This document shows positions 1 to 64,000 of a stretch of 64,000 nt of DNA, piece by piece. The stretch comes from Flavobacterium psychrotolerans (lineage in GTDB: Bacteria > Bacteroidota > Bacteroidia > Flavobacteriales > Flavobacteriaceae), in NCBI RefSeq assembly GCF_003097635.1, contig NZ_QCZI01000008.1:1-64000 (forward strand). Reading direction: 5' to 3'. Below the pieces are notes generated by a model that searched no databases, was not told where the DNA came from, and was given only the letters and a program-made list of their open reading frames with translations. The position numbers and the translations under genes are program-made. The first letter of the stretch is position 1; each line of letters opens with the position of its first letter.

Positions 1-35
1 TAAATGTATAATCATACTTGACTTTTCTTTCCATA

Positions 36-78
36 AAAATACCCCCAAATAGTGTCTAACTTTTTGGGGGCAGTCTAA
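36..78. mobile_element. possible insertion-sequence end (scar)
   Basis: A short inverted repeat (CCCCCAAA at about 42-49, TTTGGGGG at about 63-70) flanks the word GTGTCTAACTTT. From memory this resembles terminal repeats of IS3-type elements in Bacteroidota, which I could not verify. No transposase is visible in the window. A related G-rich word recurs at 53,459-53,500. Confidence 0.3.
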
Positions 79-80
79 AT

Positions 81-101
81 TTTCAAGACGGGATTTTTTT
101 T
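81..101 (+). terminator. orphan right half of a terminator hairpin
   Basis: CAAGACGGGATTTTTTTT is the 3' arm and T-run of the same hairpin found complete at 33,343-33,386 beyond the second giant gene. The matching left arm is absent here; the insertion-sequence-like repeat sits in its place. It is probably the remnant of a terminator broken by insertion or rearrangement. Confidence 0.45.
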
Positions 102-730
102 GTTATAAACAACATTGTTTAGACTTACAATTCGAATAAATATACTGATACAACAAAATGGACAACTTTTTTGACATGTATATTATTTTATATACACTTC
201 CACTTTATCGAGACCTATCAATTTCTTTCCATTTTATTCGTAACCCAATTTAGATTTTGGACACTTGTACATCGAAAGGCCTATTGATATAGACAATTGG
301 ATTATTAACACATCCATTTAATTTAAAAACTTAATTAACAGGTAGCTACTAGAGCTTTGAATGCTAAAAAAGGCAATAATATTCTCAAAAAAGATGTTTA
401 CGGACATTTGATCAAAATATTTACGTAAGAAATTGCTTATTTTAATATGTTAAAAAAAATATTTTTTTTGTAATATTTAAAGTTATTAACTTTTTTATTA
501 TGCAACTAAATTTTAATTTGAAAACAAATTGACAAATTCCTACAATTCCTAAAAATGAGGCACTAATTTTACCAATCCTAGAATTTCAGGCATCTGTATA
601 GGTTGTCATTTCCATAATGCTTGATTTAAATAGATTAACAAATCAACCAGTACAAGGTCTTTCCAATAATTAATAACGAAAAAAAACAGGGATTTTAACA
701 ATTATGTTAACAATATGATAACATAAAAAC
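102..730. other. AT-rich intergenic region, no supported gene
   Basis: About 630 bases of very AT-rich sequence upstream of the giant gene. The only coding-like stretch is a 28-codon frame at 339-428 with no start codon that ends in TAA. It could be the decayed 3' end of a gene, but nothing identifies it. Confidence 0.5.
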
Positions 731-761
731 GTGAAAACAAATAAAAATAGATGTATTTTTG
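731..761 (+). promoter_or_regulatory. promoter of the first giant T9SS gene
   Basis: TATTTTTG at 754-761 is a perfect Bacteroidota -7 box (TAnnTTTG). The -33 position has only GTG instead of TTG. A run of six C follows at 765-770, near the expected start point, leaving a leader of about 120 bases before the ATG at 889. The second giant gene has the same arrangement. Confidence 0.5.
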
Positions 762-888
762 TATCCCCCCATTTGTTAAGTCGTTTCATTGCCTTACAAT
801 TGCAGGAGTAAAAATGATGTTCAGAGAAGATCTAGACGTTAACTTCGAAATGGGATGGGAATTATAGTAACAATAATACCGCGTTTAT

Positions 889-3800
889 ATGAAAATAAAA
901 TTACTCTTACTGACCCTAGCATTGTTCATGGTCTCTTTTTGTTCATTTGGACAAACAAATTCCTATTTAGGTTTAAACGGAGGATTTGAAGGTACCGCCA
1001 CTATTGATAATACAACAACTGGAGGTACGGCTGTTGCCAACAAATGGGGGAAGGCGAATACGAACGCTACAATTGCTGGTGAAACTACAACTGTTAGGAG
1101 TGGCGCGAATTCCTTAAAGGTAACATCTTCTACGTCTTCTACATGTAGGGTATTTTCTCCATTGATGACAATCTCGGCAAGTACTACAGCATGGCAAGTT
1201 CAATACTATCGTAGGGCCACCAGTACGACGGCTACTATACAAAATCAAACAGGAAGTTATAGAAATGGATCCGAAACATTAAATGGGTCTTATACCACAG
1301 TTTCTGCTACGAACACATGGGAAAAAGTTACATATTCTCCTGCATCAACAACTTCAGCAACAACAGCCGCGGCAGATGTTTTAGTAAAAATGATGACATC
1401 GGCTGGAGACATGTATTATGATGATTTTGTATTATACGAATCTGGCAGTATTGATGTTACTGCCGCGAATCCTGCTACTTCGGCAGCAACAGCAAACCCT
1501 AGTTTGAGTACTTTGGATGTAAGTTGGACTGCTGCATCTGGGGGGGTTGATGGAGGTGGTTATATCGTAGTAAGAGGAACCGCAGATCCGACCACTGCGC
1601 CAAATGTAAATGGGATTTATGCTGTTGGAAATACTATTGCCGCAGGAATGACCGTTGTCTTTCAAGGAACAGGAACTAGTTTTACTGATACTGGTCTGTC
1701 TTCTGGGACAACTTACTTTTACAGGGTTTATTCTTATGATAAAGCATATAATTACTCTGCCGCTAATACTTGTAGTGGGACAACATCTGCTGCCGGCTCA
1801 CCAAGTCTTGCCATTACAGGGACAACTGCTCATGGTTCTTCATGTCCTACTGTTGCGGCAACTCCTATTACATATACGATTACGAATTCAGGTTCAGTGA
1901 CTGCCGCAGGTGTAACTGTTGTGTCAAATGATGCTCAATTTGTGGTTTCAGGTTTGTCTTCTACTACTATTGCCGGAAGTGGGGGTACGGCAACGTATGT
2001 TGTTACTTTTACTCCTTCCAGTTCCGGAGCTAAAACGGCAACGATTACCGTAGCAAGCACCACCAGCGGCAGCAATTCTCCTACAAGTTCTCTTACGGGG
2101 ACAGGAACAACAGCAGTAACGGCAACGGTAACTTCTTCGGCGGCATCATCCATTTTATCTACTTCAGCAACCTTAAATGGGAATGTTACCGCTTTAGGGG
2201 TGTGTCCCGCCACGACATCAAAAGGTTTTGTGTATTCGGTTACTAGTACGAATGCGAATCCCTTAAATGGTGGCACAGGTGTTACCACAACATCCGTTGC
2301 CGGAGTTTCAACGGGTGCCTATGTTTTAGCACTGACAGGCTTGGCTTCAGCAACAAATTACACTTTTAAGGCTTATGTGTTTGACGGTGTCACTTATACT
2401 TATGGCACAGCGTTGACATTTACAACTTTAGGAGTTCCGGTTGTTTCAAGCGCATCGCCAACTGGGACTTCAGGAACTGCTTTTTCCTATTCTATTGTGG
2501 CCACTAATACCCCTACAAGTTATGCCGTTGCCAGTGGAACACTGCCGACAGGCTTATCTCTAAACACTTCGACAGGTGCCATAACAGGAACCCCAACAGC
2601 GTCAGGGTCATCTTCAATAACGGTAACAGCCACAAATGGAGCCGGAACAAGCACTCCAGTAACAATTAGTTTTACAATTGCTTCTGGACCTTGTTTGAGT
2701 GCTAATTTTGATTCATCAACATCGGTACCTAGTGGCTGGAGTGGCACAAGTAGCAATGATACTGGTTCCACACATTATCAAAGTGCCTCTAATTGCAGGG
2801 GATTAGGCACCGGAATAAATTTAATTACTGCTTCAATAGACAATCCGACTTCGATTGATTTTTATGTAGATGCCAGCAGTTCACAAACTGGAACTTTAGA
2901 ATATAGAATTGGTGCAGGAGCATGGACTAGCATCGGTACTTTTGCCGCTACCAGCGCTGGATCAACTGCAAATTTCCCCTTAACAAGTGCTCCAGACTTA
3001 TCAGGAACGACAGGTGTTAGTTTTAGAATTTCGTCCCCAGGAAATACAATATATATTGATGATTTAAACGCTTATTGTAACCCAACAACAATAACACTAA
3101 CCCCAACAACCTTAACTGGCTTTACCTATGCTTTGGGCTCCGGACCATCTGCAAATCAAACCTTTACAGCGAGCGGTTCAGGCTTAACGGCAGACATTTT
3201 ACTGACACCGCCGACTGATTATGAAATATCGACTGCAGCAGGATCTGGTTTTGGCAGTACGATTACCTTGACGCAATCAGGAGGTACGGTAAGTGCTACC
3301 ACTATTTATGTTCGATTAAAGACAGGTCTAACCGTAAACAGTTATAACAGTGAGACTATTGCAGCATCCAGTACTGGGGCAACTACAAAGAATGTAACCT
3401 GTAGCGGAACCGTGACAGGCACTGGGCCAACAATCACACTAACCCCAACAACTTTAACTGGATTTTCCTATCTTTCTGGATCAGGACCATCCAGTAATCA
3501 AACCTTTACGGCGAGCGGTGTAAACTTAACGGCAGATATTTTGTTAACGCCACCAACTGATTATGAAATTTCTACCGCATCAGGATCAGGTTTTGGCAGT
3601 ACCGTTACCTTGACGCAATCAGGAGGTACGGTTAGTGTCACCACTATTTATGTTCGATTAAAAGCAGGTTTGGCTATAGGTAGTTACAATAGTGAAGTTA
3701 TTGCGGCGACCAGTGCCAGTGCAACTACGCAGAATGTAACATGCAGTGGAAGTGTATCCTCTTCAGGACCTTGTTTGAGCTCCAGTTTTGATTCCTCAAC

Positions 3801-6800
3801 ATCTGTGCCTTCGGGTTGGAGTGGTACAAGTACTAATGATACTGGTTCTACGCATATACAAAGCTCCTCCAATTGTAGAGCTTTAATCAATGGAAATAAT
3901 TTAATTACAAGTGCAATAGACAACCCGATTTCCATTGATTTTTACGTAGATGCAAGTAGTGGTGGTAATGGCGGAACAGGAACTTTGGAATATAGGGTTG
4001 GTGCCGGAGCATGGACTTCTGTAGGAACTTTTGTGGCATCAACGGCTGGAGCCACGGTAACTTTCGCTTTAACGAGTTCGCCAAACTTATCCGCAACCGC
4101 AAATGTCAGTTTCAGGATTTCATCTGCGGCAAGTACCATATACATTGATGATTTAAATGCGTATTGTAATTCTGTTGCAGGGCCAACAATCACATTGAAT
4201 CCAACAACCTTAACCGGGTTTTCCTATATTTTTGGATCAGGGCCATCCGCCAATCAAACTTTTACGGCAAGCGGAAATAATCTGACGGCAGATATTTTAC
4301 TGACACCACCAACTGATTATGAAATTTCTACAGATTCAGGATCTGGTTTTGGTAGTACGATTACCTTGACACAATCAGGAGGGGTTGTTAATGCCACCAC
4401 TATTTACGTTCGATTAAAAGTAGGTTTGGCCGCAGCAAATTACAATACTGAAAATGTTGCAGCGACCAGTGCAGGAGCAACTACAAAGAATGAAACTTGT
4501 AGCGGAACCGTAAATACTTCAACTAACTCAATTACCTCAGACATTATAGCGGTTGCTTCCAGCGAATCGACAACGGTATCGTCTATGGAAAATGACGCAA
4601 CAATTACCACAACGGCAGACGGTGCACAGGTATGGCAATTTACAATAAGAGATGGCGGAACTGTTGTTGACAGCGATGCTCTGGCCACAATCGTAAATAG
4701 CATCACGTTAACACAAAATTCAGGAAATGCAATTAATGATTGGGCAGATGCCATAGAAGTAGTCGCATTGTTTAATGGGACAACAAAAATTGCGGATGGT
4801 GTTGTTACCTCTACCGGAATAACCTTTACTGGTGCGCCACTTATTTCAGTTCCGGACAACGGAAGTGTTACGCTAACCATACGATTGTCAATTCAAATCA
4901 ATCCAAACAATACCGGAGGTAATTTAGACGGGGACGATTTTGTATTCAGTATCGACCATGCCAATTTAACAGAATCTGCTGCGGGATCCCAATTCAAAAG
5001 TTCAGGGGTTGTTTCAAGTACCAACGGACAAGATGTTTTGACAGTAGTCGCAACTAATTTTGTATATACGCAACAGCCAACCAATACGGGTCAAAATGCC
5101 ACGATGACTTCGGTTAAAATTACGGGGACAGATGCTAACGGGAATAAGGATTTAGGTTATACTGGGGTTGTTTCCATAACCAGTACGGGTACAATGACCG
5201 GGTCACCACTTACGGCAACTGCAATTGCGGGAGTGGCAACATTTAGTAGTATTATACATTCTGTACAAGGTACTGGCTATACTTTATCTGCGTCAGGTAC
5301 GGGAATTACCACATCAATCAGTCCTGTGTTTGACATTACTGGTAACACAACGTTCCAACCTGGAGAATTGGCTATATTGGCTGTAAATACCTCCGCTGCC
5401 ACAAGTTCTTCTGAAGACGAAATTTCCTTTGTTTGTTTTGTGGATATTTTACCCGGAACTACATTTTATTTGACAGACAATGGTTACGAAAGACTTTATA
5501 CAGGATTATGGGGTAATGGCGAAGGTATTATATCACTTATGCGTACAACATCAACATTGCCAAAAGGAACCATTATTACGATTCATACCGTTAATGGAGG
5601 AGTTTATGCAGGAACAGATTTTACTATATCTACTTGTGGTTCTATTGATTCTAATTGGACAAAAGGGATTGTAGCTGGGGGTGTAGGAGGTGGTAATTTT
5701 GACTTAAACAGAGATGATCAAGTCTGGATTACCCAAGGGGGGACTTGGGGAAACGCGACAACTTTAGCTCATGATATGACTTATAATGGAAATGTATTGT
5801 ATGGATGGACGGATATTCCTTGGAAAACAGACATCAATTATGCCAGTACCAAGGGATCTACAATCGTTCCTAAAAGAGAATGTTATACCACTGACGTAGC
5901 AAACCCAATAACTACAGCTTCTCGAGTTAAATTTAATGACCCTGTGAATCCCGATTTTTCTACCCTTACTAACGGGAGAATCGACTGGATTGGGTTAATC
6001 AACAATCCGGCAAACTGGGATTATTATACTACAGATGCCAATTATGATGCTGGTGGCTACAATTATATAGGCTCCACAACGTGTCCTGCAATGACCATGG
6101 GGGCCAGTACATACGTTAACGGTCGATGGACGGGAAAAATAGACACAAACTGGTTTAACTGTAGTAATTGGGACACCTTAACGGTTCCGGATGAAACCGT
6201 AGATGTGACGGTTGTGGATACCTCATACGACAGGCAAGCTAATGTAAATTATGCGGCCGCCTATGCGGATTATTATGGAAATATTGCTCTAGCTAAAAAC
6301 TTGACAATAACGGGTGAGAAAGTGGAAATTGTCGCCAATACCAACAACAAACTGGAAGTTCACGGAAATTTATCAATTGGTTCCGCCGGGTCTTTAGATA
6401 TGGATGACAGTAATTCTGCCACGGCTGACGGACAATTGTACTTGTATGGAAACTGGACTAATAGCGTTGGGAATTCTGCCTTTCAAGAAGGAAATGGAAC
6501 CGTGCGTTTTTTAGGAAGTTCAGCACAAGTAATCAGTAATGTAACGCCAGAAGGAACGGAAACTTTTTATAATTTAGTTTTGGGAAATAATTTTGACACC
6601 AGCGTATCCAATGACATTATTGCTTCGAAAGACTTAACCATTTCAAGTGGAAAAACACTGACCATTGCCTCAAATGACTTTGCAGAAGTAGGTTATAATG
6701 TGACCAATAGCGGAACATTAAATATTGCAAATAATGGCTCTTTGATTCAAACAAATGATGCTGGAGTAGATACAGGAAACATCTCCATGCAACGTACAGC

Positions 6801-8235
6801 TACTATTAGAACATTAGATTATGTGTATTGGTCCTCACCTGTTTCTAATTTTTCTGTATCAAATGTGAGTCCTACTTCTTCATTAATCTACAAATGGGTT
6901 CCGACTGTAGCGAGATCTTATGCCAGTAATTTTGGCGGTTGGGCAGCGGCTGGGGGAGAAACTATGGTAATTGGAAAAGGATATATCATAAGAGGCCCAG
7001 GAACAGGAACTAATGCTGTAACAGCAGAGCCTTATTCAGCTACTTTTACAAACGTTCCTAATAATGGAGTTGTCACCGTAGGAATAGAAAGAAGCACATG
7101 GGATGGAGCCGATTACACCTATTCTAGTGGCGCTAATACCCTGACCGTTAAAAATGACGACGACAATTATAATTTATTAGGAAACCCCTACCCCTCAGCG
7201 ATTGATGTTCATTCTTTTTTAGCCACCAATACCAACCTTGCGGGATATGTTAAACTATGGTCTCATGGCACTGCCCTTTCAAATACAAATGGTCAGTCCT
7301 TTTACAATTCTTTTCCTTATACCTATACGGCAAGTGATTATGTAACCTACAATGAAACCGGTTTATCGGCTGGGCCTACAGATTATGCCATTCCGGCTGG
7401 TCAGGGATTTTTTGTAACGATGAACCACAGCTCGGCAGCCACCTCTGAAAATGTTACTTTCAACAATTCCATGAGGAACAAAACCTATAAAAATAATGCT
7501 TTTTATAGGCAAGCGAACCGCGGAAATATTGAGAGACACAGAATCTGGCTGGATATAGTAGACACCTCAGGACGTACCGTAAGAACAATGGTTGGGTATA
7601 TTCAAGATGCCACTTTGCACAAAGACAGATTGTTTGATGCAAATATCAAAGTGGACTCTAATTTAAATATCTACTCCTTAATCAATGATGAAGCACATAT
7701 TATTCAAGGAAGGCCTTTGCCTTTTGATATCAATGATAAAATTTCATTAGGAGTAAGCACTCCAGTCAAAATGATTAACGGCGCTCCTTCTCAAAACACC
7801 TACACAATTGCCATAGGGGTTACCGATGGTTTATTCAGAGATACGAGACAGAATATTTATTTGGAAGATAAACTGCTTAATATCATTCATGACTTAAGAC
7901 AAGCGCCTTATACTTTCACTACAGTGGGCGGAAGATTGGACGACCGTTTTGTATTGCGATATACTAATGGAGCCAGATTAGACGCTACTGATTTCAGTAA
8001 GTTAGACCGTAATGTGGTAGTGGCTTCAGCCGATAGACAAATAAAAATCAAATCCTATTTAGAAGATTTGAAAAATATAACGGTGTATGATGTTTTAGGC
8101 AGAGAAGTATTTAAGAAGAACAATATAAATGCCATGGAGTTTTATGTGAATGATATTATATTAAGTCAACAGGCTTTAATTATTAAGATTGTTTTAGCAA
8201 ATGGACAGACAGTAACCAGAAAAATAATATATTGA
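889..8235 (+). CDS. giant multidomain T9SS-secreted surface protein (2,448 aa)
   Basis: A signal peptide (MKIKLLLLTLALFMVSFCSFGQ) opens a modular beta-rich protein. A fibronectin-III-like domain lies at ~185-300, a choice-of-anchor-D-like domain at ~304-407, and a putative Ig (He_PIG-like) domain at ~517-597. Two unit types then alternate: B (~601-731, ~961-1094) and A (~732-841, ~846-957, ~1097-1207). A lamin-tail-like segment starts near 1493. The last ~500 residues (from ~1948) closely match the end of the second giant protein (33,400-41,415), finishing with a type A sorting domain and TRKIIY. By family knowledge this implies export by the type IX system and a cell-surface or secreted location. 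No catalytic motif was seen, so an adhesin or surface-layer role is inference. The gene is monocistronic between its own promoter and terminator. Confidence 0.85.
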   Translation: MKIKLLLLTLALFMVSFCSFGQTNSYLGLNGGFEGTATIDNTTTGGTAVANKWGKANTNATIAGETTTVRSGANSLKVTSSTSSTCRVFSPLMTISASTTAWQVQYYRRATSTTATIQNQTGSYRNGSETLNGSYTTVSATNTWEKVTYSPASTTSATTAAADVLVKMMTSAGDMYYDDFVLYESGSIDVTAANPATSAATANPSLSTLDVSWTAASGGVDGGGYIVVRGTADPTTAPNVNGIYAVGNTIAAGMTVVFQGTGTSFTDTGLSSGTTYFYRVYSYDKAYNYSAANTCSGTTSAAGSPSLAITGTTAHGSSCPTVAATPITYTITNSGSVTAAGVTVVSNDAQFVVSGLSSTTIAGSGGTATYVVTFTPSSSGAKTATITVASTTSGSNSPTSSLTGTGTTAVTATVTSSAASSILSTSATLNGNVTALGVCPATTSKGFVYSVTSTNANPLNGGTGVTTTSVAGVSTGAYVLALTGLASATNYTFKAYVFDGVTYTYGTALTFTTLGVPVVSSASPTGTSGTAFSYSIVATNTPTSYAVASGTLPTGLSLNTSTGAITGTPTASGSSSITVTATNGAGTSTPVTISFTIASGPCLSANFDSSTSVPSGWSGTSSNDTGSTHYQSASNCRGLGTGINLITASIDNPTSIDFYVDASSSQTGTLEYRIGAGAWTSIGTFAATSAGSTANFPLTSAPDLSGTTGVSFRISSPGNTIYIDDLNAYCNPTTITLTPTTLTGFTYALGSGPSANQTFTASGSGLTADILLTPPTDYEISTAAGSGFGSTITLTQSGGTVSATTIYVRLKTGLTVNSYNSETIAASSTGATTKNVTCSGTVTGTGPTITLTPTTLTGFSYLSGSGPSSNQTFTASGVNLTADILLTPPTDYEISTASGSGFGSTVTLTQSGGTVSVTTIYVRLKAGLAIGSYNSEVIAATSASATTQNVTCSGSVSSSGPCLSSSFDSSTSVPSGWSGTSTNDTGSTHIQSSSNCRALINGNNLITSAIDNPISIDFYVDASSGGNGGTGTLEYRVGAGAWTSVGTFVASTAGATVTFALTSSPNLSATANVSFRISSAASTIYIDDLNAYCNSVAGPTITLNPTTLTGFSYIFGSGPSANQTFTASGNNLTADILLTPPTDYEISTDSGSGFGSTITLTQSGGVVNATTIYVRLKVGLAAANYNTENVAATSAGATTKNETCSGTVNTSTNSITSDIIAVASSESTTVSSMENDATITTTADGAQVWQFTIRDGGTVVDSDALATIVNSITLTQNSGNAINDWADAIEVVALFNGTTKIADGVVTSTGITFTGAPLISVPDNGSVTLTIRLSIQINPNNTGGNLDGDDFVFSIDHANLTESAAGSQFKSSGVVSSTNGQDVLTVVATNFVYTQQPTNTGQNATMTSVKITGTDANGNKDLGYTGVVSITSTGTMTGSPLTATAIAGVATFSSIIHSVQGTGYTLSASGTGITTSISPVFDITGNTTFQPGELAILAVNTSAATSSSEDEISFVCFVDILPGTTFYLTDNGYERLYTGLWGNGEGIISLMRTTSTLPKGTIITIHTVNGGVYAGTDFTISTCGSIDSNWTKGIVAGGVGGGNFDLNRDDQVWITQGGTWGNATTLAHDMTYNGNVLYGWTDIPWKTDINYASTKGSTIVPKRECYTTDVANPITTASRVKFNDPVNPDFSTLTNGRIDWIGLINNPANWDYYTTDANYDAGGYNYIGSTTCPAMTMGASTYVNGRWTGKIDTNWFNCSNWDTLTVPDETVDVTVVDTSYDRQANVNYAAAYADYYGNIALAKNLTITGEKVEIVANTNNKLEVHGNLSIGSAGSLDMDDSNSATADGQLYLYGNWTNSVGNSAFQEGNGTVRFLGSSAQVISNVTPEGTETFYNLVLGNNFDTSVSNDIIASKDLTISSGKTLTIASNDFAEVGYNVTNSGTLNIANNGSLIQTNDAGVDTGNISMQRTATIRTLDYVYWSSPVSNFSVSNVSPTSSLIYKWVPTVARSYASNFGGWAAAGGETMVIGKGYIIRGPGTGTNAVTAEPYSATFTNVPNNGVVTVGIERSTWDGADYTYSSGANTLTVKNDDDNYNLLGNPYPSAIDVHSFLATNTNLAGYVKLWSHGTALSNTNGQSFYNSFPYTYTASDYVTYNETGLSAGPTDYAIPAGQGFFVTMNHSSAATSENVTFNNSMRNKTYKNNAFYRQANRGNIERHRIWLDIVDTSGRTVRTMVGYIQDATLHKDRLFDANIKVDSNLNIYSLINDEAHIIQGRPLPFDINDKISLGVSTPVKMINGAPSQNTYTIAIGVTDGLFRDTRQNIYLEDKLLNIIHDLRQAPYTFTTVGGRLDDRFVLRYTNGARLDATDFSKLDRNVVVASADRQIKIKSYLEDLKNITVYDVLGREVFKKNNINAMEFYVNDIILSQQALIIKIVLANGQTVTRKIIY
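2692..4515 (+). repeat. alternating intragenic domain repeats (B-A-A-B-A)
   Basis: Within the first giant gene, unit A (~330 bases, at ~3,085-3,415, 3,427-3,760, 4,183-4,510; hallmark LTADILLTPPTDYEIST) occurs three times. Unit B (~390 bases, at ~2,692-3,080 and 3,769-4,170; hallmark SSTSVPSGWSGTS) occurs twice. Copies are highly similar at protein level and visibly so in DNA, suggesting internal duplication of a B-A block. A diverged A unit also occurs in the second giant gene near 37,070-37,390. Confidence 0.8.
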
Positions 8236-8249
8236 CGACTGCACACATC

Positions 8250-8288
8250 AAGAATCCTATCTCAATTTATTGGGACAGGATTCTTTTT
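8250..8288 (+). terminator. terminator of the first giant gene
   Basis: AAGAATCCT pairs with AGGATTCTT across a further imperfect CAAT/ATTG inner stem, followed by TTTTT. It lies 15 bases past the TGA stop. Confidence 0.8.
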
Positions 8289-8495
8289 AATGATAAAATA
8301 GAGCTGCCCATTCTGCAAAGAGTTCAACAGAAATAAAATTTATTACGGTATTTGCATCATAAAATTTTGCGAAGACAAAGTTACTTCCGACAAAAAATGG
8401 AATAAAAATCTACAAATCAAGTATATTTACAAAAAATCAAACAATTAGGACAAAGTTTACTTTATAACTTATCCGCCAAACAATTATTAAAAAAA

Positions 8496-9299
8496 ATGAA
8501 AAAAAATTACATACTTCTATTATTGATAGTTGCCTTCACTGCAAATGCCCAAACGGAATTAATTATAAACGGTGGATTTGAGCATTGGTCTGCTGGTCAG
8601 CCAGACGGCTTTACAATAACCGTTCCTTCTGGTGGTGGAAAGGTGGAACAAGGAACAATCGAAAAACATAGTGGGACTAGTGCAGCTGTAGTTACAGCTC
8701 CTATAGGATCAGGAACGGGTACATTAAGAACTACTTTAGAAGATTTTACAATAACTGAAGGGCATTCATACACTTTATCCTATTGGTATAAAGATGAGTC
8801 TAATAATGCAAAATGTAGGCATTGGGGGGTATGGAGAACTGCAAGTACAGCAATTCCAGATAATACATTACAACCTTCTTTATACAATGAAAACACCGCA
8901 GGTACATGGAAACAAATAACTATAACCACTACCGCTCCAGCAACGGCAACAATATTAAAATTGGATTTTAGAACCATACAAGAATCTTCTAGTGCTGGTG
9001 GCGGCATTTTGTATCTGGATGACATCTCCTTGATAGACAATACGCTCGCAGTTAAAAAAAACTCAATTTTAGGCTTAAATGTTTACCCTAACCCCGTAAC
9101 AAAAGGGAATTTATTCATTGATTCTGATAGTAACGAAACTAAATCAATTGTTATTTTTGACCTATTAGGAAAACAAGTTTTAAAAACCGCCGTTGTTTCT
9201 AATCAAGCGATTAATATTTCAGATCTTATTAGTGGTATTTACATCTTGAAAATTACTGAAGAAGGAAAAACCGCAACTAGAAAATTAGTTATCAGATAA
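8496..9299 (+). CDS. small T9SS-secreted protein with carbohydrate-binding-like domain (267 aa)
   Basis: A signal peptide (MKKNYILLLLIVAFTANAQ) is followed by a ~150-residue beta-sandwich-like module. This begins ELIINGGFEHW and ends ILYLDDISL, a pattern typical of CBM4/9-like and other jelly-roll domains. From ~190 comes a type A T9SS sorting domain (NVYPNPV, IFDLLGKQV, GIYILKI, TRKLVIR). It is probably a secreted or surface-anchored glycan-binding protein; the ligand cannot be told. It stands alone, 260 bases after the giant gene and facing the desaturase gene. No enzyme motif is seen. Confidence 0.75.
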   Translation: MKKNYILLLLIVAFTANAQTELIINGGFEHWSAGQPDGFTITVPSGGGKVEQGTIEKHSGTSAAVVTAPIGSGTGTLRTTLEDFTITEGHSYTLSYWYKDESNNAKCRHWGVWRTASTAIPDNTLQPSLYNENTAGTWKQITITTTAPATATILKLDFRTIQESSSAGGGILYLDDISLIDNTLAVKKNSILGLNVYPNPVTKGNLFIDSDSNETKSIVIFDLLGKQVLKTAVVSNQAINISDLISGIYILKITEEGKTATRKLVIR

Positions 9300-9465
9300 T
9301 TACCCTTAAAAAGAGCTGTTTTTAATTGCCCCAAAAATAAGTGTGTGTTTTTAAAAGTTATTAAACCAAAAAATAATTTGCTTTTTAATTTATCTGTTTT
9401 TGTCTAATAATCTGTATCGATTATTTAAGACTAGTCAGACTAATTTAAATGTTTAAAGGCTATAC

Positions 9466-9490
9466 AAAAAAAGCTCTCCCGAAGGAAAGC
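9466..9490 (-). terminator. terminator of the desaturase gene
   Basis: Read on the minus strand: GCTTTCC, TTCG loop, GGAGAGC, then a run of seven T. A compact stem with a stable tetraloop, about 70 bases past the desaturase stop. Confidence 0.85.
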
Positions 9491-9559
9491 ATTTATGAAG
9501 AAATTTATAAATCATCAAAGTCAAATTTCAATTGACATTCAATAATTTTAAAATAAAAA

Positions 9560-10546
9560 TTAAATTCTTGACGGTTCAACCCATTTAAAAATGTAGGACT
9601 CTTGAGGAATAACTAATCTTTCAGAAATTTTCGCCATACGTGCCGGCAATTTCATCAAATAATCCCGAGCTTTTTCGGCTTCGCTTGTTAACCCTTGAAT
9701 TTTGTCGATTTCCCACTTATCGATTAGTTTTTGCATAATATCAACATAATCACTCGCAGTATAAACGCCAATTCGTTGTGCTGAATCGGAAAACTGTTCA
9801 AATGCAGAACTTATTTTTTGTCCCGATTCTCTTAAGAAATGCGCTGGCATAACGATTTTTTGTTTCATCATGTACTGAAACGCAAGCATCATCTCACTTG
9901 GATCTACTTTAAAAATTTGATTCACAAATTCGCTGTATGCGTGATGGTGACGCATTTCATCACCGGCAATCATCTTGCACATTTTTGCCAATTTGTTATC
10001 GCCATAACTTTTTGCCAATTGCGAAACTCGATTATGGGAAACATAAGTCGCCAATTCCTGAAAACTAGTGTAAACAAAGTTTTTATAAGGATCTCTTCCT
10101 GTTCCAATATCAAATCCATCATTGATCAAATGTTGTGTGGTGATTTCAACTTCGCGCATGTTTACGCGGCCTGACAAGTACAAGTATTTATTCAACACAT
10201 CACCATGACGGTTTTCCTCTCCGGTCCATTGACGAATCCATCGTGACCACCCATTTCTTTCTACATTATCAATCCCTTCTACATCCATTAACCAGGATTC
10301 ATAAGTAGGCAAGGCTTCTTCGGTAATGGTATCCCCCACCATGGCGACCCAAAAGTCATAGGGCAAATCTTTGGCAATTTCACGCAATTCCTTAACCTCT
10401 TCTAAAAAAGTATCACTTTCTGAATTGGGTAAAAAATCTGAAGGCTGCCAAATTTTTTCTACTGGAATTAGGTATTGGTCAATGAAACCATCAACCTTAT
10501 TATCTAGAAATTGCATCACTTCTAGACGAATGTTTTTTATAGACAT
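9560..10546 (-). CDS. acyl-[acyl-carrier-protein] desaturase (di-iron, soluble)
   Basis: A 328-residue soluble fatty-acid desaturase of the stearoyl-ACP 9-desaturase family, which inserts a double bond into ACP-bound acyl chains using a di-iron centre. Iron-binding signatures are visible: EENRH at 110-114 and DEMRHH at 196-201, with a further Glu region at ~76-83 (TEEALPTYES). There is no transmembrane segment or signal peptide, as expected for this class. The next gene upstream on the same strand (10,609) is an acylglycerophosphate acyltransferase, 62 bases away, so both may supply membrane phospholipid acyl chains. A close terminator follows. Substrate chain length and double-bond position are not determinable here. 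Confidence 0.9.
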   Translation of the reverse strand: MSIKNIRLEVMQFLDNKVDGFIDQYLIPVEKIWQPSDFLPNSESDTFLEEVKELREIAKDLPYDFWVAMVGDTITEEALPTYESWLMDVEGIDNVERNGWSRWIRQWTGEENRHGDVLNKYLYLSGRVNMREVEITTQHLINDGFDIGTGRDPYKNFVYTSFQELATYVSHNRVSQLAKSYGDNKLAKMCKMIAGDEMRHHHAYSEFVNQIFKVDPSEMMLAFQYMMKQKIVMPAHFLRESGQKISSAFEQFSDSAQRIGVYTASDYVDIMQKLIDKWEIDKIQGLTSEAEKARDYLMKLPARMAKISERLVIPQESYIFKWVEPSRI

Positions 10547-10608
10547 TGGTATTATTTAAAAATTTAAAATTAGGTTTTTGGTTTGTAATCTAGAGATGCC
10601 AAATTAAT

Positions 10609-11346
10609 TTATACTACATGTATTCCCCGAACAATTGCTTGTTCAGATTGTTTCATTATTTCTTCAAATGACAAATCTTTTACTGATAGCGCTTTATGAA
10701 CCGTAAAGGTAAGACGATTTCCTAAACCAAGCGGAAAAAATCCGTATTTAAATATTTTCCATGAATTATTAATAGAAATAGGAACTACATAAGCGGATGG
10801 TGCATATTTACATAAAATCTTTAATCCCGTTTGAGAAAACTCTTTCGGGGCGCCTGTTTTACTTCGGGTTCCTTCAGGGAAAATTACTGCCGACCGTTTA
10901 TGTAACTCAATATATTCTGACAAGGCTTTAATTGTTGGAACAGCTTGTTTTGGATCTTTTCTGTCAATAAGAACCGAACCTCCATGCCTTAAGTTATAAG
11001 AAACACTGGGAACCCCTTTCCCCAATTCCTTTTTGCTCACAAACTTAGGATGGAATTTTCTCAAAAACCAAATCATGGCAATGATATCGTACAAACTCTG
11101 ATGATTGGCAACAAAAATGATAGGCACTCCTTTAGGAATACTTTCGCGATTTTTAAATACATACGAACTTCCCAAAAGATGTCCTATTCTTAAAAGAACG
11201 AAATTCAGGTAATCCACACTTTTTTTATGAGCCTGATATCCAAACAAATTAAAACAGATCCACTGAATAGGATGAAAAAACACCAATGCCAAAAGAAAAG
11301 TTAGCAGGGCGATTAAGGATATTGGATAAGAAATAATTTTTTGCAT
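10609..11346 (-). CDS. plsC: 1-acyl-sn-glycerol-3-phosphate acyltransferase (PlsC family)
   Basis: A 245-residue membrane-associated acyltransferase that adds the second acyl chain to lysophosphatidic acid. The N-terminal hydrophobic segment (~7-34) would anchor it in the inner membrane. The catalytic HX4D motif is NHQSLYD (His82, Asp87) and the glycerophosphate-binding motif is FPEGTRS at 156-162. Between them sits the usual KKELGKGVP segment. It is upstream of, and co-directional with, the acyl-ACP desaturase. It is divergent from recA, with a -7 box buried in an inverted repeat at 11,361-11,393. The lipid role is family knowledge; exact acyl specificity is unknown. Confidence 0.88.
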   Translation of the reverse strand: MQKIISYPISLIALLTFLLALVFFHPIQWICFNLFGYQAHKKSVDYLNFVLLRIGHLLGSSYVFKNRESIPKGVPIIFVANHQSLYDIIAMIWFLRKFHPKFVSKKELGKGVPSVSYNLRHGGSVLIDRKDPKQAVPTIKALSEYIELHKRSAVIFPEGTRSKTGAPKEFSQTGLKILCKYAPSAYVVPISINNSWKIFKYGFFPLGLGNRLTFTVHKALSVKDLSFEEIMKQSEQAIVRGIHVV

Positions 11347-11360
11347 GATATAAAAAATAT

Positions 11361-11393
11361 GGGCAAAAATAAGAAATATATTTTGGTTTGCCC
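11361..11393 (-). promoter_or_regulatory. plsC -7 box inside an inverted repeat
   Basis: GGGCAAA (11,361-11,367) and TTTGCCC (11,387-11,393) form a 7-base inverted repeat with a 19-base centre. On the minus strand TATTTTTG (11,364-11,371) is a perfect -7 box for plsC, so half of the repeat overlaps the promoter. This suggests an operator, though no regulator is identified. Confidence 0.45.
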
Positions 11394-11431
11394 GATTTTA
11401 AAAAATTAGAAATTCTTTATCAATTCGTCAC

Positions 11432-11461
11432 TTGCAACTTTAAAAAAAATAAGTATTTTTA
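11432..11461 (+). promoter_or_regulatory. recA promoter
   Basis: TTG at 11,432-11,434, a 19-base spacer, then TATTTTTA at 11,454-11,461 (one mismatch to TAnnTTTG). The ATG of recA follows 22 bases later. No SOS-type operator that I recognise overlaps it. Confidence 0.6.
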
Positions 11462-11483
11462 CTAAAAATTATATTCTACATAA

Positions 11484-12515
11484 ATGGCAGTAAAAGACAC
11501 TTCAGATAAAGGAATTTCAGAAAAAGAGGCGAAATTAAAAGCATTGCAACTAACCCTCGACAAGCTTGACAAGACTTACGGAAAAGGAACGGTAATGAAA
11601 ATGGGAGATAAAGCCGTTGAAGAAGTAGAAGTTATTTCTTCAGGTTCTCTAGGTCTAGATTTGGCTTTAGGCGTTAACGGGTATCCAAGAGGAAGGGTTA
11701 TAGAAATATACGGCCCAGAATCATCCGGAAAAACCACCTTGACCTTGCATGCGATTGCCGAAGCCCAAAAAGCAGGAGGAATTGCTGCATTCATTGATGC
11801 AGAGCACGCTTTTGATAGAAATTATGCTGAAAAATTAGGGGTTGACATTGAAAATTTAATTATTTCGCAACCCGATAACGGGGAACAGGCTTTAGAAATC
11901 GCTGAAAACCTAATTCGTTCAGGAGCTATTGATATAGTTGTGATTGACTCGGTTGCCGCTTTGACACCTAAAAGTGAAATAGAGGGTGAAATGGGCGATT
12001 CTAAAATGGGATTGCATGCACGATTAATGTCCCAAGCATTGAGAAAACTTACCGGAACCATTAGCAAGACCCATTGTACGGTTTTTTTCATTAATCAGTT
12101 AAGAGAAAAAATTGGAGTAATGTTTGGAAATCCGGAAACCACTACAGGAGGAAATGCCTTGAAATTCTACGCATCCGTTCGATTGGACATTCGTCGTTCA
12201 ACCCAAATAAAAGACGGCGACAACGTATTAGGGAACAGAACCAAAGTAAAAGTGGTCAAAAACAAAGTGGCACCGCCATTTAAAGTTGCTGAATTTGACA
12301 TTATGTATGGCGAAGGCATTTCTAAAACCGGAGAAATTCTTGACTTAGCTGTTGAGTTTGAAATCATCAAAAAAGCGGGTTCTTGGTTTAGTTATGGCGA
12401 AACCAAATTAGGGCAAGGTCGAGACGCGGTTAAATCCTTAATTAAGGACAATCCGGAATTAGCCGATGAATTAGAGCTGAAAATTAAAGCTAGAATTAAA
12501 GAAAATAACGCATAG
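11484..12515 (+). CDS. recA: recombinase RecA
   Basis: A 343-residue RecA, the ATP-dependent strand-exchange protein of homologous recombination and DNA-damage signalling. The Walker A motif GPESSGKT is at 77-84; the [17 protein letters not shown] and [20 protein letters not shown] segments of the core and DNA-binding loops are intact. Length matches the family, and the C-terminus is charged. It is followed by a strong terminator and then by umuC-umuD, whose activation depends on RecA filaments in other bacteria. The RecA modulator recX lies in the same window at 42,183. Function is certain; damage-inducible regulation is not shown by the sequence. Confidence 0.98.
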
Positions 12516-12557
12516 GTTAAAATCTTGTGCAAATAAAGGGATTCCCTTTCAATTTAC

Positions 12558-12589
12558 AACCCACTCCAAAATTTCGAGTGGGTTTTTTA
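12558..12589 (+). terminator. recA terminator
   Basis: AACCCACTC pairs perfectly with GAGTGGGTT over a 9-base loop and continues into TTTTT, 42 bases past the stop codon. Confidence 0.92.
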
Positions 12590-12659
12590 TTTATCAACAA
12601 TCCTCAAAATTAACTATTGTCATCCCTATACACAAAAGCTTATTCTGTAATTTTACGAC

Positions 12660-13934
12660 ATGTATGCTTTAGTCGATTGCAATAATTTTTATGCCTCTTG
12701 CGAACGTGTTTTTCAACCGGAATTCAACGGAAAGCCTGTTGCGATATTATCAAATAACGATGGTTGCGTAATTTCCAGAAGCAATGAAGCCAAAGCAATT
12801 GGCGTACCGATGGGTGCTCCCTTGTTTAAAATCAAGGAACTCGTAAAAGAGAAAAACGTAAAAATTTTTTCGTCTAACTATGCCCTGTATGGCGATTTGA
12901 GCAATCGGGTAATGAACATTTTGGGACAATTCACGCCCAATTTAGAGATTTATAGCATTGATGAAGCTTTCCTTAATTTTAAAGGCATCCCAATTCCTGA
13001 CTATCATGATTACGGAATTCAAATGAAAACCCGTGTACAAAAATGGGTGGGAATTCCGGTTTGTATCGGATTTGCAGAAACAAAAGTACTTTCTAAAGTG
13101 GCCAACAAAATCGCCAAGAAATTCCAAGAAAAAACGTCAGGCGTTTATGTTATCGATAGCGAAGAGAAACGCATCAAAGCCCTAAAATGGACCAAAATTG
13201 AAGATGTTTGGGGTATTGGTCATCGAATGAATAAAAAAATGAAGTTGAGGAACATCAAAACGGCACTAGATTTCATTGCGCCTCAACATGAAAATTGGAT
13301 TAAGAAAGAAATGGGAGTCATTGGACTTCGCTTGAAATTCGAATTGGAAGGGAAGTCTGTTTTGGACTTAGAACCCATTTCCGTCCAAAAGAAAAGTATT
13401 GCCACAACGAGAAGTTTTCCGAAACAAATCTCGGACTTTGATTTATTGCGGGAGCGTGTGGTTACTTTTGCATCCGTTTGCGCCGAGAAATTACGCAAAC
13501 AAAATTCCTGTTGCCATACCATAATTGTACTGTTGATGATGGATAGACATACCATTCAAGCGTCTAAATATTATTTCAACATGGCAATTACCTTACCTTT
13601 TGGCACAAATTCGACTTTGACCATTTCGAACGCAGCAATAAACATCTTGAAAAAATTACACAAAGGAAATGAGAACATGAAGTTCAAAAAAGCGGGAGTA
13701 ATTGTCACGGAACTTATTGATGAAAATAAAAAACAATTGCAATTATTTGAAGAGGAAAACCCAAAACACTTGGCTTTGATGAAAGTAATGGATCGACTGA
13801 ACCGTAAAATTGGAGATACCAAAATAAAACTGGCTTCCCAGAATTTAAGCCTAACTTGGGACATGAACCAGAATCATTTATCCCCAAAATACACTACGAA
13901 CTTCAACGATATTCTCGAAATAAAATGTCAATAG
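12660..13934 (+). CDS. umuC: Y-family translesion DNA polymerase, UmuC type
   Basis: A 424-residue Y-family polymerase, the catalytic subunit of a Pol V-like lesion-bypass enzyme. The catalytic palm is intact: the metal-binding Asp6 in MYALVDCNNFYAS and the acidic pair in SIDEA (Asp101, Glu102). CVISRSNEAK at ~36-45 matches the fingers region, and the little-finger/UmuC C-terminal domain occupies ~240-424. The N-terminus begins directly with the catalytic strand, supporting this ATG. It overlaps umuD by 10 bases, so translation is probably coupled. The gene order umuC-umuD is the reverse of the enterobacterial order. Confidence 0.95.
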   Translation: MYALVDCNNFYASCERVFQPEFNGKPVAILSNNDGCVISRSNEAKAIGVPMGAPLFKIKELVKEKNVKIFSSNYALYGDLSNRVMNILGQFTPNLEIYSIDEAFLNFKGIPIPDYHDYGIQMKTRVQKWVGIPVCIGFAETKVLSKVANKIAKKFQEKTSGVYVIDSEEKRIKALKWTKIEDVWGIGHRMNKKMKLRNIKTALDFIAPQHENWIKKEMGVIGLRLKFELEGKSVLDLEPISVQKKSIATTRSFPKQISDFDLLRERVVTFASVCAEKLRKQNSCCHTIIVLLMMDRHTIQASKYYFNMAITLPFGTNSTLTISNAAINILKKLHKGNENMKFKKAGVIVTELIDENKKQLQLFEEENPKHLALMKVMDRLNRKIGDTKIKLASQNLSLTWDMNQNHLSPKYTTNFNDILEIKCQ

Positions 13935-14365
13935 ACAAGAAACAAAAGCTCACTTTTTACCTCCCGGATTTAGAAAGCGAACTCCGAATTCCTTTCATAA
14001 AAGAAGGCGTTTCGGCGGGATTTCCCTCGCCTGCATCCGATTTTATGGAGACAAATATTGACCTAAACAAAGTATTAAGCGAAAATCCATTGGCAACATT
14101 TTACATCAAAGTTAAAGGAAATTCGATGATTGACGCCGGCATCAACGACAAAGACGTGCTTGTGGTAGATCGAAGCCTGAGACCTCAAAACAACAAAATC
14201 GCCATTTGTTTTATCGACGGGGAATTTACCGTAAAACGTATCCTCTTGGAAAAAGACTGTTTGTACCTCATGCCCGAAAACCCCAATTACCAACCCATTA
14301 AAGTTACGGAAGAAAATGAGTTGATTATATGGGGGATTGTGACTTATGTCATTAAGAAATTATAA
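13925..14365 (+). CDS. umuD: UmuD-like autoproteolytic subunit (S24 family)
   Basis: I place the start at the ATG at 13,925, inside the end of umuC, giving 146 residues, close to the usual UmuD length. An upstream in-frame start at 13,856 would lie deep within umuC and add unrelated sequence. The S24 Ser-Lys dyad is visible: Ser67 in KGNSMIDAG and Lys104 in FTVKRI. The probable self-cleavage site is Ala31-Gly32 (EGVSAGFPSPA). Cleaved UmuD would activate UmuC; cleavage stimulated by RecA filaments is family knowledge. The stop is only 5 bases from the convergent symporter stop at 14,371, with no terminator between them. Confidence 0.92.
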   Translation: MSIDKKQKLTFYLPDLESELRIPFIKEGVSAGFPSPASDFMETNIDLNKVLSENPLATFYIKVKGNSMIDAGINDKDVLVVDRSLRPQNNKIAICFIDGEFTVKRILLEKDCLYLMPENPNYQPIKVTEENELIIWGIVTYVIKKL

Positions 14366-14370
14366 CTGGT

Positions 14371-16041
14371 TTACCAAAAAATAGTATAAAATGCTGCAAT
14401 AACCGAAAGCACAATTAGCATTCCGACAGTAAATCCAGCCGACATTTTGAACATCGATTTGTCCACTTCCAAGCCATGTGTTTGAAGCCCTTTTCTGGTT
14501 TCATAGAGACTAATAATTGCCATCCCAGCTACACTAATCAGAAAAACAAATCCCATCCTGTCAATAAACGGAATTTCATATACTCCATTGGCGTTTGGCA
14601 CTGAAAACCCCATTGGATTCAAAAAAGACAAATCGACAAAAAGTGGCATGAATTTAAACACAAGGGACAACATAAAACCGCCAATCGTGGCAAATAAAGC
14701 CGCATTTGAAGTGGTTTTCTTCCAGAAAAATCCTAAAATAAACATGGCAAAAACTCCTGGGCTTACAAATCCTGTGTACTCCTGAATGTATTGGAATCCT
14801 CCTTTTTTGTCAATTCCTAAAAATGGAGCAACAACAACAGCAATTAACATTGCCACAATAATGGCTTTCTTGCCAATGTTGACCAACTTTTTCTCGTCGG
14901 CATCTACATTTAATTTGGTTTTATAAACATCTAAAGTAAAAATGGTTGCTATACTGTTGGCTTTTCCGGCGAGAGATGCCACAATTGCAGCGGTCAAAGC
15001 CGCAAAGGAAAGTCCTTTTAAACCCACTGGCAATAAATTCAGCAAAATGGGATAGGCGCGATCCGGATTCAAAGTTCCATCTTGTAGCATTTCGGTCTGA
15101 AAATGTCCATTTTGATACAAGACAAAAGCGGCAATTCCGGGTAAAACGACAATAACCGGCATTAACAATTTCAGAAAAGCGGCAAACAAAATTCCGCTTC
15201 GGGCCGTTTTCAAGTCAGCACCCAGCGCCCGCTGCGTGATGTATTGGTTGCAACCCCAATAATTCAAATTGATGATTAACATTCCCCCTATCAAAACCGA
15301 AAGTCCGGGTAAATCCATATAATTGGGATTCGTCTTTTCGAAAATCATATGAAAATGATCGTTGGCATGTGTCGTCATTAATTTGAACCCATTAATTACA
15401 CCCGAAGACCCAAATTCTTTGGCTACTAAATCCAACGCTAAATAAGTAGTTACCAATCCACCTAAAATCAGAAAGAAAACCTGAATCACATCGGTATAAC
15501 CAATCACTTTCATTCCGCCTAAAGTAATCATTACCGCAAAAAACGCCAAGAAAACCATGCAAACCGTAATATCTAAACCTGAAATACTGCTTATAGCCAA
15601 AGCCCCTAGGTATAAAATTGAAGTAAGATTGACAAAGACATAAAGTAACAACCAAAACACCGCCATAATCATCGCAACGTTGCCGTTGTAACGCTTATTT
15701 AAATATTGTGGCATCGTAGAAATCTTATTTTTTAAATACACGGGCATAAAGAAAACAGCAACAATGATCAAGGTAGCCGCTGCCATCCATTCATAACTTG
15801 CGATAGCCAATCCCATTTTGAAACCGCTGCCACTCATTCCTATAAATTGCTCGGCACTAATATTGCTGGCAATGAGTGAAGCCCCTATTGCCCACCACGT
15901 CAGGGAACCTTCGGCTAAAAAATAATCTTTACTGCTGGCTTGTTCTTTCTTTTTCTTTCTATAAATCCACAGTCCGTAACTTACGATAAGCAGAAAATAA
16001 AAGAAGAAAACAATATAATCTTTGGTTGCTAATGTTTGCAT
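14371..16041 (-). CDS. sodium:solute (sugar) symporter, SSS family, probably for galactose
   Basis: A 556-residue integral membrane protein with about 14 hydrophobic helices, typical of SGLT-like sodium:sugar symporters. The helix-1 region (WWAIGASLIASNISAEQFIG) is the classic SSS sodium/substrate-site signature, and GGMKVIGYTDVIQ follows in the middle part. It is the last gene of the galactan operon, 20 bases after galT, which points to uptake of galactose (or short galactosides) across the inner membrane. The substrate is inferred from context only. No terminator separates its stop from the facing umuD stop. Confidence 0.88.
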   Translation of the reverse strand: MQTLATKDYIVFFFYFLLIVSYGLWIYRKKKKEQASSKDYFLAEGSLTWWAIGASLIASNISAEQFIGMSGSGFKMGLAIASYEWMAAATLIIVAVFFMPVYLKNKISTMPQYLNKRYNGNVAMIMAVFWLLLYVFVNLTSILYLGALAISSISGLDITVCMVFLAFFAVMITLGGMKVIGYTDVIQVFFLILGGLVTTYLALDLVAKEFGSSGVINGFKLMTTHANDHFHMIFEKTNPNYMDLPGLSVLIGGMLIINLNYWGCNQYITQRALGADLKTARSGILFAAFLKLLMPVIVVLPGIAAFVLYQNGHFQTEMLQDGTLNPDRAYPILLNLLPVGLKGLSFAALTAAIVASLAGKANSIATIFTLDVYKTKLNVDADEKKLVNIGKKAIIVAMLIAVVVAPFLGIDKKGGFQYIQEYTGFVSPGVFAMFILGFFWKKTTSNAALFATIGGFMLSLVFKFMPLFVDLSFLNPMGFSVPNANGVYEIPFIDRMGFVFLISVAGMAIISLYETRKGLQTHGLEVDKSMFKMSAGFTVGMLIVLSVIAAFYTIFW

Positions 16042-16060
16042 TGAATTACTGTTTTTAGGT

Positions 16061-17116
16061 TTATAATTGGTTATTTTTATAATGGATATCCGATAAATTT
16101 CTCAACACTTCTGCACTTTTTTCGGGTGTAATGTCTCTTTGTGATTCACCTAACATTTCATAGCCTACCATGAATTTTTTTACTGTTGCAGAGCGCAATA
16201 ATGGCGGGTAAAAGTGCATGTGAAATTGCCATTCGGGATGCAATGCTCCGTCGGTAGGTGACTGATGAATTCCTGATGAATACGGAAATGAAGTTTCAAA
16301 CAAATTGTCGTATTTAATGGTCAATTGCTTTAAGATTAGGGCAAAATCAGTAGTTTCTTCTTCCGTGAAATCAGTGATTTTGCCAAAATGGCGCCTGCTG
16401 ATTATCATCGTTTCATAGGGCCAAATTGCCCAAAAAGGAACCAAAGCCACAAAATGGTTGTTCTCAATAACAATTCTTTCGTTCAGTTTCAATTCTTCTA
16501 TCAAATAATCCTGCAAAAGATTGCTTTGGTGTTTATCAAAATACGATTTTAGATTATTCTGGGTTTTCTCCACTTCGGTTGGTAAAGACGATTGCGCCCA
16601 AATTTGTCCGTGCGGATGCGGATTGCTACACCCCATAACGCTTCCTTTGTTCTCAAAAATCTGGACGTGATTGATGTAATCTATTTTGCCCAAATCAATG
16701 TATTCATTTTGCCAAGTCCTGATAATGTTTTCAATAGCTTCAACAGGCATTTCAGGTAAAGTTAGATTGTGTTTTGGCGAAAAACATACCACTCTTGAAA
16801 TGCCTCTTTCGGGTTGCGCTTTAAAAAAAGTATCCGTTGCTTTATCGTCAAATTGTATTTCTTCTTGCTTTAGAGCCGCAAAATCATTTTCAAACACAAA
16901 AGACATTTCATACTCCGGATTATGCATTCCGTTGGCACGAATATTCCCAGGACACAGATAACACGTTGGGTCATATTCTGGTAAATTATCAGAATGGATT
17001 GGCTCTTTTTGTCCTTGCCAAGGTCGTTTGGAACGGTGCGGAGATACTAAAACCCATTCATTTATTAACGGATTGTAACGTCTGTGCGGGTCTTCGTTGA
17101 TGTCGAATTTTTTCAT
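16061..17116 (-). CDS. galT: galactose-1-phosphate uridylyltransferase
   Basis: A 351-residue Leloir-pathway enzyme that swaps uridylate between UDP-glucose and galactose-1-phosphate. The active-site motif is NPHPHGQ (His167, His169), with His169 expected as the nucleophile. The metal-site pair CYLC is at 52-55. The second HIT-like half (HPEWQFHMHFYPP) is intact. It starts immediately after galK (galK stop at 17,117-17,119, ATG at 17,114-17,116), so translation is probably coupled. It lies between galK and the sugar symporter in the galactan operon. Confidence 0.96.
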   Translation of the reverse strand: MKKFDINEDPHRRYNPLINEWVLVSPHRSKRPWQGQKEPIHSDNLPEYDPTCYLCPGNIRANGMHNPEYEMSFVFENDFAALKQEEIQFDDKATDTFFKAQPERGISRVVCFSPKHNLTLPEMPVEAIENIIRTWQNEYIDLGKIDYINHVQIFENKGSVMGCSNPHPHGQIWAQSSLPTEVEKTQNNLKSYFDKHQSNLLQDYLIEELKLNERIVIENNHFVALVPFWAIWPYETMIISRRHFGKITDFTEEETTDFALILKQLTIKYDNLFETSFPYSSGIHQSPTDGALHPEWQFHMHFYPPLLRSATVKKFMVGYEMLGESQRDITPEKSAEVLRNLSDIHYKNNQL

Positions 17117-18286
17117 TTAATTGCGGTTATAAAGTGATGTTCCGTTACCTATTTTAACATCATAAATTTTTAATGCTATTCCAAAAGTCTCTAAATACAT
17201 TTGGGAAAGTTTTGCTTTTATAGCTTCTTCCTCTCCTTTTTTAATCAAATTTATCGTGCAGCCGCCAAAACCGCCACCCATCAATCGGGAACCAATTACG
17301 GATTGTTCTTCTTTCACCGTATTAACTAAAAAGTCTAATTCGGGGCAACTTACCTCGTATTCGGTTGATAATCCCTCATGCGTTTCAAACATTAATTGCC
17401 CTAAAAACTCAATATTTCCTTTATCTAAAGCGTCACAGGCTTGTATCACACGCTTAATTTCTTTTACTACAAAATGGCTTCTTTTAAAAACATCCTCACT
17501 CATTAAATACTGTAAGGATAAAACTTGTTCTTCAGTACAATCTCTAAAACTACTGATTCCCGGAAAATTATTTTTTATAATAGTGATCCCTTCTTCACAT
17601 TGCTGTCTTCTTTCATTATAGGCCGATGTCATTAAGGAATGTTTCACGTTACTATCAAATAAAACCAAGGAATAATCACTAAAATTAGCGTTGTGATATT
17701 CAAATTCCAAAGTCTTGCAATCAATTTTAATGACCTTATTTTCCAATCCGAAAACGCTCGAAAACTGATCCATAATCCCGCAATTGATTCCAACCCAATG
17801 TTCTGCGTGTTGTCCCATTAAGGCAATATGTAATGGTTTTATATTCAAATTAAAAAGTTCGTTTATTCCAAATAGAAAACCACATTCCAATGCCGCCGAA
17901 GAGGACAAACCGGAACCAACTGGAATATTACTGCTAAAAACACAGTTAAAACCTTCAAAAGTAAAACCAATACTTTTAAGTTGATTGATGACACCTCGGA
18001 GATAATTGGTCCACACTTTATCATTCTGTTTCATTTCATCATTAATGTCTATTTCAAACTCATCATCAAGATCGATAGCTATAATTTTGGCCAGATCAGA
18101 ATTATTTTTTTCAAAAGCAAAACAAATGATTTTGTCGATGGCTGCTGGCAAAACAAAGCCGTCATTGTAATCTACATGTTCGCCAATGATGTTAATCCTT
18201 CCTGGAGAAAGCACTATTTTTTCCGGTGATGAACCAAAAGCATCTTCGAAAAAAGCGATTGTTTTATGTATTAAAATAGCATTCAT
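17117..18286 (-). CDS. galK: galactokinase
   Basis: A 389-residue GHMP-family kinase that phosphorylates galactose at C1. The galactokinase signature GRINIIGEHVDYNDG is at 29-43; the GHMP ATP-binding motif PVGSGLSSSAALECG and the C-terminal motif GSRLMGGGFGGCT are both intact. It is followed directly by galT and preceded, after an 89-base gap without evident signals, by the GH2 beta-galactosidase. It is cytoplasmic and acts on galactose released by the secreted enzymes of the operon and imported by the symporter. Confidence 0.97.
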   Translation of the reverse strand: MNAILIHKTIAFFEDAFGSSPEKIVLSPGRINIIGEHVDYNDGFVLPAAIDKIICFAFEKNNSDLAKIIAIDLDDEFEIDINDEMKQNDKVWTNYLRGVINQLKSIGFTFEGFNCVFSSNIPVGSGLSSSAALECGFLFGINELFNLNIKPLHIALMGQHAEHWVGINCGIMDQFSSVFGLENKVIKIDCKTLEFEYHNANFSDYSLVLFDSNVKHSLMTSAYNERRQQCEEGITIIKNNFPGISSFRDCTEEQVLSLQYLMSEDVFKRSHFVVKEIKRVIQACDALDKGNIEFLGQLMFETHEGLSTEYEVSCPELDFLVNTVKEEQSVIGSRLMGGGFGGCTINLIKKGEEEAIKAKLSQMYLETFGIALKIYDVKIGNGTSLYNRN

Positions 18287-18375
18287 TATTTTGAAATAGT
18301 ATTAGATTTTAATTTTTCTGATGTTTGTTGGATTAGCATTTTCTTCATGAATTCAGTATCAAAATCTTTTGACAG

Positions 18376-20808
18376 TTACGATTTAACAAGGTTTATAATA
18401 GCTGATCCAGATTGCAATCCGTTTGATTTTGCTTCCAATTTTATGGAACCTACTGATTTTCCTGCTTGAATAATTACCTGACATTTGCCATTGAAAGCGC
18501 TTCGCTGCCAAGCACCAACTTTACATTGATCCGGTTCGTGTGAACTTGGATCGCCGTTACCCACGCCAATTATTTTGGCATCACCTGAAAGATAGAAACT
18601 AATCATATTATTGGCATTCGGAACTTCTCTTCCTTTTTCATCGGTAAGGGAAATATTAATTACCGTTGCATCTTTTCCATCGGCAGTCAATAGGTTTTTG
18701 TCTGGAGAAAGTACAACAATTAAAACCTGTCCGGTAGTTTCAATCTTTGAAGTTATTTTTTTACCTTTTTTATAGCCAATGGCTTCCAAGGTTCCAGGTT
18801 CATAATTGACTTGCCATTGCAAATGACTGTTTCTGGGCATCGCTTTTTTGCCTAAACTTTTACCATTCAAGAAAAGCTCCACCCCATCAGCATTAGAATT
18901 TACCCAAACATCAATGGGTTCTCCTAGTTTTTCAGGCCAGTTCCAATGCGGAGAAATATGCAAAACATCCTCATTAGTCCACCAACTTTGGTAGTAGTAA
19001 TAAATGTTTTTCGGGAAACCACAAACATCCATGATACCAAAATGGGAATTGATATTCGGCCATTGATAAGGCGTCGGTTCGCCCCGATAATCGAAACCCG
19101 TCCATACAAAACCGCCTAGCCAATAGTCGTTTTCAGCTGCTAATTTCCACCAGGTTTCGGCTTTGCTGGCCCACCAAGGCGCCGTGATGTCCTGATCCGG
19201 GACATAAGCCCGAATGCTGTCTTTTTCGTATATCCCTCTAGTGGTTACGGTACTTCCCATTTCGGTTCCAAGCAATGGTTGGTTGGGATGGTCGCGGTGG
19301 TAATCGGCAACAGCATATTCCCGATAATTGAATCCTCGAATAGGAATTACTTCATTAACCCCCTTAAATTCATTACCCATATCGGCAGCATAAGTGCTTG
19401 TTCTAAATGGGTCTAAATCTTTTTGAATGGCCAAAAGGGACTGTGCAATTTTTTTACCGTATTCCGTTTTTTGAATCCCTCCTTCTTCGTTTCCAATGGA
19501 CCACAAAAATACAGAAGGATGATTCCGGTCTCTTCGAATTAATCGCTCGAATTGATCTATATATTCCGGACTGCTGTTGAGTAATCGTTGTTCGTCTAAA
19601 ACCAACATTCCTAAACTGTCACAGGCTTCCAGAAGTTCCGGAGTGGGAGCATGATGACTGGTTCTGTAGGCATTGGAACCCATCTTTTTTAATAATTTAA
19701 TGCGATAATATTGCATATAATCAGGCAAGGCACTACCAATTCCGGCGTGATCTTGATGGTTATTGGTTCCTTGAATTTTGAGATGTTTTCCATTCAGAAA
19801 AAATCCTTCTTGAGCATCGAATTTTAGAGTTCTAATTCCGAAACGAGTTTTAGTTTGATGTACTATTTTATTTTCTGATTTTACGACAGAAATTACTTTA
19901 TACAAATATGGATTTTCTAACGACCAAAGATGTGCATTATTCAAGTTTAATTTCTGCTTGACAATGGTGTTTTTAGCGCTAGCTAAAGTAATTTTTTGTT
20001 CGGATGTTTTGGCTATAAACTTTCCGTTTCTATCGGTTATATAGGCGTAAATTGTAGAATTTGAAGTGTTGAAAGTATTGTTTTGAACAGTTGTTTCAAT
20101 GTTTACAATGGCATTTTTCCCTTTCACTTCAGAATGGACAAACAGACCGCCTTCTGGAATGAAAATTTTATCGGTACTATTTAACCAAACATGTCTATAA
20201 ATTCCGGCTCCTTCATAAAACCAACCTTCACTTTGTGTGGCATCCACGCGCACTACCATTACATTTTCTGTATCAAAATTCATATAATCGGTAATGTCAT
20301 ACGATTTTCCTAAGTAGCCACTAAAGTTTGTACCTACATAAAATCCGTTTATCCAAATGGCAGCATTTCTGTAAATTCCGTCAAATTGAATTTCGAATCG
20401 CTTATTGCTTTTTGATTTATCTACAGTAAAATGTTTGCGATACCAACCAATACTCGTTTCGGGATACAATCCGCCAACCGGTTTGTAGCCATGAGAATCC
20501 ATTTCATGTGTGGATGATTTCACAAAAGGAAGTGCTACAACCCAATCGTGAGGCACATTTATTTTACTCCATGCCGTATCTACAAATTTTGGACTTATGA
20601 TTGTTGTCTCAAATACATTGGACTTATGAAGTAATAACGTATTTCCGTAATCAAAATCTTTTTCAGGATGGGCAGAATTTCCAAAATGAAACTTCCAGCC
20701 TTCGTCGAGACTTGTTTTTTCTTGTGCATTTACCGCTAAAAAATTTACGAGTAAACATGAAATGAATACGGATAATTTAGCAAATGAATAGGTTGTTATT
20801 TTTTGCAT
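18376..20808 (-). CDS. GH2 beta-galactosidase, exported
   Basis: An 810-residue glycoside hydrolase family 2 enzyme with a signal peptide (cleavage likely after NFLAVNAQ, ~29). The order is a sugar-binding jelly roll (~35-215), an Ig-like domain (~220-325), the TIM barrel (~330-610), and C-terminal Ig-like/DUF4982-type domains. Catalytic residues are Glu441 (acid/base, GNEEGG) and Glu516 (nucleophile, GTEMGS). No lipobox and no T9SS tail are seen, so it is probably periplasmic. In context it should split galacto-oligosaccharides made by the two GH53 enzymes into galactose. Beta-galactosidase rather than another GH2 activity is inferred from the operon. Confidence 0.9.
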   Translation of the reverse strand: MQKITTYSFAKLSVFISCLLVNFLAVNAQEKTSLDEGWKFHFGNSAHPEKDFDYGNTLLLHKSNVFETTIISPKFVDTAWSKINVPHDWVVALPFVKSSTHEMDSHGYKPVGGLYPETSIGWYRKHFTVDKSKSNKRFEIQFDGIYRNAAIWINGFYVGTNFSGYLGKSYDITDYMNFDTENVMVVRVDATQSEGWFYEGAGIYRHVWLNSTDKIFIPEGGLFVHSEVKGKNAIVNIETTVQNNTFNTSNSTIYAYITDRNGKFIAKTSEQKITLASAKNTIVKQKLNLNNAHLWSLENPYLYKVISVVKSENKIVHQTKTRFGIRTLKFDAQEGFFLNGKHLKIQGTNNHQDHAGIGSALPDYMQYYRIKLLKKMGSNAYRTSHHAPTPELLEACDSLGMLVLDEQRLLNSSPEYIDQFERLIRRDRNHPSVFLWSIGNEEGGIQKTEYGKKIAQSLLAIQKDLDPFRTSTYAADMGNEFKGVNEVIPIRGFNYREYAVADYHRDHPNQPLLGTEMGSTVTTRGIYEKDSIRAYVPDQDITAPWWASKAETWWKLAAENDYWLGGFVWTGFDYRGEPTPYQWPNINSHFGIMDVCGFPKNIYYYYQSWWTNEDVLHISPHWNWPEKLGEPIDVWVNSNADGVELFLNGKSLGKKAMPRNSHLQWQVNYEPGTLEAIGYKKGKKITSKIETTGQVLIVVLSPDKNLLTADGKDATVINISLTDEKGREVPNANNMISFYLSGDAKIIGVGNGDPSSHEPDQCKVGAWQRSAFNGKCQVIIQAGKSVGSIKLEAKSNGLQSGSAIINLVKS

Positions 20809-20813
20809 AGTAA

Positions 20814-21866
20814 TTAATTTTCTTTAAAAGCATCTAAGGCTGGTGAAGGTTTTCCATCGGCTTGCCAAGCACTTAGACTGTATTGACTCCAGCTTTTAGC
20901 ACCTTGGGGCTCCCAATATAAAACTCCAATTCCTTTGTTATTGGGTACACTTTTTACAGCTTTAATGGTGGCTGCCAAAAGCTCATAGGTATTTTGCACT
21001 TTGTCATCTTCGCCACCCACTTCTACTACCATGACTTCTTTGCCATAACGCTTTACCATATCATTCATGTTGAATTCTAAATCAGCTATAGTTTCACTGT
21101 AATCTTTTTTAATCCAATATGGATAATAGGACATTCCAATCACGTCATATTTTACTTTTTGAGTTGTGGCATTATCAAAAAATGTTCTGAATTTATCATT
21201 ATTATTTCCTTCATCTAAATGCACAATCACTTTTATATTTTTATTAATCGATTTTACGGCATCATATCCTTTGTTTAACAATTGTCCAAGTTGGCTCCAG
21301 TTATTAGTACTCCCGTCAGGCCAAAGCATTCCGCCGGGAATTTCATTTCCAACTTGAACCCATTCCGGAGTTACACCAGCTACTTTCAAAGCATGCAGCA
21401 CCTCGAAAGTATGGTTATAAACGTCATCTAATAATTCAGGAAACGAATGATTTTCCCATGCTTTTGGTTTGAATTGCTTGGCAGGATCGGCCCATGAATC
21501 AGAATAATGAAAGTCAATCATCACGCGCATTCCTATTTTTTGGGCGCGCAACGCCATCACGACAGTTTCTTCTTTGCTACAATGTCCGCTGGCTTTATCA
21601 TCGTTTGGATTGACAAAAACACGAAGTCGGATAGAATTCATTCCGCGTTCTTTTAATAATAAGAGGCAATCTTTTTCGCTTCCATCGGAATCATAAAATT
21701 TGTATCCTGTAGCTTCCATTTGAGGTAACCATCCTACATCTGCTCCTTTTGAAAAGGCAAAAGCTGTTGGTGTTGTTTCACGAATTTGTGCTTTGCTGCA
21801 AGAATAAGCTAGTAATGACATTATTGTCATAAAAACTAATCGAAATTGTACGGGTATTTTTTTCAT
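20814..21866 (-). CDS. GH53 endo-beta-1,4-galactanase, lipoprotein (copy 2)
   Basis: A 350-residue arabinogalactan endo-1,4-beta-galactosidase. A lipoprotein signal ends at Cys23 (LLAYSC). The family hallmarks are DFHYSDSWADP (~119-128), VGNEIPGGMLWP with acid/base Glu175, MSYYPYW (~245-251), and nucleophile Glu282 (VVEVGGE). Residues after the lipid-carrying cysteine are SKAQIR, without the acidic surface-export signal seen in the neighbouring copy, so it probably faces the periplasm. It lies 3 bases after the other GH53 gene and 5 bases before the GH2 gene. Protein identity to copy 1 looks low to moderate, so it is not a recent tandem duplicate. Confidence 0.93.
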   Translation of the reverse strand: MKKIPVQFRLVFMTIMSLLAYSCSKAQIRETTPTAFAFSKGADVGWLPQMEATGYKFYDSDGSEKDCLLLLKERGMNSIRLRVFVNPNDDKASGHCSKEETVVMALRAQKIGMRVMIDFHYSDSWADPAKQFKPKAWENHSFPELLDDVYNHTFEVLHALKVAGVTPEWVQVGNEIPGGMLWPDGSTNNWSQLGQLLNKGYDAVKSINKNIKVIVHLDEGNNNDKFRTFFDNATTQKVKYDVIGMSYYPYWIKKDYSETIADLEFNMNDMVKRYGKEVMVVEVGGEDDKVQNTYELLAATIKAVKSVPNNKGIGVLYWEPQGAKSWSQYSLSAWQADGKPSPALDAFKEN

Positions 21867-21868
21867 AT

Positions 21869-22966
21869 TTATTTATTAAAGGCCTGCAGAACAGGCAATG
21901 CTTTATTACTGAAATCATAAAAAGCCTGATTCTCAAAAGTAGAACCATTTTTAGCTTCATTGCCTTTGAAAGCAATCCATTCACCTCCCCAATATGCAAA
22001 TCCCTGCCCGGATGCGGATGATTTTACGAGATCTTTAAGTGCTATTACAAAACTTTTTTGTCCATCGGGAGTGGCTGGATAACCCGTTACCAGTTGAGAA
22101 TCCAACCCAACAATATTATTCGTCCAATCATTGTAACCCAATGTAAACGGATATGCCGTTTCGGCAATAATTACTTTTTTATTGTACGTTGTTCCTAAAG
22201 CATCGATGGTAGATTTCACCACAGTCAAATCTTTCCCATGCCAAATCGGATAATAGGACAATCCAATGTAATCGTAATCGATACTTTTCAGTTTATTAAA
22301 AAACCAGTTGGTATTAGTAGCCGTAACACCTGCATAATGAATCATTATTTTGGTGTTCGGTACTTTAGAACGAATGGTGGCACTGGCAATTGCCAATAAT
22401 GCGAGACATTGTGATTCTTGATTAATTAAATGTCCTTGCGGCCAAAGTAATCCGCTATTAATTTCGTTACCAATTTGGATAATGTCGGGATTAATTTCCG
22501 TCATAATGTTTGAAGTGTAAGCGGCAACGGCCGTTTTCAACTCTGCGAATGACAAATTTTTCCATTCGGCTGGTGTAGTTTGAACTGCAGGATCAGCCCA
22601 AGTATCTGAATAATGAACCGTCAACCAAACTTTCAACCCCAATAATTTCGCCCTTTGTGCCAATGCTTTTACCTCGCCCATCCCTGAATGTCCGTCTGAA
22701 GGATTTTTCCAAAGACGTATCCTGACAGTATTACAACCCGCATTTTTTAGGGTCGTAAGCAGGTCTTCTGCTTTGGCATTGTTGTATAAAATAGCACCCG
22801 AACTTTCTATTTCTGGCAAAAAAGAAATATCGGCAGCCCTAATGAAAGTGTCTTCCGCCACGACCGGAGGCGCCACTACACTCTTTGTTGTTTCATCATC
22901 ACTAGAACAAGAAAACAGAATTGCAAAAAGAAACAATATTCCGAAAATTGAGCTGTATTTTCTCAT
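21869..22966 (-). CDS. GH53 endo-beta-1,4-galactanase, lipoprotein (copy 1)
   Basis: A 365-residue GH53 enzyme that cuts internal beta-1,4-galactosyl links of galactan side chains. The lipoprotein signal ends at Cys20 (AILFSC), followed by SSDDE. A Ser/Lys plus acidic stretch right after the cysteine resembles the lipoprotein export signal described in Flavobacterium and Capnocytophaga, so surface exposure is likely. Catalytic residues are Glu168 (IGNEINSGLLWP) and Glu269 (AETAYP), with VHYSDTWADP at ~118-126. It follows galM by 2 bases and precedes the second GH53 gene by 2 bases. Confidence 0.94.
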   Translation of the reverse strand: MRKYSSIFGILFLFAILFSCSSDDETTKSVVAPPVVAEDTFIRAADISFLPEIESSGAILYNNAKAEDLLTTLKNAGCNTVRIRLWKNPSDGHSGMGEVKALAQRAKLLGLKVWLTVHYSDTWADPAVQTTPAEWKNLSFAELKTAVAAYTSNIMTEINPDIIQIGNEINSGLLWPQGHLINQESQCLALLAIASATIRSKVPNTKIMIHYAGVTATNTNWFFNKLKSIDYDYIGLSYYPIWHGKDLTVVKSTIDALGTTYNKKVIIAETAYPFTLGYNDWTNNIVGLDSQLVTGYPATPDGQKSFVIALKDLVKSSASGQGFAYWGGEWIAFKGNEAKNGSTFENQAFYDFSNKALPVLQAFNK

Positions 22967-22968
22967 TT

Positions 22969-24006
22969 TTAAAAGGATTGGAATTTATAAATGGTTTTAT
23001 GATAATACATTTCTTTGCTTTTTAGGATTGAACTTGGAAAATGGGGATGATTGGGAGCATCAGGAAAATTTTGGGTTTCAAAACAAATGCCACTCGTCGA
23101 ATGATAATCGGCATTCTCTTTGCCTTTTATTGCATTGAAACAATTGCCGCCTACATAAACATGAACCCCCGGCTGATTCGTATAAACCGACATTTTCAGA
23201 TTATTGTTTTCACTAAAAAGCGATGCTGCTAATTCCGTTTCATTTTCTAAAACAAAAGTATTGTCAATTTTTGACGGGCATTCTCGTGGCGATGTAAAAT
23301 CAAAAGTACCATTGGCAACCCGCAGAAAACGACCTGTAGGAATATCATCAGGAGTCTTTTCCAATAGTTTTTCAGCATTTACAAATAGTTTTTGATCAGT
23401 AACCATAGCATTATGCCCTTCGAGATTGAAATAACTGTGATGAGTTAAATTTACAATGGTATCCTCGGTTGTTGTTGCTTTGTATTCAATTATTAATTCA
23501 TTTTCTTCTGATAAAGTGTAGATCAATTCTACTGTTAAATCTCCTGGATAATTTTCCTCTTTATTAGGGCTGAAATAGGTTAACGTTATTGATGGGTTGC
23601 TGCCGTAATTTACCTTTTTCACTTTCCAAACCTTTTGACTGAAGCTAACCATCCCGCCATGGAGCGAATGGCCATTGTTGTTTTTATTGAGATGAAAGGT
23701 TTTATCATTCAAATTAAAAGCACCTGCATCAATGCGACCTGCAAACCTCCCTATTGTGGCGCCTAGATAAGGCGCACTTTCTAACTCATAGGAATTAATG
23801 TAAGCCTCTAAATTGTCGAAACCTAAAACCACATCTATTGTATTGCCGTTTTTCAGCGGCATTTTCAAAGCTACAATTGCAGCTCCAAAATTGATGATTT
23901 TCAATTGCATTCCGTTTTTGTTAGATAATTCGAAAGAAAACACAGCTTCTCCGTCTGGCATTAAACCAAACAATTTCTTCGAAAAGTCAGCTTTAAAATA
24001 TGACAT
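22969..24006 (-). CDS. galM: aldose 1-epimerase (galactose mutarotase)
   Basis: First gene of the galactan operon. It interconverts the anomers of galactose so that galactokinase receives the alpha form. I choose the ATG at 24,006 (MSYFKADFSKK), giving 345 residues. The longer frame from 24,048 would begin inside the -7 box at 24,046-24,053 and so could not be on the transcript. Hallmarks are NNNGHSLHGG, THHSYFNLEGH (catalytic His region) and FETQNFPDAPNHP (catalytic Glu region). No signal peptide is evident from the chosen start, so it is probably cytoplasmic. Confidence 0.93.
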   Translation of the reverse strand: MSYFKADFSKKLFGLMPDGEAVFSFELSNKNGMQLKIINFGAAIVALKMPLKNGNTIDVVLGFDNLEAYINSYELESAPYLGATIGRFAGRIDAGAFNLNDKTFHLNKNNNGHSLHGGMVSFSQKVWKVKKVNYGSNPSITLTYFSPNKEENYPGDLTVELIYTLSEENELIIEYKATTTEDTIVNLTHHSYFNLEGHNAMVTDQKLFVNAEKLLEKTPDDIPTGRFLRVANGTFDFTSPRECPSKIDNTFVLENETELAASLFSENNNLKMSVYTNQPGVHVYVGGNCFNAIKGKENADYHSTSGICFETQNFPDAPNHPHFPSSILKSKEMYYHKTIYKFQSF

Positions 24007-24045
24007 GTGTTTTATTTTTACTTTTTTATTATCAATAATGAAATT

Positions 24046-24091
24046 CAAAATTATAGAATAATTTGACTATTACATACCGGTACCTACCAGT
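24046..24091 (-). promoter_or_regulatory. galactan operon promoter with abutting operator
   Basis: On the minus strand, TATG (24,073-24,076), a 19-base spacer and a perfect -7 box TAATTTTG (24,046-24,053) form the promoter. Directly upstream, ACCGGT (24,076-24,081) and ACCAGT (24,086-24,091) lie 10 bases apart and can also be read as an imperfect inverted repeat. This is a likely operator for the divergent GntR-type regulator. Confidence 0.65.
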
Positions 24092-24100
24092 TTTTTTGTA

Positions 24101-24110
24101 TCTTGCAAGA
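24101..24110. promoter_or_regulatory. 10-base perfect palindrome upstream of the GntR gene
   Basis: TCTTGCAAGA is perfectly self-complementary and lies 14 bases before the regulator's ATG. It could be a second operator (autoregulation), but a 10-base palindrome could also be chance. Confidence 0.3.
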
Positions 24111-24123
24111 AATTCATTAATTT

Positions 24124-25122
24124 ATGAAAATAATTTCGATTCAAAACAATTTTGGAATACCAAAATACAAGCAGATTATTTCCTCAATTGAAAAGACCAT
24201 CGAAGAAGGGCTTTTAAAAAAAGATGAAAAACTGCCCTCAATAAACAAAGTGTGTCTCGAGTTTTCATTATCCCGAGATACGGTTTTACAAGCCTATGAA
24301 GAGTTAAAAAAAAGAGGGATAATCTATGCGATTCTTGGGAAAGGATACTATGTAAAAAGCACGGAAGTCAAGATAAAACAACGGATATTTTTACTTTTTG
24401 ACGAGTTGAACATTTTCAAAGAAGACCTTTACAATTCCTTTTTAGAGCACATTGGGAAAGACGTACAAGTGGATATTTTTTTCCATCATTTCAACCTCCA
24501 GGTATTCCAAAAACTAATAAATGACAGCAATGGGAATTACACAAAATACGTTATCATGCCCACCAATTTAGTTGGAGCGTGTGCAATAATAAAAACCCTA
24601 CCGGTGAATGACGTTTACATTGTAGACCAAACGAATCCCGAACTTAAATCTTTTCCTGCGGTATATCAAAATTTCGTAAAGGACATTTATGACGCCTTGT
24701 TAAAAGGAAAAACCAGATTGAATAAATACGAAAAACTGATTTTGATTTTTCCCGGATTTAGAGAGCCCTTAGGAATGAAAGAAGGATTTGAAAAGTTTTG
24801 CGGCGAATTCTCATTTCAACAAGAAACAATTACGGAATTTAAAGATCGCAAAATAGGAATTGGAGAAGTATATATTATTCCAAATGACCGGGATTTAGTG
24901 AGCGTAATCGAAAAGTCTAAAAACCAGAATTTAAAATTGGGGCGCGATTTTGGAATTATTTCCTACAATGAAACCCCATTAAAAAAGGTCGTCGAAAACG
25001 GCATCACCACCATATCTACTAATTTTGAGGCGATGGGAAGAATCGTGGCGGAAATGATTTTAAAAGGGAAGAAGGAACAAATAGAAAACAAGTGCGCTTT
25101 GATTATCCGGAATTCGCTATAA
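24124..25122 (+). CDS. GntR-family transcriptional regulator with LacI-like effector domain
   Basis: A 332-residue regulator. Residues ~14-77 form a GntR winged helix (KLPSINKVCLEFSLSRDTV, ending in GKGYYVKS). Residues ~85-330 look like a periplasmic-binding/LacI-type sugar-sensing domain, with the typical ending TTISTNFEAMGRIVAEMIL. It is transcribed divergently from the galactan operon, with a candidate operator between them, so it most likely controls that operon in response to galactose or a galactoside. Whether it represses or activates cannot be told from sequence; the inducer is inference. Confidence 0.88.
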   Translation: MKIISIQNNFGIPKYKQIISSIEKTIEEGLLKKDEKLPSINKVCLEFSLSRDTVLQAYEELKKRGIIYAILGKGYYVKSTEVKIKQRIFLLFDELNIFKEDLYNSFLEHIGKDVQVDIFFHHFNLQVFQKLINDSNGNYTKYVIMPTNLVGACAIIKTLPVNDVYIVDQTNPELKSFPAVYQNFVKDIYDALLKGKTRLNKYEKLILIFPGFREPLGMKEGFEKFCGEFSFQQETITEFKDRKIGIGEVYIIPNDRDLVSVIEKSKNQNLKLGRDFGIISYNETPLKKVVENGITTISTNFEAMGRIVAEMILKGKKEQIENKCALIIRNSL

Positions 25123-25132
25123 TATTAAAAAC

Positions 25133-25161
25133 AAAAAACCGCTTCTTTCGAAGCGGTTTTT
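25133..25161. terminator. bidirectional terminator between gntR and tRNA-Leu
   Basis: ACCGCTTC, TTTC loop, GAAGCGGT with an A-run on the left and a T-run on the right. It can end both the regulator transcript and the facing tRNA-Leu transcript. Confidence 0.9.
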
Positions 25162-25162
25162 G

Positions 25163-25242
25163 TACCCGGAGCCGGAGTCGAACCGGCACGGTTTCCCACA
25201 GGTGTTTGAGACCAGCGCGTCTACCAATTCCGCCATCCGGGC
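25163..25242 (-). tRNA. tRNA-Leu (anticodon CAA)
   Basis: On the minus strand the acceptor arms GCCCGGA/TCCGGGT, the D-loop (TTGGTAGAC), a long variable arm, and the T-arm GGTTCGACTCC are all present. The anticodon loop CTCAAAC gives CAA (plus-strand 25,206-25,208). The long variable arm fits a class II leucine tRNA. CCA is not encoded. Confidence 0.95.
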
Positions 25243-25403
25243 TTAGCAGACATGAAATAGCGACAGCTATTTCAACGCAATAAAAGAGGAGATTGTATAT
25301 AAATCAACCATCGATTCCTTTAACACGGTGCAAATGTAAAAAATAAAATTACAATTTCTAAAAAAATACTCAAAAATTTCCTTTCAGAGTTCGTTTTAAT
25401 TCC

Positions 25404-25411
25404 TAAATTTG
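25404..25411 (+). promoter_or_regulatory. -7 box of prs
   Basis: TAAATTTG is a perfect TAnnTTTG box, about 50 bases before the prs ATG. The -33 region shows only TTTC (25,382-25,385) about 19 bases upstream. Confidence 0.5.
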
Positions 25412-25462
25412 CACCTCGTTAACGCGGAAAACAGCAACTAACTACAAAACAACACCTTAAAA

Positions 25463-26404
25463 ATGTCACATCAAGAACCCGAAGCAAAAATATTTGCGTG
25501 TTCCCAAAGTGTCTATTTAGCCGAACAAATAGCTCAAATCTATGGTATTCCGCTAGGTAAAGTCACGTTCTCAAAATATAGTGATGGCGAATTTCAGCCT
25601 TCATACGAAGAATCCATAAGAGGATTACGCGTATTCATTGTCTGTTCCACCTTCCCTACCGCTGATAACTTAATGGAATTGTTATTGATGATTGATGCGG
25701 CCAAAAGAGCATCGGCAAGACACATCACTGCAGTAATTCCTTATTTTGGATGGGCGAGACAAGACCGGAAGGACAAACCAAGAGTTCCGATTGGAGCAAA
25801 ATTGGTGGCGAATTTACTGGATGCCGCTGGAGCTACAAGAGTAATGACGATGGATTTGCACGCCGATCAAATTCAAGGTTTTTTCGAGAAACCAGTAGAT
25901 CACCTTTTCGCTTCAACTATCTTTTTACCATACATAAAAAGCCTGAATTTAGAAAATCTGACTATTGCATCCCCAGACATGGGAGGTTCCAAAAGAGCCT
26001 ATGCCTATTCTAAGTTTTTAGAATCGGATGTGGTAATTTGCTACAAACAAAGAAAAGTGGCCAATATTATTGACACGATGGAGTTAATTGGTGATGTAAA
26101 AGGAAGGAATGTAGTTTTGGTGGACGATATGATTGACACCGGAGGTACACTGGCGAAAGCCGCCGATTTAATGATAGAAAAAGGCGCATTGAGCGTAAGA
26201 GCAATTTGTACGCACGCCCTCTTATCAGGAGATGCCTACGAGAAAATAGAAAACTCGCAATTAAGCGAATTGATAGTAACGGATTCTATTCCGTTAAAAA
26301 AAGCATCTAACAAAATAAGAGTGGTAAGTTGTGCGCCGCTTTTTGCAGAAGTAATGCACATGGTACAACACAACAATTCCATAAGCGGGAAGTTTTTGAT
26401 GTAA
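25463..26404 (+). CDS. prs: ribose-phosphate pyrophosphokinase (PRPP synthetase)
   Basis: A 313-residue cytoplasmic enzyme making PRPP from ribose-5-phosphate and ATP for nucleotide, histidine and tryptophan synthesis. The N-terminal SDGEFQPSYEESIRG segment, the ATP-site region YFGWARQDRKDKPR (~94-107) and the MDLHADQIQGFF flexible-loop region are intact. The PRPP-binding loop VVLVDDMIDTGGTL spans 217-230. Length fits class I enzymes. rplY/ctc follows 84 bases downstream on the same strand. Confidence 0.97.
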   Translation: MSHQEPEAKIFACSQSVYLAEQIAQIYGIPLGKVTFSKYSDGEFQPSYEESIRGLRVFIVCSTFPTADNLMELLLMIDAAKRASARHITAVIPYFGWARQDRKDKPRVPIGAKLVANLLDAAGATRVMTMDLHADQIQGFFEKPVDHLFASTIFLPYIKSLNLENLTIASPDMGGSKRAYAYSKFLESDVVICYKQRKVANIIDTMELIGDVKGRNVVLVDDMIDTGGTLAKAADLMIEKGALSVRAICTHALLSGDAYEKIENSQLSELIVTDSIPLKKASNKIRVVSCAPLFAEVMHMVQHNNSISGKFLM

Positions 26405-26488
26405 ACATTAGTCGAAAGTCTAAAGTCAAACGTCTTAAAATAAAGCTCAAAACAGTAATTTATTATTTATTAACTATATTTTTTTACA

Positions 26489-27097
26489 ATGAAATCGATT
26501 ACAATTAAAGGATCAGAAAGAGAAAGCGTGGGCAAAGTTGCGACTAAAGCCTTACGTAATGCTGGAGCGGTTCCTTGCGTGTTATACGGAGGAAATCAAG
26601 CAGTACACTTTTCAGCAGATGAAAAAGCATTCAAAAACTTGGTTTACACTCCAAACGCACACACAGTTGTGATTGAATTGGGTGACAAATCATACAATGC
26701 CATTTTACAAGACATTCAAGTACACCCAGTTTCAGACCGAATCTTGCACATTGACTTCTTCGAATTATTCGACAACAAAGAAATCACAATGGAAGTTCCT
26801 GTAAAAGTAACAGGTGTTTCTCCAGGTGTTTTATTAGGTGGTGTTTTACGTTTGAACACTCGTAAATTAAAAGTAAAAGCATTACCAAAAAATCTTCCTG
26901 ATTTCGTTGAAGCAGAAATCTCTCAACTTCAAATGGGAAACAAATTGTACGTTACGAAACTAGTTTCTGACAAATACAAATTGTTGCACCCTGACAACAC
27001 TGTTGTTGCTCAAGTAAGAATTTCTCGTGCGGCTATGAAAGCAGCTCAAGAAGCAGCAAAAGCAGCAAAAGCGCCAGTAAAAGGAAAGAAAAAATAA
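26489..27097 (+). CDS. rplY: 50S ribosomal protein L25 / general stress protein Ctc
   Basis: A 202-residue two-domain L25 (Ctc/TL5 type) that binds 5S rRNA. The N-terminal L25 domain (~1-95) contains [10 protein letters not shown] and HIDFFELFD near its end. The C-terminal beta domain follows, then a low-complexity Ala/Lys tail (from ~183), common in Bacteroidota. It sits between prs and pth, an arrangement seen widely across bacteria. A strong terminator follows. Confidence 0.95.
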
Positions 27098-27116
27098 TTC
27101 TTCTGAATTCAATTAT

Positions 27117-27149
27117 AAAAGCATCAGTTGCAAAACTGGTGCTTTTTTT
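27117..27149 (+). terminator. rplY/ctc terminator
   Basis: AAAGCATCAGTT, loop GCAA, AACTGGTGCTTT with one G-T pair, running into seven T. About 20 bases past the stop. Confidence 0.92.
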
Positions 27150-27220
27150 GTTTAATAATATCAATCTCTCCAAATTGGCAGAAGAATTTGAAGCGAATGG
27201 CTTGACCCTATATATCCATC

Positions 27221-27302
27221 CTGTTCCCGCTGTACGCTACAATCCATGCCAAATTGCTTCGTGCCTCACAATGACGTGGGATTTCCACTTCCATCGGGGC
27301 TA
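27221..27302 (-). repeat. dispersed structured repeat, copy 1
   Basis: Read on the minus strand it begins AGCCCCGATGGAAGTGGAAA and ends GATTGTAGCGTACAGCGGGA, with TGAGGCACGAAGCAAT inside. The same ends and core occur at 43,968-44,077 on the plus strand. It lies between rplY and pth, just upstream of the pth promoter. From memory, similar elements are scattered through Flavobacterium genomes. Confidence 0.65.
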
Positions 27303-27313
27303 GAGAATAAATC

Positions 27314-27346
27314 TTTGGCATCTTTACCAATTTTGTTCTATTTTTG
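27314..27346 (+). promoter_or_regulatory. pth promoter
   Basis: TTTG at 27,314-27,317, a 21-base spacer, and a perfect -7 box TATTTTTG at 27,339-27,346. The start point would fall near 27,352, which argues against start codons at or before 27,351. Confidence 0.6.
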
Positions 27347-27410
27347 TGGCATGATAAATTGGCTTTCCAAACTATTTTCATCCCAGAAAACACCAGACAA
27401 TACGAATTGC

Positions 27411-27977
27411 ATGAAGAAATTTTTAATTGTAGGCTTAGGCAACATCGGAGCCGAATACGTGAATACCCGACACAATATTGGTTTTAAAATATTAGACCAT
27501 TTTGCCAAAAAAGAATCACTTTCTTTTGCTACCGTAAAACTGGGCGCTTTGGCAGAATACAAATTAAAAGGAAGAACTTTTTTACTCCTTAAACCCAATA
27601 CCTATGTGAATCTAAGTGGCAAAGCCGTTCAACATTGGATGGAAAAGGAAAACATTCCCCTAGAAAACATAATGGTAATTGCAGATGACCTAAACCTCTC
27701 CTTCGGAGCTATCCGAATCAAACCCAAAGGAAGTGATGGCGGACATAACGGACTAAAAAACATCAACCTTATTTTGAACACTCAAAACTATACCCGTTTC
27801 CGTTTTGGAATCAGTGACGAATTCAAAAAAGGGAAACAAATAGACTACGTGCTTGGCGAATGGGACGAAGCTGAAAAAACAAAGCTTCCGGAACGATTGG
27901 AACTCGCTACAGAAATTATCAAATCCTTTGGAACGGCTGGATTAGAAAACACAATGACCGCTTTTAATGGGAAATAA
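27411..27977 (+). CDS. pth: peptidyl-tRNA hydrolase
   Basis: A 188-residue Pth that recycles peptidyl-tRNAs dropped from ribosomes. I choose the ATG at 27,411 (MKKFLIVGLGNIG). Earlier in-frame starts (27,351 and 27,246) lie at or upstream of the expected transcription start, and 188 residues matches the family. Visible hallmarks are NTRHNIGF (catalytic His near residue 21), LKPNTYVNLSGKAV, and the ADDLNLSFG...KGSDGGHNGLK block. If the 27,351 ATG were used, the protein would carry a 20-residue extension (MINWLSKLFSSQK...), which I recall from some relatives. It is preceded by the dispersed repeat. Confidence 0.93.
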   Translation: MKKFLIVGLGNIGAEYVNTRHNIGFKILDHFAKKESLSFATVKLGALAEYKLKGRTFLLLKPNTYVNLSGKAVQHWMEKENIPLENIMVIADDLNLSFGAIRIKPKGSDGGHNGLKNINLILNTQNYTRFRFGISDEFKKGKQIDYVLGEWDEAEKTKLPERLELATEIIKSFGTAGLENTMTAFNGK

Positions 27978-28010
27978 AAAAGGGAAGACAACTCGGTCTT
28001 CCCTTTTTTA
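27976..28010. terminator. bidirectional terminator between pth and the metalloprotease
   Basis: AAAAAAGGGAAGAC, loop AACTCG, GTCTTCCCTTTTTT: a perfect stem with A-run and T-run, serving both convergent genes. Confidence 0.93.
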
Positions 28011-28028
28011 TTTTATAATAGATTGGAA

Positions 28029-30317
28029 TTATTCTACCACTATTTTCTTAATCACTTTCTGACCACCATCTTTAACGGTCACTAAATAGATTCCAGTTTG
28101 CATAGTGTCTAGTTGAATATTTTGAGAAAATAACCCCGTATTGCTATATTTTCTTTCAAAAATACTTCTTCCTCTCATGTCATGAACCAAAATCTCAATG
28201 GCATTGGTTGACAAAGAATCAAATTGAACTGTAAAATTCCCTCTGTTAGGATTGGGAGACAGACTAAAATTAGACAAACTGAAATTTTCATTGGCCAAAT
28301 TGGCAATTGCAAATGCTTTCGAATTGACGGCATAATATACATTTGCCGTAGGCTCAATTAACAACCTACAGTTTGAAGACGCTGGAGTTGCGGGAACCGT
28401 AATAGCTTCACTACCGTCATTTGGCGTATCCGACGCTAAAACGTAAGGAAAAGTAGCTCCACCATCAATCGATAATTTAATATTCACGTTTGACGATCCC
28501 GGTAATGCGGTCGTATTATTCACATCCCAAGTAACCGTCTTGGAAGTTCCTTGAGCCCAAGAGACTCCAGAGGTATTTTGAGACGTAACTTTGAACGGAC
28601 CAACCCCTGTAGGAGCTGTTGTTGCATTATATGGTATTTTAGACGTTACCGAAACTTCATCGGTATTGGTCTGTGAACCGTTTACATTATTATCCCTAAC
28701 TGTCAACGTAAATTTTAAAACCCTGGAAATCGACGAAACGGATTCCCAGCTAGAGCTTAAAGTACCCGCCAAAACTTTTGAAAATTCAGGCAAATATCGG
28801 TTTGGCGATGTTTTTGCAGAAAAAGATCTAAACGTAGGCCCAGAAGGCTTGGTTAAGAAAGCCATACTTTTGGATCCTGTTTGCAAATCTCCGTCATTGT
28901 TTTGTTCCCAGCAATAGGTTAATGTATCTCCATTCCCATCTGTAGCTATCCCTTTCAAAATGTAAGCTGTTCCCGAAGGCACGGAGAAATCGGCACCTGC
29001 ACTTACAGTAGGTGTCAAATTCGCAATTGGAGTGCTTACCGGACATGTTTTAGTTGCCAAGTTGGTTTGCATCTGAAGAATACTTCTGTACGTAAAATAA
29101 GCGTCGGAATGGGACTGCACATTATAATCCGTAATTCCAGCATAGCCCATAATTGTGGATCCACTTCCTGGTTCCACTTGCACACCACTGCTTTCAGAAC
29201 TATCCGAAAAGGTGTGATTGCTACCCAATTGGTGCCCCATTTCGTGAGCTACATAGTCAATATCAAAAAAATCTCCACGAGGTATATTGTCCGATGGTGA
29301 GGTATAGCCACTGCCTTTCCCTAATCCAATATCAGTCCAAGATTCGGTACTTGTTCCGCAAACACAGCCAATACAACCGGCATTTCCACCACCCCCGGAA
29401 GCGCCAAACAAGTGTCCGATATCGTAAAGATCATCGCCTAACACATTGGATAAATTATCTTGTAATTCTTGGTTCCAAGCATCGGGAGCAAAATTATTTG
29501 GAGCGGGAGGTACTTCAGAATAAGGATCCGTATCTCCATCGACATAAATGACTTGATCATTATTGGCAATAATATTTAAATGCAACGCCATATCTTTTTC
29601 ATATACCCCGTTTACCCTTGTCATGGTGGCATTCATTGCGGCCAAAGCTTTACTCACACTGCCAAAATAGGCACCGTATTCCCCCGTACATGACAAGGCC
29701 AAACGCAATGTTTTGTAAGATTTGTTGTTTGCCATGTAGGCCGATTGTTGCATTATCCTATTCGAAATTCCCTGACTTAAGGTCTTATCAATTGTTTTGC
29801 AACTAAATGGTAATTTCCCAGCCGTTCTTGTTTTGGAATCAAAAAGCACATATACCGAATTGTCTTTTGTGAAAGGCTCAATAAACTCAGAACCGTTATC
29901 TGCTCTCAATATCATGGTTTGAATACCGCTCGGCGACAAGCTAAAATTAATGGTGGTCGTTTTATCTTTAAGGCTATTACCTATGTAAGCTCTAATGCTA
30001 GGATAGCGGGTTTGTAATTCAGGGGCAAAATTAGAATTTTCCCAAACCATAAATTTTTCGGAGCCGCCATCAACAACAGGAAAATCAACAAGTACTCCTG
30101 GTTTCCCGGAAAATTTATCGGTAGCATTTTCTAAAGACAGCCTAATCTTATTAATGTTGACGAAAAATAATTTTTGGTTTTCAGAATAAGTAGTCGTTCT
30201 GATTTTATCCGATAACGGGATTTGATCTTCTGAAACCGTTTTCCAAACGACATTTTTTTGTGCAATAATTGACCCAAAAGAAAATGCCATAACGAATGAT
30301 AGTAATACTCTTTTCAT
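28029..30317 (-). CDS. secreted zinc metalloprotease (M12B/reprolysin-like) with T9SS tail
   Basis: A 762-residue protein with a signal peptide (to ~AQ20). A propeptide-like region (~21-195) precedes a metzincin catalytic domain (~200-430). The zinc site is HEMGHQLGSNH at 358-368, with Glu359 catalytic and the Met-turn STIMGYAG downstream. The GNAGCIGCVCG cysteine cluster lies just before it. Ig/cadherin-like modules follow, and the last ~80 residues are a type A T9SS sorting domain (LSPNPNRGNF, HDMRGRSIF, GIYLVTV). It is probably a secreted or surface-attached protease; its target is unknown. It stands alone, with its own -7 box upstream. Confidence 0.9.
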   Translation of the reverse strand: MKRVLLSFVMAFSFGSIIAQKNVVWKTVSEDQIPLSDKIRTTTYSENQKLFFVNINKIRLSLENATDKFSGKPGVLVDFPVVDGGSEKFMVWENSNFAPELQTRYPSIRAYIGNSLKDKTTTINFSLSPSGIQTMILRADNGSEFIEPFTKDNSVYVLFDSKTRTAGKLPFSCKTIDKTLSQGISNRIMQQSAYMANNKSYKTLRLALSCTGEYGAYFGSVSKALAAMNATMTRVNGVYEKDMALHLNIIANNDQVIYVDGDTDPYSEVPPAPNNFAPDAWNQELQDNLSNVLGDDLYDIGHLFGASGGGGNAGCIGCVCGTSTESWTDIGLGKGSGYTSPSDNIPRGDFFDIDYVAHEMGHQLGSNHTFSDSSESSGVQVEPGSGSTIMGYAGITDYNVQSHSDAYFTYRSILQMQTNLATKTCPVSTPIANLTPTVSAGADFSVPSGTAYILKGIATDGNGDTLTYCWEQNNDGDLQTGSKSMAFLTKPSGPTFRSFSAKTSPNRYLPEFSKVLAGTLSSSWESVSSISRVLKFTLTVRDNNVNGSQTNTDEVSVTSKIPYNATTAPTGVGPFKVTSQNTSGVSWAQGTSKTVTWDVNNTTALPGSSNVNIKLSIDGGATFPYVLASDTPNDGSEAITVPATPASSNCRLLIEPTANVYYAVNSKAFAIANLANENFSLSNFSLSPNPNRGNFTVQFDSLSTNAIEILVHDMRGRSIFERKYSNTGLFSQNIQLDTMQTGIYLVTVKDGGQKVIKKIVVE

Positions 30318-30341
30318 TTATTTTATTAAAATAATAGTTCA

Positions 30342-30349
30342 CAAAATTA
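30342..30349 (-). promoter_or_regulatory. -7 box of the metalloprotease gene
   Basis: TAATTTTG on the minus strand is a perfect -7 box about 25 bases before the start codon. The nearest TTG upstream is 25 bases away, longer than usual. Confidence 0.4.
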
Positions 30350-30504
30350 ATGATTTTTTTAAAATTTAAAGAGCCAAGTTACGTATTTAACAGTAATTTG
30401 TAAATTTTATTAAGAAATAACAAACTATTTTCCGTTCTTTATGATATATTAACCGTTTGTGAAATTAACTGTTTATAAATCCTAAAATATCGGAATCGAT
30501 AGCC

Positions 30505-30512
30505 TAAATTTG
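30505..30512 (+). promoter_or_regulatory. -7 box of ribF
   Basis: TAAATTTG, a perfect TAnnTTTG match, lies 20 bases before the ribF start. No clear TTG at the -33 position. Confidence 0.45.
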
Positions 30513-30531
30513 TGTCCATAAAAATAAAAAA

Positions 30532-31461
30532 TTGAAGCTTTTCCATTCTATAGAATCATTTCATACCCATAAAAAAACCATCATCACGCTAGGCGCTTTT
30601 GATGGCGTACATATTGGGCATCAAAAAATTATCGAAAAACTAATCCATAATGCCAATAGCAGTGATAGCGAGAGTTTAATCCTTACTTTTTTTCCACATC
30701 CCAGAATGGTTTTACAAGAGCAATCAGAAATGCAACTTCTGAACACGATTGAAGAACGAGCGGAACTCCTAGAAAAAACAGGACTTGACAATTTAATCAT
30801 TCATCCTTTTGACAAAGTGTTCTCCAGACTTACTGCTGAAGAATTCGTAAAAAACATCCTTGTGGATCGATTAAAAATAAAAAAAATCATTATTGGTCAT
30901 GACCATCGGTTTGGAAAGAATCGTACGGCTGACATCGATGATTTAATTGTCTTTGGCAAAAAATACGCCTTTGAAGTGGAACAGATTTCTGCACAAGAAA
31001 TTCAGGCAGTGTCAGTAAGTTCAACAAAAATAAGAACGGCGCTTGAGGAGGGAAACATCCATTTGGCCAACCAATATTTAGGCTATTCCTATTTTCTCAC
31101 CGGTACGGTTCAGCAGGGGAAACAATTGGGAAGAACCATTGGTTTTCCTACCGCTAATTTAAAAATCAAAGAAGATTACAAACTCATTCCTAAAAGCGGC
31201 GTTTATGTTGTACAAAGCACACTCCGCAATAATACGGTTTTTGGAATTATGAATATTGGAACAAATCCTACCGTAAACGGAAAAGAATTATCGATTGAAA
31301 TTCATTACTTGGATTTTGAAGCTAATTTATACTCTCAAAAAATTGAAGTTTCACTCTTGCATTATATTCGTTCGGAACAAAAATTCGAATCGGTGACATT
31401 GTTGAAAGACCAATTAGAAAAAGATAAGCTTACCGCTATTGCATTCATCAATAAACTTTAA
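30532..31461 (+). CDS. ribF: bifunctional riboflavin kinase / FAD synthetase
   Basis: A 309-residue enzyme converting riboflavin to FMN and FAD. The N-terminal nucleotidyltransferase domain carries GAFDGVHIGHQ (21-31) and the FFPHPR and GHDHRFGKNR segments. The C-terminal kinase domain carries GRTIGFPTANL (200-210) and the NIGTNPTVNG stretch. The start is a TTG codon at 30,532. The homologous N-terminal block (KLFHSIESFHTHKKTIITLG) begins right there, no ATG precedes the catalytic motif in frame, and a -7 box lies 20 bases upstream. It is monocistronic between divergent and small membrane genes. Confidence 0.95.
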   Translation: MKLFHSIESFHTHKKTIITLGAFDGVHIGHQKIIEKLIHNANSSDSESLILTFFPHPRMVLQEQSEMQLLNTIEERAELLEKTGLDNLIIHPFDKVFSRLTAEEFVKNILVDRLKIKKIIIGHDHRFGKNRTADIDDLIVFGKKYAFEVEQISAQEIQAVSVSSTKIRTALEEGNIHLANQYLGYSYFLTGTVQQGKQLGRTIGFPTANLKIKEDYKLIPKSGVYVVQSTLRNNTVFGIMNIGTNPTVNGKELSIEIHYLDFEANLYSQKIEVSLLHYIRSEQKFESVTLLKDQLEKDKLTAIAFINKL

Positions 31462-31545
31462 TTATTGAGGGTTCATTTTTTATCTATTTACTTTTTTATT
31501 CAAAATTTTCCTTGACATATTCATGACATAATGCATTGTTTTTTG

Positions 31546-31553
31546 TAAATTTG
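31546..31553 (+). promoter_or_regulatory. -7 box of the small membrane protein gene
   Basis: TAAATTTG, perfect -7 match, 59 bases before the ATG at 31,613. Confidence 0.45.
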
Positions 31554-31612
31554 AAATACTATTATTTTGATTGTCAGTGATATATTATTTTAACTCTAAA
31601 AAAAACAATTGT

Positions 31613-32050
31613 ATGAAACTGCCAAAAGAATTACTTAACGGATTTCTCATTTTCCTCGGAATTGGGTTTTATTTTTTGTTGATGAATGTACTGGGATTTT
31701 CAAATTTGTCTTACCTGCGTTTGTTTAATGTGGTATTCATTTTTTATGGCGTTAACAGGACCTTAAAAATGAATCTGTCCGAAGGCAAAATGGATTTCGC
31801 CTCTAATGCTATGGCCGCTATGACCACATCTATTTTTGGCGTTGTTTTTAGTCTTCTTGCATTATTCATTTACAGCCACATCAAAGGAGGTGATGCGTAT
31901 GTACAATCTTTATCGGAGATCTTTTTGTTTGGAGGAAACCCCTCAGTGAATACTTATTGTATCGGTTTACTTTTTGAAGGAATCGCTTCTTCGGTAATCG
32001 TCACTTTGCTGTTGATGTTGTATTTCAATAATCGCTTTGAAGCCGATTGA
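31613..32050 (+). CDS. small integral membrane protein of unknown function (145 aa)
   Basis: I do not recognise this family with confidence; it resembles hypothetical membrane proteins common in Flavobacteriia. From the ATG at 31,613 there are four hydrophobic helices, at about residues 8-28, 34-50, 68-90 and 112-137. No catalytic or metal motif is evident. An in-frame TTG at 31,571 would add 14 residues (MSVIYYFNSKKNNC), but ATG at 31,613 begins a conventional N-terminus (MKLPKELLNGF). It stands between ribF and bioB, with its own -7 box; neighbours do not suggest a role. Confidence 0.65.
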   Translation: MKLPKELLNGFLIFLGIGFYFLLMNVLGFSNLSYLRLFNVVFIFYGVNRTLKMNLSEGKMDFASNAMAAMTTSIFGVVFSLLALFIYSHIKGGDAYVQSLSEIFLFGGNPSVNTYCIGLLFEGIASSVIVTLLLMLYFNNRFEAD

Positions 32051-32101
32051 CATTCGCATTTAGAATTATTCTGTATTGCCTTGTTTTTCGGCACTGCAAC
32101 G

Positions 32102-32132
32102 TTGTTACTTTAGAACAATTTAACTACTTTTG
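32102..32132 (+). promoter_or_regulatory. bioB promoter
   Basis: TTG at 32,102-32,104, a 20-base spacer and a perfect -7 box TACTTTTG at 32,125-32,132. The start point should fall near 32,138, which sets the start codon at 32,154. No biotin-operator-like palindrome was noticed. Confidence 0.65.
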
Positions 32133-32153
32133 AGGCATTATAAAAATGCTGAT

Positions 32154-33239
32154 ATGAGTATTACAAAACACGACTGGAACAAAGAGGAAATTATCTCAAT
32201 TTATAACAAGCCCCTGATGGATTTGCTTTATGAAGCGGCCACCATTCACAGGGAACACCATGATCCGAATGTGGTTCAGGTGTCCACTTTGTTGTCTATA
32301 AAAACTGGCGGATGCTCGGAGGACTGTGGCTATTGCCCACAAGCCGCACGATATGACACTGATGTTGAAGGAAATGACCTAATGTCGGTAAGCCAAGTAA
32401 AAGCACAGGCTTTGCGTGCAAAATCCAACGGCTCTTCCCGCGTATGTATGGGAGCTGCTTGGCGAAACGTAAAAGACGGATCTGAATTTGACCAAGTTTT
32501 AGAAATGGTTCGTACCGTTAACAAACTGGACATGGAAGTGTGTTGTACCCTTGGGATGATTACTGAAAATCAAGCGAAACGTCTTGCCGAAGCGGGTTTG
32601 TATGCTTACAACCACAACTTAGACACCTCAGAAGAATACTACAAGCAAGTCATCTCCACTCGTGGTTTCGAAGACCGTTTGCAAACCATAGAGAACGTCC
32701 GTAAAACCAACATTACGGTTTGTAGTGGGGGAATTATTGGCATGGGAGAATCTATTGAGGACAGAGCCGGAATGCTTGTGGCTCTTTCTACACTAAACCC
32801 ACAGCCAGAATCGGTACCAATAAACGCATTAGTTGCCGTTGAGGGAACGCCACTAGAGGATGAGAAACCAGTAGAAATTTGGGAAATGATACGCATGGTA
32901 GCCACTACCCGAATCATAATGCCCGAAACCCAGGTACGCCTTTCGGCAGGAAGAATGAACATGAGTCGCGAAGGACAGGCAATGTGTTTCTTTGCAGGAG
33001 CCAATTCTATCTTTGCAGGTGATAAATTATTGACCACCCCTAATCCTGATGTAAATGACGACATGAAAATGTTTGAGATGTTAGGTCTTCTTCCTCAAAA
33101 GCCTTTCATCAAAATCACGCAACCCATTTCAGTAGAAGCATCCGATTCTCAATTTGCACCTTTGGGAGAGAAACCAAAATGGTCTCGACCAGGACATACC
33201 ATTGAAAGAAATGTAGAAGCTTCGGAGAAAGGGAAGTAA
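32154..33239 (+). CDS. bioB: biotin synthase
   Basis: A 361-residue radical-SAM enzyme that inserts sulfur into dethiobiotin. The [4Fe-4S] motif CSEDCGYC provides Cys54, Cys58 and Cys61. Other family blocks are visible (GAAWRNVKDG, YNHNLDTSEEYY, CSGGIIGMGES, FFAGANSIFAGDKLLTTPN). I choose ATG at 32,154 (MSITKHDW), because the frame's earlier TTG at 32,130 overlaps the promoter -7 box. bioD and bioA are in the same window but ~11 kb away and on the other strand, so the pathway is split. It converges on the second giant gene with a shared terminator. Confidence 0.97.
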   Translation: MSITKHDWNKEEIISIYNKPLMDLLYEAATIHREHHDPNVVQVSTLLSIKTGGCSEDCGYCPQAARYDTDVEGNDLMSVSQVKAQALRAKSNGSSRVCMGAAWRNVKDGSEFDQVLEMVRTVNKLDMEVCCTLGMITENQAKRLAEAGLYAYNHNLDTSEEYYKQVISTRGFEDRLQTIENVRKTNITVCSGGIIGMGESIEDRAGMLVALSTLNPQPESVPINALVAVEGTPLEDEKPVEIWEMIRMVATTRIIMPETQVRLSAGRMNMSREGQAMCFFAGANSIFAGDKLLTTPNPDVNDDMKMFEMLGLLPQKPFIKITQPISVEASDSQFAPLGEKPKWSRPGHTIERNVEASEKGK

Positions 33240-33342
33240 GTAAAGCTATTTGTAATTTATTACTATCTAAAAACAGGAATTATTATATCTACTTTTTTGG
33301 ATAGTAGCCCGTCATAATTGTACTAAAACACACTTATTTGTC

Positions 33343-33386
33343 AAAAAAAAATCCCGTCTTGATTATTTTCAAGACGGGATTTTTTG
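33343..33386. terminator. bidirectional terminator between bioB and the second giant gene
   Basis: A-run, ATCCCGTCTTG, loop ATTATTTT, CAAGACGGGAT, then TTTTT: an 11-base perfect stem. Its right half is repeated at 81-101 at the start of the window. Confidence 0.95.
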
Positions 33387-33399
33387 TTGCTCGCTATTA

Positions 33400-36300
33400 T
33401 TAGTATATAATTTTTCTGGTTACCGTTTGTCCGTTGGCCAAAACAATCTTAACAATTAAAGCCTGTTGACTTAATATGATATCATTTACATAAAATTCGG
33501 TTGTGTTTACATTGTTCTTCTTAAACACTTCTCTGCCCAAAACATCATACACTGTTATATTTTTCAAATCCTCTAAATAGGACTTGATTTTTATTTGTCT
33601 ATCGGCTGAAGCCACTACCACATTACTGTCTAACTTACTAAAATCAGTAGCGTCTAATCTGGCTCCATTAGTATATCGCAATATAAAACGGTCGTCCAAT
33701 CTTCCGCCCACAGTAGTGAAAGTATAAGGCGCCTGTCTTAAGTCATGTATGATATTAAGCAGTTTATCTTCTAAATAAATATTTTGTCTCACATCCCTGA
33801 ACAACCCGTCCGTAAACGCTATGGCAATAGTATAAGTGTTTTGAGAAGGAGCACCGTTAATCACTTTGATTGGAGTGTTTATCCCCAAAGGGATCTTATC
33901 GTTCTTGTCAAAAGGTAAAGATCTTCCCTGAATAATATGCGCTTCACCGCTAATTAAGGAATACATATTTAAATTACCGTCTACTTTAATACTTGCATCA
34001 AACAATCTGTCTTTGTGCAAAGTCGCATCCTGAATGTAACCCACCATTGTTCTTACATTACGCCCTGAAGCATCTACTATATCCAACCAGATGCGGTGTC
34101 TCTCAATATTTCCGCGGTTGGCTTGTCTATAAAAAGCACTATTTTTATAGGTTTTATTCCTCATAGAATTTTTAAAGGTAACATTTTCAGTGGCTAATGC
34201 CGAAGTGTGGTTCATGGTTACAAAAAATCCCTGTCCTGCCGGAATAGCATAATCCGCAGGCCCTGCAGAGGAACCCCCTACATTTTCAGTCACATAATCA
34301 CTTGCGGTATAAGTATAAGCAAAAGAATTATAAAAGGACTGGCCGTTTGAAGCGGAAGGCAACGTGCCGTGAGACCATAATTTAACATATCCTGCAATAT
34401 TGGTATTAAACGTTAAAAAAGAATGAACATCAATAGCTGAAGGATAAGGATTACCCAACAAGTTATAATTATCATCGTCATTCTTAACGGTTAAGGTATT
34501 GGCACCACTAGTATAGGTGTAATCCGCACCATTCCAAGTACTTCTCTCAATTGCTTTGGTTATCACTCCGTTATTAGGAACGTTTGTAAAGATGGCGGAA
34601 TAATCCTCTGCCACTGTTGCATTTGTTGCCGTACCTGGACCTCTAATAATATATCCTTTACCGTTCACCATCGTTTCACCAGCGGCGGCAACCCAACCTC
34701 CAAAATTACTGGCGTAAGACCTCGCTATGGTAGGCATCCATTTGTAAATTAACCAAGAAGTAGGAACTACATCAGAAACATTAAAATCCTTAACCGGCGA
34801 AGACCAATACACATAATCTAATTTCCTAACTGTGGCAATACGCTCCATAGATACGTTACCCGTATTAACTCCCGCATCATTTATTTGAACCAGACTACCA
34901 TTGTCTTGTATGTTTAAAGTCCCGTTTACCGTTAAATCATTTTGAATGTTCACATAATGATCTCCTGTTATAGTCAACGTTTTTCCGGCATTGACAATTA
35001 CATTACATGCATCAAAACTTCCATTTGTGGTCGTATTATAATCGGAATCAATAGTTACCGTATTGCTTAATGATGGCGGTCCGCTTGGAGACCAAGATCC
35101 ACTCCAGGTCTTAGATCCTGAACTTCCGCTTGAACCTACAATTTTAACCGTCTGAGAGGCAATATAACAAGAAGCGGAACTTTCATTCACTTTAACATAA
35201 TATTGATAATCCACTTTCCCCGAAGTGGAAGAAATATCCAAGACCGCAGATGTAGCACCAGAATATACTCCGCCATTCGCAAGTGGCGTCCAAGCTGCAA
35301 CATCTGGTGCAACCTCATACCATTGGTAAGACAATGCAGTCCCTCCAGAAAAACCTTCAACAGCTACTAACCCACTAATGCTTACAGAAGAACAACTTTC
35401 TACTGCGGCGGGTTGTACAGAAATGGTAGGCGTTGTTCCTTTAGGAGCAAATATTCCATAATTAGCACACGATTCCTGACTGTTAGTTGTCCAATTAGCA
35501 GCGCTAAATGTTGACGAAGGTGTTAATTTAGTAGGGTCTCTTAAAATACTATACCCAACCTCATTTGGCGCAACTACCTTATCAATAACAACCCCTCCTT
35601 TACGAAGCTCAAATTTATCCAACTCATTAAATCCCGAGCCTAAAAATCCATTGGCTGTTGTACCACATTCGCTGTCTCCTGATCTCGCATCAATTAAATA
35701 GATTCCTCCTGCGGGTAAAATACCCGTCAAGGTATGTGTTGTTTCTGTAACAGAATCATCCGGGGTTTTAACAAAAGTATAATTACCTGCAGTCAAATCT
35801 ATTGCCGATGCGGTAGGATTGTAAATTTCAAACCCTCCAGTACTTCCAAAGTAATCATCTAATACCTCAGTAATAATTAATTCTGTCAGCGGAGTATATT
35901 CACAAGCACTATTAACGGTATCAATAATAACATAAGGAGTTGCCGTTTGACACGTACCATCATTAACAACTAAATTCCCGGTAGTGGATCCCGCAGCAAT
36001 CTCAACTATCATTTTTGTAGCGGTTCTTGAAATAACAGTGGCAGCCGTGCCATTAAAACTAGCTGAGGACGTGGCAGCAGATAAATCTCCTGCAGTGGCA
36101 TTGATGGTCACAAGAGTTCCCACCGGACCAGTTTCTGGAGTAATAGCCCCTAAAACCAAAGTACAATTGGTACCGGTCAATAATATGTCATCTAAACGTA
36201 TGGCTATTCCACCCGTTTTTACCCATCTAATCATAAGATTAGCAAGCCCGCAAGCTCCAGCAGGCAATGCGATATCTGACATAAGATACCAACCAGCGGC

Positions 36301-39300
36301 AACAGAGGAAGCAGGGGCTGTATAGGGCACATTAATCCAAGTGGCACCACCATCCGGTGAATAGTCTAAATTTAATGTTCCGAAACTAGATCCCACCCCG
36401 TTTGTTTTATAAACTCCAAAACTTAAGGCCAATGTTGTATAAGCAGAGGTGTCAATGCTTCCAATTGAAAATCCGTAGTTACCCGATGTAACGGTAAAAT
36501 TAACATTTGCACCACCAGAGGCATTGGTATAACCTGACGATGCACTTGTAGCTCTAATATCTGCGGCATTTGCAGCCCCTCCACTAGACATGGTCAAGGC
36601 ATCATAATCGAAGCCATTGGCTGTTTCGTGTGTTGAAATAGCAGTTGTTCCCCCCACAGTTCCTATAGTCTCAAAAAAGATAGGTCCTAAAATACAATCC
36701 CCCTGAATGTTGAATGTATAAGGATTTTCATCACTGTCATTGTTTGCGATAGAAATCGTAGCGGTACGAGAACCCAAAGCAGATGGATCAAACGTTATAC
36801 TAAAAGTAGTAGAACCACTACCCGCTATAGTCGCCGAAGGAATTGCCGTAACGGTAAAATCCGCAGCGTTAGCTCCACTTAAGGTTACATAAGGGGAAGC
36901 TCCCGTTAGAGAAAGACTGGCAGTCCCCGTGTTTTCTATAGTGAACGTACGAACTATCGTCCCTCCAGCAAGATTGGCACTACCAAAGGCAGTGAAATTA
37001 GTGGATACCGTAGCCGTATTCCCGTTTACAATAGATACCGCATTCCCTTTGATATTAATTTCGGGAGCAGAAACTGTTCCGCTACATGCCACATTTTGAG
37101 CGGTCACTCCTGTACTGGTTACCGCTATGTTTCCACTATAACTTCCTCCGGCAAGACCTGATTTCTGTCTCACATATATAGTGGTGGTTGCTACCGTCAT
37201 ACCTGATTTAGCTAATGTTAAAGTAGCACTATAAGGTCCTCCAACCACTGTGGCTATTTCGTAATTTGTTGGTGCGGCTAACAAAATGTCAGCTGACAAA
37301 GTGGTTCCGTTAACCGTAAAGGTTTGTGTTGCTGATGGACCAGCCCCAAAAACATAAGTAAAACCAGTTAAGGTAGTGGTAGATAGGTTTACCGTAGCCA
37401 CCGGAGCCAAAGTGCTATATCCTACAGAAACTGTTGACCATGCGGAGGTTCCTCCTGCATTTACAGTACGAACTCTATAATAATAAACGGTTACAGATGC
37501 TAAACCTGTTGCTGTTGCCGATAATGTAGCTGACGAAATTCCACTTTGTGTATAATCTATAGATCCAAATGCAGGATCATTATCTACTTGTATCTCATAG
37601 GTATAAGCCGCTGCTCCGCCACCAGTTGGAGCTGTCCAATTGGCAACTATAGACGCAGCTGTAGCCCCCGAACCTGAACCAATAGTAGGCGCATTGTGTA
37701 GCGTTGTAAAAGTAGCATCTGGTGAATACCCCGTTCCGCTAGAGTTAGTCGCATATCCTCTATAGGTATATACGGTATTAGGAGTAAAACCCGAACGGGC
37801 ATGAGAAAAAGCTGAAATTGCCGTTCCGCCTTCCGCAAGGATATTTCCTGTTGGAGCTGCGGCTGTTCCCCATACTGTTCCTCTAGCTATTATTGCCGAA
37901 CCACCTGTATTTGTAATGGTTGCCCCTAATGTAGCGCCCGTGGTTGTAATAGATGTAGCCGTTGGAGTGGTTAAAAGCGGGAATGTTGGTAATACACTGC
38001 CATATAAAGTAAAATCATCTAAACGAGTTGAACCTCCCGTAGAACCAGTCATTGTCATAACAACGGTTATCGTTCCGCTTAATCCGCTAATGGCATTGGA
38101 AACATTGGTCTGTCCGTAAGCAGCCGCTGACGGGAACGATCCTGATCCAACGGCCGTACCGTTAATTGTCATGGACCATGCAGTAGAACCTGTACCACTG
38201 TGGTTTCCCCAAAAATTAAAAGACGTTACCGAAAGTCCGTAATTTGCCGCTACATTAAAAGTCAAGGTATAGACAAGTGATCCTGACGAAGTATTGGATA
38301 AACTATTACCACTACTTCCAACTAAAGCTGTAAAAGCAATTGTATTATTAGTCCAAGATGAACTGGACAAGTTGGGATCAAGTGTTGTTACAGCCGTATA
38401 AGGTTTTGGAGTTGTTGTTGTTCCAAAATCGTTTAAATAAATTGGCGTTACCACAGCCACTGGAGTTGCTGCTGTACTTCCGGTTGGTGTCCCGTCTCCT
38501 ATCGCATTTACTGCAAGGATTTGTACATTGTAAGAAGTACCATCGGTCAATCCTGTAATTAAGATTGGGCTGGTGGTCTGCGTAGGCGAACAAGCCGTAA
38601 AGGTTGCTCCACCATCAGTAGAATATTTATAATTGGTTATGGCTGAACCTCCCGTTGCCCCAGCGGTAAAAGCTACCGATAATTGACCACTACTTGGAGT
38701 TATTCCCGTAATGGTTGGTGCCGATGGTGCAACAGCAGTTGGAGTCACTGAATTTGATGTGGTACTTGGCGCTCCAGTACCTGCAGCATTAGTAGCTGTA
38801 ACGGTAAAAGTATACCCCGTTCCATTGGTTAAACCCGAAACTATTATAGGACTTGTTGCTCCTGTACCTGTAAAACCACCCGGAGCCGAAGTCACCGTAT
38901 AAGAGGTAATAGCTGAGCCCCCATTAGAGGCCGGAGCAGTAAACGAAATTGTTGCTTGGGTGTTACCTGCGGTAGCAGTTACCGCTGTTGGTGCGCCTGG
39001 TACGGTTATGGTTGTAAATGTTTGTGTTGCACCATAAGTATAGGTTGTACCATCAAACACATAGGCTTTGAAAGTATAATTGGTTGCCGCGGTCAGACCG
39101 GTTAAAGCCGAAGTAAAGGCTCCGGTAGCCCCAACAGCTACTGATGTTGTGGTAACGCCTGTGCCTAAATTTATTGGATTGGCATTGGCACTTGTAAGTG
39201 AATACACAAAACCTTTAAATGTTGAAGCGGGACAAACTCCTAATGTGGTAACATTCCCGTTTAAGGTGGCGGTAGTCGCTAAAACGGAAGAAGCCGCAGA

Positions 39301-41415
39301 CGAGGTTACTGCTTGTGCAACCGCAGCAGGTGCTGTAATCCCTATGGTGAAGGTAGTCGCATTTGTATTAAAATCAATTAAGCGAATATAATACGTTGTA
39401 CCACTTATAAAGCTTGCTGTTTTTGTTTCAGAACCTGCAACCGATCCGTGAGCAATTACCGGAGCAGTTCCAGTTGTTGGACAAGTTGTAGTAAAAACAT
39501 CAAAGTCTAAATCTGGACCAGCTGTATAACTAGCTGTAATGGTATGATTTCCGGTACATGTAGGTATAAAAGAATACCATACATCATTCTTTGTCGGAGC
39601 GTATGCAAAAGTATTTCCCGCAGTTGAAGTCCCATTTACAAATGTCCCAGTAATTGCCGCAGCATCCAGAACCAATGTTGTTGCACCAGAACATAAGTCG
39701 TTAACTGGCGCCCCAAGAGGTGTTGCTGAATTGGATGCAGCACTTGGCGCTCCTGTTCCTGCAGCATTGGTAGCCGTAACAGTGAAAGTATATGCCGTTC
39801 CGTTAGTTAATCCCGTAACGATTATAGGACTAGATGCCCCTGTACCTGTAAAACCACCTGGCGATGATGTCACGGTATAAGAAGTAATTGCCGAACCTCC
39901 GTTAAAAGCCGGTGCGGTAAAAGTTACTGACGCCTGTGTACTTCCGCCTGTAGCCGTTCCTATTGTAGGTGCATTAGGCACGGTAAAAGGCGTAACAGAA
40001 TTGGATGCCGCACTTGCAACACTTGTTCCTATTCCATTAGTAGCCGTAACGGTAAAAGTATAAGCGGTTCCGTTGGTCAAGCCCGTAACGATTATGGTAC
40101 CGCTTCCCGCCTGATTTAAAGTTCCGGTAATTCCTCCAGGGGAAGAAGTTGCGGTATAAGTGGTAATTGCTGAACCTCCATTAGAGGCTGGTGCGGTAAA
40201 CGGAACAGAAGCTTGAGCATTTCCTGCTACTGCCGTTCCTATTGTTGGAGCTCCAGAGACTGTTGGCCCACTATTTGGTGTTACTGCATTTGACGCAACA
40301 CTTGCCGCCCCAGCTCCTGCGGCATTGGTGGCCGTAACAGTAAAAGTATAAGCAGTTCCGTTGGTTAAACCCGTAACGACTATAGGGCTTGTAGCCCCAG
40401 AACCTGTAAAACCACCCGGTGATGAAGTCACAGTATAAGAGGTAATTGCCGAACCCCCATTAAATGCCGGTGCGGTAAAAGCTACAGATGCCTGCCCGTT
40501 TCCTGCCGTGGCAGTAGCTGCCGTTGGCGCATTAGGAACCGTATAAGGAGTTGCCGAACCAGAGGCCGCGCTTGCGGCACTAGTCCCCACTCCATTAAGT
40601 GCCGTTACTGTAAAAGTATAAGCCGTTCCGTTGGTCAAGCCGTTTACGGTTATCGTGCCACTTCCTGCCTGAGATATTGTTCCGGTGATCCCACCAGGAG
40701 ATGACGTTGCGGTATAAGATGTAATTACTGAACCTCCATTAGATGCAGGAGCGGTAAAGGCAACCGTTGCCTGACCCGAAACTCCGGTGGCGGTGGCAGC
40801 CCCAATTGTTGGAGCTCCAGATACCGTTGGGCCGGCAGGTGTTGTTGTTACTGTCGCAGAGGTATTAGCTTCTACTCTACAAGTTGTTCCGGCAGATGTT
40901 AAACCAACTGGAATAATATAGACATTCAGCACCTGACTAGCCCCAACCGCTATTGCCGTACCGGGAGTGATTACATAAGTTGCAGCCGATGTTGTTGGCG
41001 TATAAGTCCCTATAAGAGTTTTTGCCCCTGCCCCAATACTATATTGTACAGAAACAGTAGGAGCTCCAGTTACGCTACTAACGCGAGAAACGATACTTAG
41101 ACTCGACAAAGTAAAAGTCACTGACGCATCACTTGTAATACTATAAGTGAACCAAGCTGAATTGGTTATATTATTTGCTAAAGTATTATTAAACCCGCTA
41201 CCATTAATAGAAGTTGACGTATTTGTACAAGTCACTCCAGATCCTCTCAATATTTGAGAAAATGTCAAGCCTGCTGGGACGGCTGAAATGGTTGATGCCG
41301 AGTTAGCAGGACATGAAGGAGCTGTCATCGCAGTATAACTAACCACAGTCTGCCCATAACTCCCTAAAGAAACAACAAACAATGCAAGTGATAAAAACAG
41401 TAATTTCAATTTCAT
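33400..41415 (-). CDS. giant multidomain T9SS-secreted surface protein (2,671 aa)
   Basis: A signal peptide (MKLKLLFLSLALFVVSLGSYGQ) leads a modular protein. Four near-repeat fibronectin-III domains lie at ~200-570 (hallmark LTNGTAYTFTVTA) and a PPC-like domain at ~572-698. More FN3-like domains follow, including one resembling 412-514 of the first giant protein. A unit related to that protein's A repeat comes next, then choice-of-anchor D (~1447-1572), TIG-like (~1755-1832), lamin-tail (~1835-1968) and Ig-like (~1990-2095) domains. Residues ~2167-2671 closely match the C-terminal ~500 residues of the first giant protein, ending in a T9SS type A sorting signal. No enzyme motif is seen; an adhesin or surface-fibre role is inference. 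It is transcribed alone from a clear promoter. Confidence 0.87.
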   Translation of the reverse strand: MKLKLLFLSLALFVVSLGSYGQTVVSYTAMTAPSCPANSASTISAVPAGLTFSQILRGSGVTCTNTSTSINGSGFNNTLANNITNSAWFTYSITSDASVTFTLSSLSIVSRVSSVTGAPTVSVQYSIGAGAKTLIGTYTPTTSAATYVITPGTAIAVGASQVLNVYIIPVGLTSAGTTCRVEANTSATVTTTPAGPTVSGAPTIGAATATGVSGQATVAFTAPASNGGSVITSYTATSSPGGITGTISQAGSGTITVNGLTNGTAYTFTVTALNGVGTSAASAASGSATPYTVPNAPTAATATAGNGQASVAFTAPAFNGGSAITSYTVTSSPGGFTGSGATSPIVVTGLTNGTAYTFTVTATNAAGAGAASVASNAVTPNSGPTVSGAPTIGTAVAGNAQASVPFTAPASNGGSAITTYTATSSPGGITGTLNQAGSGTIIVTGLTNGTAYTFTVTATNGIGTSVASAASNSVTPFTVPNAPTIGTATGGSTQASVTFTAPAFNGGSAITSYTVTSSPGGFTGTGASSPIIVTGLTNGTAYTFTVTATNAAGTGAPSAASNSATPLGAPVNDLCSGATTLVLDAAAITGTFVNGTSTAGNTFAYAPTKNDVWYSFIPTCTGNHTITASYTAGPDLDFDVFTTTCPTTGTAPVIAHGSVAGSETKTASFISGTTYYIRLIDFNTNATTFTIGITAPAAVAQAVTSSAASSVLATTATLNGNVTTLGVCPASTFKGFVYSLTSANANPINLGTGVTTTSVAVGATGAFTSALTGLTAATNYTFKAYVFDGTTYTYGATQTFTTITVPGAPTAVTATAGNTQATISFTAPASNGGSAITSYTVTSAPGGFTGTGATSPIIVSGLTNGTGYTFTVTATNAAGTGAPSTTSNSVTPTAVAPSAPTITGITPSSGQLSVAFTAGATGGSAITNYKYSTDGGATFTACSPTQTTSPILITGLTDGTSYNVQILAVNAIGDGTPTGSTAATPVAVVTPIYLNDFGTTTTPKPYTAVTTLDPNLSSSSWTNNTIAFTALVGSSGNSLSNTSSGSLVYTLTFNVAANYGLSVTSFNFWGNHSGTGSTAWSMTINGTAVGSGSFPSAAAYGQTNVSNAISGLSGTITVVMTMTGSTGGSTRLDDFTLYGSVLPTFPLLTTPTATSITTTGATLGATITNTGGSAIIARGTVWGTAAAPTGNILAEGGTAISAFSHARSGFTPNTVYTYRGYATNSSGTGYSPDATFTTLHNAPTIGSGSGATAASIVANWTAPTGGGAAAYTYEIQVDNDPAFGSIDYTQSGISSATLSATATGLASVTVYYYRVRTVNAGGTSAWSTVSVGYSTLAPVATVNLSTTTLTGFTYVFGAGPSATQTFTVNGTTLSADILLAAPTNYEIATVVGGPYSATLTLAKSGMTVATTTIYVRQKSGLAGGSYSGNIAVTSTGVTAQNVACSGTVSAPEINIKGNAVSIVNGNTATVSTNFTAFGSANLAGGTIVRTFTIENTGTASLSLTGASPYVTLSGANAADFTVTAIPSATIAGSGSTTFSITFDPSALGSRTATISIANNDSDENPYTFNIQGDCILGPIFFETIGTVGGTTAISTHETANGFDYDALTMSSGGAANAADIRATSASSGYTNASGGANVNFTVTSGNYGFSIGSIDTSAYTTLALSFGVYKTNGVGSSFGTLNLDYSPDGGATWINVPYTAPASSVAAGWYLMSDIALPAGACGLANLMIRWVKTGGIAIRLDDILLTGTNCTLVLGAITPETGPVGTLVTINATAGDLSAATSSASFNGTAATVISRTATKMIVEIAAGSTTGNLVVNDGTCQTATPYVIIDTVNSACEYTPLTELIITEVLDDYFGSTGGFEIYNPTASAIDLTAGNYTFVKTPDDSVTETTHTLTGILPAGGIYLIDARSGDSECGTTANGFLGSGFNELDKFELRKGGVVIDKVVAPNEVGYSILRDPTKLTPSSTFSAANWTTNSQESCANYGIFAPKGTTPTISVQPAAVESCSSVSISGLVAVEGFSGGTALSYQWYEVAPDVAAWTPLANGGVYSGATSAVLDISSTSGKVDYQYYVKVNESSASCYIASQTVKIVGSSGSSGSKTWSGSWSPSGPPSLSNTVTIDSDYNTTTNGSFDACNVIVNAGKTLTITGDHYVNIQNDLTVNGTLNIQDNGSLVQINDAGVNTGNVSMERIATVRKLDYVYWSSPVKDFNVSDVVPTSWLIYKWMPTIARSYASNFGGWVAAAGETMVNGKGYIIRGPGTATNATVAEDYSAIFTNVPNNGVITKAIERSTWNGADYTYTSGANTLTVKNDDDNYNLLGNPYPSAIDVHSFLTFNTNIAGYVKLWSHGTLPSASNGQSFYNSFAYTYTASDYVTENVGGSSAGPADYAIPAGQGFFVTMNHTSALATENVTFKNSMRNKTYKNSAFYRQANRGNIERHRIWLDIVDASGRNVRTMVGYIQDATLHKDRLFDASIKVDGNLNMYSLISGEAHIIQGRSLPFDKNDKIPLGINTPIKVINGAPSQNTYTIAIAFTDGLFRDVRQNIYLEDKLLNIIHDLRQAPYTFTTVGGRLDDRFILRYTNGARLDATDFSKLDSNVVVASADRQIKIKSYLEDLKNITVYDVLGREVFKKNNVNTTEFYVNDIILSQQALIVKIVLANGQTVTRKIIY
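38700..40830 (-). repeat. tandem fibronectin-III-coding repeats in the second giant gene
   Basis: At least five units of ~270-290 bases encode LTNGTxYTFTVTA-type domains (about 40,550-40,830, 40,270-40,545, 39,990-40,265, 39,715-39,985 and 38,710-38,995). Two subtypes alternate (SSPGGITGT and SSPGGFTGT), pointing to duplication of a two-domain block. The block between 39,000 and 39,710 interrupts the series. Confidence 0.8.
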
Positions 41416-41537
41416 AAATATGTGGCATTATAGTTAAAATAATTTTTTCCGTATCCCATATTCGCATTAAAACATGCAATAAGTATTATTTATCGCATGC
41501 AAAACTGACAATTTTACGATGAGTAAAATAGGGGGTT

Positions 41538-41567
41538 CAAAAGTAAGTCAATTTCAACCGATTTCAA
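41538..41567 (-). promoter_or_regulatory. promoter of the second giant T9SS gene
   Basis: On the minus strand TTG (41,565-41,567), a 19-base spacer and a perfect -7 box TACTTTTG (41,538-41,545). A run of five C follows within 3 bases, and the leader is about 120 bases, as at the first giant gene. Confidence 0.7.
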
Positions 41568-42118
41568 GCATTTTGAATTGTTAAATTTTCAACTATAACG
41601 TTGTAATTAACGCATTTTTATAACACACAACACTCTTAACCTCCTGAAAATTATATTGTAAAATTCATTTAACAATGTGAAATAAAATATTTTTATCGAT
41701 AATTTTTAGTTAAATATACGATAATTATTTAATATTTTACTATAATATATAAATATATGATAATTATTTTATTAAAAAAACAAAGTCAAATATTCTTTTA
41801 TTTTCAATGTTTAACAGACAAAATGGCCTATTATTCCCCTATTAACAAGATTAAAAAATTAACATATTCATCATGAGAAATATCTTACTTTATTGTGAAT
41901 CACTTGTATAAAAGTGAATTTTAGGGACTATATTACCATTTATATACCGAAAAATATGATTAATACATACAAATAACATCTAATGCACCCAAAAAATCAG
42001 GATTGCGAAAGTGTCAGCTATTAAAGAGCCTTTTTGAAAAGAAAAAGACCTTCATTTTTCAAAAAAATTAACCTATTGCAAACCAAAAATCCTGAAATAT
42101 AATGATAGAAAAAATGGG
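41568..42118. other. AT-rich divergent intergenic region
   Basis: About 550 bases, extremely AT-rich, between the giant gene promoter and recX. It holds three similar words (ATCGATAATTTTT at 41,695; ATACGATAATTATTT at 41,716; ATATGATAATTATTT at 41,755). There is also an inverted repeat TCACTT/AAGTGA near 41,898-41,917. No supported gene. Confidence 0.5.
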
Positions 42119-42147
42119 TTGAAAGCAACTGATTTTAACTATTTTTG
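42119..42147 (+). promoter_or_regulatory. recX promoter
   Basis: TTG at 42,119-42,121, an 18-base spacer, and a perfect -7 box TATTTTTG at 42,140-42,147, 35 bases before the ATG. Confidence 0.6.
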
Positions 42148-42182
42148 CAAGCAACAAACCTCCGTTTTGCAACTGCATTACA

Positions 42183-42662
42183 ATGACGCATACAGCCACT
42201 TTTAACGAAGCCAAACAAAAATTGGAACATTACTGCGCCTACCAGGATCGATGTCACCAAGAGGTAGTTTCTAAATTGTATGATTTGGGCATAAAACCTC
42301 CAGACCTCGACGAAGTGGTGGTGCATCTCATTGCACATAATTTTTTAAATGAGGAACGCTTTGCCTGCAGTTTTGCACGAGGAAAACATCGTATCAAACA
42401 TTGGGGGAAAATTAGAATTGTGAACGAATTGAAATTCAGAAACATCTCGCAATACAACATCAACACAGCACTCAAGGAAATTACTCCCGAGGAATATGCC
42501 GCCACTTTTCATCGCGTCACTCAACACCAATGGGAAAGTATCAGAGAAACTAATGTACTGAAAAAACGTAAAAAGTTTTGTGATTATTTCTTGCGCAAAG
42601 GGTTTGAGAGCAATTGGGTGTATGAGAAAATGAAGGAGTTGGAAAATTCCGAAACAGAATAA
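42183..42662 (+). CDS. recX: regulatory protein RecX
   Basis: A 159-residue, mostly helical RecX, which in other bacteria caps RecA filaments and modulates recombinase activity. It shows the three-helix repeats of the family, for example LEHYCAYQDRCHQEVVSKLYDLG at the N-terminus, FLNEERFACSFARGKHRIKHWGKIRI in the middle, and CDYFLRKGFESNWVYEKMKEL at the end. It is not linked to recA (31 kb away), which is usual in Bacteroidota. It has its own promoter and converges on the ketoacyl synthase gene. Confidence 0.9.
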   Translation: MTHTATFNEAKQKLEHYCAYQDRCHQEVVSKLYDLGIKPPDLDEVVVHLIAHNFLNEERFACSFARGKHRIKHWGKIRIVNELKFRNISQYNINTALKEITPEEYAATFHRVTQHQWESIRETNVLKKRKKFCDYFLRKGFESNWVYEKMKELENSETE

Positions 42663-42704
42663 AATAGACTCAAAAACAAATTACAACGTGCGTCGAATTA
42701 TCAA

Positions 42705-42731
42705 TAAAACACACCAATCCTTTAATTGGTT
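42705..42731 (-). terminator. weak terminator of the ketoacyl synthase gene
   Basis: On the minus strand ACCAAT, short loop, ATTGGT, then GTGTTTTATT. The hairpin begins right at the stop codon and the T-run is imperfect. Confidence 0.4.
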
Positions 42732-43896
42732 ACAATGACAGTAAAACACTCACGGCATTTCCTCCAAAACCTACCGCATTCACCAATACTTTCTTGATGA
42801 CTTTTTTGGATTGTTGTACTGGCACAAAAGGCACTCCTATAAAATGTTGCCTTTGCATCATCATGATCGCCAATTCAATACTAAGCATTCCCGAAGCGCC
42901 AAAAGTATGTCCTATTTTCCATTTGTTGGTAGTAAGCAAAGGCAATTGAGAACCAAATACTTTTTGGATGGCTTTGTATTCCGTCAAATCACCGGCTTTT
43001 GTTCCGGGCGCATGCATGACAATGGCATCCACCTCATCAGCATTAGTATTTGCCAAGGCCATTTTCATGGATTTCTGGAAACATAGGGCTTCCGCCGAAA
43101 TGGAAATGTTGTGTTCTAAAATTTCCGTGGCATAGCCAATGCCTTCAATATAGGCCAATGCATTTGCTGATTTGCCAATTTCTAGACAACAAACCGCTGC
43201 CCCTTCGCCAAGAATCAGGGTGCTTTGCTTTTTTTCAAAATCTAAAGCGCGGGAAGGCCATACGTCAAGCTCCTCTTTAGACTGTGCATAAATCTTTAGC
43301 GCTTTCATTTGGGCAATAGTAAAATTGGTCAGTGGGGCTTCACTACCACCTACTAAAAATTTATCAGCCATGCCCGCACGAAGCCATGCCACGCCATTTA
43401 ACAACGCATGCAAAGCAGTAGAGCAGGTTATGGAATGTGAAATGTCGGGCCCTTGACTCTGCAAATCATGGGCAACCCAGGATGAAATATTCCCTAGCGT
43501 GGTGGTAGGTGACGCTAAGGTTTGCGCTTTTCCGGTGGCTAAAAATTCCTGATGGTGTTTTTCAAATAATTCGGTCGCGCCACGAGAAGAGCCCAAATTC
43601 ACGCCAAAGATGTCGTTTTTAGTCCAGCCTGATTGGGCAATGGCTTTACGGGAAGCAGCAATGGCAAACAATACCGATGGATCTAAGGATTTGTATTTGA
43701 TGTCGAATTGTCTTATGGATTCGATTTCTTCCTTCGAAGCTGCGTCTAAAACGGCAGCAAACGCTTTTTGATTGCCAAAATCTTTTTCAATAAAACAATG
43801 TTGGTTGTTGAGATACTTTTCCCAAACGGTTTCAGGGTTGTTCCCTAAGGGAGAAATGGAAGAAATGGCGGTAATGGAAATCGTTTTGGACACCAT
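42730..43896 (-). CDS. beta-ketoacyl synthase (FabF-like), linked to biotin genes
   Basis: A 388-residue thiolase-fold condensing enzyme. I choose ATG at 43,896 (MVSKTISITAISSISPLG); the frame's first ATG at 43,920 adds 8 residues outside the domain. The Cys-His-His triad is present: Cys158 (ITCSTALHA), His295 in HAPGTKAGD (a variant of the usual HGTxT box) and His330 (KIGHTFGASG). It is the third gene after bioD and bioA on the same strand, though a structured repeat separates it from bioA. Housekeeping FabF usually has the canonical HGT motif, so this may be a dedicated synthase for making the biotin pimelate chain or another acyl chain. That role is inference. Confidence 0.82.
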   Translation of the reverse strand: MVSKTISITAISSISPLGNNPETVWEKYLNNQHCFIEKDFGNQKAFAAVLDAASKEEIESIRQFDIKYKSLDPSVLFAIAASRKAIAQSGWTKNDIFGVNLGSSRGATELFEKHHQEFLATGKAQTLASPTTTLGNISSWVAHDLQSQGPDISHSITCSTALHALLNGVAWLRAGMADKFLVGGSEAPLTNFTIAQMKALKIYAQSKEELDVWPSRALDFEKKQSTLILGEGAAVCCLEIGKSANALAYIEGIGYATEILEHNISISAEALCFQKSMKMALANTNADEVDAIVMHAPGTKAGDLTEYKAIQKVFGSQLPLLTTNKWKIGHTFGASGMLSIELAIMMMQRQHFIGVPFVPVQQSKKVIKKVLVNAVGFGGNAVSVLLSL

Positions 43897-43967
43897 AATA
43901 TATTTTTTCATGGATAACACCTACCTTCATACGTGCTCCATATTGTCTTGTTATTCGATTGATTTTT

Positions 43968-44077
43968 AGCCCTGATAAAAGTGGAAATCCTGCCCTTTAG
44001 AGGAATAGGGCAATCTCCTTAAAAGATTGCTTCGTTCCTCGAAAGGACAGATTGTAACGAATAGCAGGAATAGCTCC
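43968..44077 (+). repeat. dispersed structured repeat, copy 2
   Basis: Begins AGCCCTGATAAAAGTGGAAA and ends AACGAATAGCAGGAATAGCT. It can fold with an outer stem TCCTGC/GCAGGA (43,988-43,993 with 44,064-44,069). This encloses hairpins GCCCT/AGGGC (43,992-44,011), CAATCT/AGATTG (44,011-44,029) and a small TCCT/AGGA one (~44,036-44,047). It fills the gap between bioA and the ketoacyl synthase. The same ends occur at 27,221-27,302. Confidence 0.7.
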
Positions 44078-44081
44078 AAAT

Positions 44082-45353
44082 TTAAGCAATTTCTATTGCT
44101 TTTTCTACAACTTGATAGACTTTTTGTAATTGTTTTTCGGTAATGATATAGGGCGGCAAAATGTAAACGATATTCCCAACGGGACGCAAAATAACGCCGT
44201 TTTCTATAAAAAAATCATAAAGCTTGTTGCGCAAAGTCCCGTAATAAGAAGCGTGGTCTTCGGTTTTGATTTCCAATGCAAAAATTACCCCGAGTACGCG
44301 TGTGGTGGTTACCTTGGGATGCAACTGGATTTTTTTCTGAAAATCCAAGTGGCTCCTATGTACTCTGGCGATATTTTCTTGCATTTCCTGGGTTTGCAAC
44401 AACTCCATACTTGCTAATGCCGCGGCACAACCCGTAGGATTTGCGGTAAAAGTATGCCCGTGGAACAAGGCTTTGTTGATGTCGTCGCTATAAAACCCAT
44501 CAAATAATTCCTGGGTAAATGTGGTAATCGCCATGGGGATTGTTCCGCCCGTTAATGCCTTAGACAAACACATCATGTCGGGCTGTTCTTTAATGTAATC
44601 ACAGGCGAATGTTTTTCCGGTTTTTCCAAAACCCGTCATGACCTCATCGGCAATGGTGAGCACGTTGTTTTCTTTGCAAATTTGGATGAGCTGATCCAAG
44701 GCTTCGGGCTCGTACATCACCATTCCTGCGGCACCTTGCACTAGGGGCTCGAAAATAAACCCCGCACAGTTATTGGTTTTTATCCGCTCACGAAGCGCAT
44801 CAAAACTAGCTTGCTCCTCCCCTTTTACCGGAACTGGAATTCGAACCACATCAATAAACATTCCTTGAAAGGCCTGGGTATAAAAGGAAATCCCGCTGGC
44901 TGCCATGGCTGCAAAAGTATCGCCATGAAAGGCATTTTCGAAGGCAATTATGGTGGTTCTCTTTTTCCCCAAATTATAAAAATATTGCAATGCCACTTTT
45001 ATTGCAACTTCAACTGCAGTGGAACCGTTATCAGAAAAAAAGATTTTCTTTTGATTGTCCGGAAGGATTTGCAACAATTTTTCGGCTACCAAAATCGCAG
45101 GTTCATGGGTGAATCCGCCAAATAAAACGTGCTCTAATGTGGTGAGTTGTTTATATATGGCATCGGCTATACAGCGGTTACTGTGCCCAAACGGATTGAC
45201 CCACCAGGAAGCAATGGCATCAATATATTCCTTGTTTTGGTCATCCCAAAGCAAGGCGCCTTCCCCTCTAGCTATGGCAACAGGAGGTGCCGCTGTTTTA
45301 TGTTGGGTATAAGGATGCCAAAGGCATTGGCTGTCTCTTTCTGTTAGGTTCAT
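44082..45353 (-). CDS. bioA: adenosylmethionine-8-amino-7-oxononanoate aminotransferase
   Basis: A 423-residue class III PLP aminotransferase that turns KAPA into DAPA in biotin synthesis. The substrate-site N-terminus (LWHPYTQHK) is the BioA signature. The PLP lysine is Lys265 (CLSKALTGG) and the cofactor-binding Asp236 lies in ADEVMTGFGKTG. It is 29 bases downstream of bioD on the same strand. No bioF, bioC or bioH gene is seen in the window, so the pathway is only partly clustered here. Confidence 0.96.
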   Translation of the reverse strand: MNLTERDSQCLWHPYTQHKTAAPPVAIARGEGALLWDDQNKEYIDAIASWWVNPFGHSNRCIADAIYKQLTTLEHVLFGGFTHEPAILVAEKLLQILPDNQKKIFFSDNGSTAVEVAIKVALQYFYNLGKKRTTIIAFENAFHGDTFAAMAASGISFYTQAFQGMFIDVVRIPVPVKGEEQASFDALRERIKTNNCAGFIFEPLVQGAAGMVMYEPEALDQLIQICKENNVLTIADEVMTGFGKTGKTFACDYIKEQPDMMCLSKALTGGTIPMAITTFTQELFDGFYSDDINKALFHGHTFTANPTGCAAALASMELLQTQEMQENIARVHRSHLDFQKKIQLHPKVTTTRVLGVIFALEIKTEDHASYYGTLRNKLYDFFIENGVILRPVGNIVYILPPYIITEKQLQKVYQVVEKAIEIA

Positions 45354-45382
45354 TTGATTTTTAATTTACTGACTTAAAAAAA

Positions 45383-46000
45383 TTACAGTTCCAATAGTTT
45401 TTCCCGAAACAAATCGGCATATTCTAAAACGACATTTTTGTCGAAATAAGGTTCCGGTTCTATTCTTCCGATGCAGTTTATGCCCGTTTTGTTTAGAATG
45501 ATTGTTTCCGAAGCTTTATTTTCGACTCCGTTAAAAATAATTCCAGCAATGGCTATCTTTCTATTTTGTAAGGCCTCGATGGTGAGCAAAGTGTGATTGA
45601 TGCTGCCTAAATAATGTCGGGAAACAAGAATAACTTTGTAATCAGGCTGAATGAGGTCGACCACACAATTTTTGTCATTTAGCGGAACCAGAATCCCTCC
45701 TGCCCCTTCAATGACAAGATGATTATGGGTAATAGGCTCTACGATTTTGTTTAAATCGATTGTGATTCCTTCGATTTCGGCAGCAAGATGCGGACTTGCC
45801 GGCGTATTAAATGAATATGAATTGGGATGAATTACCGTTTTTGTATTGGAAACAAACAATTTAATTTTATGACTGTCGGAATTCTCCAAATCCCCTGCTT
45901 GAACAGGTTTCCAATAATCGGCCTGGAGCGATTCGGTTATAATGGCAGAAGCAATGGTTTTACCTACATCGGTTGATATTCCTGTTATGAATAGTTTCAT
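45383..46000 (-). CDS. bioD: dethiobiotin synthetase
   Basis: A 205-residue ATP-dependent carboxylase that closes the ureido ring of dethiobiotin. The P-loop is GISTDVGKT at 7-15; YWKPVQAGD follows at ~31-39 and the EGAGGILVPLN segment completes the active site. It is the first gene of the bioD-bioA-(ketoacyl synthase) run. A perfect -7 box lies ~60 bases upstream. Confidence 0.95.
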   Translation of the reverse strand: MKLFITGISTDVGKTIASAIITESLQADYWKPVQAGDLENSDSHKIKLFVSNTKTVIHPNSYSFNTPASPHLAAEIEGITIDLNKIVEPITHNHLVIEGAGGILVPLNDKNCVVDLIQPDYKVILVSRHYLGSINHTLLTIEALQNRKIAIAGIIFNGVENKASETIILNKTGINCIGRIEPEPYFDKNVVLEYADLFREKLLEL

Positions 46001-46059
46001 GATTTATGACTTACAAATGACACTTCTTTTATAGATTTTGCCACAGTATTTATTGTCCA

Positions 46060-46067
46060 CAAAAATA
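46060..46067 (-). promoter_or_regulatory. -7 box of the bioD-bioA operon
   Basis: TATTTTTG on the minus strand, perfect match, 60 bases before the bioD ATG. No clear -33 TTG at the normal spacing. Confidence 0.45.
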
Positions 46068-46106
46068 GTCAAAACTATGCACTTTAACGCATTTCCCCTT
46101 ACCCTT

Positions 46107-47195
46107 CTAAAAAGGTTTTTTTACAGCTCTTGTTTCGCTTCCGAAAAGATAAAATAGATTTTTCCAAGGAATGGGATTGTCAACCATATTTAATCCTTTA
46201 TACAAATCGAGTTCCTTTAAATGTTCTAATGTAAAATCGTCTTGCCTAGCATATGGAACAAGACCCTGCCTCTTTAGCTTTTTTGCCAAATATTCCTGTT
46301 CGTATTGCCCGGGCGTTGGAATAAAAAAGGCTTTTTTTCCCAACTTTGTCAAATCCATAACCGTGGTGTAACCGGAGCGGCAAAGCACAACTTTACTTTC
46401 ATTAAAAGTGCGTTCCAGTTCATTGGACGTCATAAAGTTGTAATGCAGAATATTATTTACCCGCTCCCTTGTCTGGCTATTTTCCAATTTTCCTTTGATA
46501 AAAACTATTTCTCCATCAAAATTCAACAGTTTTTGTGACAATATGTTTTCCAGTATTTCCCGTTGGGGTTCAGCACCAGAAAGAAGAACCATCAAATCAT
46601 ATTTTATGGGAAGTTCCTTTTTTTCCAATCGCCCTAAAGGGCCTATGTATTTTAATTTCAAGCCATGATTTACCGCGTGTCCTAACGTGCCAGTTAAATT
46701 AGGCCCTTTTTCAAAATCAGGAACCCAACATTCATCAAATTTTCTGATAGCCCGTTGGTATAGTTTACTGGTAATCCAAGTAGTGCTTCCTGTCATGACT
46801 TTCAGTTGATGAGTAATAAAAACGGATTGTACCCTCTTATTAAAAACCCCCAGACGATTGTCTGAAACAATACCGGTAAGAGTATATTCTTTCGCCCATT
46901 TTTCCACCAATTTATTCTCATCCAATATAGCGCGAATCATCTTTGGCATATTTTTTAACATTTCCCATTTTAAATTTGCCCTGCTTTTATCCGATTCAAT
47001 TTGATAGGAAGGCAGTTCTAGTGTAGGGAGGTGTGGGAATTCTTTTCTCAACATTTCGAGTGCAATTCCATCTGAAGCGATTATTGGCGTAAAACCATTT
47101 GCTTCCAATGCTTTTATGATAGGAATACAACGTGTCGCGTGACCCAGACCCCAATTTAGTGGGGCAACTAAAATATTCTTGTTGGCTAAATTCAT
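46107..47195 (-). CDS. glycosyltransferase, MurG/GT28-like
   Basis: A 362-residue GT-B-fold glycosyltransferase from the ATG at 47,195 (MNLANKNILVAPLNWGLGHATRC). The glycine-rich loop LNWGLGHATRC resembles the acceptor-side loop of MurG and monogalactosyldiacylglycerol synthases. The C-terminal half carries LCRSGYTTVMDLTKLGKKA and PTPGQYEQEYLAKKL, the usual donor-nucleotide-binding pattern. The alternative ATG at 47,243 would overlap a decayed frame upstream. There is no signal peptide; it is probably a peripheral membrane enzyme of glycolipid or envelope-glycan synthesis. Acceptor and donor are unknown. It stands alone, downstream of the transglutaminase cluster. Confidence 0.82.
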   Translation of the reverse strand: MNLANKNILVAPLNWGLGHATRCIPIIKALEANGFTPIIASDGIALEMLRKEFPHLPTLELPSYQIESDKSRANLKWEMLKNMPKMIRAILDENKLVEKWAKEYTLTGIVSDNRLGVFNKRVQSVFITHQLKVMTGSTTWITSKLYQRAIRKFDECWVPDFEKGPNLTGTLGHAVNHGLKLKYIGPLGRLEKKELPIKYDLMVLLSGAEPQREILENILSQKLLNFDGEIVFIKGKLENSQTRERVNNILHYNFMTSNELERTFNESKVVLCRSGYTTVMDLTKLGKKAFFIPTPGQYEQEYLAKKLKRQGLVPYARQDDFTLEHLKELDLYKGLNMVDNPIPWKNLFYLFGSETRAVKKPF

Positions 47196-47223
47196 AATCG
47201 TTTTTTTAAGTATATTACAAAAA

Positions 47224-47367
47224 CTAAAATGTTTTGATTTCAATTAGCTTCAATCCACCTAATGGAATTTTCGGAAAATTATCCAATTCCGCATTTGGAT
47301 ACACTAAGAGAACTTCCGCCTTGTTTTTAATTGAAATTTTATTGCTGTTGCTGATGGTGCAATTGCT
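47224..47367 (-). pseudogene. possible decayed 3' gene end (47 codons)
   Basis: A frame shifted against the end of the transglutaminase gene runs open for 47 codons to TAG and reads like real protein (KAEVLLVYPNAELDNFP, then PLGGLKLIEIKTF). It has no usable start before its middle. It could be the remnant of a gene lost by deletion, or a former C-terminal extension cut off by a frameshift near 47,345. No family recognised. Confidence 0.3.
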
Positions 47368-48289
47368 CTATATAATCCAGTTGCACCTGTTCTTCTACTG
47401 AAACTTCTTCCAGTTGTACGTCATTTATTTCTTCGAAATGCCTTCCATCCTCATACCCTATAGAAACGCATACCGAAAGGGTTTGTCTGGCAAGTCCTTT
47501 GAACGTTCCTTTAACGGGGGTGCAATCATAAAAATTTCTTCCCACAGAAAGCTTAATGTGATTGTCCATCGTCCATATATTATTGGTAGGATCCAGCCCT
47601 AACCAACCTTGAGTTGGAGTGTAAATTTCTACCCAAGCATGTGTGGCTCCCTCACCCCTAAGTCCGCTTTCGTTAGGGCAAATATAACCGCTCACATATC
47701 TTGAAGGAATGCCAGCAGTGCGCAAGAGTTGCAACAGTACGTGGGCAAAGTCTTGACAAACCCCTTTTTTAATTCCCAAAATTTCATCTACCGTGGTTTC
47801 AATATTGGTGATTCCTTTGGTATAGGTAAAGTTTTCAAAAATATATTGGTTGCATTGTTGTGCAATTTCGATAACAGATTTATCGGTACAACTTATTTTA
47901 TTTAATATGGCATCGATTTTATTTTGTTTTTGGATTGTTTCAGGATAACAAAGACGAAGTAAGGCAATGTTTTTTTCTTTTTCTTCTGCCAAATCTTGTA
48001 TTGTGGTAGGATCAATTTCAGGTATTTTTAGCGAATGATTGACCCGAACTAACATTCTGGATTCGATAGTCATTTCGGAATGTGCCTCCAAATTATTGAA
48101 ATTGCCAACCCGATTCCCATAATAATCCTTTGAAATTTCCACTTCAGGATTGTGGGTTATCAAGAGTTCGTATTGAAGTACATCTTGATTCTCGAAATTA
48201 TGAGGAAACAAACGTATTTCATTTATGCTCTCTTTTATGGGCCAATTGTATTGGTATTTTGTAATGTGTACTATTTTGAAAACCGCCAT
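47339..48289 (-). CDS. transglutaminase-like cysteine protease family protein
   Basis: A 316-residue protein with an N-terminal beta domain typical of bacterial transglutaminase-like proteins (~1-85) and a transglutaminase core. The triad is Cys178 (KKGVCQDFAH), His217 (GATHAWVEIY) and Asp233 (LDPTNN). The tail is Gln-rich (HHQQQQ). No signal peptide, so it is probably cytoplasmic. It is third in a tight minus-strand run after the ATP-grasp and alpha-E genes (6 bases after the latter). The trio is conserved across many bacteria but its substrate is not established; peptide-bond making or breaking on a small peptide is the usual proposal. Confidence 0.88.
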   Translation of the reverse strand: MAVFKIVHITKYQYNWPIKESINEIRLFPHNFENQDVLQYELLITHNPEVEISKDYYGNRVGNFNNLEAHSEMTIESRMLVRVNHSLKIPEIDPTTIQDLAEEKEKNIALLRLCYPETIQKQNKIDAILNKISCTDKSVIEIAQQCNQYIFENFTYTKGITNIETTVDEILGIKKGVCQDFAHVLLQLLRTAGIPSRYVSGYICPNESGLRGEGATHAWVEIYTPTQGWLGLDPTNNIWTMDNHIKLSVGRNFYDCTPVKGTFKGLARQTLSVCVSIGYEDGRHFEEINDVQLEEVSVEEQVQLDYIEQLHHQQQQ

Positions 48290-48295
48290 TTTTAA

Positions 48296-49249
48296 TTACG
48301 TATAAGAGAAAAATAATTTCGAAAAATCTGTTGAAAACTGCACCAATTGAGCCGTTGTATTATTGAGCACATCTTTCAATTGTTGGTTAGTTAGGTGATG
48401 ATAGTCTGTAAACTCGACGTAGCTTTTTAATCTTCCAAATTGATTCTGCAAGGTTCTGGCTTCACTCAATTTGTTGTCTTTGAAAAGGGTCTCTAAATAG
48501 GTATCTATTAATTCTAGGGTATAAATCACCGAATGCGCGAAATCCCTATTAAAAATTACCTGTTGCACCACTTTGCGATTGTGTGGGATATTGCTGTAGC
48601 TTTTCAGATACAACTCGTAACCAGAAAGGGACAATAACAATCTTCTCCAATACAGCAAATCCTCGTCCCCGTCAAGATTGTAATTGATGGGACTGTAGTA
48701 TGCCTGAGTCATAGAAATAGTTTGCAGGCAGCGTTCTATATGTTTACCAATACTCATGAAACACCATCCCAATCCTCTAGGCATGGTAACGTGCAGAATG
48801 CCATTATAAAGTAAAAGATCTTTATTGAGTTTGGTAATAATACCAAGTGCCTCATAGGTCTCTAGTTTTTTAGGTAATTCCGGCGAATTCATATAATGAT
48901 ACAACGAGTTGATGTGTTCCCAAAGTTCTTTTGTTATTTTATCTTGAGACCCCCTTGCGTTTTCACGGGCTTTGATGACAAGATTTTTTACGGAATTTTG
49001 GTTTTGGTTGTCACAGATGATGTACTTCAATACAAAGTTCGTGTCGTATTGAGAATCAGTAATTTGTTTTGGAGACAAGTCGGTATAATACCCCAACAAG
49101 GGCTTGTACCCTTGACAATCGTTAGTTTCTTTATCAAAAGACAAGATATAGGACGTGTTTAGGGTGAGCAGCATTCCATCTGTTCTTTCCATATATCGGT
49201 TGAGCCAGTACATTCCGTCTGCTACCCGGCTGAGCATGTTTACTTTCAT
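48296..49249 (-). CDS. alpha-E domain protein (DUF403)
   Basis: A 317-residue, almost wholly helical protein of the alpha-E family. The hallmark N-terminus is MLSRVADGMYWLNRYMERTD (from residue 5; the true start could be either Met1 or Met5). The conserved CFMSIGKHIERCLQTI motif occurs mid-protein. Its biochemical role is unknown in the literature I can recall. It lies between the ATP-grasp and transglutaminase genes, 48 and 6 bases from them, and its function is thought to be tied to these partners. Confidence 0.88.
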   Translation of the reverse strand: MKVNMLSRVADGMYWLNRYMERTDGMLLTLNTSYILSFDKETNDCQGYKPLLGYYTDLSPKQITDSQYDTNFVLKYIICDNQNQNSVKNLVIKARENARGSQDKITKELWEHINSLYHYMNSPELPKKLETYEALGIITKLNKDLLLYNGILHVTMPRGLGWCFMSIGKHIERCLQTISMTQAYYSPINYNLDGDEDLLYWRRLLLSLSGYELYLKSYSNIPHNRKVVQQVIFNRDFAHSVIYTLELIDTYLETLFKDNKLSEARTLQNQFGRLKSYVEFTDYHHLTNQQLKDVLNNTTAQLVQFSTDFSKLFFSYT

Positions 49250-49297
49250 TTTGTTTGTTTTTTAGAAAAGTCCGAAGACGTCACTTTTCGTTTTTAA

Positions 49298-50740
49298 TTA
49301 CCTCACGATCCAAGTGTCCTTACTGCCACCGCCTTGAGAAGAATTGACCACTAGTGAACCCTCTGTTAAGGCGACCCGAGTAAGTCCGCCTGGCACAATT
49401 TCCACGCCGTTAGGCCCGCACAAGGCATAAGGCCTAAAATCAACATGCCGCAGTTTTAGCTGGCCGTCAATCAAACAAGGCACCGTGCTGAGCTGAATAA
49501 TGGGCTGTGCAATGAAATTTCTTGGATTATTGGCAATGGCAATTTTGGCATTTTTCAATTCTTTATCAGTAGCTTTATTACCCATAACCATTCCGTATCC
49601 GCCACTTTGATTGGTTTCTTTAATGACCATATTTCCCATATCGGCAAATACCAATTCTCTCTCCTCCAGATTTTCCATTTGGTAGGTAGGGACATTTTTA
49701 AGAATAGGCTCTTCATTGAGGTAATACTTTATCATATCGGGAACATAAGCATAAACAGCCTTGTCATCGGCCACACCATTCCCTACTGCATTCACAAGGG
49801 CTACATTCCCCTGTTTGTAAGCACTAATTAGTCCGGGAACCCCCAAAGTACTATCGGGTTTAAAAACCAAAGGATCAAGGTACTCGTCGTCCAAGCGTCG
49901 GTAAATTACATCCACCCGATGAAGGCCTGATGTGGTCTTCATATATACAACATTGTTGTTTACTACCAAATCCCTTCCTTCCACGAGCGGAATACCCATT
50001 TGTCTGGCCAAAAATGTGTGTTCGTAATAGGCCGAGTTATAGATACCGGGTGTAAGCAACACCACATTAGGATTGGAAATATTTCGCGGGGATAGAGAAA
50101 TCAAAATATTGTGAAAAAGCATGGGATAATTCCCAACCATGCTTACGTTGTTGGCCGCCAGCATTTTGGGAAATATTCGCTTGGTGATTTCTCTGTTTTC
50201 GAGCATGTAGCTCACACCGCTTGGACATCTTAGATTGTCTTCCAGCACATAGAATTCTCCTTTTGCACCCCGAATCAAATCGATTCCAGCAATGTGCACG
50301 TGAATGTTGTGGGGCACTTTAATCCCGTGAACTTCTTGGATGTAGTGCGGACAAGAAGCAATCAATGAAGCCGGAATAATCCCTTCTTTTATTATTTGCT
50401 GTTCGTTATAAATGTCCTCTAAAAACAAATTAAGTGCTTTTAGCCGCTGTTTTATGCCTGTTTCTACTTCAAGCCAATCTTTTTGGGTAATAATTCTGGG
50501 GATAATATCAAAGGGGAAAATTCTCTCAATCCCTTGATTATCATCGCCGTAAACAGTAAACGTAATTCCTTGGTTCATAAAGGAATCAGCCGCCTGATTC
50601 TGTTTGTGGTTCAGTCGTTCTTGGTTTAAGTTTTGTAAAGTTTGCATAACCTGACGGTAAGAGCTCCGCACTCCTTTACTAGAAAACATCTCATCCCAAC
50701 CGTTTGGGTTTAATTTAGGCATCGATTCCATCATCATCAT
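49298..50740 (-). CDS. circularly permuted ATP-grasp protein (type 2)
   Basis: A 480-residue member of the circularly permuted ATP-grasp group (DUF404/DUF407 regions). Blocks seen in order are FDIIPRIITQKDWLEVE (~77-93), EDNLRCPSGVSYMLENR (167-183), VDVIYRRLDDEYLDPL (276-291), NAVGNGVADDKAVYAYVPD (317-335) and the glycine-rich KETNQSGGYGMVMG (374-387). ATP-grasp enzymes join a carboxylate to an amine with ATP, so this is probably the ligase of the trio. The start has four successive ATGs; any may be used. It is the first gene of the three-gene run and has no recognised promoter. Confidence 0.9.
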   Translation of the reverse strand: MMMMESMPKLNPNGWDEMFSSKGVRSSYRQVMQTLQNLNQERLNHKQNQAADSFMNQGITFTVYGDDNQGIERIFPFDIIPRIITQKDWLEVETGIKQRLKALNLFLEDIYNEQQIIKEGIIPASLIASCPHYIQEVHGIKVPHNIHVHIAGIDLIRGAKGEFYVLEDNLRCPSGVSYMLENREITKRIFPKMLAANNVSMVGNYPMLFHNILISLSPRNISNPNVVLLTPGIYNSAYYEHTFLARQMGIPLVEGRDLVVNNNVVYMKTTSGLHRVDVIYRRLDDEYLDPLVFKPDSTLGVPGLISAYKQGNVALVNAVGNGVADDKAVYAYVPDMIKYYLNEEPILKNVPTYQMENLEERELVFADMGNMVIKETNQSGGYGMVMGNKATDKELKNAKIAIANNPRNFIAQPIIQLSTVPCLIDGQLKLRHVDFRPYALCGPNGVEIVPGGLTRVALTEGSLVVNSSQGGGSKDTWIVR

Positions 50741-51447
50741 TATTAAAAATTCAACTTTTAATACATTTACATATAAAATTCATGTATTTTGTACTAAAAT
50801 AGAGTTTTATTTTATTCAAAAAAGTCATTTAGCTGACTATTTAATAATTTATGTGATATTCTTTTTTTTGACTATTCTTTTTTGACTATTCTTGTATTAA
50901 AACGCTTTATTTTTTTGATTTCACACCATGAAAAATAAATATTTTTTACTTTATCCCCAAATTATAACTGGGTTACGATTAAAAAAATAGCGATAATACA
51001 AGATAACCCCATTGATTTTAACGTTAAAAACAATAAATTGTCGCTTTCAAGCAATAGAAGCCCTGTTTCTGAATTTAAATTAGAAGAAGAAGACATTACA
51101 AAACAGACGTGCAACAAACCCAAGTCTACTGCTTAAAATAATACGTTCCAACAAGATCCTGATTACTTATTGAACGACAATTTTTCGAATTTGAACAATG
51201 CCAAAGTTAGTATGTACCGTAAACAATTGTCGCTTGACGGCTTGAACTATTGCTCTCGTAAACAGAAAGAATAAACGTTCGATTTTATCCTTATTAAACC
51301 ATTTAAGAAGCAACGGTTAGTGTAGGAAGTAGGACAAATTATCTGCTTTGTGCGATTTAGCTGGTCTAGAAGTAGGATTGCTATCCAATGTACAACCGTT
51401 AAACCAAAGTTAGTATTAAAAAATCCTTTCTGAACTTTCTTAGCCAA
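50741..51447. other. intergenic region with decayed coding traces
   Basis: About 700 bases without a supported gene. It starts with a short tandem repeat of TTTTTTGACTATTCTT (about 50,864-50,894). A start ATGAAAAATAAATAT at 50,928 runs 20 codons to TAG. An adjacent frame is open to TAA at 51,136 (KKIAIIQDNPIDFNV, later KLEEEDITKQ). A further fragment (NAKVSMYRKQLSLDGLNYC) ends near 51,275. These look like pieces of one or two broken genes on the plus strand, not identified. Confidence 0.4.
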
Positions 51448-52287
51448 TTATTTAAAAGAGGATTTCATTTCTTTCAGCATTGTAGGAGCTGACCAAAAAC
51501 CGGAAACAATAATACGCCTAACTGTATGAAGCGGCTCTAGTGAATCTCTCTTTGTGGACAGAATGAATGCCAACTTGTAACCGCTATTTTTAACTTCTGG
51601 AATAACAGAATGGTTCCACAATCCAAAAGGATAGGCAAAATAGTTCACTGGCTTGCCAATGATGTCTTCCAATTTCTTTTTAGGTTTTACCAGTTGAGTT
51701 CCCCAATCGGCACCCTCATATTTAGTGACCATGTGGTGATCCCAAGTATGCGCGGCAACTTCATGCCCATTGTCAGATAAATTCTTGATTTGCTCTTTAG
51801 TCATGTAATTCGGACGATTGATTGAAACCGTCATTATAAAATACACCCCTTTGAAACCGTATTTTTTCATTTCGGCAGCCCCTATACTGAACTGTTCTTC
51901 TCGGGTATCATCAAACGTAATCATCACCGGATTTGACGGCAAGGGCTTATCATATACCAGATAGTCTTCCAATTGATTGGGCAAAATAGTATGATAGCCA
52001 TTATCGGACAAAATTTTCATTTGTTCCGCAAAAGCGGCCGGAGTCACGGTATAGACCGTAGCAAATTCACTGGTACTGGCAGTAATATTTTTGATGTTGT
52101 GATAACACAATATAGGCACTTCCTTTCTGGAAAGAATTGTAGTAGCGTCAGCCATCTGTTTTTTAGGCGACTCCACTTTAACCTGATCACGAATAGAAGT
52201 TGCTTCTTTTTTTAATTTGCTTTGTTCCTTTTGACAACTAGAAAACAAAATCAATAGGATGAAGAATGAAAATAGTCTATTTTTCAT
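51448..52287 (-). CDS. polysaccharide deacetylase (NodB-like) lipoprotein
   Basis: A 279-residue carbohydrate esterase 4-type protein with a lipoprotein signal ending at Cys18 (ILFSSC). NodB motifs are ITFDD (catalytic/metal Asp126-Asp127) and the metal-binding HTWDHH (His180, His184). The later motif YFAYPFGLWN is also intact. It would remove N- or O-acetyl groups from an envelope or extracellular glycan. Residues after the cysteine (QKEQSK) are charged, so surface export is possible but not clear. It follows the TIM-barrel-like lipoprotein by 12 bases, so the two are probably one operon. Confidence 0.9.
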   Translation of the reverse strand: MKNRLFSFFILLILFSSCQKEQSKLKKEATSIRDQVKVESPKKQMADATTILSRKEVPILCYHNIKNITASTSEFATVYTVTPAAFAEQMKILSDNGYHTILPNQLEDYLVYDKPLPSNPVMITFDDTREEQFSIGAAEMKKYGFKGVYFIMTVSINRPNYMTKEQIKNLSDNGHEVAAHTWDHHMVTKYEGADWGTQLVKPKKKLEDIIGKPVNYFAYPFGLWNHSVIPEVKNSGYKLAFILSTKRDSLEPLHTVRRIIVSGFWSAPTMLKEMKSSFK

Positions 52288-52299
52288 GGTTATGTCAAA

Positions 52300-53340
52300 T
52301 TATTGGTATTGTATATAGATTGGCTGAGGCTTGAACTTCAGAAGTTCTTCCGGAGTGTACATGCCATTGCTGTCTTTTTTAATGTCATTTTTATAAAACA
52401 ACTTGAATCCCGTAAATTGAACCGGTTCTCTAAAAATATAGCGCAAGTAGGTTGATTTTTTCAATACTTTATCGCCAAATCCGTCCATGTCCATCACAAC
52501 TTGTACTTCAGGCACTTTTTTAATTTTTTCGTAACCCCTAACCATGCCTTGGGTAAAACGATGCACGATTAATATTTTTGGTGGAAGATTGTTTTTTCGC
52601 ACCAAGTTGGCCAAGAAATCTATAGCGTCATTGATATCTTCGGCATTAAAGGTGCCAATTTTGGTTCCCGGTACCTCCCCGTTTTTCATCGAAAATTCGG
52701 GATCAATCCCCAAATGAACATTGGGTAGTATAAGAAATTTTTCTAGCGGAACCACCTCGTCTTTTACCGTACTATGGCCTACCTGAATATCCACAAACAC
52801 CAACGCATTGATAGGTTTAGCCCATTTTATGACGGTATCTATCTGACGTGTGGCCAAACGCATGCGGTATTTGTTGTCTTTTCCCGGCTTCCCTTGAGCA
52901 GTGGTAGCAATATAATGCAAAGCGGGAATTGTTTTCACTGTAGGATCTGCGGCTTGCCATTTGGCAACTTCTCCCTGTAATTTTTTTAGCATTTCTTGTT
53001 TTGGGAGTTCTCCTAAAATCCCCATCCTCTTAGAATATAAATTCCCGTAAAATGCAATGATTCTGTTATAAGGCAAAACAGCTCCCGGCAATGGATATGG
53101 CGCTTTTACCGGCCATCTTCCCGTTGTGTCCTTATTACTTAATGCCAACATTCTTTTATCGTAGTCGGCGGTATCAATTGTTAGTGATTTCTCTTTTGAC
53201 ACAAGGACAGAAGTTTCCTTAACTGTTATTAAATTTTCAGCTAATGCTTCTGCTGATTTTGCCTTGTTGCAGCCAGTGACAATAAGAAGAAATAACATAG
53301 GGGTGATGAGAACAAGAAACGCTTTAAGGGACTTTTTCAT
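52300..53340 (-). CDS. lipoprotein of unknown function, TIM-barrel-like (346 aa)
   Basis: A lipoprotein signal ends at Cys24 (LIVTGC). The rest has alternating strand-helix pattern with barrel-like strand ends: RIIAFYGN, IPALHYIATT, ALVFVDIQVG, VHLGIDPEFSM and ILIVHRFTQGM. Acidic residues follow the strands (Asp/Glu in GIDPEF), as in glycoside hydrolases of the TIM-barrel clan. I do not recognise a named family. It is the first gene of a pair with the polysaccharide deacetylase, so it may act on the same glycan, perhaps as a hydrolase; this is inference. A perfect -7 box lies upstream. Confidence 0.7.
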   Translation of the reverse strand: MKKSLKAFLVLITPMLFLLIVTGCNKAKSAEALAENLITVKETSVLVSKEKSLTIDTADYDKRMLALSNKDTTGRWPVKAPYPLPGAVLPYNRIIAFYGNLYSKRMGILGELPKQEMLKKLQGEVAKWQAADPTVKTIPALHYIATTAQGKPGKDNKYRMRLATRQIDTVIKWAKPINALVFVDIQVGHSTVKDEVVPLEKFLILPNVHLGIDPEFSMKNGEVPGTKIGTFNAEDINDAIDFLANLVRKNNLPPKILIVHRFTQGMVRGYEKIKKVPEVQVVMDMDGFGDKVLKKSTYLRYIFREPVQFTGFKLFYKNDIKKDSNGMYTPEELLKFKPQPIYIQYQ

Positions 53341-53360
53341 AAAATAATTAATTTTCGATA

Positions 53361-53368
53361 CAAATATA
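53361..53368 (-). promoter_or_regulatory. -7 box of the lipoprotein/deacetylase pair
   Basis: TATATTTG on the minus strand, perfect match, about 20 bases before the start codon at 53,340. Confidence 0.45.
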
Positions 53369-53778
53369 AGGATTTAAGAATTGTTAGTTATTACAAAATT
53401 CGGTCTCTTTTATTTTTCATTTTCAATAACTTGTGAAAAATGAACAAACTGGAACAATTCTTTTTGGGGTCAATTTCCACGTAAAGTCATTTGGGGGTAT
53501 GAAGGCTTTAATTCCCATCGTACATTTTTTTTGACTTCTATATTTTTGCCCTCTTTTGGCCATTTAAACGGCTTCATTTAATAGTTATTGCTAAAAAACT
53601 GATACTAATTAATAAAACATCATTAAATAATTTATAAAATATTGATATTATCTAATAATCATAATGGCGGAAAACTAAACGGAATTTAGAGCGGGGTTAT
53701 TCCATAACGATTGGACTAAAAGACATCAACCGACGGCATACCTTTCTGGTAAATAAAGAACTAGTCAGGAACAAACAC
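53369..53778. other. intergenic region with insertion-sequence-like words
   Basis: About 410 bases with no supported gene. CTTTTTGGGGTCAA (about 53,458-53,472) and ATTTGGGGGTAT (53,489-53,500) are similar to words in the scar at 36-78, though in a different relative orientation. No transposase fragment was seen. Confidence 0.4.
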
Positions 53779-54660
53779 TTATTTTTCACTAAAAAACAGG
53801 TTTATTACTTTTTGGGTAAATAACCTAGCGCCTTTGTCATTCAGGTGTCCACATGACGAGAAGTATTCATCACCTTGAACAAAGTTTTCTAAATTGTGTA
53901 TTTCCGGATACATTTCGGTGACTTTTTGAAAATAGTCCATTCCTTTTACGTTTTCACAAACAGGAGTTGTGACTGTAATGAGGCGAATGTTGTTTGATTT
54001 ACAAATTTGTTTTATTTTTTCGTAGTATTTGTTATGCAAGGGATTTAAACTTTGATAGTTGTTTTTCATATTGGCCTCATTTTTTGTGTGCAAGGGATAA
54101 TATCCTCCGTTATCTAAATTACTAGTGGTTTTACCCAGAAGTGACTCGTACATTTCCCTGAAACCTATTTGTGAATCGTATTCGATATAGCGGTAAAATG
54201 GGATACAACACCACCCATAAAATTCCTTTTCCTGCCGAAAATGGTTAGCAATGGCCTTTGAATGATGCAGAAAAGGCAAGTAGCGCGCAGTGGTTCCCTC
54301 GTCTCTTTTGTCGTTGCTTAAACTCAAATCGGCTTCCAGAATAATGCACTTCATTTGAAACTTACGTTCTATCATGAGTTCCAATAACAAAGAGGTTTCA
54401 AATAAATGAGAGCCACTCATTCCGTAGTTAAAGGTTTTTAGTCCTTTTTTTTCAAAAAGTTCAGGAACAAAATGGTTGTTCGCTCGAGAAGTTCCCAAAA
54501 TCACCACGTCATATTTTTTGGGCTTTCCGTTAAATACTGCTTCCACCTTCCCGCGTTTTGAAGAATGCAAATAGACTTGTGTGTACGCCAAATCTAAAAC
54601 CCAAGCAATCAGATAGAGTAAGACAAAAGCTTTAACGACAAGTAGTAGAAACTGTTTCAT
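53779..54660 (-). CDS. SGNH-hydrolase-like membrane-anchored protein, partner of the MBOAT
   Basis: A 293-residue protein with an N-terminal membrane segment (~4-24) and a likely periplasmic domain. Block I of an SGNH fold is VILGTSRANNH (nucleophile Ser58), and a late CGHLNDKGARLF segment supplies the probable His (~272). Its start codon overlaps the MBOAT stop by one base (TAATG), so translation is coupled. Such pairs, as in alginate AlgI/AlgJ, transfer acetyl groups to extracellular polysaccharide. The polysaccharide here is unknown. No terminator is visible in the following 400 bases. Confidence 0.78.
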   Translation of the reverse strand: MKQFLLLVVKAFVLLYLIAWVLDLAYTQVYLHSSKRGKVEAVFNGKPKKYDVVILGTSRANNHFVPELFEKKGLKTFNYGMSGSHLFETSLLLELMIERKFQMKCIILEADLSLSNDKRDEGTTARYLPFLHHSKAIANHFRQEKEFYGWCCIPFYRYIEYDSQIGFREMYESLLGKTTSNLDNGGYYPLHTKNEANMKNNYQSLNPLHNKYYEKIKQICKSNNIRLITVTTPVCENVKGMDYFQKVTEMYPEIHNLENFVQGDEYFSSCGHLNDKGARLFTQKVINLFFSEK

Positions 54661-56093
54661 TAGAATTGGAAATAGATGAATGCTTTGTAATCAGAGTAGG
54701 TTCCGAGAGCCAAAATTGCGCCAAAACATAAAGCAAGTCGTAGTATGGAAAAACGTCCTGAAATGGGTTCCTGTTTGATTCTGTTGTTCCATTCTACAGA
54801 GACAAAAATCAGGATTAAAATCAGAATTTCATAATTGTAGCGGCGGTTCGCTAAATATTGTGATTGAAAAATACCGTTGGTCGCCATTCTTTTGATATAG
54901 TCAAATGCCGCTGTAATCGATTTAGCCCTAAAAAAAACCCAAGCCAAGCACGTTAAAACAAAAGTCATCAATATGCTAAGAATGACCTTGACCGAATCCA
55001 GATTCCATTTTAGCGAAATAACTTCAATATTTGAGCGATTTTTATTCCGAAGCAAAAGCGGTAAAAAATACAGCGCATTGATGAATCCCCAAGCAATATA
55101 GGTCCAATTGGCTCCATGCCAAAAACCACTCAACAGGAAAATGATGAAAACATTACGAACCTGTTTTACTTTACTTCCTTTACTTCCGCCAAGAGGGATA
55201 TAGACATAATCCCTAAACCACGACGATAATGAAATGTGCCAACGTCTCCAAAATTCGGCTATGTCTCGGGAAAAATAGGGATAGTTGAAATTTCGCAACA
55301 GTTCAAGTCCGAACAATTTAGAAATCCCTATCGCCATATCCGAATAGCCTGAGAAATCCCCGTAAATTTGGAAGGCGAAATAGACGGCTCCCAGAGCAAG
55401 TGACAGCGCATTCATGGATTCATAATGGTCAAAAATGGCATTGGCATAAGTGGCGCACGTATCCGCAATCACAACTTTCTTGACCAATCCCCATACAATC
55501 ATGAAAACTCCATCTTTTGCCTGCTGAAAGTTAAAGCTTCTTTTCTCTTTTACCTGAGGCAATAAATGTGTGGCTCGTTCAATGGGACCGGCAACCAGCA
55601 ACGGAAAATAACTCACAAACAAGGCATAATCGATAGGATTGTGTTCGGCTTTGATTCGGGATTTGTAAATGTCAATTACATAAGATAATCCGTGAAAGGT
55701 ATAAAAGGAGATTCCCACGGGCAGTATCCAATGCAAGAGCAATGGGTTTTCTTTGATTCCGACATTCGACAACAGATTCGAAAGAGAGAGGGCAAAAAAA
55801 TCATAGTATTTAAAGACTCCCAAAAAACCAAGATTGGTTCCAATGCTTAGCCAAAACCAAATTTTTCTCTTTTTTTTAGAGTCGCTATTTTCAATTTGAA
55901 TCCCGGTATAATAATCCAAAAACGTGGAGAAAAGCAATAAAAAAAGAAAGCGCCAATCCCAACAGGAGTAAAAAAAATAGCTCGCCAGTAACAACAAACC
56001 GTTTTGTGTTAGTTTCGATTTTGAAAAAACAAACCAATACAGCAGAAAAATTATTGGTAAAAAAACAGCAAAAGAAAGAGAATTAAAAAACAT
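54660..56093 (-). CDS. MBOAT-family O-acyltransferase (AlgI/DltB-like)
   Basis: A 477-residue multi-pass membrane protein. Family landmarks are PVGISFYTFHGLSYVID (~125-141), QIYGDFSGYSDMAIG (~242-256), FWRRWHISLSSWFRDY (281-296) and the catalytic-His motif GFWHGANWTYI (His326). It is thought to move acyl groups from a cytoplasmic donor across the inner membrane to a periplasmic partner, here the overlapping SGNH-like gene. AlgI-like rather than DltB-like is preferred because no D-alanine ligation genes are near. It is probably for acetylation of a surface polysaccharide. Confidence 0.92.
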   Translation of the reverse strand: MFFNSLSFAVFLPIIFLLYWFVFSKSKLTQNGLLLLASYFFYSCWDWRFLFLLLFSTFLDYYTGIQIENSDSKKKRKIWFWLSIGTNLGFLGVFKYYDFFALSLSNLLSNVGIKENPLLLHWILPVGISFYTFHGLSYVIDIYKSRIKAEHNPIDYALFVSYFPLLVAGPIERATHLLPQVKEKRSFNFQQAKDGVFMIVWGLVKKVVIADTCATYANAIFDHYESMNALSLALGAVYFAFQIYGDFSGYSDMAIGISKLFGLELLRNFNYPYFSRDIAEFWRRWHISLSSWFRDYVYIPLGGSKGSKVKQVRNVFIIFLLSGFWHGANWTYIAWGFINALYFLPLLLRNKNRSNIEVISLKWNLDSVKVILSILMTFVLTCLAWVFFRAKSITAAFDYIKRMATNGIFQSQYLANRRYNYEILILILIFVSVEWNNRIKQEPISGRFSILRLALCFGAILALGTYSDYKAFIYFQF

Positions 56094-56221
56094 AGATTGA
56101 TTAAAGTTGGTTTCTAATCCAGAAATGCAAATCGAATTACGTTTTACCTGAATGGCACTGCATTATGGTTTGTCTTGGTTTATTCAAACCAAAAAATCAC
56201 GATTGCAGCAATTGTTTTTAG

Positions 56222-56293
56222 TAGCTCCGTCGGGAATCGAACCCGAATCAAAAGTTTAGGAAACTCCCATTCTATCCGTTGAACTACGGAGCT
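56222..56293 (-). tRNA. tRNA-Arg (anticodon CCT)
   Basis: On the minus strand: acceptor arm AGCTCCG/CGGAGCT with discriminator A, D-loop TTCAACGGATAGAAT, anticodon loop TTCCTAA giving CCT, and T-arm TCGGGTTCGATTCCCGA. 72 bases; CCA not encoded. Two G-T pairs in the anticodon stem. Confidence 0.95.
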
Positions 56294-56371
56294 AAAATAA
56301 AAAAGACTATTCGTTTGATTTGAATAATTTGATTTCACTGGGGTTAAATCAAGGATTATATTTCTGATAGA

Positions 56372-57727
56372 TTAGTATTCATAAATTTCATACCCCCAAG
56401 GTTTAATAGTCCTTTCGGCACTATTTAAAAGCACCTCTTTTTGTTCAAAAACACTGTGTGTATTTCCTATTAATGATTTGTCTTTTATAGAAATTGCCTG
56501 CTCGCTTCCTGATAAATTTAGAATTACAAATACTTTTTGGTTTCCATTTTCTCTTGTATAAGCATAAATGGCATTTTCGTTTCCAACATCTATTTTTTTG
56601 AATGAAGCATCAGCAGAAAGCGCAGTATTTCTTTTTCTAAGAGCAAGCAGTGTTTTATAGAATTTTTCTCTTTGAAAATTTTTAAAAGTCATAGGATCTT
56701 TATCAAAAAACTTCAAGGCTCTTAATACGGGTTCTTCTTGTCCGCTATAAATTAATGGAACGCTATTTTTCATGGTTTGAGTAAATACGGCAAATGGCGC
56801 ATGTACATCTCCAGGAAAACTCCCAAAATCGGCATGATTCCAACTATTTTCATCATGATTGCTGGTAAAATACATTTGAATTGTATTTTCAGGATATCGA
56901 GTCTCATTTTCTTTATTTATGCTATCCAAACCAGATGCTGGTTTTTCGCCTTTTGCAATTTTCTCCATCATTTTAAACATGTGCCAAGGATATACAGCAT
57001 CAAAACCACTTTTTGGAAGATAGGTACTATCCCCTTCCGCAAGCATAAAAACATTCTTCATTTTTTTTAATTGTGGGATTGACTTACGCCAAAAGGAAGC
57101 AGGAACATTCCATGCAACATCACATCTTAATCCGTCTATATCCGTGTCTTTAATCCAAAATTTCATTGCAGCAACCATACTGTCTTGCATTACTTGGTTT
57201 TTATAGTCCAGCTGTCGGGTGTCGTCCCAATCAAAAGCAACGGCTGCCTTCCCAGATTTGTCTTTTACAAAAAAATTAGGTTGTTGTGTAAGCCAACGAT
57301 GGTCTGCTCCAGTATGATTGGGCACCCAGTCAATTATTACTTTCATCCCTTTTTGGTGAATGGATTGTACAACTTTCTTAAAGTCTTCCATTGTTCCGAA
57401 TTCAGGATTAAGTTTCGTGTAATCAGAAACGGCGTAATAACTCCCTAAAGAACCTTTTCTGCCCACTTTGCTAATAGGGTTAAGAGGCATGAACCAAATC
57501 GTTTCTACTCCCATCGATTTCAATCGGTCAAGATGTTTTGCAAACGCATTTAAAGTTCCTTCGGGCGTGTATTGGCGCACGTTAACTTCATAAATATTGC
57601 CTTGCATAATCCAAGCTGGATGACCGCTGATTTGACCATTATCACTGTTTGATAATTTGTTGGTTTTACAGCAAATCAAAGAAAAAAGCAATGCGATTAA
57701 CAGAAAATGAACATGGATTTTTTTCAT
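56372..57727 (-). CDS. GH13 alpha-amylase family lipoprotein
   Basis: A 451-residue alpha-amylase-like enzyme. The signal ends in LFSLICC, so the lipid-bearing residue is Cys19 or Cys20. GH13 motifs are DWVPNHTG (133-140), DGLRCDVAW with nucleophile Asp203, acid/base Glu231 (LAEGD) and transition-state Asp292 (TSNHDEN). A C-terminal beta domain (~375-451) closes it. It probably degrades starch or glycogen-type glucans in the periplasm or at the surface. It is a solitary gene, with no SusC/SusD or other sus genes nearby, between two tRNA genes. Confidence 0.93.
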   Translation of the reverse strand: MKKIHVHFLLIALLFSLICCKTNKLSNSDNGQISGHPAWIMQGNIYEVNVRQYTPEGTLNAFAKHLDRLKSMGVETIWFMPLNPISKVGRKGSLGSYYAVSDYTKLNPEFGTMEDFKKVVQSIHQKGMKVIIDWVPNHTGADHRWLTQQPNFFVKDKSGKAAVAFDWDDTRQLDYKNQVMQDSMVAAMKFWIKDTDIDGLRCDVAWNVPASFWRKSIPQLKKMKNVFMLAEGDSTYLPKSGFDAVYPWHMFKMMEKIAKGEKPASGLDSINKENETRYPENTIQMYFTSNHDENSWNHADFGSFPGDVHAPFAVFTQTMKNSVPLIYSGQEEPVLRALKFFDKDPMTFKNFQREKFYKTLLALRKRNTALSADASFKKIDVGNENAIYAYTRENGNQKVFVILNLSGSEQAISIKDKSLIGNTHSVFEQKEVLLNSAERTIKPWGYEIYEY

Positions 57728-57853
57728 AATACAATCAGGATTTTATGTGGCTGGGTTCTACTTTTTTTGTACTCTTCCACTAAATAAATATTATTTTTCG
57801 AATTTACCAAATTCAATAACAAAAAAAAAATCCGCTGAACACGGGGCTAAAAC

Positions 57854-57883
57854 AAAAAAGCCTCTACATCTCTGTAAAGGCTT
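57854..57883 (-). terminator. terminator downstream of tRNA-Asn
   Basis: On the minus strand AAGCCT, A-T mismatch region, TACA/TGTA inner stem with GAGA loop, AGGCTT and then TTTT. About 12 bases past the tRNA 3' end. Confidence 0.8.
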
Positions 57884-57894
57884 ATTGTTGCTTG

Positions 57895-57968
57895 CTCCCT
57901 CTCTTGGGCTCGAACCAAGGACCCTCTGATTAACAGTCAGATGCTCTAACCAACTGAGCTAAGAAGGA
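57895..57968 (-). tRNA. tRNA-Asn (anticodon GTT)
   Basis: On the minus strand: acceptor arm TCCTTCT/AGAGGGA with discriminator G, D-loop AGCTCAGTTGGTTAGAGC, anticodon stem-loop CTGACTGTTAATCAG giving GTT, T-arm CTTGGTTCGAGCCCAAG. 74 bases; CCA not encoded. Confidence 0.96.
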
Positions 57969-58052
57969 AAGTGTGTTTCACTTTTAAAGCGGTGCAAATA
58001 TAGTGCGAAATTTAATTTTCGCAAACAAAATGCGATAAAATTTCAAAAAAAA

Positions 58053-59399
58053 TTATTTCCCTACAATTGCTTTATAAATATCATTTCCGTTTGCAAATAA
58101 CAACAACGTGATAAGTAAAACGAAACCAACCATTTGGGCGTTTTCCATAAACTTGTCACTTGGTTTTTTGCCACTGATCATTTCATACAACAAGAACATC
58201 ACATGTCCGCCGTCAAGTGCGGGAATTGGCAATAGATTCATCACACCAAGCATAATAGAAAGTAAAGCGGTAATACTCCAGAAAACCTCCCAGCTCCAAG
58301 TGTTAGGGAAAATATTAAAAATCGCAGCAAAACCACCAACACCTTTGTAAGCTCCCGTTTTTGGATTGAAGATCATTTTTAGTTGTTTCCCGTAACCAAC
58401 CAATTGATTTTTTCCTTTTTCTATACCAATCGGAAAAGATTCGAAGAACCCATAATCTTGCTTACTAACATGGTACAACCCTAATTTTTCCAAATTGTCA
58501 TAAGGCAATCTACCGGCATATCCTATTCCCATTTTAGCGCTGTCATTAACAGTTAGTGAAATAGCAACTTCTTTATCCTTTCTTTTTACGATGGCGGGAA
58601 CCGTTTTTCCTTTTACCTCTTTTACTAAAGCAAACAATTCATCGGCGTATTTGATGGACGTTCCGTTAAAACTGGTGATGATGTCTTTGGGCTGAACAAC
58701 TGTTTTGTTAGGCGAATTTTCTTCTGTACCAGTCACAACAAAGGGCACTCTTAATTCCACAATCGAAATTTTTACGCCCTTCAATAGTTTGTCAATAAAA
58801 TCAACTGGTAAGGCAATTTTTTGTTCTGCTCCGGCACGTTCAACAGTTACTTCTTTTCCAAGAAGGATTTTTTCGTTGATTTCGTCAAATTTTTTTATTT
58901 TATTGCCATCAACAGCGAGGATTTTATCTCCGGTTTTTAATCCAATTTTTTCCACCACGGGATTAGATATCCAAACACCATCTTTTACTTCTGAATTGTT
59001 GAGATACAAATCGCCATAAGCAAATGTCATTCCGATATAAATGATAAAGGCTAAAATAAAGTTTACGGTGACACCACCCAACATAATAATCAAGCGTTGC
59101 CAAGCTGGTTTAGATCGGAATTCCCAAGGTTGCGGAGGCAAGGCCATTTGTTCCTTGTCCATGCTTTCGTCAATCATTCCCGATATTTTCACATATCCAC
59201 CCAAAGGCAACCAACCAATACCGTATTCGGTTTCGCCAATTTTCTTTTTCAATAAGGAATATTTTATATCGAAGAACAAGTAGAATTTTTCTACTCTGGT
59301 TTTAAACAACTTAGCAGGAATAAAATGTCCCAATTCGTGCAGTATAATCAGTAAGGACAAACTCAATAAAAATTGAGATAACTTGATAACTATTTCCAT
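58053..59399 (-). CDS. rseP: RIP metalloprotease RseP (site-2 protease)
   Basis: A 448-residue M50 intramembrane zinc protease that cuts transmembrane anchors, for example of anti-sigma factors. The zinc motif HELGH (His21, Glu22, His25) sits in the first membrane helix; the third ligand motif LPIPALDGGH is near residues 390-399. Two PDZ-like domains lie between (~130-300). The GGYVKISGM loop is typical. It is followed by tRNA-Asn on the same strand. A perfect -7 box TACTTTTG lies upstream at 59,429-59,436. Which substrate it cleaves here is unknown. Confidence 0.95.
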   Translation of the reverse strand: MEIVIKLSQFLLSLSLLIILHELGHFIPAKLFKTRVEKFYLFFDIKYSLLKKKIGETEYGIGWLPLGGYVKISGMIDESMDKEQMALPPQPWEFRSKPAWQRLIIMLGGVTVNFILAFIIYIGMTFAYGDLYLNNSEVKDGVWISNPVVEKIGLKTGDKILAVDGNKIKKFDEINEKILLGKEVTVERAGAEQKIALPVDFIDKLLKGVKISIVELRVPFVVTGTEENSPNKTVVQPKDIITSFNGTSIKYADELFALVKEVKGKTVPAIVKRKDKEVAISLTVNDSAKMGIGYAGRLPYDNLEKLGLYHVSKQDYGFFESFPIGIEKGKNQLVGYGKQLKMIFNPKTGAYKGVGGFAAIFNIFPNTWSWEVFWSITALLSIMLGVMNLLPIPALDGGHVMFLLYEMISGKKPSDKFMENAQMVGFVLLITLLLFANGNDIYKAIVGK

Positions 59400-59428
59400 T
59401 TTTTAATTTTCTGTTTCTAAATAACGCA

Positions 59429-59436
59429 CAAAAGTA
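59429..59436 (-). promoter_or_regulatory. -7 box of rseP
   Basis: TACTTTTG on the minus strand, perfect match, 29 bases before the start codon. No TTG at the -33 position. Confidence 0.45.
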
Positions 59437-59582
59437 AGGTTTTCTATTTATTTATTGTGGTATATTATTTCCGTACGGTTTTAAATGTTTGTTAAATATG
59501 GAAATTTGGATTTAAACTGCAACCTATCTCTTGTAACTTTACTTTTTTTTCAGAATTGTTTTTTTTATTAAAAAGTCTTTAT

Positions 59583-60653
59583 ATGTCGTCAAAATTATTT
59601 TCAACTCTCCAAATAAAAAGCGTTACGTTTAAAAACAGAATTGTTATTTCTCCCATGTGCCAATATTCCGCCCAAGATGGCTTTGCTAACAATTGGCATT
59701 TGGTACACCTTGGAAGTCGTGCCATTGGCGGTGCGGCATTAATCATTCAGGAAGCGACTGCGGTTTCTCCAGAAGGCAGAATTTCGCCTGGCGATTTGGG
59801 ACTGTGGAAAGACGAACATATCGAAAAACTACAATCCATTTGCCGTTTTATTATTGAACAAGATGCGATTCCCGGGATCCAACTGGCGCATGCGGGAAGA
59901 AAAGCAAGTGTTTCCGCTCCTTGGAACGGCAATAAAAAATTAGACGAAAGTCAGGGTGGTTGGAATGCAGTTGCGCCAAGTGCCGTTGGATATCACGATA
60001 ATGAGAAAATCCCTGTTTCGTTGAATCAAGTTGGCATTCAAAAAGTCATTTCCGATTTTAAATCGACTACTAAAAGAGCCGTACTTGCTGGCTATAAAGT
60101 ATTAGAGATTCATGCCGCTCATGGCTATTTATTGCATCAGTTTCTTTCGCCATTATCCAATTTTAGAACCGATTCTTATGGGGGAAACTTCGAAAACAGA
60201 ATTCGTTTGGTTTTGGAGGTTTTAGAAGCAGTACAATCAGAATGGCCTGTGGATCTTCCCTTATTTGTTAGAATTTCCGCAACGGATTGGGCAGCTGGAG
60301 GCTGGAATATCGAAGAATCCGTAGAACTTTGTAAAATATTAAAAGAGAAAGGAGTAGATTTAATTGATGTATCTTCCGGAGGGGTGGTATCGCACCAAAA
60401 AATTCCGATAGAGCCAAATTATCAGGTTCCTTTTGCCGAAAGAATTACAAATGAAGTTGGAATATTGACTGGAGCAGTGGGTTTAATTACTAAAGCAAGT
60501 CAGGCAGAATCGATTATTGACACCAACAAAGCGGATCTCGTTTTGTTTGCAAGAGAATCATTGCGGAATCCGCATTTGGCTTTAACCTTTGCCGAAGAAC
60601 TAGAAGCCGACGTTACTTGGCCTAAACAATATGAAAGAGCAAAAACAAAATAA
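59583..60653 (+). CDS. NADH:flavin oxidoreductase, old yellow enzyme (YqjM/NamA-like)
   Basis: A 356-residue FMN enzyme that reduces activated C=C bonds. I choose ATG at 59,583 (MSSKLFSTLQIK), which puts the thermophilic-like/YqjM-class flavin residues at Cys26 and Tyr28 (MCQYSA). The frame's earlier start at 59,556 only adds hydrophobic codons. The substrate-binding pair lies in HAAHGYL (His177, His180). The C-terminal phosphate-binding region (LTGAVGLIT, LVLFARESLRNP) is intact. It is followed after one base by a Gfo/Idh/MocA oxidoreductase, so the two are probably co-transcribed. The physiological substrate is unknown. Confidence 0.92.
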   Translation: MSSKLFSTLQIKSVTFKNRIVISPMCQYSAQDGFANNWHLVHLGSRAIGGAALIIQEATAVSPEGRISPGDLGLWKDEHIEKLQSICRFIIEQDAIPGIQLAHAGRKASVSAPWNGNKKLDESQGGWNAVAPSAVGYHDNEKIPVSLNQVGIQKVISDFKSTTKRAVLAGYKVLEIHAAHGYLLHQFLSPLSNFRTDSYGGNFENRIRLVLEVLEAVQSEWPVDLPLFVRISATDWAAGGWNIEESVELCKILKEKGVDLIDVSSGGVVSHQKIPIEPNYQVPFAERITNEVGILTGAVGLITKASQAESIIDTNKADLVLFARESLRNPHLALTFAEELEADVTWPKQYERAKTK

Positions 60654-60654
60654 G

Positions 60655-61695
60655 ATGCAAAAAGTAAAAACCGCACTACTCTCCTACGGAATGTCGGGAA
60701 AAGTGTTTCACGCGCCATTTTTGAGTTTCCATACCGGTTTTGAATTGGTTGGTTCTTGGGAAAGAAGCCAAAAAAAGATTCAGGAAGAATATCCCGACAC
60801 CAAAAGTTATTCGTCATTAGACTCTTTGTTGGAAGATGATATTGATTTGGTCATCGTGAATACGCCAGTCGAAACCCATTTTGAATATGCAAAAAAAGCA
60901 TTGCTTGCCGGAAAGCACATTGTGGTGGAAAAAGCTTTTACTACAACTGTTGCCGAAGCCGAAGAACTACACGCCCTGGCAAAATCAAAAGGGTTGAAAT
61001 TGGCCGTTTTTCAAAACAGAAGATGGGATAGTGATTTCAAAACGGTGAAAGCCATTTATTCTCAAGGCATTTTAGGAGATCTAGTTGAAGCTGAATTCCA
61101 TTTTGACCGATACAATCCCAATTTAAGCCCAAAACAACATAAAGAATCACGCAATCCAGGTGCCGGAATTTTAAAAGATTTAGGCCCACATCTTATCGAC
61201 CAAGCACTACATTTGTTTGGGTTCCCCGATGCTGTTTTTGCAGATATCCGAATTACCCGTAGCCACTCGGCAGTTGACGATTATATTGATCTATTATTGT
61301 ATTATTCCAGTTTTAGCGTGCGATTGAAAGCCAGTTTTTTTGTTCGAGAGGCCATTCCTTCATATGTTCTTCATGGCAAAAAAGGGTCTTTTTTAAAATC
61401 TCGTGGGGATGTTCAGGAAGATGATTTAAAGGCTGGAAAAAAACCCGATTTAATACACTGGGGAAAAGAAACACCTGCTCAGGAAGGCATTTTGCATACT
61501 GAAAAAGACGGCGCGATTATTCATAAAAAAGTGCCCACGCTTTCGGGAAATTATTATGACTTTTTTGAGGGCCTGCATGACGCTATTGTTTACGACAAAC
61601 AAGTACCGGTGACATCGGAAGATGGACTAAAAGTGATGCAAATTATTGAAGCTTCCATACAAAGTAATCAAGAAAAAAGGGTAATGTTTTTATAG
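60655..61695 (+). CDS. Gfo/Idh/MocA-family NAD(P)-dependent oxidoreductase
   Basis: A 346-residue two-domain dehydrogenase. The start could be ATG at 60,655 (MQKVKTALLSYG) or the ATG at 60,631, which overlaps the preceding gene and adds MKEQKQNK. I prefer 60,655. The N-terminal Rossmann fold has ALLSYGMSGKVFHAP and the EKAFTTTVAEAEEL segment with the conserved Lys. The C-terminal domain holds GAGILKDLGPHLIDQAL. It acts on a sugar, inositol or similar polyol substrate, not identifiable from sequence. It lies in a possible operon with the upstream flavin oxidoreductase. Confidence 0.88.
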   Translation: MQKVKTALLSYGMSGKVFHAPFLSFHTGFELVGSWERSQKKIQEEYPDTKSYSSLDSLLEDDIDLVIVNTPVETHFEYAKKALLAGKHIVVEKAFTTTVAEAEELHALAKSKGLKLAVFQNRRWDSDFKTVKAIYSQGILGDLVEAEFHFDRYNPNLSPKQHKESRNPGAGILKDLGPHLIDQALHLFGFPDAVFADIRITRSHSAVDDYIDLLLYYSSFSVRLKASFFVREAIPSYVLHGKKGSFLKSRGDVQEDDLKAGKKPDLIHWGKETPAQEGILHTEKDGAIIHKKVPTLSGNYYDFFEGLHDAIVYDKQVPVTSEDGLKVMQIIEASIQSNQEKRVMFL

Positions 61696-61754
61696 TTTTA
61701 TAAAAGTTCTGATTTTCATGCAGCTCCTAACGAACTGCAATGATTTGATTTTCA

Positions 61755-61762
61755 TATTTTTG
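61755..61762 (+). promoter_or_regulatory. -7 box of the MFS transporter gene
   Basis: TATTTTTG, perfect match, 28 bases before the TTG start at 61,790. No TTG at the -33 position. Confidence 0.4.
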
Positions 61763-61789
61763 AATTCCAAATTTTAATACTGAGTTGAT

Positions 61790-63001
61790 TTGATAGATTT
61801 AAATTTTATTACCCGTTTCCAGACAAAAACCAAATACGAAAAGAGCTATAAGAACGCAAAAGCTTCTTATCTGAATCGGATTCGATGGGCGGTATCTCTA
61901 TTTTATTGCGCCATGGGATTGACATTTGCCACGTGGGCCAGTAGAATTCCGGATATAAAAACGGCGCTTCATTTGAGTGAAGGCGATTTAGGCACTATTT
62001 TATTTGCCTTGCCTTTAGGTCAATTAGTTATTATGCCTTTTTCGGGAAAATTAGTTACCCGATTTAGCAGCTATAAAGTCTTGGTCTTTTCTTTGTTATT
62101 ATATGTTTTTAGTTTGACTAATCTTGGGCTCGCCACTCAATCCTGGAATTTGGCCTTAGGATTGTTTGCATTTGGGGTTTTTGGAAATCTTTGTAATATT
62201 GCCGTAAATACCCAAGGAGTTTATACCGAAGTCCTTTTTAAAAAAACCATTATGGGGTCTTTTCACGGAGCATGGAGTTTTGCAGGGTTTTCTGGAGCCA
62301 TCCTTGGCTTGGGAATGTTGGCTCTTGGTTTATCACCCTACATCCATTTTTTGATAGTGGCGGTAATCGTATTGTTGTTAATGGTTTTTAACTATCGGTT
62401 TTTGATTCCAACCAAAGATAAAATCAAACCTGAAAGTAAAAAGTTTTTCACGAAACCAGATAGTGCGCTCCTTTGGTTGGGCGTCATCGGATTTTGCTGC
62501 ATGGCAAGCGAAGGAGTCATGTTTGACTGGAGTGGTGTTTATTTTAAAGAAATCGTTAAAGCTCCAGGTCCATTGGTTATCCTAGGATATGCTTCATTTA
62601 TGATTATGATGGCTAGCGGACGATTTTTAGGGGACGGGTTAATACGTAAATTCGGAAGAAAGCCTGTAATACAAATTGGTGGTTTTATGATTTCAACTGG
62701 ACTATTCATAGCCGTATTTTTTCCATACATCATCCCGTGTACACTTTCGTTTATGATAGTGGGGCTTGGCGTTTCTACGATTGTGCCCACTGTTTATAGT
62801 GTTGCAGGAAAAAACCCATCAGTGCCACCTGGCGAAGCGCTAACGATAGTCTCAAGCGTGAGCTTTTTAGGTTTTTTAATGGGACCGCCCGTCATTGGCT
62901 ACATTGCCGAATTGTCGAGTTTGCGATTTTCATTTGCCTTCATAGGTGTTTTTGGAATCCTAATCGCCTTAATGGTTTCAAGGATTAAAGCTATAGCCTA
63001 A
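61790..63001 (+). CDS. MFS transporter, YbjJ-like
   Basis: A 403-residue major facilitator with 12 predicted helices. After a cytoplasmic N-terminus, the first helix region reads RIRWAVSLFYCAMGLTFATWASRIP, characteristic of the YbjJ-type subgroup. The FSGKLVTRF and GLIRKFGRKP loops follow. The start is probably TTG at 61,790: the next in-frame Met lies inside helix 1, and a -7 box sits 28 bases upstream. The substrate is unknown; relatives are often placed with sugar-metabolism genes. It follows the Gfo/Idh/MocA gene by ~95 bases. Confidence 0.82.
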   Translation: MIDLNFITRFQTKTKYEKSYKNAKASYLNRIRWAVSLFYCAMGLTFATWASRIPDIKTALHLSEGDLGTILFALPLGQLVIMPFSGKLVTRFSSYKVLVFSLLLYVFSLTNLGLATQSWNLALGLFAFGVFGNLCNIAVNTQGVYTEVLFKKTIMGSFHGAWSFAGFSGAILGLGMLALGLSPYIHFLIVAVIVLLLMVFNYRFLIPTKDKIKPESKKFFTKPDSALLWLGVIGFCCMASEGVMFDWSGVYFKEIVKAPGPLVILGYASFMIMMASGRFLGDGLIRKFGRKPVIQIGGFMISTGLFIAVFFPYIIPCTLSFMIVGLGVSTIVPTVYSVAGKNPSVPPGEALTIVSSVSFLGFLMGPPVIGYIAELSSLRFSFAFIGVFGILIALMVSRIKAIA

Positions 63002-63020
63002 TTTTTTTGGTGATTTTTAT

Positions 63021-64000
63021 CTAATTTTTAATGAAACTCAATTGTTTCATTCCTAAATTAGTGATTGTTTTAACATAATAAACCCCAGTTGCCAAAGCGG
63101 AAATATCCCAAGACGTTTCAAAAGTAGACTCTATGGTTTTTTGTCCTAAATTATTAAAAATAACAGTTTTTTTTGTAGTTACTCCTTGTGGCAAACTTAA
63201 TGTCAAGTGATTCATAGCGGGATTCGGATATAAGGTAATATCCGTTTTTAAATCAAAATAACCCACCCCTAAATTAACCGAATTGTTTTTTGAAATAATA
63301 TCTTTTTGGGGATCAAAAATTACATCCGTTACTATAAAAGGCACATCAACAAGAAATGTTTGTCCATTTATGGTATTCTCTAAAACAATGTCTTTTTGTT
63401 CTCCGCCCGATCCAACCAATCGAATGGGAACTGGCATTTCAAAGAAAGAAACTGAAGAATGGGATTGTGTTTGCTTGATTGTAATTTGAACCTGATTAGG
63501 CACACTGTTATTGGCCGAGATTACATAGCTGGGATAGCCTTGATTGTAAACCCAATCACTGAAAAATTCGGTTAAACCCATTCCTGATGCCGTTTCTAAA
63601 TGCATTTGTAAATCTGGTGTCTTAGCGTATCCGTATGTCAATAATGGATCGTTCAAATAATTTTTTATCCCTTGAAAAAAGGCAGTATCCCCCAATTTAA
63701 AACGAAGCATATTCAAAACCATAGCTCCTTTTTTATAACTATATCTACTGCTAAAAATTCGATCGACATCAGTGGCTTCTGCATCAGTCAAATAAACAGC
63801 CCCATCGCTGAAACCAGTAATAGAACTTATCATGTTGTTTTTATCTGAAATAAAAGCATCTTCTCCATCAAAATGCTCAATAACCATGGAGGCCAAATAC
63901 GTTGCAAATCCTTCGTTTAGCCAAATGTCTTTCCAAGAACCGCAAGTCACTTTGTCTCCAAACCATTGATGGGCCATTTCATGAGCAATCAATCCTCGCT
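63021..64000 (-). CDS. M1-family zinc aminopeptidase with T9SS tail (5' part beyond window)
   Basis: The C-terminal ~326 residues of a gluzincin aminopeptidase; the frame stays open past the window edge, so the N-terminal domain is missing here. The zinc site is HEMAHQW plus the downstream Glu of WLNEGFATYLA. A short helical/beta segment follows (SRYSYKKGAMVLNMLR). The last ~75 residues form a T9SS type A sorting domain (TLYPNPAMNHLTL, VIFNNLGQKTI, GVYYVKTI). It is probably secreted or surface-bound and trims peptides outside the cell. Confidence 0.92.
   Translation of the reverse strand, partial: RGLIAHEMAHQWFGDKVTCGSWKDIWLNEGFATYLASMVIEHFDGEDAFISDKNNMISSITGFSDGAVYLTDAEATDVDRIFSSRYSYKKGAMVLNMLRFKLGDTAFFQGIKNYLNDPLLTYGYAKTPDLQMHLETASGMGLTEFFSDWVYNQGYPSYVISANNSVPNQVQITIKQTQSHSSVSFFEMPVPIRLVGSGGEQKDIVLENTINGQTFLVDVPFIVTDVIFDPQKDIISKNNSVNLGVGYFDLKTDITLYPNPAMNHLTLSLPQGVTTKKTVIFNNLGQKTIESTFETSWDISALATGVYYVKTITNLGMKQLSFIKN

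Follow-up and report, generated by a model that had tools for sequence, protein, structure and literature searches.

The element under study lies in the spacer between two genes that are read in the same direction on the reverse strand of the window (the whole stretch of 64,000 nucleotides analysed here), namely a class-III aminotransferase gene, bioA (44082..45353, -; PF00202, E 4.7e-101), and the next gene after it, which encodes a beta-ketoacyl synthase (42730..43920, -; PF00109/PF02801). It spans 43964..44077 on the forward strand, with the bioA stop codon 4 bases away, and is a copy of the known family Flavo-1 (RF01705), ordinary as a single copy, scoring 57.5 bits in cmscan against a gathering cut-off of 42. 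The Rfam match itself covers 43964-44075 (+), the short-form 3' end GCTCC being reached at 44077, and the Rfam strand of this copy is antisense to both bioA and the ketoacyl synthase gene. Judging from the sequence and from family covariation, the 5' arm TAGCCCtGATa...ATCC occupies 43967..43990 (+), with variable pair positions at t 43973 and a 43977 (+). It is followed by a variable interior hairpin (43991..44049, +; delimited by sequence and fold) and by the 3' arm GATTGTAACGAATAGCAGGA with its tail ATAGCTCC, which pairs with the 5' arm (44050..44077, +; sequence and Rfam match). A second copy (27219..27305, -; 51.5 bits) lies in the spacer between rplY, the upstream gene for ribosomal protein L25 (26489..27097, +; PF01386), and pth, the downstream gene for peptidyl-tRNA hydrolase (27411..27977, +; PF01195, E 5.9e-60). 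Both copies exceed the gathering cut-off over the full RF01705 model, positions 1-76. The window also holds two very long open reading frames, at 889-8235 and 33400-41415 (2448 and 2671 codons).

An earlier note on this DNA had placed the element correctly (TAGCCC starts at 43967 and the GCTCC end falls at 44077), and the shorter copy it reported near 27.2 kb, on the opposite strand and with the same ends, is the second RF01705 match. Its claim of strong folding was likewise borne out for the bioA-side element, which folds better than all 200 shuffles on both strands (z -4.55 on + and -3.88 on -); the 27.2 kb copy alone is not better than its shuffles on one strand (z 0.75) and weakly so on the other (-1.39). 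The cloverleaf envisaged there, an outer stem with two or three hairpins, gave way to a single long imperfect hairpin as the minimum-energy fold. A different middle had also been ascribed to the 27.2 kb copy; the interior does vary, but both copies share a nested palindromic unit, TTGCGAGGMACGAAGCAATC, at 44025..44044 (-; one mismatch by pattern search, 0 of 100 shuffles) and at 27252..27271 (-; two mismatches), and at up to three mismatches it is found at just those two places in the window. Units like TTGCGAGGMACGAAGCAATC are present in further copies of the same genome as well (L031, L035, L053, L056 and L059), and palindromic repeats seem to insert into one another.

Anatomy and distribution of Flavo-1

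Flavo-1 is a dispersed intergenic repeat in which covarying arms surround a variable hairpin. The 5' arm reads TAGCCCnGATn..AGYGG..ATCC and the 3' arm GAT..AGCG..nAGCnGGA, whereas the stem of the enclosed hairpin is almost free in sequence, with 167 distinct interiors among 195 copies and two common loops, TCTTT (29 copies) and GGGTT (26). The arms themselves fall into two main subtypes among 92 copies, GGAAATCC/GATTG (54) and GGCATCC/GATA (34), and a third, AAGGGAAAATCC/GATTGGAATGA, is found with small differences in own-genome copies L027, L039, L046 and L056. Arm positions that lie in internal loops stay conserved. Some copies have short 3' ends (GGAAATAGCTCC), while a long form of about 165 bases, judged from the profile, carries an A-rich 5' extension and a 3' extension ending in GCTCC, both of which are left out of the Rfam core model. 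The 3' extension was considered as a separate repeat and rejected as such: in the stretches scanned it gave 18 matches, of which 17 scored with a core upstream, and the 18th proved to be a diverged copy (G167:239082), so that no solo 3' extension was seen.

Several observations concern what is added to this core. A module of about 45 bases, starting with TACTTCAC and ending with AGTTCAGTGAACTTCGT or a close relative of it, is present in L161, L183 (G167), L226, L235 and L277, with the insertion of the module falling at one position within the Flavo-1 3' arm (GAT^TG) in several species, and other short palindromes (such as TTCGCCAGTTCGCTATCGCTCG) sit at nearby points of the 3' arm in L231, L276 and L280. 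Own-genome copies L025, L043, L049, L051, L053, L057 and L060 carry the same core inside another outer stem (GTGAGGGAT...AGCCCGACC... or similar); these look like a sister family that is partly captured by the Rfam model.

The earlier note had staked its reading beforehand on further copies in the genome and on compensatory changes in the stems; the latter are abundant, and the window's own genome holds 61 RF01705 matches at E up to 0.001, 49 of them over the cut-off. A search of the genus, run with stricter filters and at most 64 candidates scored per genome, found Flavo-1 in 58 of 61 genomes, own included, leaving three with no match. Zero copies were counted in G018, G020 and G058. Across the phylum, Flavo-1 was detected in 57 of 395 genomes, among them every one of the 24 Flavobacterium genomes listed and a scattering outside the genus, and all 14 control genomes were negative. 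Copy number is high and patchy, ranging from 0 to 128, the upper figure being that of the complete genome G167. Among 80 of at least 120 named loci, records with the 5' arm came from Flavobacterium, Chryseobacterium, Halpernia, Epilithonimonas, Soonwooa and Frigoriflavimonas, together with one Sphingobacterium bin and four bins named Flavobacteriaceae or Bacteroidota only. In another complete genome (G045), 29 copies lie on the + strand and 10 on the - strand among the 39 matches listed of 86, an imbalance that spans the whole chromosome and that neither replication half accounts for.

Covariation, the folding strand and transcription

The conserved stem with compensatory changes that is expected of a Flavo-1 member was found. 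In a count of 195 copies, which took in 43 of the 61 own copies because the regular expression misses some, pairing is kept at the two most variable outer positions in 189 and 184 copies, whereas shuffling gave 120 and 105 on average and at most 136 and 125; a further covariation count took in 44 of the 61. To avoid the mixing of paralogs, covariation was also assessed on the orthologous copies of the rplY-pth spacer, 24 of 25 of which were aligned (L323 was dropped for the disruption of its 5' arm, although it scores above the Rfam cut-off). RNAalifold, which predicts structure under RNA rules, returned 20 pairs for this alignment, 16 of them with two-sided changes, and 97.0% of cells were paired versus 76.7% after shuffling and 42.6-53.2% when the structure was slid. 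The corresponding covariation score was 0.647, versus 0.252 for shuffled alignments (0 of 500) and at most 0.171 for slid ones. Copies are related by descent, and these covariation counts, like the mismatch counts that follow, represent non-independent events.

Mismatches bear on the strand concerned. Interior stems scored by Watson-Crick rules hold 30 GT as against 7 AC in 1,896 pairs from 195 copies (12:3, 4:0 and 14:4 in the three sets), and the orthologs hold 28 GU versus 4 CA cells. The excess of GT over AC suggests that the strand modelled by Rfam is the relevant one in the single-stranded state, and we infer that a single-strand fold of this strand has been under selection. Tolerance of GU fits RNA and single-stranded DNA equally.

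One explanation of these data is that Flavo-1 functions as RNA, either as a genuine small RNA or as a structured segment within transcripts, and that its copies form a multi-copy RNA gene family whose covariation reflects RNA function. It would account directly for the strong, strand-specific covariation with GU pairs, it agrees with the Rfam classification (Gene; sRNA), and several 5' transcribed regions of F. psychrophilum coincide with Flavo-1 according to the portion of PMC9723704 available. The same source, however, describes Flavo-1 matches as lying indistinctly sense and antisense to transcribed regions, with many outside them. Orientation to genes is mixed in our data as well. In codirectional spacers, with genes called by simple ORF picking, the Rfam strand is antisense rather than sense at a ratio of 27:11 in the own genome (p 0.014), of 20:14 in G167 and of 18:17 in the named genomes (80 of at least 120 named loci for this count, 120 in later analyses). 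The own-genome bias was thus rejected as a trait of the family, being absent in the other two sets, and the consistent orientation to a regulated gene that would mark a cis-regulatory RNA was not seen.

Promoter scans relied on a consensus, which non-consensus promoters escape. A full consensus promoter within 220 bases and pointing toward the element was present for the Rfam strand in 1 of 187 copies and for its complement in 6, as against 9 and 12 pointing away; the -7 motif by itself is about as frequent in either direction (44 and 44 toward, 47 and 57 away), a point in favour of an RNA gene. At the 25 rplY-pth loci the -7 motif points toward pth in 24, of which 17 have a full promoter, and toward Flavo-1 in one; a terminator of the rplY type was recognised at 10 of the 25. 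Mixed orientation, the rarity of full promoters and the F. psychrophilum transcript data together favour DNA or incidental RNA over a dedicated RNA. A dedicated small RNA is doubtful, and we regard the RNA-gene explanation as a whole as possible but on balance unlikely.

A further reading is that Flavo-1 is a DNA element and not an RNA gene. It is somewhat improbable, in our judgement, that the hairpin of one strand is selected as DNA while the core is exchanged like a cassette and the ends are left in place. The same rather low credence attaches to its two further parts, that selection has preserved the hairpin over the evolution of much of the genus, and that the sites are fixed and lie outside or at the edge of transcripts. 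A role of lagging-strand DNA predicts a bias in replication strand, and the observed 150:128 (p 0.21) counts against it. This ratio was obtained over five genomes, with the origin at dnaA and the terminus at the opposite point, four of the five being represented by the matches listed (150 of 290), and replication-strand bias was rejected on this ground. A free two-breakpoint scan in G167 gave a weak bias (24 of 300 shuffles for all copies, 3 of 300 for the top 60).

Shared sites, replaced cores and the search for a mobiliser

Many copies keep the same place and orientation across species while the hairpin changes. Comparison of the proteins flanking the 61 own copies with those flanking 165 copies (162 distinct) from the fetched loci of other genomes gave 15 distinct pairs, involving 12 own loci, that match on both sides in the same orientation, and 23 more that match on one side; 20 own loci have at least one such same-orientation match, and orientation at matched sites is the same in 38 distinct pairs and inverted in one. 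At rplY-pth, the Rfam search found a copy over the cut-off in 25 of the 30 genomes nearest by pth (own included), in every case within the spacer and antisense to pth. The members of these 30 that lack it are dispersed over the gene tree, a pattern consistent with ancestral presence followed by losses. Among 20 more distant pth relatives, ribosomal protein L25 was encoded on the fetched stretch in 15, and one of these 15 has a copy (L354), so that the site is of long standing in only a part of the genus; in L344 and L345 the copy lies at another place on the fetched stretch and on the opposite strand, and no match to the ribosomal protein is present there. Flavo-1 copies do not hop freely.

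What lies between the arms can nevertheless be replaced, and at some sites the core is wholly different between close relatives while neighbouring sequence is kept. G167 and G093 are collinear here, with 84-93% identity in the pieces that align. Of 19 G167 copies, nine have a counterpart at the corresponding position in G093, one a remnant and three none (3 of 13 assessed sites), while six had no spanning match; a tenth shared pair was identified from the G093 side. By eye, the interiors of these ten pairs are essentially the same in four, partly changed in two and clearly different in four. At 118609 one genome has a C-G pair where the other has A-T, at 586326 the arm subtype has changed as well with the ends unchanged, and at 469831 a 5' pair base has changed and its partner has not, a one-sided change that would be expected at the edge of an exchanged tract. 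The rplY-pth spacer presents a similar picture. Six of the closest pairs have core identities of 0.91-0.95, compared with 0.92-0.94 for the genes. L330, at a gene identity of 0.93, has a core of 0.74-0.76, and the core of L335 is 0.54-0.64 identical to its three closest relatives, with genes at 0.90 and the 3' extension at 0.70-0.80 (0.47 to 0.90 across its clade). The L331 core is 0.55 identical to its nearest relatives and 0.88 to one more distant, which could be explained by transfer between species. From such comparisons we infer that cores are exchanged, whether through gene conversion or through renewed insertion at the site in question.

The earlier note had suggested a small mobile or REP-like element, and the part of this that stands is a dispersed, REP-like repeat with conserved ends; present mobility is doubtful. 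An active non-autonomous element (MITE or REP), moved in trans by a Y1/REP transposase or another enzyme, would explain the high and patchy copy number, the three G167 sites that are empty in G093, and an indel of about 157 bases between these genomes that spans a long-form copy, its ends being unclear and its nature either insertion or deletion. REP-associated tyrosine transposases are also present in the genome, and a weak own copy (34.7 bits, below the cut-off) lies about 105 bases downstream of one of them, a single case. Sites and orientation common to different species argue against active movement, and the search for a partner does likewise. PF01797 (Y1 transposase) matches were obtained in 14 of 18 genomes searched, and NF047646 (REP_Tyr_transpos) matches in 46 of 61, with 22 over the cut-off; eight Flavo-1-rich genomes with 36-64 matches each (G004, G011, G030, G034, G035, G043, G050 and G055), three of them under 90% complete, have no NF047646 match, and a RAYT/Y1 transposase was therefore rejected as a required partner. 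Flavo-1 was over the cut-off on 3 of 12 transposase loci scanned, about 1 kb or more from the gene, and no transposase gene flanked by Flavo-1 copies, as would typify a REP system, was seen there. The transposase genes that were viewed are flanked by palindromes of their own, of several kinds (L105, L109-L113, L116 and L121; for example GCGCGGATTTGCAATCCGTGCC), and at L122:4844-5241, in a genome with no Flavo-1 matches (G018), the gene for the transposase is disrupted next to a match to a group II intron. Of the 202 5' arms present in the fetched loci, none had a far partner that might enclose a gene as an autonomous copy would, the exact 5' arm pattern gave no match in viral contigs, and a plasmid search with 1.6 kb of the bioA region gave none either. 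The genomes and loci compared yielded no mobiliser, no target duplication and no defined insertion site, and active transposition seems decidedly improbable.

It is very unlikely that Flavo-1 copies are neutral old repeats whose palindromes are kept perfect by template switching during replication, with no selection on the fold. Such a process would explain why interior stems vary freely yet stay complementary, but a strand-symmetric process is not expected to yield the excess of GT over AC (30:7), and it also sits poorly with the conserved internal-loop positions of the arms and with ortholog cores that, in six of the closest rplY-pth pairs, are as similar as coding genes.

For the bioA copy, finally, a local role can be weighed. 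The earlier note proposed an RNA element separating bioA from the gene downstream, and as a general role this fails, since the two genes are adjacent in 30 of 30 loci and Flavo-1 is present in 3 of the 30, with no copy elsewhere on any of these loci. F. psychrophilum has a copy (L241) between the same two gene types, bioA and ketoacyl synthase. In spacers that lack Flavo-1 (L075-L103) other repeats are often found (CCACAGATT..GGATT units, AACTTTGCGACCTTTGCGG), differing by species. A terminator, attenuator or stabiliser acting in cis on the bioA operon is the least credible of the explanations, for all that the element lies directly after the bioA stop codon and that its mRNA-sense strand folds well, given that 27 of 30 such loci do without it and that the rplY-pth copy lies upstream of the predicted pth promoter.

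A conserved repeat and its counterparts elsewhere

The interpretation we tentatively favour, at not quite even confidence, is that Flavo-1 is a repeat of the REP/ERIC/BOX kind, which spread in the past, is now inherited by descent, has its Rfam-strand fold selected and its cores exchanged, and is present beside bioA as a passenger. Under this interpretation, a putative mobiliser would have dispersed Flavo-1 in the past and copies would persist at present by descent. Selection would act on the fold that the Rfam strand takes up when single, and the molecule concerned would more probably be DNA, or a transcript that occasionally reads through, than a dedicated sRNA. Cores would be swapped among copies, either through gene conversion or through a fresh insertion into the same site. 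The bioA copy would then be a locus-specific passenger outside the function of the operon.

Several consequences would follow. If Flavo-1 is indeed a DNA repeat that is conserved, pipelines for annotation are miscalling dozens of small RNAs per genome in Bacteroidota, and the hunt for its function would best be directed at a protein that binds DNA or acts in recombination. One defined place for testing the DNA-repeat reading is the rplY-pth locus, with its 24 aligned orthologous copies. The replacement of cores in place, with structure kept, likewise provides a natural test bed for the rewriting of short repeats in bacteria.

Of the known systems, Flavo-1 (RF01705) itself agrees with the window copies in sequence, structure and host range. 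It was named in 2010 as a candidate structured RNA (Rfam type Gene; sRNA; Weinberg et al. 2010, PMC2864571) and has no assigned function, none being given in the available portions of PMC2864571, PMC9723704 and PMC9029176, nor do these portions describe shared sites or core replacement. A search of the literature on dispersed or palindromic repeats in Flavobacterium or the Bacteroidetes, in which few subscription journals were covered, gave no description of Flavo-1. What is new is the reading of the family, namely its shared sites, its strand-specific fold, the exchange of cores in place and the weak evidence for transcription of its own. REP elements are, like Flavo-1, small palindromic repeats with tens to hundreds of copies between genes; unlike Flavo-1, they co-occur with a transposase, whereas the transposases viewed here are flanked by other palindromes. 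ERIC and other small repeats of enterobacteria are imperfect palindromes of about 100-170 bp that lie between genes. By this description ERIC resembles Flavo-1 as an intergenic imperfect palindrome, although it comes from a different phylum. As far as the available part of PMC3049150 describes it, the BOX repeat of the pneumococcus combines conserved end modules with a variable middle, made up of a variable number of tandem boxB units, is dispersed, is structured if transcribed, and has ends similar to ISSpn2, its spread lying in the past and present insertion being slow (PMC3049150). BOX differs from Flavo-1 in its host and in having a noted partner where none was found for Flavo-1, and the two are likened by description. 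With conserved ends and a middle that varies at one site, Flavo-1 shows the defining arrangement of a BOX-like repeat, a likeness in working that implies no claim of common origin.
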